Assembly (NCBI GenBank): GCA_002070905.1
Contig: MWEF01000010.1
Location: 1-40,827, forward strand
From: Tenericutes bacterium ADurb.Bin087
Lineage (GTDB): Bacteria; Bacillota_I; Bacilli_A; RFN20; CAG-826
Direction of reading: 5' to 3'
Length of the DNA stretch: 40,827 bases
The notes under the pieces: model-generated
What the model was told of the DNA's origin: nothing
Seen by the model: only the letters and a program-made list of their open reading frames with translations
The model's database searches: none
Position numbers and translations under genes: made by a program
Part shown: positions 1 to 40,827 of the stretch, piece after piece
Numbering within the stretch: position 1 is the stretch's first letter
Layout: each line of letters begins with the position of its first letter

Positions 1-51
1 ATAATTCACTTAGTTTGTGAATCTTTTTGATATATATTTACTATTTAACTT

Positions 52-69
52 GATTAAGAATAGTTAATC
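52..69. repeat. Inverted repeat GATTAA-N6-TTAATC
   Basis: A perfect 6-bp inverted repeat with a 6-base spacer lies beyond the end of the GH2 operon. Its half-site TTAATC is the same one found in the operator-like sites at 8458-8473 and 10991-11006. It may be an operator for a gene outside the left edge. No promoter or gene inside the window can be tied to it. Confidence 0.35.
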
Positions 70-106
70 TCCTTTCATCAAAACTTTTATTAGTAATCTT
101 TTGTGT

Positions 107-154
107 TTTTCGCCGCTTAATTATGGGTAGTGCTCGTTCCTACATTGGCGAAAA
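107..154. other. Long-loop stem-loop downstream of the GH2 gene
   Basis: TTTTCGCC at 107-114 is fully complementary to GGCGAAAA at 147-154, and the loop holds a smaller GTAG/CTAC pairing. It sits just past the GH2 stop codon, so it may act as a transcript 3' end. There is no T-run on either side, so it is not a standard intrinsic terminator. Confidence 0.35.
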
Positions 155-164
155 GATGTGCTAA

Positions 165-1901
165 TCATTTGTATTTTTGAATTAAGTCATTCACCTCCTT
201 TACTTTTTCGACTGGAAGTTTTGGGTTCCGGTCATAAGTTAAAAGTCCATTAATTTCTTGTTCAACATCAGTTAGTTGGGTATAGCAATAACCAGCGAGT
301 GCCGTGCTTTCTTTAATAGCTAAAATAATGCGTTTATATTCACTTAGTAAGTGTTTTGCATCACCGACGGCGGTATATCCCCATCCTTTATCTTCCGTCA
401 TTTGATAACTAATACCCCCAAATTCGGTTAACAGGATTGGCTCACCTTGGTGACTATACCCATTTGCGTATATCGGCCGCTTCGCCGGTCGCGAATTTAA
501 TAAGTCTTCTTTTGTGCTGATTGATTTATTAAAGGCGGCAATGGCTTCTTTGTCATCATGTTTGCCGTGATTGTAATTATGAATGGCACAGATATCGGTA
601 ATGACTTGTTCCCACCCATCATTACCAACAACAAAGCGTGTTTGATCAAGACTTTTAATTAAGTTATATAGTTCAATAGCGTGTTGTTGTTGGCGCTTAT
701 CATGGGCAATATCGTCAACACCCCAACTTTCATTAAGTGGGACCCAGGCGACAATTGACGGATGATTATAATCACGCGCTATAATCTGTGGCCATTCATG
801 TTTATCACGCCAGGCGGACTTTTCATTAAAGCGAATCGAACTCGCCATTTCGCCCCACACTAAGAAACCCATCTTATCAGCGTAATAAGCAAAATAAGGA
901 TCTTCACATTTTTGATGTTTACGCGCCCCATTAAAGCCCATCGCTTTTGCCATTTTAATATCATATTCAAGCGCTTCTTTACTTGGGGGTGTCACTAAAC
1001 TTTGTGGCCAATAGCCTTGATCAAGGACAAGCTTCATATAATAAGGTTTATTATTAAGATAAGTAACCCCGTTAGCAGCATGGACTTTCCGCATCCCAAA
1101 GTAACTTGAAAGCTGATCATCACCATAAGCGAGTGTAAAACTAACTAAATACGGATTTTCTGGTGACCATGCTTTCGTTTCGTAATCTTTTTGGTCATTA
1201 AAAACTTGGATAGTAAACTCATGCTTTAATGCCGTTGGTTTAGCGGTGTATTTAACACTCCCGCTCGTGTCTTTAATGGCAAGTTTTTCACCCGCTTTAC
1301 TAAACGTTAACGCAAAATGAACTTTCCCTTCATCAAATAATGGGGTAATTCGCATCTGCGTAACATGAGCTTCGGGAACGATTTCAAGCCACACTGTCTG
1401 CCAAATACCTGTCGTACGGTTATACCAAATAACTTCGGGCTTTTCTTTCCAATATTGTTTACCACGTGGCATATGCACTTCTGTACTTGGATCAAAGACC
1501 CACACAACAAGTTCTTCGGTAGTGAATGTTAAAAAGTCTGTAATATCAACACTAAACGGTACTTGCCCACCAATATGTTCACTGACGAGTTTTTGATTGA
1601 CATATATTTTGCATTCATAATCAACCGCCCCAAAATGTAAGATATAACGTTTCCCTTCTTCTTTTATTACCTTAAAGAAGCGCCGATACCATACATAATC
1701 ATGGAAACTTTGATCATTAATCCCGCTTAGAGGGGTTTGAAATGCAAAAGGGACATTAATTTTGAGTGAAAACTTTCCGTTTTTAAACCATTGTTCTTTT
1801 AAACCAACATTACCATCATCAAACGCAAAATCCCAACTCCCATTTAAGTTTTGCCACTGCGCTCGCACTAACGCTGGACGCGGATATTCTTTTCGATACA
1901 T
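165..1901 (-). CDS. Glycoside hydrolase family 2 (cytosolic beta-glycosidase)
   Basis: A GH2 enzyme of 578 residues that probably cleaves small oligosaccharides brought in by the adjacent ABC importer. The N-terminal sugar-binding domain starts with the typical NLNGSWDFAFDD. A beta-sandwich follows, then a TIM barrel carrying HPSIVAWVPLNESWG (acid/base Glu about residue 391) and LLTEFGG (nucleophile Glu about residue 493). There is no signal peptide, so it acts in the cytosol. A GTG codon 9 bases upstream (1910) would extend the frame, but the GGAG of the ribosome binding site lies only two bases from it. The ATG at 1901 has correct spacing and was chosen. It is the last gene of the arabinan-type operon and ends with TGA. 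Family assignment is secure. Substrate (galactoside, arabinoside or glucuronide) cannot be read from sequence. Confidence 0.9.
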   Translation of the reverse strand: MYRKEYPRPALVRAQWQNLNGSWDFAFDDGNVGLKEQWFKNGKFSLKINVPFAFQTPLSGINDQSFHDYVWYRRFFKVIKEEGKRYILHFGAVDYECKIYVNQKLVSEHIGGQVPFSVDITDFLTFTTEELVVWVFDPSTEVHMPRGKQYWKEKPEVIWYNRTTGIWQTVWLEIVPEAHVTQMRITPLFDEGKVHFALTFSKAGEKLAIKDTSGSVKYTAKPTALKHEFTIQVFNDQKDYETKAWSPENPYLVSFTLAYGDDQLSSYFGMRKVHAANGVTYLNNKPYYMKLVLDQGYWPQSLVTPPSKEALEYDIKMAKAMGFNGARKHQKCEDPYFAYYADKMGFLVWGEMASSIRFNEKSAWRDKHEWPQIIARDYNHPSIVAWVPLNESWGVDDIAHDKRQQQHAIELYNLIKSLDQTRFVVGNDGWEQVITDICAIHNYNHGKHDDKEAIAAFNKSISTKEDLLNSRPAKRPIYANGYSHQGEPILLTEFGGISYQMTEDKGWGYTAVGDAKHLLSEYKRIILAIKESTALAGYCYTQLTDVEQEINGLLTYDRNPKLPVEKVKEVNDLIQKYK

Positions 1902-1916
1902 AATAAACACTCTCCT

Positions 1917-2783
1917 CTATTTGATACCAGTGTGACTCACACCTTCAATAATCTTATCTTGTACGAACATATAAACAATTAATACAGGAATAATCGAGAT
2001 AATCGCCGCGGCCATTACTTGCCCAGGATCATAGTTACTTTGACTTTGCATTGTCGCTAAGCCTGTTTGTAACGTATACCAATTAGGATCAAAGTGGACC
2101 GCCGCGGTCAGCGTTGGCCATAAGTAGTCATTCCAACTACCCATGAACGCAAAGAGGCCCGCGACCATAATTGCGGATTTCCCCAGCGGTAAAACAATTT
2201 TACGATACACCCCAAAGTGTCCAAGCCCTTCAATTTGCGCACTCTCGACTAAATCATAGGGAATATTCATAAAGAATTGCCGCATAATAAATAAGCCAAA
2301 AGTACCACCTAATCCAGGGACAATCAGTGCAAATATCGATTTCCATGATGCTTCACTATCAAGCCATCCAAAGCGAATCACCATCGTAAAGAGCGGGGTT
2401 AAATTAATGACCGTGGGAATCGCCATTGTGGCGAGTAATAACCCAAACACTAAATTCCGGCCTTTCCAGCGCATCACCCCGAAAGCATACGCTGCCATTG
2501 ATGCAATAATTAAATATAAAAGCGTATGAATAATGGCGATAAGCGCACTATTCCGCAACCATTTAAAGATCGGATAAACGGCACTATTTTCAAATAAATT
2601 TTGATAGTTACCAAAGGTAAATTCACGCGGAATAATGGTAATCACATTCGTCCGCATATCATTAGCGCTCTTAAAAGATGTCCCTAATGCCCATAAAAGC
2701 GGTAACACCCATAAGATGCTCAGCACTAATAGAATGATAAAGGCGACACGTTTACGGCGCTTTACTCCACTTTTAATTGCCAT
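1917..2783 (-). CDS. ABC sugar importer permease, MalG type
   Basis: Inner-membrane permease of 288 residues of the CUT1 (carbohydrate uptake 1) family. It has about six hydrophobic segments and the C-terminal EAA loop (ESAQIEGLGHFGVYRKIVLPL, where the conserved Gly and the ILP motif contact the ATPase). It ends in the usual HTGIK-like tail of MalG proteins. The start codon overlaps the stop of the upstream permease (TAATG), so the two are translationally coupled and must form a heterodimer. No MsmK/MalK-type ATPase is encoded nearby, so a shared ATPase elsewhere in the genome is likely. The operon context of three GH43 enzymes suggests arabino-oligosaccharides as cargo. Confidence 0.93.
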   Translation of the reverse strand: MAIKSGVKRRKRVAFIILLVLSILWVLPLLWALGTSFKSANDMRTNVITIIPREFTFGNYQNLFENSAVYPIFKWLRNSALIAIIHTLLYLIIASMAAYAFGVMRWKGRNLVFGLLLATMAIPTVINLTPLFTMVIRFGWLDSEASWKSIFALIVPGLGGTFGLFIMRQFFMNIPYDLVESAQIEGLGHFGVYRKIVLPLGKSAIMVAGLFAFMGSWNDYLWPTLTAAVHFDPNWYTLQTGLATMQSQSNYDPGQVMAAAIISIIPVLIVYMFVQDKIIEGVSHTGIK

Positions 2784-3754
2784 TAGTATTTCTCCCGATA
2801 TTTGTTATAGGCTGCTTGCCCAAGACTAATAATAAGAATAAAGAAACCAAAGATAAGAGACATTGCTGCGGCAAGTCCTGGTTGCCGATTAACACCTGTC
2901 ATGAGCCCGCGAATTACCATCATCACCACTGTGGTTGTGCCTGGTGTCCCCGCCGCGACGGTCCCACTTGGTGCGGGACCACCACCGGTTAAGATATCGG
3001 GCTGACCATAAATATTGAAGCTTGCAATGACCGTAGTAAACACGATAATAAAGATTTGATTTTTAATGCTCGGTAAGGCAATGCTCCAAATTACGCGCGG
3101 ATAACTCGCGCCATCGACTTCGGCTGCTTCATACATTTGTTTGTCAACTTCTTTTAAACCCGCGCCAATAATAACTGTGTTTGTCCCGATCGTCCACCAT
3201 ATTGTTGTCACGATGATTGCAATCCAGGCATAAGGCTGTGAATTAAGCCACGCGACTTCTTTGCCGCCAAACACGCGTATTAAGCCATTGACAAAACCAT
3301 ATTGTGTATCAAATTGCCATTTAAAGATAATCCCGACCGCCGAAATTGACAAAATCGTTGGTAAGAAAAAGATGACACGAAAGATTTTATAAAACCGCGG
3401 CTGTATATCAATTAAAATCGCAATGAGAATTGGAATAATGATTAAAAGCGGTACTGAAACACCAACAAAGAGCAGGGTATTCTTTAACGAACCCCAAAAC
3501 ATCTTAGCGTAATAAGTCACATTTGTTGTCCCAATCGTCAGCCCAGAAATGGCTAATTTATAATTATCCAAGCCGATAAATTTACTCGCACTTGGATCAA
3601 AGACGTTATAGCGGAAAAAGGAAATATAAACACCAAAGAAAAGCGGAAAGATAAAGAAGGTTGCAAATAAAACAATATACGGTACGAGGAAAAAAGCGAC
3701 CGTTAAGTAGCGTTTTGCGCCTTCTTTAAGCTTTAGTTTCTGTTTGGCATTCAT
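2783..3754 (-). CDS. ABC sugar importer permease, MalF type
   Basis: CUT1-family permease of 323 residues and partner of the MalG-type protein encoded next. It has a charged N-terminus, a first membrane span near residue 15-40, several further spans and the EAA loop (EAAEVDGASYPRVIWSIALP). A Gly/Pro/Thr-rich stretch between the last spans (TGGGPAPSGTVAAGTPGTTT) is a periplasmic-side loop typical of MalF/UgpA proteins. It lies 21 bases downstream of the binding-protein gene. Its own ribosome binding site is weak (GAAAG), so expression probably depends on the operon. Assignment to the family is certain. The substrate is inferred from neighbours only. Confidence 0.93.
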   Translation of the reverse strand: MNAKQKLKLKEGAKRYLTVAFFLVPYIVLFATFFIFPLFFGVYISFFRYNVFDPSASKFIGLDNYKLAISGLTIGTTNVTYYAKMFWGSLKNTLLFVGVSVPLLIIIPILIAILIDIQPRFYKIFRVIFFLPTILSISAVGIIFKWQFDTQYGFVNGLIRVFGGKEVAWLNSQPYAWIAIIVTTIWWTIGTNTVIIGAGLKEVDKQMYEAAEVDGASYPRVIWSIALPSIKNQIFIIVFTTVIASFNIYGQPDILTGGGPAPSGTVAAGTPGTTTVVMMVIRGLMTGVNRQPGLAAAMSLIFGFFILIISLGQAAYNKYREKY

Positions 3755-3775
3755 CGTTTGTATTGCTGCTTTCTT

Positions 3776-5101
3776 TTAACCTTCAAGTTGAGCAAGTAAC
3801 ACTGCTTGTTCGCCTTCTTCCGCAGCAGCGTTAAGCAGCGCTAGCGCATCATAAGTCGCATCACTCATCGCTGTTGTCACACGACTAAAGACAGGGGCAA
3901 AAGCTTCATAATAATAGGGTGAAGCTTCATTTAATGTGTACATATTCACGTCACCATAATTTTTATGATGGATGAGCCCATGATATTCTTCAGTATTGCG
4001 CGCAATATTACTCGCGGGAATATGACCACCACTTTCGGCCCATAAATAGGCGTTTTCCGTGACATATTTAATAAACACTAACGCCGCTTGTTGCTTAAGT
4101 GTTTCATTTCGCCCTTGCGGTAAGACAAAGGTATGACTGCGACTTGCGACTTTTTTACTGTCTGCTGTTGGAGTATCAACAAACATATCAGCGAGTGAAG
4201 TAACACCAAAATTAACCCCAGAATCAACAAGACTATTTAGCATCCAGTTCCCATTAATATGGAACATTGCTTTCCCTTGTTGGAACATGAGTAAATCAGC
4301 GTCAACATTAACATTAAGCGGCGAAATTTTTTCCACGTGAATTAAGTCCGCCACACTTTTAAGGGCGGCGACACCTGCAGCGTTATTAAAGGCGGGCATT
4401 AGTGAAGTTTTATCAATTTCTTTGCCGCCATTTTGATAAAGCGCAGTTGTAAAGATATATTCACTTGGCCATGTTGTAGATAATGGTAAGCCCCATCCTC
4501 CCGTATTTGTCTGTGGCATTTTTTTAGCCGCGGCAATAAGCTCAGCGCGATTAGTCGGGACTTCTAAACTGTATTGTGAAAGTAAGTCTTTATTGTAATA
4601 GAGCATGATGCTATGGACATCAAGCGGAATTCCGTATTGTTTATTATCCCAAATCATCGCATCGTATACATCTGGAATATAGTTATCACGGGAGATATCA
4701 ACACCCGTTGAGGCCGTCAGTGTATTAAGCGGGAATAATAAATTTTTATTGGCAAATGATGGAATGCGATAACTATGAATTAAGGCAATATCAAACGAAC
4801 GTTTCATTGGAATCGTCGCCACGAGTGATTCATAGAAATCGGTTTCAGGCATAAATGATTCTGTGACCGTTATTTGTCCTTCGTAAGCTTGATTAAATTC
4901 ACGAACTAAACGGCGCATCGCCGTTCCGTCAGCGCCCGTAATCGGGTTCCCGTAGGTTAAGGCAACATTTTCAAATGTCGGCAGCGATACTTCGACACTC
5001 TCATCGCCATTCCCTCCTGGGGTACTTGGTGCTTGACTAGTTTCTCCGCACCCTGTTAGCACTAATGCAAGGAGTGCTAATAGTGTCCATTTCTTTTTCA
5101 T
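3776..5101 (-). CDS. ABC transporter sugar-binding lipoprotein
   Basis: Extracellular solute-binding protein (family 1) of 441 residues, anchored to the membrane as a lipoprotein. The signal peptide ends in the lipobox LVLTGC with the acylated Cys at residue 18, followed by a Gly/Ser/Pro linker. The mature part shows the expected bilobal pattern, with motifs such as YGIPLDVHSIMLYYNKDLL (hinge region) and MFQQGKAMFHINGNW near residue 270-285. It would deliver oligosaccharides to the two permeases directly downstream. A good ribosome binding site (AAAGGAAC) stands seven bases before the ATG. The GH43 gene immediately upstream in the same operon points to arabino-oligosaccharides. Confidence 0.93.
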   Translation of the reverse strand: MKKKWTLLALLALVLTGCGETSQAPSTPGGNGDESVEVSLPTFENVALTYGNPITGADGTAMRRLVREFNQAYEGQITVTESFMPETDFYESLVATIPMKRSFDIALIHSYRIPSFANKNLLFPLNTLTASTGVDISRDNYIPDVYDAMIWDNKQYGIPLDVHSIMLYYNKDLLSQYSLEVPTNRAELIAAAKKMPQTNTGGWGLPLSTTWPSEYIFTTALYQNGGKEIDKTSLMPAFNNAAGVAALKSVADLIHVEKISPLNVNVDADLLMFQQGKAMFHINGNWMLNSLVDSGVNFGVTSLADMFVDTPTADSKKVASRSHTFVLPQGRNETLKQQAALVFIKYVTENAYLWAESGGHIPASNIARNTEEYHGLIHHKNYGDVNMYTLNEASPYYYEAFAPVFSRVTTAMSDATYDALALLNAAAEEGEQAVLLAQLEG

Positions 5102-5136
5102 ATATTTGTTCCTTTCCTAATCTTAAATTTATATTA

Positions 5137-6282
5137 CTAGCGCGCAACAATATAAGGGCGCGTTGCCCCACGTGAAGCGCCTAACCCTTCAACACTAGGC
5201 CACGCTTCACTGTCCCACACTAATTTGTCAATTAATAAGGCGCGGCGATTTGTCGTACCGTAATAAGGATCTTCAAATTTATCAAAGCCGTGATAAACGA
5301 TCCAACTCTCACCCGCATCATCTTTAATAATTGAATTATGACCAACACCCGCAAAATCATCGTTCGCGCGCACGACTGGTGTGCCAAGATTTTGCCGATA
5401 AGTCATTAAATTACCTGCTTTATCGTAATATGGTCCTAAAATATTTTCACTACGGCACACACGCACTTCATAGGTGGAATAATGGCCTTCGCAACATGTC
5501 CCAGTCGATAAAAACATATAGTAGGAACCATGCTCCTTAATAATATAAGCACCTTCATAATTACCAATGTCCCATCGCTTATTATCGACACCAGCGACAA
5601 GCACTTTATTGGCTTTAGCTTCTTCAATTGTGCCTTTAACACTTAAACCATCACTAGTTAATTCCACGGCGTAAATGCCGCTAAAACTGCCCCAAAACAT
5701 GTAAACACGATTATCAGTGTCAACATACACTGCTTGGTCAATTGAGTTATAAACACCAATGTCATTACTATCAAAGATTTTACCTTGATCAGTAAATGGG
5801 CCAAGCGGACTAGGGCCAGTCGCAACCCCAATTCCTGGATTAGGATCGCCCCAGGCAGATAGTGAATAATATAAGTTATATGTATCGCCAATTTTGACGA
5901 TATCTGGGGCCCATAACCCTGCCCCTGAAGTTTCATTCCATGTCGGCATTGTCGCCGGTTTAAAAGCTTGATCACGATATTCCCAATCAACAAGATTAGC
6001 GCTACTTAAGATTGGCGTATATCGCACACCATAATAATCACCCCATAGGGCATTATCTTGTGTACCATAAGCATAGAAGATACCATCATCCCCCCGAATA
6101 ATCGCGGGGTCGGCTAAAACGGGTTCCCACACTGGATTATCGTAAGTTGTGGGTAATTCTTCGGAGCTTTCGCTCACTACCACATCTTCACTAGTGGGCG
6201 GTAGTGTTTCTGTGCTCGAAACATGAGGAGTACAGCCCACTAGTAAGGCAGTGAAAATAAGAGTAAATCCAATTTTTTTCAT
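5137..6282 (-). CDS. GH43 endo-arabinanase-like lipoprotein
   Basis: Surface lipoprotein of 381 residues (lipobox LLVGC, Cys17) with a five-bladed beta-propeller GH43 domain from about residue 46 to the end. Catalytic candidates are all visible: Asp58 in LADPAI (base), Asp182 in NSIDQAV (pKa modulator) and Glu243 in NYEGAY (acid). His315 in GVGHNS probably coordinates the propeller-core metal. The TGTCCEG motif at 260-266 resembles the CCxG motif of endo-1,5-alpha-L-arabinanases. The start codon overlaps the stop of the upstream CBM lipoprotein (TAATG). Two close paralogues lie upstream (8544-9662 and 9675-10964). Arabinan is the best guess for substrate; a xylan-type activity is less likely. 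Confidence 0.9.
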   Translation of the reverse strand: MKKIGFTLIFTALLVGCTPHVSSTETLPPTSEDVVVSESSEELPTTYDNPVWEPVLADPAIIRGDDGIFYAYGTQDNALWGDYYGVRYTPILSSANLVDWEYRDQAFKPATMPTWNETSGAGLWAPDIVKIGDTYNLYYSLSAWGDPNPGIGVATGPSPLGPFTDQGKIFDSNDIGVYNSIDQAVYVDTDNRVYMFWGSFSGIYAVELTSDGLSVKGTIEEAKANKVLVAGVDNKRWDIGNYEGAYIIKEHGSYYMFLSTGTCCEGHYSTYEVRVCRSENILGPYYDKAGNLMTYRQNLGTPVVRANDDFAGVGHNSIIKDDAGESWIVYHGFDKFEDPYYGTTNRRALLIDKLVWDSEAWPSVEGLGASRGATRPYIVAR

Positions 6283-8300
6283 TATCCTTTAATTCCAATC
6301 ATCACATTTTTAACAGTGATTGTCGTTACATCACTCATCCCAAGTAAGAGTGCACATTTACCAAGTGTGAATGTTTGTGATGGTGTGAATTCCATCGTAT
6401 AATCAGTTAACGTTGTTGTCAGTGTAATATCGTTCCGCGCAAGCACTGTTTCACCATTATTATTTGTTACTTCCATCGTAATAACAGTTGAGGCCAAAGC
6501 GCTTGCTTTAACTGTCATCACATAAGTCACGCCTTCCGTAAATGTTTTGCCGTCTTGGTTAACTTGGACGTGCCAGTTAGCGGTCCCTGGGGTAATAACA
6601 TCAATTTTAATTTGTTCGTTAGCTTGATCAGCGATAAAGTTAACTTCCGCACCATGCGTCATCTCTTGTGTCCAGCCATAATACCCATACTTAAAGTCAC
6701 CATTAATAACTTCATATGGTTCATAATCACGTAAGTCAATCGTTGTCGCTTCGTCGGCTGTAATCATATCATTATCAAATTTATCAAGTATCACTTGGTT
6801 AGCGCCTTGGGCCCCAAGTAAGAGACTAAACTTCGCTAAACAGGTCACTGTTGATTTAAATTCCAGTAAGAATGTTTGATATTCCGTTGTTAGCGAAATA
6901 AGTTTGGTCGCCACTCGCGAATAACTTTGCGCTGGGTTACTAATTTCAATTGTTACTTTCCGTTCGACGCTCGCTTTAGCAATTAAAGTAACGCGGTAAA
7001 TTTTCCCCGCTTGAATACTAACATTACTTTGATAAAACTGAATGTGCCAGTTATCATTACTGCCATTAGTGATATCAACCGTCACCGTTCCATCTTCATT
7101 ATCAATAAAGTCGGCGGCGCCAGTACCATTAGTTTGGTTAACGTCGCGGACCCAGCCTTGGAGTCCATTATTAAATTCGCCATTAATTAAGTTATACGGA
7201 TTATCGCGCGCAAGTTGATAACTAACCGAACGATTAACATAGTTAAAGTTACCTTCTTCGTCCGTCACACGATAACTAACAAGCATCCGTGTCACGGCAG
7301 CGATCGAATCAGGAATCGCCCCGATTCGCTCAATGCGATCACTAATATCATTGCCTTTATAGTCCGCTGCTGTCACGGGTGGTAAAGCTTCAAATTGGTC
7401 ACCAGTGTAGACAGTAACGGGGCCGGCATTACTAAAGACTGGCCTTTTTTCTTCCGCTGGTAAAATAATTTCGCGGACTTTAATATCATCCACGACAAGA
7501 TCAAGCGGATTTGCTTTACTTGCGGTCCCATCAATATCTAAACCGCGCCCTAAATAGAGCACTGGTTTTACTGAGGCATAATCAGCGTCCGCTGTATAAA
7601 TTGCCGAATATGTTTGAAATTCACTCGTTAAGACCATTGCGGGATAGCCTGGAATTAACATCGCAAAGCCGTTATAATTTTCAAAACCGGCGGAAATTGA
7701 ACGTCCTTTTTCACTTTTAGCAATAAATGTCATTTCATAAGTTCGACCCGCATTAAAAGTAATCCCTGGTTGTTGATAAAGTTGCAAGGACCACGCTTCG
7801 CTACCCGTATCAGTAAAACTAAAGACCGCCTCTTCATTTACAACATTAAATGTCCCTTGGCCGCCTGGCGTATCAAACCGCCAATATGTTTTACCCATCG
7901 CAAAGTTACCATTAAAGACGTTACATCCTTTGACAACTTGCACCATCCGGTATTTTGTACTTTTTGTGCCAGCACTATTTGTGGCTTCATATTTAATCGT
8001 ATATTGTGATACGTAATAACTATCAAAATAGTCATCATCGGCAACGACTACTTCAAGGTCACCATCAACTGTATCAACGGCGCGCACCCCATCAAGCAGG
8101 GTAAATTCATCCCCAATCGTAATCACAATGTCATCAGCTCCATACCACGTAATCGTCCTTTCGACAGGCACTGAATCACCAGTGGACGTGTGGCTAACGC
8201 TCCCTTCACTTACTTTTTCACTTTCTGAAGTATTGCCCTTACATGAGCCGAGCACGACTAAAGAAAGTAACGCAAGCAATATATAGCGACGTTTCTTCAT
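6282..8300 (-). CDS. Non-catalytic lipoprotein with three CBM4/9-like modules
   Basis: Lipoprotein of 672 residues (lipobox VLGSC, Cys20) with no recognisable catalytic domain. In order it has an Ig-like DUF5011-type domain (about 45-125, with GDEFTLLDGVRAVDTVDGDL), a first CBM4/9-like module (128-278), a second Ig-like domain (283-363), a second module (370-515) and a third (533-672). Each module opens with a NGxFxxGxxxW motif and contains the W(S/H)xQxxQ strand typical of CBM4/9. It probably holds polysaccharide at the cell surface for the GH43 enzymes. A TTG six bases upstream of the ATG is open, but the AGGAGA site is correctly spaced only for the ATG at 8300. It is the first gene of the unit driven by the promoter at 8486-8514. 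Confidence 0.85.
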   Translation of the reverse strand: MKKRRYILLALLSLVVLGSCKGNTSESEKVSEGSVSHTSTGDSVPVERTITWYGADDIVITIGDEFTLLDGVRAVDTVDGDLEVVVADDDYFDSYYVSQYTIKYEATNSAGTKSTKYRMVQVVKGCNVFNGNFAMGKTYWRFDTPGGQGTFNVVNEEAVFSFTDTGSEAWSLQLYQQPGITFNAGRTYEMTFIAKSEKGRSISAGFENYNGFAMLIPGYPAMVLTSEFQTYSAIYTADADYASVKPVLYLGRGLDIDGTASKANPLDLVVDDIKVREIILPAEEKRPVFSNAGPVTVYTGDQFEALPPVTAADYKGNDISDRIERIGAIPDSIAAVTRMLVSYRVTDEEGNFNYVNRSVSYQLARDNPYNLINGEFNNGLQGWVRDVNQTNGTGAADFIDNEDGTVTVDITNGSNDNWHIQFYQSNVSIQAGKIYRVTLIAKASVERKVTIEISNPAQSYSRVATKLISLTTEYQTFLLEFKSTVTCLAKFSLLLGAQGANQVILDKFDNDMITADEATTIDLRDYEPYEVINGDFKYGYYGWTQEMTHGAEVNFIADQANEQIKIDVITPGTANWHVQVNQDGKTFTEGVTYVMTVKASALASTVITMEVTNNNGETVLARNDITLTTTLTDYTMEFTPSQTFTLGKCALLLGMSDVTTITVKNVMIGIKG

Positions 8301-8457
8301 AATCAAGTCTCCTTTTTCTTTGATTTATATTCAACGTTATTGTAAATCTAATAAGGCGCAGAAAACTATTCATCATAGTTCTTTTAGCAATCAACTTTGG
8401 AGCACTAGTTTCAATATATAGTAATTTTGAATTATAGTTGTACTTGTAGTTACATTT

Positions 8458-8473
8458 AGATTATCGTTAATCT
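8458..8473. promoter_or_regulatory. LacI-type operator candidate O1
   Basis: The 16-bp sequence AGATTATCGTTAATCT is palindromic at 7 of 8 base pairs around a central CG, the usual form of LacI-family operators. It lies about +7 to +22 relative to the predicted start of the promoter at 8486-8514. A copy with one mismatch occupies the same place at the GH43 promoter (10991-11006). The LacI protein encoded at 11100-12122 is the likely binder. Confidence 0.65.
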
Positions 8474-8485
8474 TATTGCACCTTT

Positions 8486-8514
8486 ATTGTATAAAGATGC
8501 GGCTAATTAGTCAA
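8486..8514 (-). promoter_or_regulatory. Sigma-A type promoter of the CBM/GH43/ABC/GH2 operon
   Basis: On the minus strand a TTGACT -35 box (8509-8514) is followed by a 17-base spacer and a TACAAT -10 box (8486-8491). The predicted start is near 8479, which leaves a leader of about 180 bases. The leader contains the operator at 8458-8473 and a small AACTAT/ATAGTT hairpin at 8364-8380. The -35 box is only about 30 bases from the stop of the preceding GH43 gene and no terminator intervenes, so read-through from that unit is also possible. Confidence 0.7.
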
Positions 8515-8543
8515 GGGGAATCTAAAACAAAGTGTCGTAGTTA

Positions 8544-9662
8544 TTACTCTGGCAAGTATAATTCGGGCCCTGGTCGATAGTTATTACTTGGCACATTACC
8601 TAACGTACTTGGCCAATTTTGCTCATCCCATAATAATTTATCAATCAACAATTTGCGCGCGTTGCGCGTTTCCGCTGTTGCATCAAACCCGTGATAGAGA
8701 ATCCAGTACGTACCAGCGTCATCTTTCACAATCGAGTTATGCCCAACACCAACGAAGAAATCATTTTGGTGGACAACAGAATGGCCAACATTCGCATTTT
8801 TCATGCTGCGATTATAAGAATCAACATATTCACCGACAATACTTTCACTACGGCCAACCACAACGTTATATGTATAATCACCAGAACAGCATGTGCCAGT
8901 AGATAAAAACATATAATAGTAGTTATCTTTTTTAACAATATAAACACCTTCAAAGGTCGAAATATCAAAGTTTCGATTAGTTTCAAAGCCCGCGACATGG
9001 ACTTTGTTTGCCGCGGCTTCTTCCACTGTACCATCTTTAAAGTTAAGCCCATCCGCGGTTAATTCAAGCGCATATATTCCGCGAAAACTACCCCAAAACA
9101 TATAAACACGTTCATCTTCATCAACATAAACCATCGGATCAATACTATTATTAACCCCTATTTCTTCTGATAGGAAAAATTTGCCGTGATCTTCCCACGG
9201 TCCCGCGGGATGAGTTGCGGTCGCAATCCCAATCCCCGGATTTGGATCATCCCAGCGCGATAATGAATAATACATTACATATTGCCCCTTAATATATTGG
9301 ACATCAGGTGCCCAAATATTGGCCCCTGATGAGCCCCATGTTGGGCGTGATATCGCATTGCCAAGTGGCTCCCAATCGACTAGATTAGCGCTTTTAATCA
9401 CACGGGCCCCAGTGGCGTATGTATAAAAATAGCCGTCAGTGTGACGGACAATACTTGGATCAGGAAAATCATTATTGTAAATGGGATTTTGGAAAAAGAC
9501 GGTCGTCAGTTCTTGGTGCGGTACACTTGAGACAAGCGAATCATCGCTGATCTCACTTACAAATTCACTCTCACTTATACGTGTTTCGCTACTAGAAGGC
9601 TGGCGACAACTAACAAGTAAGCTAAAGCAAGTAAGCGCTACTAAAATCCGTGTTTTTTTCAT
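8544..9662 (-). CDS. GH43 endo-arabinanase-like lipoprotein
   Basis: Surface lipoprotein of 372 residues with lipobox LLVSC (Cys19), a Ser/Glu-rich spacer to about residue 50, then a complete GH43 propeller. Expected active-site residues are present: Asp68 in FPDPSIV, Asp175 in NNSIDPM, Glu239 in TFEGVY and metal-ligand His308 in GVGHNS. TGTCCSG at 256-262 matches the paralogue at 5137-6282. It starts 12 bases after the stop of the third paralogue, so the two form one transcription unit. The predicted role is endo-cleavage of arabinan outside the cell. Retention of three active-looking copies suggests different chain lengths or branching preferences. Confidence 0.9.
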   Translation of the reverse strand: MKKTRILVALTCFSLLVSCRQPSSSETRISESEFVSEISDDSLVSSVPHQELTTVFFQNPIYNNDFPDPSIVRHTDGYFYTYATGARVIKSANLVDWEPLGNAISRPTWGSSGANIWAPDVQYIKGQYVMYYSLSRWDDPNPGIGIATATHPAGPWEDHGKFFLSEEIGVNNSIDPMVYVDEDERVYMFWGSFRGIYALELTADGLNFKDGTVEEAAANKVHVAGFETNRNFDISTFEGVYIVKKDNYYYMFLSTGTCCSGDYTYNVVVGRSESIVGEYVDSYNRSMKNANVGHSVVHQNDFFVGVGHNSIVKDDAGTYWILYHGFDATAETRNARKLLIDKLLWDEQNWPSTLGNVPSNNYRPGPELYLPE

Positions 9663-9674
9663 CTTTCCTCTCCT

Positions 9675-10964
9675 TTATTCTACTACACTGTGATAATATG
9701 GTCCAATTTGTTCAGTCGTGGACGGCGTGTAATTTTCAACATATGGCCAACCATTTTCGTCAAATAATAATTTATCTTGCAACAATACCCGTGCACTTTG
9801 TTTATCAACGTGGTAGGCATGATAATAAATCCACGGTTCCCCATTAACATCATCAATTACACAGTTGTGACCAGTACCGACAAACGTATCATTTTTTTGT
9901 AAGACAAGCTTACCTGCGGATCGATTACGCATATCTTTCCCAGTATCGTCGTAATAAGGACCATATGGTGAAAGGGCGCGCCCTACGACCACTTTATAAG
10001 TTGAACTAAGTCCTTCGCAACACGTACCCATCGATAAAAATAAATAATAATAACCACGCCAATAACGGATATACGCTGCTTCATAAGTTTCAGCATCCCA
10101 GCCGTGTTCTGTCTCTAAGCCAGCGACTCTTATTTTACTAAGAGCAGCATTTTCGACACTGCCCGCTTTAAAGCCTAAACCATCACGCGTAAGTTCCACT
10201 AAATAGTTCCCGCGCATTGAACCCCACACTAAATAAACGCGATTAGTGTTAGGATCAACAAAGGCATTCGCGTCAATACTATTATTAACACCAATTTCGA
10301 GTGATAAAAATAACTTACCATGATCTGTCCATGGTCCGTTTGGTTTTGGGGCCGTGGCATAACCAATCCCAGGATTTGGATCACCCCATGTTGAAAGCGA
10401 ATAATACATCACGTATTGGCCATTAATATATTGGACATCAGGTGCCCATAGTCCTGCGCCTGTTGTCCCCCAACTTGGCAAGTGACCAAATACCCAGCCC
10501 TTATTGCCCCACGTTACACCGTCACTTGACCGTAAATATTGACCACCTGTCGCATATAAAAACCACATGCGTTGGATTGGATCATATACTCCCGAAGGAT
10601 CAGGGAAATCATAAAAGTATACAGAGTTCGTATATGTACTGCGTTTCATCTCAAGTTCAACGCTGACACTCGGTTCTTCGCTGCTTGAAACTTCTTCACT
10701 GCTTGGTTCGGGTTCACTGCTTGGCACTTCACTTTCACTTGGCGGTGCTTCGCTTGTCGGCGCTTCACTACTTTGTGGTGCGCTACTTTCTAAACTTGAA
10801 GCTTCACTATCATCTTCACTAGCGGGCTCTGCACTACTTACGATTGTGCTCGAAGTAGATGGTAATGAATCTTTTTCACTACTCACAGGGAAAAGTGTAC
10901 AACTTGAAATGACCATCATACACACTAAAAACATTAAATGGCGAATGTTTCGTTTTATTTTCAT
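9675..10964 (-). CDS. GH43 endo-arabinanase-like lipoprotein with Ser/Glu-rich stalk
   Basis: Lipoprotein of 429 residues (lipobox VISSC, Cys22). A low-complexity stalk of repeated SSE/SEAP units runs from about residue 28 to 105, much longer than in the two paralogues, so the enzyme may reach further from the membrane. The GH43 domain follows with Asp122 (FPDPSG), Asp231 (NNSIDAN), Glu295 (TYEAAY) and His366 (GTGHNC), plus GTCCEG. It is the first gene of a two-gene unit transcribed from a near-consensus promoter (11008-11036), with a predicted operator over the transcription start. The ribosome binding site is a run of G (AGGGGGC). Confidence 0.9.
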   Translation of the reverse strand: MKIKRNIRHLMFLVCMMVISSCTLFPVSSEKDSLPSTSSTIVSSAEPASEDDSEASSLESSAPQSSEAPTSEAPPSESEVPSSEPEPSSEEVSSSEEPSVSVELEMKRSTYTNSVYFYDFPDPSGVYDPIQRMWFLYATGGQYLRSSDGVTWGNKGWVFGHLPSWGTTGAGLWAPDVQYINGQYVMYYSLSTWGDPNPGIGYATAPKPNGPWTDHGKLFLSLEIGVNNSIDANAFVDPNTNRVYLVWGSMRGNYLVELTRDGLGFKAGSVENAALSKIRVAGLETEHGWDAETYEAAYIRYWRGYYYLFLSMGTCCEGLSSTYKVVVGRALSPYGPYYDDTGKDMRNRSAGKLVLQKNDTFVGTGHNCVIDDVNGEPWIYYHAYHVDKQSARVLLQDKLLFDENGWPYVENYTPSTTEQIGPYYHSVVE

Positions 10965-10990
10965 AAGCGCCCCCTATTATCTTTTTTCAA

Positions 10991-11006
10991 AGGTTATCGT
11001 TAATCT
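10991..11006. promoter_or_regulatory. LacI-type operator candidate O2
   Basis: AGGTTATCGTTAATCT differs from the operator at 8458-8473 by one base and keeps the central CG and TTAATCT half-site. It overlaps the predicted transcription start of the GH43 unit and lies upstream of the divergent lacI gene, so it could control both. A further TTAATCT half-site in AACGCTTAATCT (11051-11062) may be a secondary site. Confidence 0.65.
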
Positions 11007-11007
11007 A

Positions 11008-11036
11008 ATTATAAGATGAAAATAGATTTTTGTAAA
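11008..11036 (-). promoter_or_regulatory. Promoter of the GH43 pair
   Basis: On the minus strand TTTACA (11031-11036), a 17-base spacer and a perfect TATAAT (11008-11013) form a near-consensus sigma-A promoter. The predicted start near 11001 falls inside the operator at 10991-11006, consistent with LacI repression. The leader to the first GH43 gene would be about 37 bases. Confidence 0.75.
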
Positions 11037-11099
11037 CAAAGGGAAACGCTAACGCTTAATCTAATTTATTTTACGATGAATCTATGCCATAATTATTTT

Positions 11100-12122
11100 A
11101 TGGAAAAAAATAACAAAGAACGTGTCACTTTAAAAGATATTGCCGAACGCGCAGGTATTACCGTTAATAGTGTTTCACGCGCATTACGCGGACACAAAAG
11201 TATTTCTGATGCTACTAAAGAGCGTGTCCACGCTATAGCGCAAGAACTCGGCTATATTCCTGATGCCCAAGCCCGCTTAATGCGTGGGGCAAAACTTCGA
11301 GTTATTGCTGTCGTTTACGATAACATTGTTAATCCTTACTATGCAATTATGAATAATCATCTTAACAATGAACTTACGAAGGCTAATTATCGACCGATGG
11401 TATTTTTTGAAAGTAGTCACGATGGTTCTTTATCCCTTGAAGTAGCCCGTGAAATTATTTCGATGCGCATCGTTGGTGTTATTACTTATTTAGTGCCAAG
11501 CAAAGAAGTTATTGAACTTTTTGAAGATCATAATGTGCCAATTGTGCTTTTAGGGCGCACAGGTGATGCTCTTGGGATTGATAGCGTCGCCTCAAATGAC
11601 TATCGTGGTGGTAAACTCGCGGGTTATAAATTGTTTGATTTAGGGGGTGAAAACTTTGCCTATATCGGTGTGACCCGCAAGCTTAACATTAATAACGAAA
11701 GACTTAACGGGTTCTTAAAAGCACTTAAAAATAATGAGGTAATTGTGCCAGAAGCAAATATTATTCTTAATGAAAAGCAACAAACAACCCGTGAGTTAAT
11801 GGACATGCTTGATGTTAAAAAGAAAAAGATTGACTCCATTTTTTGTTTTAATGATCAAATCGCCTATGAAGTGATTGGCTACTTAAGTGAAAAAGGAATA
11901 AATGTCCCAGAAGACATAAATATTATTGGCTTTGATAATTTACAAAGTGATATCATCTATCCCATTAAATTAACAACGATTGACGCTGATAAACCACGTG
12001 CAGCGCACTTATCACTCGTGAGTTTATTCTCCAAGATTAAAGATAGTGAAAACACCGAAGTAACAGGTAAAATTGTTGATGTCACTCTTGTTGAAGGTAA
12101 TACGACTAAAATGCGAAACTAA
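11100..12122 (+). CDS. LacI-family transcriptional regulator (arabinan locus)
   Basis: DNA-binding repressor of 340 residues. The N-terminal helix-turn-helix reads TLKDIAERAGITVNSVSRAL, followed by the hinge helix region (PDAQARLMRG) and a periplasmic-binding-protein-like sensor domain with the usual YIGVTR and IIGFDN motifs. The open frame extends 28 codons upstream, but that stretch has no homology-like character. The ATG at 11100 gives the standard LacI start, and no Shine-Dalgarno sequence precedes it. It is divergent from the GH43 pair, whose promoter region carries a matching operator, so it most likely controls both arabinan units and perhaps itself. The effector is probably arabinose or an arabino-oligosaccharide (inference). 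Confidence 0.9.
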   Translation: MEKNNKERVTLKDIAERAGITVNSVSRALRGHKSISDATKERVHAIAQELGYIPDAQARLMRGAKLRVIAVVYDNIVNPYYAIMNNHLNNELTKANYRPMVFFESSHDGSLSLEVAREIISMRIVGVITYLVPSKEVIELFEDHNVPIVLLGRTGDALGIDSVASNDYRGGKLAGYKLFDLGGENFAYIGVTRKLNINNERLNGFLKALKNNEVIVPEANIILNEKQQTTRELMDMLDVKKKKIDSIFCFNDQIAYEVIGYLSEKGINVPEDINIIGFDNLQSDIIYPIKLTTIDADKPRAAHLSLVSLFSKIKDSENTEVTGKIVDVTLVEGNTTKMRN

Positions 12123-12156
12123 GTGCGTTTTGCGGTAAATAACGGATAAAAGTATT

Positions 12157-12187
12157 AAAAAAGATAACGCGGTAAGGCGTTATCTTT
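12157..12187. terminator. Bidirectional intrinsic terminator
   Basis: AAAGATAACGC (12160-12170) pairs perfectly with GCGTTATCTTT (12177-12187) around a 6-base loop. An A-run precedes it, giving a U-run for minus-strand transcripts, and a T-rich stretch follows for plus-strand ones. It separates the convergent lacI gene and the small membrane protein gene. Confidence 0.8.
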
Positions 12188-12209
12188 CATTTTAATTATA
12201 GGCTCGCTC

Positions 12210-12683
12210 CTATTTTAAGAGATCCGCACCAACACCTGCAACTCCACCAAGAGCGGCAAGGAGTAAAGTGACAACGGCGCCACCAGTAAATTTGAAGTCT
12301 TTAAAGAATTCAGCTTTGTCAACGTTTTCATTCATAACCGCGAAACTCTTGGTTAAGAAAACAAGGACAACAGCGACTAAGCCAAGCGCTAAAAGCACAA
12401 AGCCAAGCATTTTATTCTTTTCTAATTTCTTCACAACAACACGACTAACACCTAGTGCGATACCCACAACGAGCAAGATGGGGACTAAGAAGTTTAAGAA
12501 GCTAAATTTAAAGACGACAAATTCAACTCCTAAAACAGTTTCCGTTTTGCCAAATGTTAAGTCACGGAAGGTGTACGTAATTTCTGGTGAAGCTTGGGCC
12601 ACGACGGGAACCACAAACCAGAGGATAAGGGCAACTAGGAATAATCCTGCTGCGGCTACGTTCAATAATTTTTTCTTGTCCAT
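12210..12683 (-). CDS. Small four-span membrane protein of unknown function
   Basis: A 157-residue hydrophobic protein, rich in Ala, Val, Leu and Phe, that I do not recognise. About four membrane segments are visible (near 7-30, 62-82, 92-110 and 133-154), with a short Lys-rich loop VVVKKLEKNK between the second and third. The first segment followed by AQASPE could also be read as a cleavable signal peptide. It has a good ribosome binding site (AGAAAGGAA) and ends at the bidirectional terminator. A gap of over 400 bases separates it from the mannoside operon, so it is probably transcribed alone. Nothing around it points to a role in sugar metabolism. Confidence 0.75.
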   Translation of the reverse strand: MDKKKLLNVAAAGLFLVALILWFVVPVVAQASPEITYTFRDLTFGKTETVLGVEFVVFKFSFLNFLVPILLVVGIALGVSRVVVKKLEKNKMLGFVLLALGLVAVVLVFLTKSFAVMNENVDKAEFFKDFKFTGGAVVTLLLAALGGVAGVGADLLK

Positions 12684-13119
12684 TTTTTATTCCTTTCTAA
12701 ATCTATATTTTATTTAACCATAAACATCATTGTTAAGCAACAATTAACTATCAAAAAAAGAAAATAATAAACAGTTGTTCATTCGGTAAAAATACACGTA
12801 AAACCTAATAATTCGCTTATAATGGGCATAAGTTAAATTGTGTTTTCACCGCTACTAATGATATTAAAAAGATATTTACAATTGGTAATGAACGAAGTAT
12901 TTTTTTGTTCAATGATTTGCACTAGTACTGCTAACGATTTCTAACATCATTTTTAGTTATAAGGTCAATTAGTGTGGCAAACTATGATTATGTTTTCAAC
13001 TTATTATTTTTGCAAAAATATTAAGAAGTATTTTGCCTTTCCACGATAAAAAATTAATAAAACGAATTAATGTTCCAACACAAAACTATTATTGCAACGG
13101 CTATTAATTTGCCTGCTAA
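12684..13119. other. Gene-free AT-rich interval
   Basis: There is no convincing coding region here. The minus-strand end next to the small membrane gene must carry its promoter, possibly TTGCTT-17-TTAAAT around 12708-12736, but the match is poor. An AT-rich inverted repeat (GCAAAA/TTTTGC, 13012-13036) downstream of the long operon is too weak and lacks a T-run, so no clear terminator for that operon is visible. A TGGGCATAAGT 11-mer near 12824-12834 recurs near 34031-34041. Confidence 0.5.
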
Positions 13120-15240
13120 TTATACTTCCCATCTTAAACGCGGAATCGAACCACCGAAATCCCAAATAAGTGGGTCATATGGTAATTCCGTCATAAGTTC
13201 ATTAGTAGTATATCCTGTAATACCATCACTTCTTCCTGTATCACTATTGCCGATTGGATCAAAATAGTTCCAACTTCTGTTATAAGCACAATTATGGTAA
13301 ATTGTGGCGTGTGTCCCGCCTGGTGTAACACCAGTAAAAGCACCTTGTAAAATATCTGTACCAGTGACAAGCGGACTATTAGCCATTGCTAGACAATTAG
13401 TCATTAAATTATTATAACCTTCAACGCGTCCGATAAACCCACCAAGGCGAACCAATGACGTTGCGGTTGCTTTTACTTCACCGCGCGAATAAGAATCTTG
13501 AATACGACCATAACCCATATAACCAATGAAACCACCAACATAATTTGGTCCTGACACCGTCCCCCACGCTTTTGATTCTTTAATGAGTGTATAGTTATCT
13601 AACATTTGACCAATAAAACCACCAGTGGGCGATTGTTCACCACCGCTAACGGTAATAGCGCCATTTCCTGATGAGCGACTAATAGTTACGGCTTTATGTG
13701 ATTGGCGCAATAATCCAACAAAGCGGCCACTGATTGCGTTCGCGTTGTCAATACTGCCCGTAAAATGAACAGCTTCATAGTTCGTAGCGGTACTCTCGCC
13801 CGCTACACCACCGACCTTAGCAATACCATTATTAGCCACAACAGTAATATCAAATGCTATTGCAACATTAGTTATACTAGCGTCTTTAATACTACCAGCA
13901 AGACCACCAATACACGGTTCTAGACTATCAGTGTTACTTGTTAATTCACCACGAAGCTTTAAATTAGTGATAACCGCACCATCAACTGTGCTAAAAAACC
14001 CAACTGCACTACTTGTACTAGCAATTGTAATATCCCGCACTTCATGGCCGCCGCCATCAAAGAAACCATTAAATGTCAATGGTGTCCACGCACTTGTTAA
14101 ACTGATATCTGCCATTAAACGATAAGAACCATTCGCCACTATATTGCGTAACTCGGCTTCGGTGCTAATCATTTCAACATGGAAATAATACTTTTCGCTT
14201 AGACTTGAATGATAATTCACAGTTGAGGTAGCTTTAACTTGCACATATGTTGCATTATCAATTGTTTCTTGCCTAAATGTATAACTATTTGTGTTTACTC
14301 CCGCCTTTAAAATTCCATCAACATAAATTTGATACCCTTGTGCATATGGAACTGCTTTAAAAGTTAACACATTATTATTTACTACGAGCTCCGTTGGCGT
14401 CTCTAAAGTAATTTTAGGAATCGTAATTTCGGCAATGGCAATTTCTGAATCTAAATAACTTTGATCAAGTTTGATTGCTTGCACTTTAACGGTGACTACC
14501 CCAGGAGCGTTATAGCCAACTTCAATGCGATTGGAATCAACAATCGACTCCACATCATTAAGCCAAACGCGATAACAACTAGCCTTTTCAACATCATCCC
14601 ACCGAATAAAACCATTGTAGAACCGAATGTTATGTGGTTTATCTAATCGCGCTTTGGTATAAAACTCTTCACTATATGCACTTGAACGTAAATAAGGATC
14701 ACTCGCGGTCGCTAAAACGCGCAGGCGCAAGGAATCATCGCTTGCATAAGTAAACATATTTTGCGCCACATATTGTTCAAGACCGTCATTAATTTTGACA
14801 ATGTAACCAGTGGCAAAAGTTACTTCATCCCAATAAATCGTCTTTTCCACTTGGCGTAAGTTTTTAGGAACCGCTAATGTTAAGTAGGCTTCAAATGTTT
14901 CGATGTTACTAAAAGCGGAGGAAACTGTTTCATTAGTCGCTTTAACTTGTACAGTAATGACACCATAACAAGTAGCGGGTAAGAGCATACTATTTGTGTC
15001 ACTACTTAGTTCTTCATCATTTAGCAACACGATATAATTAGTCGCCCCAGTTACGGTGTCCCAACTAAGCATCCGTTCAATAAGTTTAATATTTGTTGGG
15101 GTACTTAGTTGCGTTACAGCACTTGTTGAAGATTCATTAGTATCCGAACTAAGCGCATCACTACTTGATGTTTCTCTACAGCTAGATAACATCAAGACTG
15201 CACTTGCGATGATTAAGAAAATGTTACTAATCTTTTTCAT
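13120..15240 (-). CDS. Lipoprotein with FN3-like repeats and a GLUG-type beta-helix region
   Basis: Surface lipoprotein of 706 residues (lipobox LMLSSC, Cys21). After a Ser-rich linker there are four fibronectin type III-like repeats (about 45-125, 130-205, 208-285 and 290-370), each with an ITWD/ISWD-like strand and a GYxVxxN motif. The C-terminal part (about 375-650) has repeated GGLAGS, GGVAGE, GGFIGQ and GGFIGR units typical of GLUG-type right-handed beta-helices. No catalytic signature is visible. As last gene of the mannoside operon, 11 bases after the secreted GH130-like gene, it may bind polysaccharide or act as an adhesin. A strong AAGGAGG site precedes the ATG. The exact function is unknown. 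Confidence 0.82.
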   Translation of the reverse strand: MKKISNIFLIIASAVLMLSSCRETSSSDALSSDTNESSTSAVTQLSTPTNIKLIERMLSWDTVTGATNYIVLLNDEELSSDTNSMLLPATCYGVITVQVKATNETVSSAFSNIETFEAYLTLAVPKNLRQVEKTIYWDEVTFATGYIVKINDGLEQYVAQNMFTYASDDSLRLRVLATASDPYLRSSAYSEEFYTKARLDKPHNIRFYNGFIRWDDVEKASCYRVWLNDVESIVDSNRIEVGYNAPGVVTVKVQAIKLDQSYLDSEIAIAEITIPKITLETPTELVVNNNVLTFKAVPYAQGYQIYVDGILKAGVNTNSYTFRQETIDNATYVQVKATSTVNYHSSLSEKYYFHVEMISTEAELRNIVANGSYRLMADISLTSAWTPLTFNGFFDGGGHEVRDITIASTSSAVGFFSTVDGAVITNLKLRGELTSNTDSLEPCIGGLAGSIKDASITNVAIAFDITVVANNGIAKVGGVAGESTATNYEAVHFTGSIDNANAISGRFVGLLRQSHKAVTISRSSGNGAITVSGGEQSPTGGFIGQMLDNYTLIKESKAWGTVSGPNYVGGFIGYMGYGRIQDSYSRGEVKATATSLVRLGGFIGRVEGYNNLMTNCLAMANSPLVTGTDILQGAFTGVTPGGTHATIYHNCAYNRSWNYFDPIGNSDTGRSDGITGYTTNELMTELPYDPLIWDFGGSIPRLRWEV

Positions 15241-15251
15241 AAATTGCCTCC

Positions 15252-17753
15252 TTATCGTGCCCGATGTGTAATCGTTGGGGTAATAACTAAATAATATGAC
15301 GTTAAGTTAATAACTTCCGCAGTATTTTTATTAATAACATACGCACTTAAGTAATAGTCGCCACTAAAAAGAGCATCTGTTAAATCAATTGTGTGATTAA
15401 GCGGAATCCCATTTGCATATTTACCAAGCGGTAATTTACTAAAGTGCGGGACATTGTATGTCTTTTTTATCGGCGCAAATAAGATATCACCATTTAAATG
15501 GTGACCTTCAATGACAAATTCAATTTCATAGTCACTCTTATCATTTGCGTACCGCTTATTAAGCGCTAAAGTGGCAATTTCTAAATTAGTGCCACTAAGT
15601 GTAAACGTTGCGGCCCCTGCACTAAAATCACCGCGCGCGGTTGCTAATCCAACATACATATCACCTGCACCATAATAGAAATACCATTTATTGTTATGAC
15701 GCAGCATCGTATCCGCAAACATGCATTTGTTAAATAATCCGTAATCAATCTTATTCGTATCAGTTGGATACATCGTAGGTTCATCTAAATCTAATGTGAC
15801 ATTCGTTAATTCAAATGGATTACTTTGGGTTGTTTTCAAGACCCCCAGCGCATAAAACCATCCGCTAGCGTTTGGTTGTTGATATTGAATGTTTGCGTCA
15901 CTTAACACCCCACCACCATACATTAAGTAAATATCTTGATCATCTGCTCCATAGATATTTGTTAGCGCCATACATGATTCGTTACCTTTGGTTAACTTTT
16001 CGATGTCATTTGGCCCAAAGCTACTAGTGTCGATATCGATAATATCACTTGCTTCAATTCGTGTAACATCATTTGTAAAGCCAATCCTAGTGTAACCACC
16101 ATCTTTCATATAAATCATATACACTTCGCCAAATTTACCCGGTCGCGGATCACTAATTTTAATTGCGTTCCCTTCGGGATCTGTCACAAATGTTCCTGAT
16201 TTATAAGCTTCATTATAGTCAGGCGCTAACCGACCTACTTTATTAAAAGTGATGAAGTCATGTGTATAAATCATTCCTTCGCGCGTAATACTATAGTCAT
16301 ACATCGTGTAAGTAATGTAATAAGTTGTTAAGCCCCCACGACGTGGATCATTTTTAATTTTAAAGATGCGCGGATCTTCTAAACCACCACCATGTTCTTC
16401 AGCAATTGTCGGCCACGCAATTGGATTATTAGCGCCGCGCGTATAATGTATGCCGTCATACGAATAAGCGTAAGACAAAGTTGACATATGACCCAATTCA
16501 TAACGTGTTCCAAAATACGTTGCATAATTATCGGGTAATTCTGAACGATAAATCATATGGAATATATCGTTATCTTCGTCATAAATCACTGCTGGGTTAT
16601 ACGTTGCGTAACTTTCAAACCCAGGAATATTACCGTCGGCAATACTCTCCATATTCGTCACAACGCCATCCGCGGCAATAGGATAACCGTGGGGCGCTAA
16701 AATGAGTCCTTCATCATGTAAAGTAATATTACTCATCGCCACCCATGCTGGACTATTTTTAGAGAATTCCATTGGATGACCAACTCTCACTGCCCTTAAT
16801 TCTGATTCTTTATATATATCAAAAGAATAAATCGAGAACGTTGATTCCCACGGATAACGCCCTGTTTTCTTCGTTGCTTCACTAGTCTCGCGTTGAATTA
16901 GTTCAACTTTAACATAACGACTTGTCGCTGCCGTTTTTAGTTTGAATGTATCAACTTCACCAAGACCCGCTTCTGTACCAGTAAGATATTCCCAGCCATC
17001 AGCTTCACGTGCTGGACTAGTGTCTGAAGTTTCAGTATGTTTATAAATTTTAAAGATACGAGCAAAGGATACTTCCCACCGCACTTTAATTAAGTCAAAA
17101 GTCACGGGTGCTTTAAAGTCAAAAATCAACCCTTCATTATCATTTTGTGTGGACGCCCAGCGTGTATGCGCTTTGTCATCTAGAATTGCCGCTGCTGGTA
17201 ATTCACTAGCGTTTTCAAAGCTTGATGCGTAAATGACGTCACCACCTACTCCTAGGCTTTTAGGACCATACACTTCAAAACTATAAAATGAATAGCCGTA
17301 TTCTAGCGCTCGCCTCACACCTTGAAACTTCACAAATTGTGTTTCCACCCACTCAGGAAAAACAATTTCATCCATTTCACTATTTGTTTTTGTAACAGTG
17401 GCCACTGTTGTCCACGTAACAGCATCCATTGACATTTGTAGTAAATATTCACTAGCATACGCTGCTTCCCAATCAATTACCACTTTACCAACACGTTCCA
17501 CACCACCTAAATCAATGTAGAAAAAGGCATTATCATCACGCACTGCTGCATAGCGTGTATCACGATTTGCATCAACAGCGTGTATATTAAGATGGTTGTC
17601 GGTGTGGCCACTTGAGACAACACGACGACCAAAAGCAAGGTCAACGCCATACTCCATCGTCCCAATGACTTTAATTGGTACTTCACCCTTAAAACTAATG
17701 GCACTACTAACGATGACCGCCGTTAAAATAAGTAGTCCTCTTTTTACTTTCAT
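15252..17753 (-). CDS. Secreted GH130-like beta-propeller protein with two F5/8C (CBM32-like) modules
   Basis: Exported protein of 833 residues with a signal peptide (hydrophobic 6-20) but no lipobox Cys. Two discoidin/F5-8C-like modules (about 37-163 and 172-315) show WAS/RYAA strands and the closing SFYSFEVYG / SIYSFDIYK. A five-bladed propeller follows (about 325-708) with SYATYNPAVI, GLEDPRI (457-463) and YYGAGDMYVGLATA (693-706), all typical of GH130. A C-terminal Ig-like domain completes it. Most GH130 enzymes are cytosolic phosphorylases. Exported ones of this type in Bacteroidetes are hydrolases of beta-1,2-mannosides, so a beta-mannosidase outside the cell is plausible. The gene overlaps the upstream GH125 stop by four bases (ATGA). 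Confidence 0.82.
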   Translation of the reverse strand: MKVKRGLLILTAVIVSSAISFKGEVPIKVIGTMEYGVDLAFGRRVVSSGHTDNHLNIHAVDANRDTRYAAVRDDNAFFYIDLGGVERVGKVVIDWEAAYASEYLLQMSMDAVTWTTVATVTKTNSEMDEIVFPEWVETQFVKFQGVRRALEYGYSFYSFEVYGPKSLGVGGDVIYASSFENASELPAAAILDDKAHTRWASTQNDNEGLIFDFKAPVTFDLIKVRWEVSFARIFKIYKHTETSDTSPAREADGWEYLTGTEAGLGEVDTFKLKTAATSRYVKVELIQRETSEATKKTGRYPWESTFSIYSFDIYKESELRAVRVGHPMEFSKNSPAWVAMSNITLHDEGLILAPHGYPIAADGVVTNMESIADGNIPGFESYATYNPAVIYDEDNDIFHMIYRSELPDNYATYFGTRYELGHMSTLSYAYSYDGIHYTRGANNPIAWPTIAEEHGGGLEDPRIFKIKNDPRRGGLTTYYITYTMYDYSITREGMIYTHDFITFNKVGRLAPDYNEAYKSGTFVTDPEGNAIKISDPRPGKFGEVYMIYMKDGGYTRIGFTNDVTRIEASDIIDIDTSSFGPNDIEKLTKGNESCMALTNIYGADDQDIYLMYGGGVLSDANIQYQQPNASGWFYALGVLKTTQSNPFELTNVTLDLDEPTMYPTDTNKIDYGLFNKCMFADTMLRHNNKWYFYYGAGDMYVGLATARGDFSAGAATFTLSGTNLEIATLALNKRYANDKSDYEIEFVIEGHHLNGDILFAPIKKTYNVPHFSKLPLGKYANGIPLNHTIDLTDALFSGDYYLSAYVINKNTAEVINLTSYYLVITPTITHRAR

Positions 17754-20296
17754 AATGGCTCCTCCTCTAATAAATTAATATTCAATATTTTAGTCAAATA
17801 TAAATGAGCGTAAAGCGCACATGGCCACGTAAACCATTCACGTGAATATTCACTCGGATTATTAGCGTTAAATGCTTCATGCATCACATACGTCCCCGCT
17901 GTGGTATTTGTCATATATTCAATCATTGTGGCAATTTCAGCTTGATCATCAGTCGTTAAGCCTTGCATTGCAAGCGCCATATGCCATGGCACTGGAATAT
18001 CAGGATGCGGATTAGTGCCGCCGATACTATCATGGGGATCGCCAATCCCTTTCGCATATGTACCTTCATAATAGTAAGGATTGTCTTTACTTAAGATAAA
18101 AGCGCGCGTGTTTAAATAAGTCGGATCATTGTTAGCGGCGTATCCTAACCACGGAATAGCTAAGAGACTTGGAATATTCGCCGCATCCATCAGTAATTTT
18201 CCATCAGCGGAATTAACATCACTACTAAAACCATTAACTTCAAACGCATATATTTTCCCGTAACGCGAATGATGATATGTAGCGTATGTCTCGATTGCCG
18301 TTCTTACTTCACTAGCCATTGTCATAGCAATATTTTTTTCCATTGGAAACCGATCTATTTCATCTAGTAATAGCGCTATTTTTTCTAGTGTGGCGACCGC
18401 AAACATATTGCCAGGAATAAAGAATTTATAGTAATTAACATCATCACTTGGGCGATAGCCACTCCAAATTAAGCCGCTTTCTGTATTAACTTCATGCGGT
18501 CCCGCAGCGCGATCACTTTCATTCGTTATCCGGTAATTAGCGTCATCATGACTCCGTTCATTTTCAAGTGTTTCCAATACCTTTCTTAAAGTAATTTGAA
18601 AGAAAGAATCAAAGATTGAATCATCGTGTGTAATGTCATAATACTTACCAGCGAGCCAGAGCGGATACATTAGTGAATCAATTTCAAATTTAAGTTCAAA
18701 TACACTGCCATCATGACTAAAGGCGTTCGCATATTGCTGACGACGCAGCAGTTCAAATTGACGTAAAAGTAATCCTTTTATCATCATCTGTACATCTTTA
18801 TCCATATTCATAAATTGTAAATATGGTAAGACTTGTGCACTTGAATCACGTAACCACATTGCATTTATATCGCCAGTAATAATGAAGGTTGTGCCATTCC
18901 GCTTATTGCTTTGCACAACACTTGGCCAATTCCCTTTGTGATTTGAAATTCCGTCAAGTGTTGCGTAAAATGTTTTTTGCACAGTAATTCGCGTTGTTTC
19001 GTCACTTATACTTTCAAACAAAGGATCAACATAATTACGCATTACAGTATACGTATAATCATTCGTGTCAAAACTAAGTAAGTTAAACGCTATTTCATCA
19101 TTAATAGCGGGTAACGATGTATAATCCGTTTTAATTTGTTCAATTGTTAAAAGGCCCCAATCACCACGTGAATTATCCACAAATTCAAAATAAAGCGCTT
19201 TATGCTTATATGGCACTAAATCGATGTAATAGAGATGGGTTGCTTCTTCATCGGTGTCTTTCCACCGATCACTAAAGAACCGGAACACTTCATGATTCGT
19301 ACCAACTTCTTTAAGCGAAACATACGTAACATCACGATGCTTAGTCGCGCCTAAACGAATAGACGCTAAAAGTTGATTAGTTGCTTTAAAAGCACTCGAG
19401 CGAAGCACACCAATTTTTGTTTCGTCAGCGCGATTACTTAGGCGTTTAGAAGCATTAATATGGCTTGTTTTAAAGACGCCCTCTTCACCAATAACAGTAT
19501 AACCAGAAAGTCCTAAATTAAAGTCACCATTATATAGAGCCGTTGGTGTCCCAGCGTAATCACTAAATACTGGTTTTACATCAGATGCCTTAGTATATGC
19601 TGACAAATCAGGCCTGTTTTCATAATATGTGACAAAGTGATCAACAACTAAATAACCGTAATTTGCCGTGCTTTGGTCCACTAATTGGATTTTTATTTCG
19701 TGACCTAAAAGATTACTTAAATCAATATAATAGTCATTCATATTTTCGACACGATACGCTAAGTCACCACTATTTGGTACGTTAAATAATTGATTGCTCA
19801 CGCGGTATAATTCAACTTCGGTGCTAGCGTCAATAAAGGACACATAAGTTAAAGCGCTAAGATAGGCTCCACCTAATTTAAAAGTAATGATGCCACTGCC
19901 ACCAATAACGAAAGAACTAGAACGTAAGATACCTTCTCTACTTTCATTTTGACTATAGAGAAAGTAATAACCCGCTTTATTATAGGCTACACTTGGGTTA
20001 ACATTTTCAAAATCGACAACATCTGTGTCACTAAAAGCATCACCTCTTATTACTTCCCAGCCACTTAAGTCACCAGTTTCAAAATTACCATTAGTAACTT
20101 GATATCTTCTAGTGTCAACTTCCGAACTTGAGCTTTCACTTGATGCACTACTAACATCACTACTTCCTTCACTTATTACGATTGAAGCAGTTGTTGTGTC
20201 GCTACTTGAACTCGTTGCTTTACAACTTAGCACACCAAAAAAGCTAATGAGTAAGACAAATATTTTCGTGAAATAACGTTTTTGTGCCACTTTCAT
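17750..20296 (-). CDS. GH125 exo-alpha-1,6-mannosidase lipoprotein
   Basis: Lipoprotein of 848 residues (lipobox VLSC, Cys25). A Ser/Glu-rich spacer is followed by two CBM-like modules of the FETGDLxGW type (about 66-226 and 255-392) and then a complete GH125 domain (about 414-836). GH125 signatures include TGDINAMWLRDSSAQ (474-488), SGYRPSDD (612-619, with the likely general acid Asp), MDAANIPSLL (703-712), NPYYYEG, and MHEAF (805-809, with the likely base Glu). Family members remove alpha-1,6-linked mannose, so yeast mannan or N-glycan cores are candidate substrates. The GGAG site is one base from the ATG at 20296 but seven from a GTG at 20290, so the true start may be that GTG. Confidence 0.92.
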   Translation of the reverse strand: MKVAQKRYFTKIFVLLISFFGVLSCKATSSSSDTTTASIVISEGSSDVSSASSESSSSEVDTRRYQVTNGNFETGDLSGWEVIRGDAFSDTDVVDFENVNPSVAYNKAGYYFLYSQNESREGILRSSSFVIGGSGIITFKLGGAYLSALTYVSFIDASTEVELYRVSNQLFNVPNSGDLAYRVENMNDYYIDLSNLLGHEIKIQLVDQSTANYGYLVVDHFVTYYENRPDLSAYTKASDVKPVFSDYAGTPTALYNGDFNLGLSGYTVIGEEGVFKTSHINASKRLSNRADETKIGVLRSSAFKATNQLLASIRLGATKHRDVTYVSLKEVGTNHEVFRFFSDRWKDTDEEATHLYYIDLVPYKHKALYFEFVDNSRGDWGLLTIEQIKTDYTSLPAINDEIAFNLLSFDTNDYTYTVMRNYVDPLFESISDETTRITVQKTFYATLDGISNHKGNWPSVVQSNKRNGTTFIITGDINAMWLRDSSAQVLPYLQFMNMDKDVQMMIKGLLLRQFELLRRQQYANAFSHDGSVFELKFEIDSLMYPLWLAGKYYDITHDDSIFDSFFQITLRKVLETLENERSHDDANYRITNESDRAAGPHEVNTESGLIWSGYRPSDDVNYYKFFIPGNMFAVATLEKIALLLDEIDRFPMEKNIAMTMASEVRTAIETYATYHHSRYGKIYAFEVNGFSSDVNSADGKLLMDAANIPSLLAIPWLGYAANNDPTYLNTRAFILSKDNPYYYEGTYAKGIGDPHDSIGGTNPHPDIPVPWHMALAMQGLTTDDQAEIATMIEYMTNTTAGTYVMHEAFNANNPSEYSREWFTWPCALYAHLYLTKILNINLLEEEPL

Positions 20297-20300
20297 TCTC

Positions 20301-21746
20301 CTAATAATTTAAATTACGCGCATGATTCGCGGTTGTTAAATCAGGTACTGATCCGTAATATGTTTTAATATCTGATACAAAGATTACATCCCAACTATTA
20401 GTCGCGTTATCGACGACTTCAAAGTAAGCTTTTTTGCCAATGTAGTTACTTAAATCAATAAAGTATTCAATCATATTTGTCCCGTCATGTTTTTCGTTAG
20501 CAAATCTAAATATTTCCTTGTTACTACCATGTAACCGCACTGACACATATGTATCTTTGTCAAAGCGTGCTCCTTTCGCGGCACCAAGTTTAAGCGAAGC
20601 ATATCCTGATCCATCAATTGTAAATAAAGATGAGCGAATTAAGCCGCGCCCCACGTCTCCATTTACGTTACTTTTAAGTATCCCGTCTTCCACATGAAAC
20701 GCTGAAGTATCTTGCCACCCTAAATTTGGCGAAACTTGCCACATATCTAAACCTTGTGTAAAGTCACCGTTCGGTAATTGATTTGGCGCATAATTGAGTG
20801 GAAAAATAGGAATTTCATTAATCGCTTCACTCGTCTCGAGTGGAGGTTCAGTTTCATAATATGTATTAAGCGCATCAAATGTAATACATTCATCACTGTG
20901 ACCGCCACAATCATGGACAACTACATAGAGTTTTTCCCCTACATAAGCACTTAAATCCGCTTTATAAAGCGCCATTGCTCCGTACTTTGTTGGACTATTA
21001 GGAATATGATAATTACGCTGACTATAACGGGCTATTTCAACGTTATCTTTAGCGCGATGAATGGAAACATGTGCTAAATCGGCAACGCGACCAATACCCA
21101 AACGGTAAGTAATGAAGCCACTGCCACCTAAAGTAAAGGTGGACGAGCGTAAGGTGCCCATTTTCTCTTCAAAAGTCGGTCTACTTTCACCAGTTATCGG
21201 ACCTACAAGATAATCCCCGTCAACAGTGTATGGTTCACTATAAGGGTCGCCGCTAGTAATTACACTATCATCAGTGAACGCTAACAAGTTGCGCTCGCCC
21301 TTAAAGATGGTATCAGCGTACCAACCAAATAAATCGCCCGTTTCAAAGGAATGATTGATCACACGATATTCATTATGTTTATCAAGGATCGTAAACGTGA
21401 TTTTACTTTTACCAGTTGTCGAATGGACGTTAAGTTCATATTCACCAGGTAAAAGGTATGCTAGATAATGTTTTCTAATATAAATACTTTGACTAATAAT
21501 ATCGTAATCACTTGCCACAATGTTATGACCACTTAAAAAGGATATTTCACCAGCGTCAACATCAAAGGTGTACTGGAGATCGTTTAACGCATCAAAATCA
21601 AAAGTATCAACAATAGGACTCAGTGTAAAATCATTAACTTCCATTACTTCACTCGAAACTTGTGCTGTCGTTTGTGATTGTGAAACTTTTGCCGCACAGC
21701 TCGTGAGTAATAGTAAACAAAAACCAATCATCACCTTTTGTTTCAT
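20301..21746 (-). CDS. Carbohydrate-binding lipoprotein with X2-like and two FETGDLxGW modules
   Basis: Lipoprotein of 481 residues (lipobox LLTSC, Cys17) without a catalytic domain. An X2-like domain (about 40-121; SGHNIVASDYDI, then IRKHYLAYLLPGEYEL) is followed by two copies of the jelly-roll module also seen in the GH125 protein and in the protein at 32264-33949 (about 129-298 and 325-465). The first copy has SFETGDLFGW, GTLRSSTFTLGGSG and TYYE. The second has NGDFTQGLDMW, GLIRSSLFTIDGSG and TYY. It probably retains substrate at the surface beside the GH125 enzyme encoded four bases downstream. The start overlaps the upstream gene by ATGA. Confidence 0.85.
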   Translation of the reverse strand: MKQKVMIGFCLLLLTSCAAKVSQSQTTAQVSSEVMEVNDFTLSPIVDTFDFDALNDLQYTFDVDAGEISFLSGHNIVASDYDIISQSIYIRKHYLAYLLPGEYELNVHSTTGKSKITFTILDKHNEYRVINHSFETGDLFGWYADTIFKGERNLLAFTDDSVITSGDPYSEPYTVDGDYLVGPITGESRPTFEEKMGTLRSSTFTLGGSGFITYRLGIGRVADLAHVSIHRAKDNVEIARYSQRNYHIPNSPTKYGAMALYKADLSAYVGEKLYVVVHDCGGHSDECITFDALNTYYETEPPLETSEAINEIPIFPLNYAPNQLPNGDFTQGLDMWQVSPNLGWQDTSAFHVEDGILKSNVNGDVGRGLIRSSLFTIDGSGYASLKLGAAKGARFDKDTYVSVRLHGSNKEIFRFANEKHDGTNMIEYFIDLSNYIGKKAYFEVVDNATNSWDVIFVSDIKTYYGSVPDLTTANHARNLNY

Positions 21747-22669
21747 ACCTGCGGTAACCTTTCGTATTCCATAAACGGGTCTTCTAGTATTGCATAATGC
21801 CCTTCAGCATCACTTAAACCCGCATATAATGTTGCTAACCCATCATCGTGACGTATAATACCACCAACAAACACCACATCCACTAAATCAGGACGTTTTG
21901 TTTCACCCGCGGCAAAGTCGTTTCTTTCACAAATAATCTTCATTTGTGTTGCTACTTTTGTTTTTGGATTAAACGCAAACGTCATTCCGTAATAATGGCG
22001 AACATTACCGGCGCTAAAGGTGGCAATATGACCTAAAATGCCAAGCCAGCCATTTTTCAGTACAAAAGCTTCATTGACTCCACCCCATGTTGTGTCACTA
22101 AATTGATTGGGAATAATGACTGCTTCATCAATCATTTTAGTGGTGATATCACTAAACTTAGCGGCAAAGGTGTACCCAATCTTCCCTGGTCCCGCTTTCC
22201 CGCCTTGGGGGCGACTAAAAACATGGATCCCATGCTTATCTTCTAACAACCGCACATCTTTCATTTTATAAGGAGCGACAAGCGCTTTTTCTAAAGAATC
22301 TAGTCCTGTTCCTTTATAAAATGTTGTGTGCCAATGCGTAATATTATCCTTATCATCAGTGAATATTTCTGTGCCGCCGATAACGAGGTGCTCATCAATC
22401 GTGGTGACGCATGGATCTTGGAAGTTAAGAATTTGATATTTGGTAGCGCTATAGAGATCGTTGTCTATTTCTGCAAAGAAAACAACGCGTGAAGCTTCTT
22501 GATGCCGCGATTCAACACGACCCGCTAAATACGTTTTACCTTGCCACACAAAAGGCGCTGCAATATTATAAACATCTTCGCCTTTAACACCGCGAAAGGT
22601 AATTTTTTGGGTCTTAATGATTTTGTTATTAAGCCGATGCGCTGTAAGTAATTTATTGATATCTTCCAT
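21743..22669 (-). CDS. DUF1861 / GT108-like beta-propeller protein
   Basis: Cytosolic protein of 308 residues without a signal peptide. It resembles the DUF1861 family (GEDVYNIAAPFVWQGKTYLAGRVESR near 34-60, QDPCVT near 83, and KIGYTFAAKF and WGGVNEAF in the middle). From memory, members of this family in Leishmania and bacteria form CAZy GT108, beta-1,2-mannosyltransferases/phosphorylases related in fold to GH130. That fits its place between a mannosidase gene and a sugar importer. It could phosphorolyse imported beta-1,2-manno-oligosaccharides to mannose-1-phosphate or build a storage mannan. Its stop (TGA) overlaps the next start and the ribosome binding site is AAAGGA. The family call rests on remembered motifs only. 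Confidence 0.72.
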   Translation of the reverse strand: MEDINKLLTAHRLNNKIIKTQKITFRGVKGEDVYNIAAPFVWQGKTYLAGRVESRHQEASRVVFFAEIDNDLYSATKYQILNFQDPCVTTIDEHLVIGGTEIFTDDKDNITHWHTTFYKGTGLDSLEKALVAPYKMKDVRLLEDKHGIHVFSRPQGGKAGPGKIGYTFAAKFSDITTKMIDEAVIIPNQFSDTTWGGVNEAFVLKNGWLGILGHIATFSAGNVRHYYGMTFAFNPKTKVATQMKIICERNDFAAGETKRPDLVDVVFVGGIIRHDDGLATLYAGLSDAEGHYAILEDPFMEYERLPQV

Positions 22670-22670
22670 A

Positions 22671-23567
22671 CTATCCTTTAATCCCCACTCCCGCGACTGA
22701 TTGTAAAAATTTCTTTTGCATAAAACTAAATAAGAGCACGACTGGTATTAAACTAATAAGACTTGCCACTGAAACATAGTTCCACGGAATTAAATATGAG
22801 CTTGAACCACCTTCACGATACAAATTTTCAAAAATCGAAATACTATTTGCCATTACCCAATTTGTTTTATCACTAATGTAAAGTGCTGGGCCATAGAGGT
22901 CGTTATATGTTCCGACGAAATATAAAAGAATAACCGTTGTAATTGCGGGTATGTTCAGTGGTAACACAATTTTAAAGAAAATTGCCACCTCACCATAACC
23001 ATCCACTCTAGCCGCTTCAATTAAGGCTTTTGGTATTGTTTGAAAGAATTGTTTAAACATAAAAATCACAAATACATCAGTCGCAAACCATGCCCCAATC
23101 CACAGCGGGATATACGCTACTTCTTTAAGGCCAGCGTTCACCATAAATTCATAGATTGGGATGCCAAGTAGTTCGCCTGGAATCATCATCGTTGATAATA
23201 AAATGAAAAAGATGATGTTTTTGCCAGGAAATTTAAAGAAAGCAAAACCATACGCTGCTAACGAACACGTAATGACAGTTCCTAATGTTTTTAATACAAA
23301 GATGAACATGGTGTTTAAGAACATCCGTACAATTTTATAATCAGGATGTGTTAATACAAACTTTAAGTTTTCCCATAATGCAAAGGATTGCGGAACCATC
23401 GTCGCTTGCGTTGCCGCTTCATTTAAATCTTTCATCGCGGTAATAAGCAGATAATAAAGCGGGATAAGCGCAATAAAGGCAAAAAAGGATAAGGCAAAAT
23501 AGATGAATGCCTTTCTGGCATTTTCTTTATGCTTAATACTATGTTTTCTGGCGCTTTCCTTGATCAT
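22671..23567 (-). CDS. ABC sugar importer permease, MalG type
   Basis: CUT1-family permease of 298 residues with six predicted spans and the EAA loop (EAARVDGYGEVAIFFKIVLPL). It ends in SVAGVGIKG, like most MalG proteins. The start lies inside the stop of the MalF-type gene (ATGA overlap of four bases), so the pair is translationally coupled. As in the arabinan locus, no ATPase subunit is encoded in the operon. Both importers may share one ATPase encoded elsewhere. The predicted cargo is a manno-oligosaccharide, inferred from the flanking GH130, DUF1861 and GH125 genes. Confidence 0.93.
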   Translation of the reverse strand: MIKESARKHSIKHKENARKAFIYFALSFFAFIALIPLYYLLITAMKDLNEAATQATMVPQSFALWENLKFVLTHPDYKIVRMFLNTMFIFVLKTLGTVITCSLAAYGFAFFKFPGKNIIFFILLSTMMIPGELLGIPIYEFMVNAGLKEVAYIPLWIGAWFATDVFVIFMFKQFFQTIPKALIEAARVDGYGEVAIFFKIVLPLNIPAITTVILLYFVGTYNDLYGPALYISDKTNWVMANSISIFENLYREGGSSSYLIPWNYVSVASLISLIPVVLLFSFMQKKFLQSVAGVGIKG

Positions 23568-24499
23568 GATAATGTAATATCCTTTTCAACATAAAATTTA
23601 GACATAAAGAATTGAATTAGTGTAAATCCTAAAATGACAAGGAAGAATAACCATGCCATTGCTGCCGCATACCCTAAGCGGAACGGCATATTAAAGGCCG
23701 TCATAAACATATAGATTGGGAATAAAAGCGTGGAATTACTTGGCCAGCCTTGACCATTTCCCATCACAAACGCTAACGAGAACGCCCGTAATCCATCAAT
23801 TGTAATTAAAATAACATTAAAGAATAACATCGGGGTAATAAGCGGTAACGTAATCCTAAAAAATTGTTGCGTCCGCGTCGCGCCTTCAAGTTTCGCCGCT
23901 TCATATAGATGTTCAGGAATACTCTGCAAGGCCGCAAGGAAAACAAGCATTTTAACACCAAAGCCCATCGAACTAATCAGAATCATTGTTAAGAGCGCAG
24001 AATCAGGTGAAATATGCCATAAGGGCGGATTAGTGACCCCAAATAAACTCAAAATTTGGTTTATTAAGCCTGTGCCAGGGTTAAATAAGTTTTTATACAC
24101 TGCCCCAACGGCAAAACTAGGAATAATAAAAGGTAGCATATATATAGTTCTAAATACGCCAATACCTTTAACTTTACTATTCAGTAACAACGCTAAAATA
24201 AGTGACGTCACAAGGACAAAAAAGCCACTTATTACCGCAAAAATCATTGATTGTTTAATTGATAAGGCAAATAATTTGTCATGCTTTATTGCATACAAGT
24301 AATTTTCCCAGCCAATAAATTCAGTGTTTGTGTCAAATATACTCTTATTCGTGAACGATAACACTAACGTTCTCACAATCGGATAAAAGTAAAAGAGTAA
24401 GAAGCCAATTAAAGCAATCCCCGTGAAAAGCAAGAAATAACGATAGTCTTTCCTAAACTTCTGTCTAAATTGTTGCCACTTGCTCTTCTTCGCTATCAT
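23564..24499 (-). CDS. ABC sugar importer permease, MalF type
   Basis: CUT1-family permease of 311 residues with a Lys/Arg-rich cytosolic start, a first span near 20-42, and further spans. The EAA loop (EAAKLEGATRTQQFFRITLPL) is present near residue 205-225. The ATG directly follows the TAA of the binding-protein gene with no gap, which implies coupled translation. It forms the heterodimeric channel with the next gene product. Compared with the arabinan-locus MalF protein it is only loosely similar outside the EAA loop, so the two importers are not recent duplicates. Confidence 0.93.
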   Translation of the reverse strand: MIAKKSKWQQFRQKFRKDYRYFLLFTGIALIGFLLFYFYPIVRTLVLSFTNKSIFDTNTEFIGWENYLYAIKHDKLFALSIKQSMIFAVISGFFVLVTSLILALLLNSKVKGIGVFRTIYMLPFIIPSFAVGAVYKNLFNPGTGLINQILSLFGVTNPPLWHISPDSALLTMILISSMGFGVKMLVFLAALQSIPEHLYEAAKLEGATRTQQFFRITLPLITPMLFFNVILITIDGLRAFSLAFVMGNGQGWPSNSTLLFPIYMFMTAFNMPFRLGYAAAMAWLFFLVILGFTLIQFFMSKFYVEKDITLS

Positions 24500-25819
24500 T
24501 TAGTTTGCTCCATATAAATTTTGATAATAATTGTTAACGTTATTTTGAATCTTCGTTAACACTTTGACAACATCAGTTTCGGCACCACGCCCATCAATCA
24601 TTAATTTATATAATTCACTCATCACAAATTCGCGCATTATTTTGGCAAAATCCTTCTCTTGTGGGAGCACAACTGCTTCACTAATCGCCGCAAAAAGGGC
24701 ATCAATATTGACATGCTTTTGCTTGTCACTTGGTAATTCAGCAATATATGCTTGCATTTCTTTCAGCGCACCAATTTTACCGTGTTCATACATTTTGAGC
24801 GCGCCTTCTTTACCCGCCCATAGTTTTAAGAAATTAAACGATTCTTTTGCTTTTTTACTGCGGACTGAGATACCAAAGGCATCCGCCGATAATTCGCCAC
24901 CAGGAGCGGTAGGTCTCTCTATCGGTTTTGGTAAGACCTGTATATCCCAATCAAGACCAAGCACATCATAAGAGAACCAGTCACCTAAATGTCCACCGAA
25001 GATCATCGCAACATTGCCTGCGGTAAACGAATTAGCGCTCGCCATTTCGTTTGCATTCGGACTAAATTTAACGCCCACTGGTCCCATTGCTTTATCGCGA
25101 AAGAAAGTGGTGGCGGCGATAACTTCGGGCGTCGTCAAATTAACTTGATGATTATTAGTGCCAGGCACATAGAAAGTCCCGCCCATTTGTTGCACATAAA
25201 CATACCATTCACCCCACCAATTTAGTTGTGTTTCCGCACCAAATGTATAGGGGGGCGTGCCACTGACATTTGTCATCGCTACACCTGCTTTTTGAAAATC
25301 ATCATATGTCCAAGTAGCTTGTGGATAAATACTTTCATTAGCACCGAGATTTAATGCACTTCTAATTGCGGATGCATGCTCATCAAACATTGCTTTATTG
25401 TAATAAAGGAGTGAAGTATTGAGTGAAGTCGGAAGGGCATATACTTTATTATCAAATGTTAATGCATCAATAATTGGCTCTAAATAGTCACCTAATTTAA
25501 AGTTAGCGTCACTATTAATTAAACTTGTTAAATCAAGTAAAGAAGGACGCATTACCTCAATAATAACGGTACTTGTTTTAATAATATCGGGTTCATCTTT
25601 CGTCCCAATTAATTTACCAACATCTTGCCCATACGTTGCTTTAACTGTAATCCCTGTTTGTGCTTTATAAAGCGCAAATAAATCATCATAGCGACCATCA
25701 TCTTCAATATCAAGGGCGATTTTTATTTCATCAACATTTGGCTTATTAAAACAACTAGTAAGCGAAGTACTTAATGCGAGTAAACTAAGTAACACACTTA
25801 TTTTAATGACCCTTTTCAT
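24500..25819 (-). CDS. ABC transporter sugar-binding lipoprotein
   Basis: Family 1 solute-binding lipoprotein of 439 residues (lipobox SLTSC, Cys23). The pattern is typical: DLFALYKAQTGITVKATYG at the start of the mature part, YALPTSLNTSLLYYNKAMFDE at the hinge near 130-150, and FTAGNVAMIFGGHLGDW near 270-286. It feeds the two permeases encoded directly after it. Its start overlaps the stop of the GH130 gene (TAATG) and has an AGGAGA site. The operon content suggests beta- or alpha-linked manno-oligosaccharides as ligand, which the sequence alone cannot prove. Confidence 0.93.
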   Translation of the reverse strand: MKRVIKISVLLSLLALSTSLTSCFNKPNVDEIKIALDIEDDGRYDDLFALYKAQTGITVKATYGQDVGKLIGTKDEPDIIKTSTVIIEVMRPSLLDLTSLINSDANFKLGDYLEPIIDALTFDNKVYALPTSLNTSLLYYNKAMFDEHASAIRSALNLGANESIYPQATWTYDDFQKAGVAMTNVSGTPPYTFGAETQLNWWGEWYVYVQQMGGTFYVPGTNNHQVNLTTPEVIAATTFFRDKAMGPVGVKFSPNANEMASANSFTAGNVAMIFGGHLGDWFSYDVLGLDWDIQVLPKPIERPTAPGGELSADAFGISVRSKKAKESFNFLKLWAGKEGALKMYEHGKIGALKEMQAYIAELPSDKQKHVNIDALFAAISEAVVLPQEKDFAKIMREFVMSELYKLMIDGRGAETDVVKVLTKIQNNVNNYYQNLYGAN

Positions 25820-26844
25820 TAGACATCTCCTAAGTTGCGATCAATTTCATCATACGTCAGCGTTGCGACCGCAATTTTTTCGTCACACACCCCGTAATAT
25901 ACTTTAACCTCATCTTCTTCAAATACCGCACCACATGTAAAGATAACTTCAGGCATTAGTCCTTCTTTCTCAAACGGTTCAGTTGCGGTTATTAGCGGCG
26001 CTTTACTTCTTTTTAGTATTTTGCTTGGATCATCCTTATCAACAAGGAGCGCGGCTAAATGATAACGATTTTGCGTGTCAGCGCTGTGATAAATAACAAG
26101 CCATCCGTCCGCTCTTAAATGCGGAACCGCACCAGCACCAAGCCGCACACTATGCGTATAATCAATGCGGGCCTGCGTTAGGACTTTATGTTCACCCCAA
26201 TGGATTAAATTCGTGCTCCGCGCCACCCACATATCAAGCTGGCCAAATTCACTTGTACTAGGCCGATGATAGGCATAATAGTAACCATTAATCTTGCGGG
26301 GAAATAAGACAACATCTTTATTATCAAAATGAAAGATATTGCCTAACCGTTTAAAGTGTTTAAAATCAGTGGTCACCATTAACCGCACATTAATGCCATA
26401 TTCACTAACAGCGGTATAGGCAATGTAGTACTTACCATCAATTTCCGTAATCCGTGGATCTTCAATCCCAAATTCTTCATAAATCGAATCTGGTAATAAT
26501 GGTTTTTCATCAAACGTAAAATTATAACCATCTCTACTTCGCCCAATCCGGAAGTGACTAATCGATGTTAAGTAATTTTGCCGATGATTACGAATGACCC
26601 TAATGTCACTAAAATCATAATCTGGATCAGTCTTCGAAAATTTCAAGAACACATAATCGTGATTACGATAAACAGGGATCACCATTTGTGTATCATTTTG
26701 CGCGGCAAATGTTTCCGCGACACGCGCCAGCATAACATATTCATCTTTAACTTTAATTACCGCTGGATTAAAGACACCAAACACCTTAAAGTCGGGCCGA
26801 CTTGGTGTAATTTGCGCTTTAGTAATAATTAATCGTTTTTCCAT
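25819..26844 (-). CDS. GH130 beta-mannoside phosphorylase (cytosolic)
   Basis: GH130 enzyme of 341 residues without signal peptide. Family motifs occur in the expected order: VFNPAVIKVKDEYVMLARV (24-42), FGIEDPRIT (125-133), KDVVLFPRKINGYYYAYHRP (176-195), DGWLVIYHSAD (246-256) and KVYYGVCDEKIAVAT (314-328). Family members cleave beta-1,4- or beta-1,2-linked mannose with phosphate, giving alpha-mannose-1-phosphate. This needs cytosolic phosphate and fits the location. The product can be used by the mutase and isomerase at 34062-36672. Linkage specificity (Man-GlcNAc, beta-1,4 or beta-1,2 mannobiose) is not readable. Its start is one base after the stop of the preceding lipoprotein gene. Confidence 0.9.
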   Translation of the reverse strand: MEKRLIITKAQITPSRPDFKVFGVFNPAVIKVKDEYVMLARVAETFAAQNDTQMVIPVYRNHDYVFLKFSKTDPDYDFSDIRVIRNHRQNYLTSISHFRIGRSRDGYNFTFDEKPLLPDSIYEEFGIEDPRITEIDGKYYIAYTAVSEYGINVRLMVTTDFKHFKRLGNIFHFDNKDVVLFPRKINGYYYAYHRPSTSEFGQLDMWVARSTNLIHWGEHKVLTQARIDYTHSVRLGAGAVPHLRADGWLVIYHSADTQNRYHLAALLVDKDDPSKILKRSKAPLITATEPFEKEGLMPEVIFTCGAVFEEDEVKVYYGVCDEKIAVATLTYDEIDRNLGDV

Positions 26845-26845
26845 A

Positions 26846-28762
26846 TTACGCTAACCAATACATCCTTAAAAAGTGAATTTTCATCATCGCATCGGGAAAT
26901 TGTGCGCCGATATCACTGCCGTTAACGACTAAATAAAGGCGCAAGCCAGGATGCGGAGCATAAAAATCAATAACATGAAACCCAGGTTCGTTGCTCGCGG
27001 CTATTTTAATCGGATTAGGAGAGATATTACGACTATCAGAATCATAATACAATACTTTAATTTCCCACATTGTTTTAACATAATCATTCATCTTGTTTAA
27101 TTCATCAACTTGCAAAAAGATTTGAAGATGTGCGCCAACAACTGGATGTTTTATATTTGTGGTCACAATCCCGCCAAAACAATATTTCGCTTCGGGATAT
27201 TTATTTTGTTTCATAATTAGTCGTTCATTCTCGATCGTAAGTGATGCGGGACTTAAAGCGTGCACGACTGGGTCAATATTTTGTTTAGTGCGATCAGGGA
27301 TTATCCAATTTTGTGAATCCATAAAACTACGCGCAACGTCGTTAATCATATTAATACCCGCACGAACATCAAGCGTATACTTTTGCGGAAAACCCTCATT
27401 ATTAATGACAATGCCTTCTTCAATGTAGGATGGTTCTTTTATCCACCCAAAGTTATCGCTGTGATAAGCAAAAGCGGCAAGTAAAACTTCCGGATTATCA
27501 ACCTTAAATAACGCCCCACCGAGTTTACGATATAATGTCTTAATTCCGCCTTCCGCAAATGGTAAATGCATATATGCTTTATCATTTATCGCACGCGAGG
27601 TCGCAAATGGATAGTTCCACCCTTCACTATAAGTGTTGATTAAAACATGAGAATTATCTACAACATAAGGATGAATAAACTGGCATTCTTCATCATTATT
27701 TATCGCTAAATACATAGCGCCTTGCCATGTTGTTTTAAAGAGCTTATCAAATAATGCGACATCTGCACTGCTCCCTTCATAATCTAAACTTGCTAACGCT
27801 ACTTTTAAGTCATTAATATTTTCATAACCACTTAAAACATCAACCGCAATGGTGGCAGTCTTACTTTGGTCCACACGTGATTTCGCGCTTATTGTTGTCC
27901 GCCCGACACCGACAAAGTTAACCTTCCCCACTTCGTCAATTGTCACTATGTTTTCATCAGCGCTCTCCCACCACACTGCTTGATTTGTCGTACTTGGTAA
28001 AACAGCAGCGGTTAAGATAACAGGGTCACTATCAACAAGCCGCGTTAATTTATGATCAATAATCGCGGAAGAATTAATTTCAATGCCAGTAATGGCTTCA
28101 ATGTTATTATAAATCGCAATATGGCGTAAATTTAATTCAGCGGTTTGCCGTTCACCATCAGGCCCTTTCGCTAAAATATGGAACGTGCAATTTTTAAATT
28201 CATTTTCATATTTCCACCCATTTTGATAACCAGGGTCTGGTTGAGTATTCCGCTGCCGATATTTAGTACAAAGCATTGCATCAACAACATTAACGGAAAT
28301 TATTCCTGGTGTACTTTCGTCACTAAGGACATAATAATACTCAAGTTCCCCTTCTACCGCTAATTTGATAATGTATTGGGAGTAAGCATTAACAACATCC
28401 ATCTCAAAAGTCACAGCTTTGGAAAAATCTAAATATAGAAGCGGTGTTTGCACACCACCATAATTATCCAAACTAGCGTCAATATTCCAAATCGAAACAT
28501 AATCTTCATCTTCATTATAATTTGCGACACCTGCTGGAGTTGCGCTTCCAAATTGACTAATGTGATAGGCAGAATAATAAACACTTTCCCCATTCCACCT
28601 TGGAATTTCCGAAGTATTCTCGCTACTAATATCTTCACTATTCGTGCTTGTGCCAAGTTGTTCAGAACTACTTTCACTACTTGCATTTTCGCTACTTGAA
28701 GGGATAGCACAACTTGTGAATATTAGTAATCCAAAAAGTAACAATATTATCTTTTTATTCAT
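26846..28762 (-). CDS. Lipoprotein with BIG2 domain and unrecognised C-terminal region
   Basis: Lipoprotein of 638 residues (lipobox IFTSC, Cys18) and a Ser/Glu spacer. An N-terminal beta-rich module (about 54-220) looks like a carbohydrate-binding jelly roll. A BIG2 Ig-like domain (about 222-310; AVWWESADENIVTIDEVGKV) follows. The C-terminal half (about 320-638) I do not recognise: first a mixed helical part with AMYLAINNDEECQF and GWNYPFATSRAI, then a beta-rich part with VGAHLQIFLQVDEL and GLRLYLVVNGSDIGA. It could be a new enzyme or binding domain. It is second in the mannoside operon, four bases after the unknown 687-residue lipoprotein and one base before GH130, so it is surely co-expressed with mannoside enzymes. 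Confidence 0.8.
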   Translation of the reverse strand: MNKKIILLLFGLLIFTSCAIPSSSENASSESSSEQLGTSTNSEDISSENTSEIPRWNGESVYYSAYHISQFGSATPAGVANYNEDEDYVSIWNIDASLDNYGGVQTPLLYLDFSKAVTFEMDVVNAYSQYIIKLAVEGELEYYYVLSDESTPGIISVNVVDAMLCTKYRQRNTQPDPGYQNGWKYENEFKNCTFHILAKGPDGERQTAELNLRHIAIYNNIEAITGIEINSSAIIDHKLTRLVDSDPVILTAAVLPSTTNQAVWWESADENIVTIDEVGKVNFVGVGRTTISAKSRVDQSKTATIAVDVLSGYENINDLKVALASLDYEGSSADVALFDKLFKTTWQGAMYLAINNDEECQFIHPYVVDNSHVLINTYSEGWNYPFATSRAINDKAYMHLPFAEGGIKTLYRKLGGALFKVDNPEVLLAAFAYHSDNFGWIKEPSYIEEGIVINNEGFPQKYTLDVRAGINMINDVARSFMDSQNWIIPDRTKQNIDPVVHALSPASLTIENERLIMKQNKYPEAKYCFGGIVTTNIKHPVVGAHLQIFLQVDELNKMNDYVKTMWEIKVLYYDSDSRNISPNPIKIAASNEPGFHVIDFYAPHPGLRLYLVVNGSDIGAQFPDAMMKIHFLRMYWLA

Positions 28763-28766
28763 CTTA

Positions 28767-30830
28767 TTACCTACATATAACTTTCTTTGTCACATAATCT
28801 TGTAAGCCATTTTTAGTTTCAATTACAACTTTCAGCGTATAATCAGTATGTGGCAATAAGTTTTTATCATAAAAGAATGTCTCAATAGGTTCACCATCAT
28901 ACACTAAGATATCATCAAAGGCGATTTTCATATTCACGATATCGTCACCTTCTAAACCAGTGTATTTAATTTCAATTGGAGTTGCTTCCGTTAACTCTTG
29001 CCATGTTTCAATGTTAAGCAGTTCTACAGCGGGACGTTTTTTAGCAATGATATTTTCACCACAGAAAATGGTATCACCTTCTACTTTTAAGTAACTATTT
29101 GCGGGTAATACTTTAAGCACTAAAGCTCGCTCTTTTTCTAATAAAATACGCACATTTCCCTGCAAATTGCGGCCAAATACCGAATTTGATGTCAAATCAA
29201 ACAAGTCATATCTTGTCGCTAATCCTTCAAAAGTTATAATCTTTTCTTCGGCATAGGGATTATAAAACATATACGTTGGATAAAGATTATCACCAAAACT
29301 ATCAGTCGCATTTAAATTAATTTTGAGGATGCCGTTAATGTCTGTTGGTGCCACTAATGCACCCATTCCCCCAAGCAACACACTACTATATAAACTAATA
29401 TCACTTGGTTGATCAAAGAGTGTTGTCGCATCTCCCATTGCGTATCCATTTATCCCCGCGTAATTATTTCTAAAGCCCTCGTAAACTAGGTAACCGCTTG
29501 GGTCAAATGGTAAGTAAATATTCATTGTTTGATTAGTAAGCGCATGCTCTTTCGGGAAGAAAACACGACTATTACTAGCGACATTTAACATATATTTTCC
29601 TAATGCTGTTGCGTAACGCGGCTCATACTTAATAAGCGGCATTAATGTCGTTGGTAAATGGAATGAATTCATCGAGAAAGCGTAATCGCCTACTTGACCA
29701 ACTAACCCATGCATTGGATAAGAAGCAAAAGTATCATTAAGTACCGCCCACCCCGGTCTAAAATCTGAATCATTATCAAACACGAAATCGATAAATTTTC
29801 CAATATCATAATTTGTGCCATACTTTTGATTTAAGATTGAAGCGACATATGGTGCATAATCAGTCAAGGCTTCATAGTTAGGATTCTTATTGTAAGTTTG
29901 TAAATAATTAAGTACTTCTTTACAGCCCGCTAAATATTTTTCCTCTTTTGTTATTTCGTAAGCTGAATAAAAGATAAATGCTAGACCACCATTTGGCGGT
30001 TCAATATGATTACCAGTCGTCGTTGGTGATTGTAACACAACGTTATAACCAACGAACTCGTAATTAGGTGCATCATCTTTTTTAAAATTCGGTAATGCCG
30101 CTAGCCACTGGTTAGCACCATTTAGCACCATCTCACGCATGTATGGCGTATCCCGATAATAATCAAACAAGCGCGCAAATAATATTTGTGGAAATAAATC
30201 ATACCAAAAACTTTGCCCTTGAACCCCATAGTTATGCACTAATTTACAACCAGTGTCATAACTTGCAAATGTCATTTCGGCAAAGTCATAAGTTAAGTCG
30301 CCATAATTAATGTTTTGTTTATTAATACCAGCAAACGTACTCCCTAACACTGCACCAATCGTTACCATCGCTTCACTGCCGGAACTTAACACTCGGTTAT
30401 CACCAACGTAAGTAGGTAACCCAAAAGTTCGCTTTAGATAGCCAGTTTCTAGTGGGTTATAAGTTGATGGTTGCCGCGGTTGATCTAACCAATAACCCAT
30501 TGGATTCCAGGTTGCAGGTTCACTAGCAATATAGGCTGGTAATTTAGCAGTAGGATTATTTGCAAAATCAAATACTAGGGCATCTATTTCGTGCGCGATG
30601 TGATGATAATCAATATATTTATAGTTTTGTGGTAAATTAGGAAAAGAGTTAATGCGTGAGATACCTTTTTCGACATATCTTTCGCGTTTATATAGTGTCT
30701 CAGTTTCACTACTTAAAATATGTTCACTACTTCCATCACTTGTCGTGGCGCTACTTGAAACATTGTTGCAGCCCGTCACTAGCAACAGCAAAATTATAAA
30801 TAAGCTGCAGGGACGTTTTTTATTCACCAT
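28767..30830 (-). CDS. Unrecognised lipoprotein, candidate alpha/alpha-barrel glycosidase
   Basis: Large lipoprotein (687 residues from the ATG at 30830; lipobox LLVTGC) and first gene of the mannoside operon. I cannot place it in a named family. Residues 60-520 look like an alpha/alpha barrel of paired helices with aromatic, acidic loops: YGVQGQSFWYDLFPQILFA, NHIEPPNGGLAFIFYSAYEI, DSDFRPGWAVLNDTFASYP and SFHLPTTLMPLIKYEPRYA. A beta-sandwich of about 150 residues closes the protein. This layout is common in alpha/alpha-barrel glycosidases and lyases. An ATG three bases upstream (30833) is also open, but the GAGG site is spaced better for 30830. Function is inferred only from neighbours. Confidence 0.8.
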   Translation of the reverse strand: MVNKKRPCSLFIILLLLVTGCNNVSSSATTSDGSSEHILSSETETLYKRERYVEKGISRINSFPNLPQNYKYIDYHHIAHEIDALVFDFANNPTAKLPAYIASEPATWNPMGYWLDQPRQPSTYNPLETGYLKRTFGLPTYVGDNRVLSSGSEAMVTIGAVLGSTFAGINKQNINYGDLTYDFAEMTFASYDTGCKLVHNYGVQGQSFWYDLFPQILFARLFDYYRDTPYMREMVLNGANQWLAALPNFKKDDAPNYEFVGYNVVLQSPTTTGNHIEPPNGGLAFIFYSAYEITKEEKYLAGCKEVLNYLQTYNKNPNYEALTDYAPYVASILNQKYGTNYDIGKFIDFVFDNDSDFRPGWAVLNDTFASYPMHGLVGQVGDYAFSMNSFHLPTTLMPLIKYEPRYATALGKYMLNVASNSRVFFPKEHALTNQTMNIYLPFDPSGYLVYEGFRNNYAGINGYAMGDATTLFDQPSDISLYSSVLLGGMGALVAPTDINGILKINLNATDSFGDNLYPTYMFYNPYAEEKIITFEGLATRYDLFDLTSNSVFGRNLQGNVRILLEKERALVLKVLPANSYLKVEGDTIFCGENIIAKKRPAVELLNIETWQELTEATPIEIKYTGLEGDDIVNMKIAFDDILVYDGEPIETFFYDKNLLPHTDYTLKVVIETKNGLQDYVTKKVICR

Positions 30831-30846
30831 CATATGCCTCGATTTC

Positions 30847-30874
30847 AGTATAGCACAAGATATTAACTTGTTAA
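30847..30874 (-). promoter_or_regulatory. Promoter of the 11-gene mannoside operon
   Basis: On the minus strand TTAACA (30869-30874), a 16-base spacer and TATACT (30847-30852) with an upstream TG (extended -10, TGCTATACT) make a plausible sigma-A promoter. The start would be near 30841, leaving a leader of about ten bases that is mostly ribosome binding site. TTAATC repeats lie directly upstream. Confidence 0.55.
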
Positions 30875-30888
30875 CATTTTAATTTGTT

Positions 30889-30918
30889 TTAATCAAAAAA
30901 TTAATCAATATATTAATC
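30889..30918. repeat. Three TTAATC repeats at 12-bp intervals
   Basis: TTAATC occurs at 30889-30894, 30901-30906 and 30913-30918, exactly 12 bases apart, just upstream of the mannoside operon promoter. The same hexamer is repeated upstream of the divergent surface-protein gene (32133-32171). Sites with this spacing could bind a regulator along the DNA, with the LacI-like protein at 30939-31928 the obvious candidate. Confidence 0.5.
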
Positions 30919-30938
30919 TGCGGCACATCAATTTATAG

Positions 30939-31928
30939 CTAGTGAATGATCGTTTTTACAGAATCTCTTTCCACTAAAATAACACTAATTTGCTGCGTAA
31001 CATGCTTTTTATTCATAATGTCAATCATTGCACTATAAGCTTTTTTGGCAAAAGAATCGCGCGCTGGGCCAATGGATGTTAATTTTGGTAATAAATTTTC
31101 ACAAAGTTGAGTATTATCAAAGCTTACTACTGAAACATCATCTGGCACTTTAAAACCATTAAATGATAATAGTGAATAGAGTTTTTGTGCCGCCGCATCA
31201 CAGTGACAAATAAAGGCAGTAGGCATATCCTGAACTGGTAAATCAAAGATGACTTGGCTTATTTCAATGTTCTCATTTATATGCCAATGCGGGTTAACAG
31301 GTAATCCGTTTTCATTAACGGCCTTTAAGTAGCCAAAATAACGATCAGACACTGCATCCGTTTTATTAATATTACCAATAAAGCCGATTTTACGATGACC
31401 TTTTTCAATCAAATAATTCGCAAGTTTATAGGCCGTTTGATAGTTGTTGTTATACATAAAGTTTAATGAATAAAGCGGTGAATAAAAATCAATAAATAAC
31501 GATGGTATGGTAATGTTTTCAACATATTTAAAAATTTCAGCACTTAATTCACCTGCGAAAAAGACACCATCGGGTTTTAAAGTATTAATCGCTGATTTTA
31601 ATTTTTCAACGGGATTAACATCATCGCTAAATACGACTTGTAACATACTATTAACTTTTGAAAGTTCGCCACTCAAATAATAGAAGATATTTGAATAATA
31701 TTGCTCTGACGGGGTTAAGAAAAAGTCTTTATTAATCACAAAAATAAAACGTTTATTATCCATTACTTGGCGTGTAGTTTTTACCCCGTATCCTACTGCT
31801 AAAGCGTAGGCTTTAATTTTTTTGCGAAGTTCTTCACTGACACCTTTGTGATTGTTAAGTGCCTTGTGAACGGCAACTGTGCTGACATTCATTTTTTCAG
31901 CAATGCTTTTTAGTGTTACTTTTTTCAT
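30939..31928 (-). CDS. LacI-family transcriptional regulator (mannoside locus)
   Basis: Regulator of 329 residues with an N-terminal helix-turn-helix (TLKSIAEKMNVSTVAVHKAL, 4-23) and a periplasmic-binding-protein-like sensor domain (KIGFIGN near 185 and VSVVSFDN near 275). The hinge segment after the HTH (GYGVKTTRQVMDNKR) lacks the usual YxPNxxAR(S/G)L pattern, so DNA-binding mode may differ from standard LacI. It lies between the mannoside operon and the divergent surface-protein gene, and TTAATC repeats stand in both flanking control regions. It is only weakly similar to the LacI protein at 11100-12122, consistent with a separate regulon. The effector is unknown. Confidence 0.88.
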   Translation of the reverse strand: MKKVTLKSIAEKMNVSTVAVHKALNNHKGVSEELRKKIKAYALAVGYGVKTTRQVMDNKRFIFVINKDFFLTPSEQYYSNIFYYLSGELSKVNSMLQVVFSDDVNPVEKLKSAINTLKPDGVFFAGELSAEIFKYVENITIPSLFIDFYSPLYSLNFMYNNNYQTAYKLANYLIEKGHRKIGFIGNINKTDAVSDRYFGYLKAVNENGLPVNPHWHINENIEISQVIFDLPVQDMPTAFICHCDAAAQKLYSLLSFNGFKVPDDVSVVSFDNTQLCENLLPKLTSIGPARDSFAKKAYSAMIDIMNKKHVTQQISVILVERDSVKTIIH

Positions 31929-31985
31929 ACTCTGTCCTTTTTTAACTAATTTGTGGGTTAATTTTTAAATATTAACTAATATCAT

Positions 31986-32024
31986 TGTCCAAACAAAATA
32001 TATGAAAGGTTTTGTTTTCGGACA
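31986..32024. repeat. Imperfect 13-bp inverted repeat, operator or hairpin
   Basis: TGTCCAAACAAAA (31986-31998) matches the complement of TTTTGTTTTCGGACA (32010-32024) with a two-base bulge and an 11-base loop. It lies about 60 bases upstream of the lacI start codon, so it could be an autoregulatory operator or a hairpin in the lacI leader. There is no adjoining T-run, so it is not a terminator. Confidence 0.5.
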
Positions 32025-32132
32025 CTTTTGTCAATATTTATCGTCTTGTGGCATAAAAATATTTAACTTTTATCCTACAAATTAATAATACTATAAAAGC
32101 AGTTAATTTATCACCAAAAGTTATAAAGTTAA

Positions 32133-32171
32133 TTTAATCTTTTTTAATCTTTAAATTCAATAAATTAATCT
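32133..32171. repeat. Helically phased TTAATCT repeats upstream of the surface-protein promoter
   Basis: TTAATCT occurs at 32134-32140, 32144-32150 and 32165-32171, with spacings of 10 and 21 bases, close to one and two helical turns. The last copy ends nine bases before the -35 box. Placement on one DNA face upstream of -35 suits an activator or an upstream repressor complex. The hexamer is shared with 30889-30918. Confidence 0.5.
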
Positions 32172-32180
32172 TAATTAATA

Positions 32181-32209
32181 TTGACAAAGAATTTTTATAA
32201 ACATATTAT
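32181..32209 (+). promoter_or_regulatory. Strong promoter of the surface-protein gene
   Basis: A perfect TTGACA -35 box (32181-32186), a 17-base spacer and TATTAT (32204-32209) give a near-consensus sigma-A promoter. The start would be near 32216, leaving a 48-base leader ending in an AAAAGGAGAAA ribosome binding site. Confidence 0.8.
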
Positions 32210-32263
32210 GAAATTGTAAAAGGGTTTATTTTATATAGAAATAAACACAAAAGGAGAAATAAT

Positions 32264-33949
32264 ATGAAGAAACGTATATCAATTTCGCTTATTGTCGGTG
32301 CTTTCGCTCTGTTCGTAAGTGTTTTTGCATCGAAACCCAATGCCGTGCAAGTAAAAGCAGACCACGCACCTTATCAAGTCATTAATGGCGGATTCGAAAC
32401 TGGTGATTTAACTGGTTGGAAAGTATACCGCCTTTGGAAAAATGAAGACGGAATGGCTGCCTTTCATCAATCATTAGTCCATAATCATACCTATTTTGGT
32501 TCTAATCCATATGGACGCGATGGTAGTTACCAGCTTGGTATCTCATCTGGTCCAAATTCTGGTGATGGGCCAATTAAATGGGATGGCGGCATGTCAGAAG
32601 AGCGTATGGGCTATCTTCGTTCCAGCGATTTCACACTTGGAGGAAGCGGGTGGATTAGCTTCAAACTGGGTGGTGGTAAACATCCATCATTTGCTTATAT
32701 GTCAGTTAGAAAAGCTAGTGACCACACTGAAATTGCCCGCTTCGCTAACCGTCATTTCAATGATACTACTAAAGCAACAGCGCAATATGGCAATACCATC
32801 ACTAATGCTGAGGCCTTTCTTTTCCAATATTACTTTGACTTAAGTTCAGTTACAGCCTTAGGAACAAAATTATACATCCTACTTTGTGATACTTCTTCAT
32901 GGGAATGGTCGGTTTTATCAGCAGATAGTTTTGTAACGTATTATAAAACTGCGCCAGCAACACCAAGTGAAGATCAAACCGCGACTAATATTCTCCCTGA
33001 AGTATTAAATATTGACACCGCTGATAATTCAATTAAAAACGGCGGTTTCAATCCTGACCTTACTGCTTGGAATGATTCCGCTGTCCAAGGTGATAAAGAT
33101 ATGGGGTGGAATCGTGATGGCGGCGATAGTTCAGCCCGTAGTGATAAAAATGGTAAAGGTGATGGCGGAATTGGCATTCTTCGCTCAAGCGCCTTTACGT
33201 TAGGTGACAACAATTATGTTAAATTTGACTGGGCGGGTGGTTTAAAATATGATAAACAAATCTTCGTTTCTGTTAAAGAAGTCGGCACCAACATTGAAAA
33301 ATTACGCTTTGTTCGTCGTGAAAACTTATCTGACAAAGAAGGCACTAACTTTGATAACCATCTCCTCGATCTCAGCACACTTGACAATACTAAAAAGTAC
33401 TATTTAGAATTCGCTGATAACCGCGCTGGTGGGTGGGGCATTTCTTACATTAAAAATGTACAATTAGTTAATTACTACACTCCTGATGGAGATCGTGCAG
33501 TGGCAATTAGCCATCTTCCCACAACCTTCAATATTGATCCAATGCAAGAAGCAATTAACTACGCGGTTTACTTTTTAAATGAAACAGCAGCAATGTGTGA
33601 AGCATTAACTGGTAATCTTTTACCATGGAGCACTTTTGCTACTGAATACGATTCATTATCAGGTAGTGCTAAAAACATCTTCGTTGATTCCTTAACAACT
33701 GAAACTAATATTGTTGCCGCTCGCGAACGCTATATGTTTTTGTGGAATAAATATGGCACCGCCCAAGGTTGGGTTAAGTTTTTAGTAAACTCAGAAAATC
33801 AACCATATCCGCTTTCAGGTGTTAGAACATACGATAATACGCTTCCATCTGCACTTTCACCAATCCACATGTTATTATTTGGAACATTACTTATTGCAAG
33901 TGCAGGCTTATATGTAGTGGTGCGCCAAAAACGCAAACTTGGAAAATAG
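32264..33949 (+). CDS. Membrane-anchored surface protein with two FETGDLxGW modules
   Basis: Surface protein of 561 residues. A signal peptide (cleavage near KADHA, 31-35) is followed by two CBM-like modules: 37-228 (GGFETGDLTGW, GYLRSSDFTLGGSG, TYYK) and 257-406 (NGGFNPDLTAW, GILRSSAFTLG, NYYT). A helical segment (about 425-505) and a single membrane span (533-553) with the tail RQKRKLGK end the protein. No LPXTG precedes the span, which fits a wall-less cell. There is no catalytic domain. Modules of the same type occur in the GH125 and X2 lipoproteins of the divergent operon, so a role in binding the same glycan is likely. The strong promoter suggests abundant expression. Confidence 0.85.
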   Translation: MKKRISISLIVGAFALFVSVFASKPNAVQVKADHAPYQVINGGFETGDLTGWKVYRLWKNEDGMAAFHQSLVHNHTYFGSNPYGRDGSYQLGISSGPNSGDGPIKWDGGMSEERMGYLRSSDFTLGGSGWISFKLGGGKHPSFAYMSVRKASDHTEIARFANRHFNDTTKATAQYGNTITNAEAFLFQYYFDLSSVTALGTKLYILLCDTSSWEWSVLSADSFVTYYKTAPATPSEDQTATNILPEVLNIDTADNSIKNGGFNPDLTAWNDSAVQGDKDMGWNRDGGDSSARSDKNGKGDGGIGILRSSAFTLGDNNYVKFDWAGGLKYDKQIFVSVKEVGTNIEKLRFVRRENLSDKEGTNFDNHLLDLSTLDNTKKYYLEFADNRAGGWGISYIKNVQLVNYYTPDGDRAVAISHLPTTFNIDPMQEAINYAVYFLNETAAMCEALTGNLLPWSTFATEYDSLSGSAKNIFVDSLTTETNIVAARERYMFLWNKYGTAQGWVKFLVNSENQPYPLSGVRTYDNTLPSALSPIHMLLFGTLLIASAGLYVVVRQKRKLGK

Positions 33950-33978
33950 GGTATAAGTTCGCTTAATTCTCTTTTGTT

Positions 33979-34023
33979 TTAATGGTGGGGCGCAATTTCG
34001 ATACACAACAGCCTCACCATTAA
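33979..34023 (+). other. Long stem-loop between the surface-protein and mutase genes
   Basis: TTAATGGTGGGGC (33979-33991) pairs with GCCTCACCATTAA (34011-34023) over 13 base pairs with one G-T wobble and a 19-base loop. It could slow or end transcription of the strongly expressed upstream gene. No T-run follows (TTCATTATGGG), so it is not a standard terminator. It may instead be a processing or mRNA-stability element. Confidence 0.5.
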
Positions 34024-34061
34024 TTCATTATGGGCATAAGTGCAAGTAGAGAGGATAAGGT

Positions 34062-35741
34062 ATGCAAGCTGAAATTAAACGATGGTTAAATAGTAAAATG
34101 CTTCCGCTTGATTATCAAAGTACACTAGTAAATGCTTCTAGTGAACAATTATTTGAATGTTTTGGCGCTAAATTGACATTTGGTACTGGCGGGATGCGGG
34201 GTTTAATGGGAGTTGGGCCAAATCGTATTAACGACTTTACGATTAAAGGTGCTACGATTGGACTTGCCTATTTATTATTAGAGAAATATAAGCATCCGCT
34301 AAGTGTAATCATCGCCTACGACACAAGACAATTTGGCCAACGTTTTGCCGAAATTGCCGCACAAACGCTAGCGCACTATCATATTAAGTCCTTCGTTTTT
34401 AAGTGTCCGCGACCAACACCGCACTTATCATTCGCCGTGCGGACTAAAAAAGCACAGGCTGGTATTGTTATTACCGCAAGTCATAATCCAAGTACCTACA
34501 ATGGTTATAAACTATATGATGAAAATGGTTGTCAGTTCGTTCCAAGTCTTGCCGATAGAGTTTCCTATTTTATGGACACTAAAGAAGATTACTTTGCTTT
34601 TGAGTTAGAAGATTATGCTGTTCTTGTAAATAAAGGGATAATTAGTGAGCTAAGTGCGAAAGATGATGAAAGTTATTTATCATTTTTAAATGCACTCCAT
34701 CCCAAAGTACAAACTCACCCTGACTTTAAAGTTGTATATACGCCCCTCCATGGCACAGGATATGCTTATGGCGCTAAAGTACTGCGTGACTACAATTTTA
34801 CTGTCTTTGAAGTTGAAGAGCAGCGCACACTTGATGGGAGTTTTTCAACCGTAAAATCACCTAACCCTGAGTCAAAAGCGGCATTTAGCCGCGCTGAAGC
34901 ATTAGGCCGCAAAACAAATGCCGAGCTCCTTTTAGCAACTGATCCTGATGGGGATCGCCTTGGAGTAGCGGTGCGTGATCAAGACAAATATATTTATCTC
35001 AGTGGCTCCATGCTTGGTGCCTTGCTTCTTGATTACTTAATCAAAGTAAATCCACCACAAAAAGGGGCAGTAATGATGACGACGATTGTAACACCATGCC
35101 TTGGCTCAATCATTGCCGAAAAACATGGAATTAAAGTAGTGCTCACTTTAACGGGCTTTAAATTTATCGGGGAACAAATTGAATTATTACCTAAAGATAA
35201 ATATTTCTATTTTGGCTACGAAGAATCATTTGGTTACTTGTTTTCGCCTCTGGTTCGCGATAAAGACGCTTTTCAAGCTTTAATTATGACGGCAAATATG
35301 TTTCATTATCATTACACATGCGGTAAAGACATCGACACCGTTATTGAAAATATTTATCAAGAATACGGATATTTTAATGATGAACTTTTAAATTATGAAT
35401 TTGTGGGTATTAAAGGAGCAATAACGATTAAAAACATTATGCACGATATTCGCACACAAAGTGAACATATCTTTAAAGGTATCGAAATATTAAGTATTGA
35501 AGATTATTTAACTGGCATCAAGTATCGTGAGAAAGATATGGAACTATTAACACTCCCTAAATCTGATGTTTATCGTCTGATTTTTGAAAATGGTACCGTT
35601 GCCTTTAGACCTTCGGGCACTGAACCAAAAATGAAAATATATATTTCCATCTACGCTAAAGAAAAGGCGGATGCGCTTAATAAATTCTTATTAGTGAAAA
35701 AACGGATTACTACCTTTATGGAGCAATATCATGAAAAGTGA
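34062..35741 (+). CDS. pgcA: Alpha-phosphoglucomutase / phosphomannomutase (PgcA type)
   Basis: Alpha-D-phosphohexomutase of 559 residues, the usual length of the PgcA branch. The phosphoserine loop TASHNPSTYNGYK has its Ser at 140. The metal loop DPDGDR (294-299), sugar-binding GYEESFGY and phosphate-binding RPSGTEPK are all intact. It interconverts hexose-1-phosphate and hexose-6-phosphate. Glucose is the classical substrate of the family. Next to manA and a mannoside phosphorylase locus, conversion of mannose-1-phosphate to mannose-6-phosphate is likely a main job. The ribosome binding site is AGAGAGGATAAGG. It overlaps the manA start by 11 bases and ends with TGA. Confidence 0.9.
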   Translation: MQAEIKRWLNSKMLPLDYQSTLVNASSEQLFECFGAKLTFGTGGMRGLMGVGPNRINDFTIKGATIGLAYLLLEKYKHPLSVIIAYDTRQFGQRFAEIAAQTLAHYHIKSFVFKCPRPTPHLSFAVRTKKAQAGIVITASHNPSTYNGYKLYDENGCQFVPSLADRVSYFMDTKEDYFAFELEDYAVLVNKGIISELSAKDDESYLSFLNALHPKVQTHPDFKVVYTPLHGTGYAYGAKVLRDYNFTVFEVEEQRTLDGSFSTVKSPNPESKAAFSRAEALGRKTNAELLLATDPDGDRLGVAVRDQDKYIYLSGSMLGALLLDYLIKVNPPQKGAVMMTTIVTPCLGSIIAEKHGIKVVLTLTGFKFIGEQIELLPKDKYFYFGYEESFGYLFSPLVRDKDAFQALIMTANMFHYHYTCGKDIDTVIENIYQEYGYFNDELLNYEFVGIKGAITIKNIMHDIRTQSEHIFKGIEILSIEDYLTGIKYREKDMELLTLPKSDVYRLIFENGTVAFRPSGTEPKMKIYISIYAKEKADALNKFLLVKKRITTFMEQYHEK

Positions 35742-36672
35742 TACACGTGTCATTAAGCTAGCGCCAATCTTTCAACAAAAAATATGGGGTGGGCGAAATC
35801 TTGCCGAGTACTTTAATAATTTGCCAAATGGTAATATCGGTGAATGTTGGCTGATAAGCGCTCATCCGCATGGGGACACAACTGTGGCAAATGGTCCTTT
35901 TGCGGGACTTCCCTTAAGTAAAGTATATAACGAAAATCGTCATCTTTTTGGTAATGATCAAAGTGCAGACTTCCCCTTATTAGTGAAGATCATTGATGCC
36001 ACTGACAATCTTTCAATTCAAGTGCATCCTGATGACTTTTACGCTAAAAAATGTGGGGAAAAACACGGCAAAGAGGAAGCATGGCTTATTTTAAAAGCAC
36101 CGCCAACAAAAAAAATAATTCTCGGACATCACGCTACAAGCAAAGAACAATTTAGCGCATTAATTACTAATCATAAATGGGATGAATTATTGAAGCATGA
36201 ATATATTGATGATCATTACTTTGTCCCAGTTTCGCCAGGTACAATCCATTCAATTTTAAGCGGAACGTTGCTTCTAGAGATTCAGCAATCTTCTGATCTA
36301 ACTTATCGGGTATATGATTATGATCGGCTTGATAATGGCACTAAAAGAGTACTGCATATTCAAGAAGCACTTACTGTTACAAATATCCCTGATACAAGTA
36401 TAAAACCGCGGCTCGCCCCGCAATCAATGACCCGCAAACATCAACTTTATCAAGGCAATTATTTTGTCATAAATACACTAAGGATAACAAATACTTATAC
36501 TTTTAAAAATGTTGCATATTACCATTTACTAGTAGTAACCGCAGGATATGGTAAAATTAATGGGAACCCTTGTGCAAGAGGTGACGCATTTATTCTCACT
36601 ACTTCAAAGCACCCTTTAACAATTGAAGGTGACTTGGAATTAGTAATTACGACCCCAGAAAGGAACGATTAA
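35731..36672 (+). CDS. manA: Mannose-6-phosphate isomerase, class I
   Basis: Zinc-dependent cupin isomerase of 313 residues that converts mannose-6-phosphate to fructose-6-phosphate in the cytosol. Metal ligands are visible in SIQVHPDD (Gln97, His99), GKEEAWLIL (Glu116) and PGTIHSI (His173), and the YRVYDYDR motif follows near 192-199. Length fits the short Bacillus-type ManA rather than the 390-residue enteric form. The start lies inside the 3' end of pgcA, so translation is coupled, and the next kinase gene follows after one base. The trio forms a pathway from mannose-1-phosphate and free mannose to glycolysis. Confidence 0.94.
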   Translation: MKSDTRVIKLAPIFQQKIWGGRNLAEYFNNLPNGNIGECWLISAHPHGDTTVANGPFAGLPLSKVYNENRHLFGNDQSADFPLLVKIIDATDNLSIQVHPDDFYAKKCGEKHGKEEAWLILKAPPTKKIILGHHATSKEQFSALITNHKWDELLKHEYIDDHYFVPVSPGTIHSILSGTLLLEIQQSSDLTYRVYDYDRLDNGTKRVLHIQEALTVTNIPDTSIKPRLAPQSMTRKHQLYQGNYFVINTLRITNTYTFKNVAYYHLLVVTAGYGKINGNPCARGDAFILTTSKHPLTIEGDLELVITTPERND

Positions 36673-36673
36673 T

Positions 36674-37618
36674 ATGTTAACAAAAGTGATTGGCCTTGAT
36701 ATTGGTGCATCAACAATGAAAGCCGCTGTCGTTGATAAAGATGGTACTATTTACTTCAGTAAAGAAGTAGCAACCCCCGAAAAAAGCGAATTCCGTTTTA
36801 CGCAAGACATCAATGATTTACTGGAAACGGCATTATTTCATGCCCCCGAAGCAATTGCAATTGGGATTGGTGTTCCAGGTATTGTGGCCCCTGATTCGAC
36901 TTTGATCCATCTTCTCCCCAATTTAGGTTATGAAAATATTGATTTTACAAAAATATTACGCAAAGGAATAACACAACCTGTATATTTATTAAATGATGCA
37001 AATTGTGCCGCCTACGCTGAAGCCTTATGTGGTGCTGGCGCTGATTATCAAGTTGTTCAATATATTACACTATCCACTGGTGTTGGTGGTGGACTTGTTA
37101 TCAATAAAGAAGTATACACTGGTGGTCGCGGATTTGCCCAAGAAATTGGCAATATGATGATTGACGCTGAAGCCCCACGTCCAAATCCATCAATGAACGC
37201 AAACAGTTTTGAAGCATGTTGCTCGGGTAAAAGTTTATTTAACCATGCGAAACGTTTCGGCACTAATATTCATAACGTTGCTAGTGTTTTTATGGAGAGT
37301 CGCTTTACCCCAATTCGCAATGTATGGGTTGAAAATCTTGGTAAAGCTATTGCAAATATTTATACACTCTATGACCCTGATGTGGTAATTCTTGGTGGGG
37401 GAGTGATGAAAAGCGCGGATAAATTCTTTGATGATATTTTACCGGCGGTAAAAAAGTATACATTTACCCAACTTCATCCTCACATTAATTTAAAAAGGGC
37501 AGCATTTAACGAAACTGGGGGAATGATTGGTGCTGCTTTATATGCTCTGCATAAACACACTAAAACAATTAGTAAAGATGTTATTAATCTTGATACCAAA
37601 GACGAAACTACTGAATAA
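36674..37618 (+). CDS. ROK-family sugar kinase without the zinc motif
   Basis: Cytosolic sugar kinase of 314 residues. The phosphate-binding DIGASTMKAAVVD (9-21), GIGVPGIV, catalytic Asp108 in LLNDANCAAYAEA and adenosine-binding STGVGGGLV (134-142) place it in the ROK family. The usual zinc site (GHxxxxxxxxxCxCGxxGCxE) is degenerate. The His is Asn160 in QEIGNMMID and the Cys cluster is replaced by NANSFEACCSGKSL. Context (manA, mutase, mannosidases) suggests phosphorylation of free mannose released by GH125 or GH130. Glucose or fructose remain possible. It is the last gene of the operon, and its stop codon directly abuts the convergent ABC permease stop. Confidence 0.88.
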   Translation: MLTKVIGLDIGASTMKAAVVDKDGTIYFSKEVATPEKSEFRFTQDINDLLETALFHAPEAIAIGIGVPGIVAPDSTLIHLLPNLGYENIDFTKILRKGITQPVYLLNDANCAAYAEALCGAGADYQVVQYITLSTGVGGGLVINKEVYTGGRGFAQEIGNMMIDAEAPRPNPSMNANSFEACCSGKSLFNHAKRFGTNIHNVASVFMESRFTPIRNVWVENLGKAIANIYTLYDPDVVILGGGVMKSADKFFDDILPAVKKYTFTQLHPHINLKRAAFNETGGMIGAALYALHKHTKTISKDVINLDTKDETTE

Positions 37619-38395
37619 TTATTTATAATCGGTGCGATTAGCGATTAAAATACCCGCTGCGGTAAACACTGCTAAATAGCCAATATTCGTTAAGGTTGCC
37701 CACAGCCACTCAAGCTGTAGCGGCGCGGCAATCCCCGCTAAATATAAAAAGGGAAAAAGATAAAATAATAATTTAGCTTTTACTCCCTCACCCCCATTAG
37801 CCGCAAAGACGAAAGTACTAATCATCATTAATACAAAATAAACACCTAGCACGATCCCAAGCGGTCCCGCTAGGTTTTTAAATAGGTAAGTAGCGACTGT
37901 GCTAAGGCTGTATAGGACAAAAATCCCACTATAAGCAACTAATCCACGTTTAAAGTACGCACTAAATGGTTGTAAACCAAAGCCAAAACTAATGCTATTA
38001 AACAGATATGTAAAGGAACTATTAACTAATACCACCACAAAAATATATGTTAAGACTGTAATTAACGAACTTAAGAAAATCGCGGTTTTAGAATGACCCA
38101 CAACAATTTTATTACGGATTGTATTATTTGTAAATTCGCCCGAAAGTAACACACCAACAACAATTAGCAAGATTAAACCAAGATTTTGTGTTGGACTAAA
38201 ACTAGCGGCATACATCCCCACAGGATTAAACACTTCCGCGGCTAAGTCGCCTAATTCTTCAACATCATTCGCTAGCCCCGTAAGGCGAATCACTAGTGCA
38301 CTAATTGCCGGGAAAATAAACCCTAAAACCATTAAGACATAAATGCCTTTCCCTTTAAAAATACGTCTAAAGTCAGCAGTTAATAACTTTTTCAT
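37619..38395 (-). CDS. ABC-2 type permease, BcrB-like
   Basis: Membrane protein of 258 residues with about six spans and the typical N-terminus of short ABC-2 permeases (LLTADFRRIFKGKGIY, then a hydrophobic helix). The pattern SGEFTNNTIRNKIVVGHSK near 85-103 is common in bacitracin-type exporters. The gene begins two bases after the stop of the ATPase gene and certainly works with it. The substrate cannot be deduced; antimicrobial peptides or lipid-like molecules are typical. It is unrelated to the sugar importers. The stop is immediately adjacent to the convergent kinase stop with no terminator between. Confidence 0.87.
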   Translation of the reverse strand: MKKLLTADFRRIFKGKGIYVLMVLGFIFPAISALVIRLTGLANDVEELGDLAAEVFNPVGMYAASFSPTQNLGLILLIVVGVLLSGEFTNNTIRNKIVVGHSKTAIFLSSLITVLTYIFVVVLVNSSFTYLFNSISFGFGLQPFSAYFKRGLVAYSGIFVLYSLSTVATYLFKNLAGPLGIVLGVYFVLMMISTFVFAANGGEGVKAKLLFYLFPFLYLAGIAAPLQLEWLWATLTNIGYLAVFTAAGILIANRTDYK

Positions 38396-38397
38396 AA

Positions 38398-39294
38398 TTA
38401 AGCACCAACCCCTTTATTAATTTTTTGTAAGTAATAATCTTCAATTGTCTCGTGTACTTCTTCAAATGAAGCAACACTAATATCATGGGCGACTAAAAGC
38501 TTTAAGGCTTTTTGTGCTTCTTCAAGTTTAACAAAATGTAATGTTGTTTCATTAACGGCTTTAAAAGTAAATTCATGTAGCAAGGCCCGCGCTTCTTTAC
38601 TAAGTTTAGTTCCTAATTTAATTTCAGTATAACTCTTAGCTTTTTGGTGTAATTCACGGACAGATATTTCTTCGACAAGTTCACCGTGACTGATAAAACC
38701 GTAACGCGTTGCCACTTTATCTAATTCGGTCAGAATGTGACTCGAAATTAAAAACGTTGTTCCTGCGCGATTTAAATTTAAGATTAAGTCGCGCATCTCT
38801 TTAATCCCTGCGGGATCAAGACCATTCATTGGTTCATCAAGTAAAATAAATTCCGGATTACTAAGTAAAGTCACCGCAATACTTAAGCGTTGCTTCATCC
38901 CTAAACTGAAGTTGCGCACAACTTTCTTACTATTGCGCTGTTCTTCAAGGCCAACCTTATCAAGTAATACCATTAACTCTTCATCACTTTGTTTATACCC
39001 TAATAAATCACTTTGATAGCGTAAATTTTGGAGCGCAGTTAACCCGGGATGAAAAGCTGGACTTTCCACAATCGCGCCGACGACCCCAAGTCGCTGTGGC
39101 AAATTTAAGGTATAGCTGCCGCTTGACGGCCGAATGATATTTGTTACCGCCCGAATCAGTGTTGACTTCCCGGCACCATTTTCACCAACAAAGCCGTATA
39201 TATCACCACGATATATCGTCATGTTAACATTATTCAGCGCTAGTTTGTGTTTAAACTTCTTGGAGAGATTATTCGTCTTTAATAATATATCCAT
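38398..39294 (-). CDS. ABC transporter ATPase, BcrA/CcmA-like
   Basis: ATP-binding subunit of 298 residues. Walker A GENGAGKST (37-45), Q-loop region VESPAFHPGLTALQNL, signature FSLGMKQRL (129-137), Walker B FILLDEP (149-155) and the switch His in ISSHIL are intact. A C-terminal extension of about 80 residues is typical for the bacitracin-exporter group. It forms an exporter with the permease directly downstream. A GAGGTG ribosome binding site stands 8 bases before the ATG. A TATAAT -10 box lies 40 bases upstream. Confidence 0.93.
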   Translation of the reverse strand: MDILLKTNNLSKKFKHKLALNNVNMTIYRGDIYGFVGENGAGKSTLIRAVTNIIRPSSGSYTLNLPQRLGVVGAIVESPAFHPGLTALQNLRYQSDLLGYKQSDEELMVLLDKVGLEEQRNSKKVVRNFSLGMKQRLSIAVTLLSNPEFILLDEPMNGLDPAGIKEMRDLILNLNRAGTTFLISSHILTELDKVATRYGFISHGELVEEISVRELHQKAKSYTEIKLGTKLSKEARALLHEFTFKAVNETTLHFVKLEEAQKALKLLVAHDISVASFEEVHETIEDYYLQKINKGVGA

Positions 39295-39334
39295 ATCATC
39301 ACACCTCTTCTTTATAAAGTTAATTACTCTTGTA

Positions 39335-39340
39335 ATTATA
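39335..39340 (-). promoter_or_regulatory. -10 box upstream of the ABC exporter genes
   Basis: A perfect TATAAT on the minus strand lies about 40 bases upstream of the ATPase start. The -35 region 17 bases further up (AGTGTA) is a poor match, so the promoter may be weak or need an activator. Confidence 0.4.
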
Positions 39341-39400
39341 CACTACTTATGGATGAATACACTTGTCGTATAGTAGTTAGTAAAAGCTTTTTTACAAATG

Positions 39401-39424
39401 AAAAACCCTCGAATTAACGAGGGT
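39401..39424 (-). terminator. Intrinsic terminator of the GH53 gene
   Basis: On the minus strand ACCCTCG (39418-39424) and CGAGGGT (39405-39411) pair over seven bases around a 6-base loop, followed directly by a five-base T-run. It lies 15 bases past the GH53 stop. Confidence 0.88.
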
Positions 39425-39438
39425 CATCTTTAATTAGC

Positions 39439-40560
39439 TTATTTTTTACTGTCTTTAAAAGTTGGCATTTTTAGTTTTACACTAAGCCCAGGATTAGGTT
39501 TACCGCTTCTTGAAAAGAGTGCTTGATTAAATAAAGTCGCACCTGCAGCGATATTTTTTTCTTTTAAATATTTAAGCCCTTCACTAGTGGCCCAAGTTAA
39601 ACCTGATACATTTAACCAGCCTGGTTCAAAGTAACATAAACCCGTTATTTTTTCATTTAGGCCTGCATCAATAATAGCTTCAAGCACACGTGCTTGTCCT
39701 AACGGGGTGTAGGCTAAGAAGCCTCTGCGTGGTGGAAACTTATCTTTACTTACAATAGTAGTCTCATCCCCATTTTCAAAAGGATAACTAGTTTCGACAA
39801 TAAAGCGTTCATAAGGATAATATGTTCTAACAAATAAGAGTGTTGCTTCTAATTCTGTAAGTTGGCCGTGAATATACGGATAATAAGATAAACCAAGCGC
39901 ATCAAACTTAAATAACCTTGGTTCCATATGATGCAAGAAATCAGCGTACATCTCGGGATTAGATCCTTGCCCTAAATGAATCATTATTTTAATAGTTGGA
40001 CTTACTTCACGAATAGCTTTAATACCTGCATTAAGTAATATCGCTAAGGCATCATATTCTGTCTGCGTTGCCTTTTTGCGGCGAAATAGCCTACCATGTG
40101 GCCATAAAATGCCTTTATTAACTTCATTACCAACTTGAATATAGTCAAGTGTTATATTTTCATCCTTAAAGCTTTTAACAACTTCTTTTGTGTAGGCGTA
40201 AACCTCATATTCAAGCTCCGCAAAATCTAGTTTAGCCCATGCTTTGGGTAATGTTTGATGATTTTCATCCGCCCAAAAATCACTATAATGAAGATTAAGT
40301 AATACTTTAAAGTTATGGTCCTTTGCTCTTTTTGCTAACTTAAGCGCGGTATCTAAATCATTGTGACCCGCGCCATAAGAAACACCTTTATTTGATTTAG
40401 GATCCACAAAAAGGCGAATACGCGCTAAATTAAAGCCGTTACTTTTTAAGATTTCAAATAAATCTTCTTTGTCACCAGCTTCATTAGTGAAAGTACCACC
40501 TAACTCTTCCACCGCTAAGAGTGAAGAGATATCCGCACCATAAATGAAATTTTTATGCAT
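39439..40560 (-). CDS. GH53 endo-beta-1,4-galactanase, no signal peptide
   Basis: GH53 enzyme of 373 residues that hydrolyses beta-1,4-galactan side chains of arabinogalactan or pectin. The TIM-barrel motifs are complete: YGADISSLL at the start, LARIRLFVDP (45-54), LLNLHYSDFWADE (87-99), YIQVGNEVNKGILWPHG (140-156, acid/base Glu146) and FIVETSYPF (253-261, nucleophile Glu256). The frame can be extended upstream to a TTG at 40581. The AAAGGAGG site seven bases before the ATG at 40560 decides the start. With this start there is no signal peptide, unusual for the family, so it may work on imported galacto-oligosaccharides. Its own terminator follows and a possible structured leader precedes it. 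Confidence 0.93.
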   Translation of the reverse strand: MHKNFIYGADISSLLAVEELGGTFTNEAGDKEDLFEILKSNGFNLARIRLFVDPKSNKGVSYGAGHNDLDTALKLAKRAKDHNFKVLLNLHYSDFWADENHQTLPKAWAKLDFAELEYEVYAYTKEVVKSFKDENITLDYIQVGNEVNKGILWPHGRLFRRKKATQTEYDALAILLNAGIKAIREVSPTIKIMIHLGQGSNPEMYADFLHHMEPRLFKFDALGLSYYPYIHGQLTELEATLLFVRTYYPYERFIVETSYPFENGDETTIVSKDKFPPRRGFLAYTPLGQARVLEAIIDAGLNEKITGLCYFEPGWLNVSGLTWATSEGLKYLKEKNIAAGATLFNQALFSRSGKPNPGLSVKLKMPTFKDSKK

Positions 40561-40600
40561 AACTTTTCCTCCTTTAGTCAAGGATTAATTCAACACTTTA

Positions 40601-40606
40601 ATTATA
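40601..40606 (-). promoter_or_regulatory. -10 box directly upstream of the GH53 gene
   Basis: TATAAT on the minus strand lies 41 bases upstream of the GH53 start, downstream of the terminator at 40650-40677. No good -35 box stands 16-18 bases further up. It would give terminator-independent transcription if active. Confidence 0.35.
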
Positions 40607-40649
40607 AATGACTAACCTTGAAGTTTCATTAAAAATCACAATTACGAAT

Positions 40650-40677
40650 AAAAAAACGACACTAACGAGTAGTGTCG
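40650..40677 (-). terminator. Intrinsic terminator upstream of GH53
   Basis: On the minus strand CGACACTA (40670-40677) pairs with TAGTGTCG (40657-40664) around a 5-base loop, and seven T follow. It ends either a small RNA starting near 40724 or, as an attenuator, the leader of the GH53 gene 90 bases downstream. Confidence 0.82.
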
Positions 40678-40724
40678 CCCACCCCGAGCTTTGATTGGTT
40701 CCTGCCTAGTGCCGCTCAAGGTGT
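40650..40724 (-). ncRNA. Candidate structured small RNA or attenuator leader
   Basis: On the minus strand CACCTTGAGC (40714-40723) pairs with GCTCGGGGTG (40680-40689) over ten bases with two G-T wobbles. It encloses 24 unpaired bases and is followed after two bases by the terminator hairpin. A promoter-like TTGAGC-18-TATTAT (40731-40760) would start transcription at about 40724, right at the stem base. The loop contains CACTA (40707-40711), the same as part of the terminator 5' arm, so it could pair with the 3' arm and prevent termination. I do not recognise a known RNA family. T-box and SRP signatures are absent. Confidence 0.5.
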
Positions 40725-40730
40725 ACTCTT

Positions 40731-40760
40731 ATAATAACATATAAATTTAACAAGGCTCAA
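40731..40760 (-). promoter_or_regulatory. Promoter candidate for the structured RNA
   Basis: On the minus strand TTGAGC (40755-40760), an 18-base spacer and TATTAT (40731-40736). The implied start near 40724 coincides with the base of the 10-bp stem, which supports the call. The -35 box matches consensus at four of six bases. Confidence 0.45.
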
Positions 40761-40770
40761 TTAAATAGAA

Positions 40771-40796
40771 CGTGGACACTTTTTTTAAATTCCACG
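40771..40796. repeat. CGTGGA/TCCACG inverted repeat at the window edge
   Basis: A 6-bp perfect inverted repeat with a 14-base T-rich loop containing CACTTTTTTT. Tips of the form TGGACACTTTTT occur at the ends of some IS3-like elements, but no transposase is visible before the window ends. Confidence 0.3.
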
Positions 40797-40827
40797 CTGC
40801 ATTTAATAGCTTTGGTCACTTGAACAC

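Follow-up and report, generated by a model that had tools for sequence, protein, structure and literature searches.

A conserved operon for predicted uptake and phosphorolysis of beta-1,2-mannosides in a likely wall-less bacterium, with a candidate new glycoside hydrolase family

Introduction

Bacteroides loci that combine GH130 and GH125 enzymes target beta-1,2-capped alpha-mannan, e.g., Candida mannan, and one of their GH130 members, BT3780, in which Lys199 marks beta-1,2 specificity, belongs to a yeast-mannan locus (PMC4599007). The GH125 protein BT3781 is taken to be the neighbor of BT3780 because the locus numbers are consecutive. Within the GH130 family, phosphorylases are cytoplasmic and hydrolases are secreted (PMC4599007). 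A different arrangement is found in Thermoanaerobacter, where an ABC importer is encoded together with two cytosolic beta-1,2-mannoside phosphorylases that complement each other in chain length, Teth514_1788 and Teth514_1789 (PMC4264767); both enzymes belong to GH130, and a role in GDP-mannose supply has been proposed. The third related system is that of the GT108 (DUF1861) enzymes, which have a common fold with GH130 and a similar inverting mechanism, and which in Leishmania are dual transferase-phosphorylases of mannogen (PMC8950772). In the openly licensed literature, we found neither a characterized bacterial GT108 nor an endo-beta-1,2-mannanase. To our knowledge, GT108 enzymes have been characterized only in Leishmania.

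The operon described here resembles each of these systems and differs from all of them. As in the Bacteroides loci, a secreted GH130 protein, predicted to be of the hydrolase type, adjoins a GH125 protein, but the operon additionally encodes an ABC importer, a predicted cytosolic phosphorolysis route, a GT108 protein and an orphan lipoprotein, and neither GH76 nor GH92 was found in the genome. The combination of an importer with two putative cytosolic beta-1,2-mannoside phosphorylases is shared with Thermoanaerobacter; in contrast to that locus, one of the two belongs to GT108, an extracellular apparatus is encoded as well, and fructose-6-phosphate is the end product suggested by the flanking genes. 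The GT108 protein itself shows 33-35% identity to the Leishmania enzymes (6q50, 6q4x), including the catalytic Asp, but is encoded in an uptake operon whereas the Leishmania enzymes turn over an internal store.

Organization of the operon

The stretch of DNA analyzed (hereafter, the window) comprises 40,827 nt of contig MWEF01000010.1, and all coordinates are positions in it, counted on the forward strand. Eleven minus-strand genes are packed into positions 13120-30833 with spacings of -4 to +11 bases; a LacI gene lies on the same strand, 105 bases upstream, and genes for a phosphohexomutase, a mannose-6-phosphate isomerase and a ROK kinase (34062-37618) are divergent from the operon. The LacI gene and the divergent mannose genes are part of the same picture as the operon. 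TGA ends 5 of the 29 genes checked in the window, so it is a stop codon and the genetic code is standard. The features are as follows:

13120..15240, minus strand: GLUG-motif surface lipoprotein, encoded by the last gene of the operon (PF07581, 35.5 bits; lipobox LSSC)
15252..17753, minus strand: secreted GH130 protein of the predicted beta-1,2-mannosidase type, with two carbohydrate-binding F5/8 type C domains (PF04041, 56 bits)
17750..20296, minus strand: GH125 protein, predicted exo-alpha-1,6-mannosidase, surface lipoprotein with N-terminal accessory domains (PF06824, 362.8 bits)
20301..21746, minus strand: lipoprotein built of the accessory domain, probable glycan-binding protein (31-34% identity to the GH125 accessory region and to a 561-aa protein of relatives)
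21743..22669, minus strand: GT108/DUF1861 protein of 308 residues, predicted cytosolic beta-1,2-oligomannan phosphorylase (PF08950, 334.7 bits)
22671..23567, minus strand: ABC sugar importer permease (PF00528; best NCBIfam match UgpE/GlcU/MalG)
23564..24499, minus strand: ABC sugar importer permease (PF00528; best NCBIfam match UgpA/MalF)
24500..25819, minus strand: solute-binding lipoprotein of the importer (PF01547/PF13416; lipobox LTSC)
25819..26844, minus strand: cytosolic GH130 protein, predicted beta-1,2-mannobiose phosphorylase (PF04041, 172.6 bits)
26846..28762, minus strand: Big_2-domain lipoprotein, probable surface glycan-binding protein (PF02368, 25.5 bits; lipobox FTSC)
28767..30833, minus strand: orphan lipoprotein, candidate new glycoside hydrolase family with a modeled alpha/alpha barrel and beta-sandwich, first gene of the operon
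30939..31928, minus strand: LacI-family regulator of the locus, retained in type A and type B operons (PF13377, 103 bits; PF00356, 27.4 bits)
32264..33949, plus strand: secreted protein that contains the shared accessory domain and is encoded divergently, with related proteins in the loci of relatives
34062..35741, plus strand: phosphohexomutase, predicted to convert mannose-1-phosphate to mannose-6-phosphate (PGM_PMM I, II and III; present in the G003, G017 and G034 loci)
35731..36672, plus strand: mannose-6-phosphate isomerase, class I (TIGR00218 manA, 152.3 bits, cut-off 116.2)
36674..37618, plus strand: ROK sugar kinase, with free mannose as the predicted substrate (PF00480, 189 bits)

The accessory domain is common to the lipoprotein at 20301-21746, which gave neither a Pfam nor a PDB match, the GH125 protein, and the divergent secreted protein at 32264-33949, for which there was no Pfam match. 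No gene for an importer ATPase is present in the operon, and a shared ATPase is assumed to serve it. The NCBIfam search did not resolve the substrate of the ROK kinase, and the search for a LacI operator palindrome gave nothing convincing near the locus or in relatives.

An earlier note on this DNA had counted eleven genes, allowing for gaps of up to 35 bases where the actual ones are tighter, but placed them in the interval 17750-30830, which holds only nine of them and omits the secreted GH130 protein and the last lipoprotein. The families that it named, namely GH125, two GH130 propellers, DUF1861, an ABC importer and lipoproteins, are all present. It missed the orphan lipoprotein family, the most novel part of the operon. 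The host, which the note took to be a probably wall-less bacterium of the Mycoplasmatota type, indeed looks so at the genome level: the search of the source genome (88% complete) gave no Mur ligase domain, and most members of its family have a single weak Mur ligase match, in a protein of FolC-like size, whereas four are retained in several other families of the order. Given the completeness of the genome, missing Mur ligases alone were not counted as proof of wall loss; nevertheless, the bacterium is likely to be wall-less.

Taken as a whole, the locus probably mediates LacI-regulated uptake and phosphorolysis of beta-1,2-mannosides derived from a yeast-type mannan that carries both alpha-1,6- and beta-1,2-linked mannose.

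Two architectures of the operon

The full operon (type A) is present in the source genome and in six further genomes (G003, G017, G311, G308, G181 and G384; in G003, which is of the same genus as the source, the contig ends at GH125). These genomes span four families of the class, and since the same gene order recurs in another genus of the source's family and in three other families, the arrangement is not due to chance. The conservation extends to the end of the operon: in G017, G311, G308, G384 and G181, an ortholog of the GLUG lipoprotein comes after the secreted GH130. In the tree of GT108 proteins, type A members of different families interleave (the window groups with G384, and G017 with G311), a pattern that may reflect transfer of the operon from one family to another.

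A compact operon (type B), found in five genomes (G178, G206, G132, G248 and G378), consists of genes for a binding protein, two permeases, a small lipoprotein, the orphan, GH130, GT108 and LacI. The type B stretches yielded neither GH125 nor the secreted GH130 (in G132, the contig ends after GT108), the Big_2 lipoprotein is kept only in type A operons, and in G378, the GT108 frame is broken. Since the type B operons retain the importer, the orphan, GH130, GT108 and LacI, the common substrate is best read as a beta-1,2-mannoside. One further genome, G034, keeps only the mutase, the isomerase and a GT108 which branches within the type A clade; directly before the GT108 gene, there is a 28-codon stretch resembling the C-terminus of a permease (L014:13030-13113). 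Judging from the gene content and this apparent relic, the locus is apparently an operon that lost its uptake part. Altogether, this is a real, conserved operon that brings known enzyme families into a new arrangement, in a likely wall-less lineage, and includes one unclassified family.

The orphan lipoprotein family

The distribution of the orphan lipoprotein closely follows that of GT108. Among 395 genomes of the class, DUF1861 was detected above the cut-off in 13, the orphan family (at least 165 bits) in 13, and both in 12 (Fisher p 6.6e-21; the genomes are related, so this value overstates the association, and seven families are represented). Weak DUF1861 matches in G011, G046 and G238 (17-24 bits, cut-off 28) were left out of these counts; in G011 and G046, the matching site encodes a GH130-like protein. 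In 11 of the 12 genomes, a single contig carries both genes, no more than about 8 kb apart, and in G308, the pair is split by a contig end. The pairing is repeated in Cellulosilyticum (L030), in Cohnella nanjingensis (L034), where the orphan homolog has no obvious signal peptide, and in a Clostridia MAG (L036), where it is a secreted form of 1779 residues. More distant relatives occur without DUF1861 in family f18 and G403. Such relatives, encoded at L124:5271-10301 and L127:5769-8588 in genomes where DUF1861 was not detected (one of them lies in a 1676-residue secreted protein), indicate that the family reaches beyond this mannan system.

The orphan has no Pfam, NCBIfam or PDB family match, and its relatives have no family match above the cut-off over the barrel. 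An early AlphaFold model built from three sequences was useless (pLDDT 41.9); the model built from an alignment of 21 sequences reached a pLDDT of 92.0 and a pTM of 0.93. The predicted fold combines an alpha/alpha barrel with a beta-sandwich, as in the GH127/GH146 beta-L-arabinofuranosidases (7exw, 8qf8), which are the best Foldseek matches in the PDB. However, with TM scores of only 0.26-0.33, about 10% identity, no Pfam match and no sequence relationship detected, membership in GH127/GH146 was rejected; in its modeled structure, the orphan resembles alpha/alpha-barrel glycosidases only remotely. Glu321 and Glu452 are among the invariant residues of the alignment, and Glu278 is nearly invariant. 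We infer that the family consists of alpha/alpha-barrel glycosidases.

The genomic context further suggests a substrate. The family accompanies GT108 and GH130 even in operons in which GH125 was not found, so the favored one is beta-1,2-mannan. We therefore put forward, tentatively and at somewhat less than even odds, that the orphan is the first member of a new glycoside hydrolase family whose enzymes depolymerize beta-1,2-mannan outside the cell, working at the surface as the counterpart of the bacterial GT108 and GH130 phosphorylases. A competing interpretation starts from the only PDB sequence match of the family profile below E 0.01, to an alpha-1,6-mannanase (E 0.0014 over 34 residues): together with the GH125 gene in the same operon and the failure to find GH76 in the genome, this match could mean that the orphan is an endo-alpha-1,6-mannanase-like stand-in for the missing GH76, acting mainly on the alpha-mannan backbone. 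This appears unlikely, about half as probable as the beta-1,2-mannan depolymerase. The match is tiny and of the kind expected between alpha/alpha barrels, Foldseek puts GH127/GH146 first, even if at low TM scores, and the orphan remains associated with GT108 and GH130 in type B operons, in which GH125 was not detected; none of the members of the 21-sequence alignment matches GH76 (PF03663).

The GT108 protein and the direction of the pathway

The PF08950 match of the 308-residue protein covers positions 6-295 of the 296-position profile (cut-off 28). Among the Leishmania structures, MPT-4 (6q50) is matched with E 8e-45, and the range for MPT-4, MPT-2 and MPT-1 is 8e-45 to 7e-36. Residue D85 aligns with MPT-2 D94, which is changed in the solved D94N mutant entry, and is invariant in the 39 bacterial, archaeal and Leishmania GT108 proteins compared; 34 positions are at least 95% conserved in this set, including D85, R51, K137, R140, H214 and D287. 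At the sequence level, the protein is a clear GT108 homolog that retains the catalytic Asp, as anticipated from its DUF1861-like appearance. GT108 and GH130 are also encoded side by side in Alkalicoccobacillus, Cohnella and Cellulosilyticum.

Given that the GT108 and GH130 reactions are reversible and that the characterized GT108s also synthesize, the catabolic direction is an assumption. If the direction were the opposite, mannose-1-phosphate would be the substrate from which GT108 and the cytosolic GH130 make a beta-1,2-mannan, either as a store comparable to Leishmania mannogen or as a surface glycan, and its turnover would be the function of the locus. The dual activity of the Leishmania enzymes (PMC8950772) is compatible with such a role, as are a gut relative of the cytosolic GH130 which is a mannoside synthase (9erg), the G034 locus, in which GT108 is retained with only the mutase and the isomerase, and a Cohnella GT108 gene that adjoins a phosphate-transporter-like gene. 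Nevertheless, in both operon types, GT108 is embedded among genes for an importer and extracellular lipoproteins, and no MannoseP_isomer domain, as in ManC-type GDP-mannose pyrophosphorylases, was found in the genome. Synthesis is thus distinctly improbable compared with the catabolism of imported beta-1,2-mannosides.

The two GH130 proteins, GH125 and the nature of the mannan

The cytosolic GH130 protein contains a GIEDPR motif with the catalytic Asp at positions 126-131. It is most similar to the Listeria beta-1,2-mannobiose phosphorylase Lin0857 (5b0p; E 1.2e-85, 42.9% identity over 329 residues), and as in Lin0857, His193-Arg194, putatively part of a three-residue phosphate site, are located near the Gly-Glu of 3r67 and 3taw. 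The score with the beta-mannobiose phosphorylase equivalog NF050092 (388.6 bits) is under the curated cut-off of 550, so the exact substrate is a matter of prediction. The protein is accordingly described here as phosphorylase-type and a predicted beta-1,2-mannobiose phosphorylase.

The secreted GH130 protein has an N-terminal hydrophobic signal and, by eye, no lipobox. Its profile match to 3r67 (probability 99.4) aligns the whole propeller at about 31-32% identity; the match to the BT3780 beta-1,2-mannosidase family NF058598 (61.4 bits) is under the cut-off of 550. The motifs GGGLEDPR (455-462), KSG with Lys518, and YYGAGD (693-698) are present, and equivalents of BT3780 Asn74, Arg89, Glu141, Asp142, Lys199 and Asp363 are all kept. 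Asp551 takes the place of BT3780 Glu227, and the invariant Glu592 in NESCMA is near the position of Glu268, where the alignment is uncertain. The HR pair of the phosphate site is missing. Thus, the protein appears to be a distant homolog of the BT3780-like beta-1,2-mannosidases, of the hydrolase type. Alignment of six orthologs overruled a reading by eye according to which it had neither the specificity Lys nor the catalytic carboxylates. The presence of both forms in one operon, a secreted hydrolase-type and a cytosolic phosphorylase-type protein, fits the described arrangement (PMC4599007).

The GH125 protein matches 3on6 (phmmer E 5.6e-85) and BT3781 (2p0v; 1.3e-82) and shares with both the RPSDD and MHE motifs, which we take to be catalytic. 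GH125 enzymes act on N-glycan mannose, and the target could conceivably be a eukaryotic high-mannose N-glycan, with GH125 trimming the alpha-mannose and the beta-mannose enzymes finishing the Man-beta-1,4-GlcNAc core. Some GH130 enzymes are indeed Man-GlcNAc phosphorylases (PMC8950772), but this target is very improbable, considering that the cytosolic GH130 is far from the Man-GlcNAc enzyme UhgbMP (E 2.4e-31), that the secreted GH130 has the beta-1,2 specificity Lys, and that the operon holds no gene for a Man-GlcNAc-type phosphorylase, an endoglycosidase or a hexosaminidase.

These results refine the earlier note in several respects. The phosphorolysis that it proposed inside the cell agrees with the key residues of the cytosolic GH130; the secreted GH130 is hydrolase-type in sequence and not phosphorylase-type. 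The linkage, given there only as beta, is best read as beta-1,2 in view of the Lin0857-like GH130, the GT108 and the BT3780-type Lys. Of the two sources that it proposed, N-glycan cores became less likely and yeast mannan is favored, the closest parallel being the Bacteroides yeast-mannan locus.

A proposed pathway

Under the beta-1,2-mannoside uptake reading, the surface lipoproteins would bind mannan, GH125 would trim alpha-1,6-mannose at the surface, the secreted GH130 would hydrolyze terminal beta-1,2-mannose, and the orphan lipoprotein would probably cut beta-1,2-mannan to importable pieces. Short beta-1,2-mannosides would then be imported via the solute-binding protein and the two permeases. 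In the cytosol, GT108 would shorten the longer chains with phosphate, and the Lin0857-like GH130 would split mannobiose, again with phosphate, both yielding alpha-mannose-1-phosphate; the mutase, the isomerase and the ROK kinase would then convert both mannose-1-phosphate and free mannose into fructose-6-phosphate. That GT108 would act on the longer chains and GH130 on the disaccharide is suggested by the example of Teth514_1788 and Teth514_1789. The scheme builds on the family assignments, the conserved residues, the predicted cellular locations and the conservation of the operon in two architectures; each activity, the linkage, the sharing of tasks between GT108 and GH130, the catabolic direction and the part played by the orphan are predictions. 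Searches of the genome (88% complete) gave neither a GH76 endo-alpha-mannanase nor a GH92 alpha-mannosidase, so the organism alone could probably not dismantle branched yeast mannan and probably relies on mannan that is already partly degraded or is rich in beta-1,2 linkages.

If this scheme is correct, bacterial GT108 enzymes gain a place in a catabolic pathway, and probably wall-less bacteria are equipped to feed on fungal-type mannan. It would also single out an unclassified protein family with a confident structural model, for which the genomic neighborhood predicts the substrate and a new enzyme activity is testable with a few cloned genes.

Other genes in the window and related loci

A second sugar operon, at 165-10964, encodes three GH43 proteins, a CBM4/9 protein, GH2 and an ABC importer, with its LacI regulator at 11016-12122, and probably targets arabinan- or xylan-type glycans. 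A minus-strand ORF of 157 residues without a Pfam match (12210-12683) lies between the two sugar operons, and a GH53 gene at 39439-40581 suggests use of galactan as well.

In the mannan loci of two relatives, there are genes for secreted purple-acid-phosphatase-like proteins (L013:693-3470 in G017 and L122:10269-13682 in G384). These would suit a phosphomannan substrate, which is only a lead.

Finally, in six loci of Cohnella and a Paenibacillaceae MAG (L024, L025, L026, L027, L029 and L038), GT108 adjoins an inorganic-phosphate-transporter-like gene, often with a PhoU/DUF47-like gene and with no GH130 nearby (families assigned by eye). These GT108s form a clade of their own in the GT108 tree, which may link the family to phosphate handling or storage.
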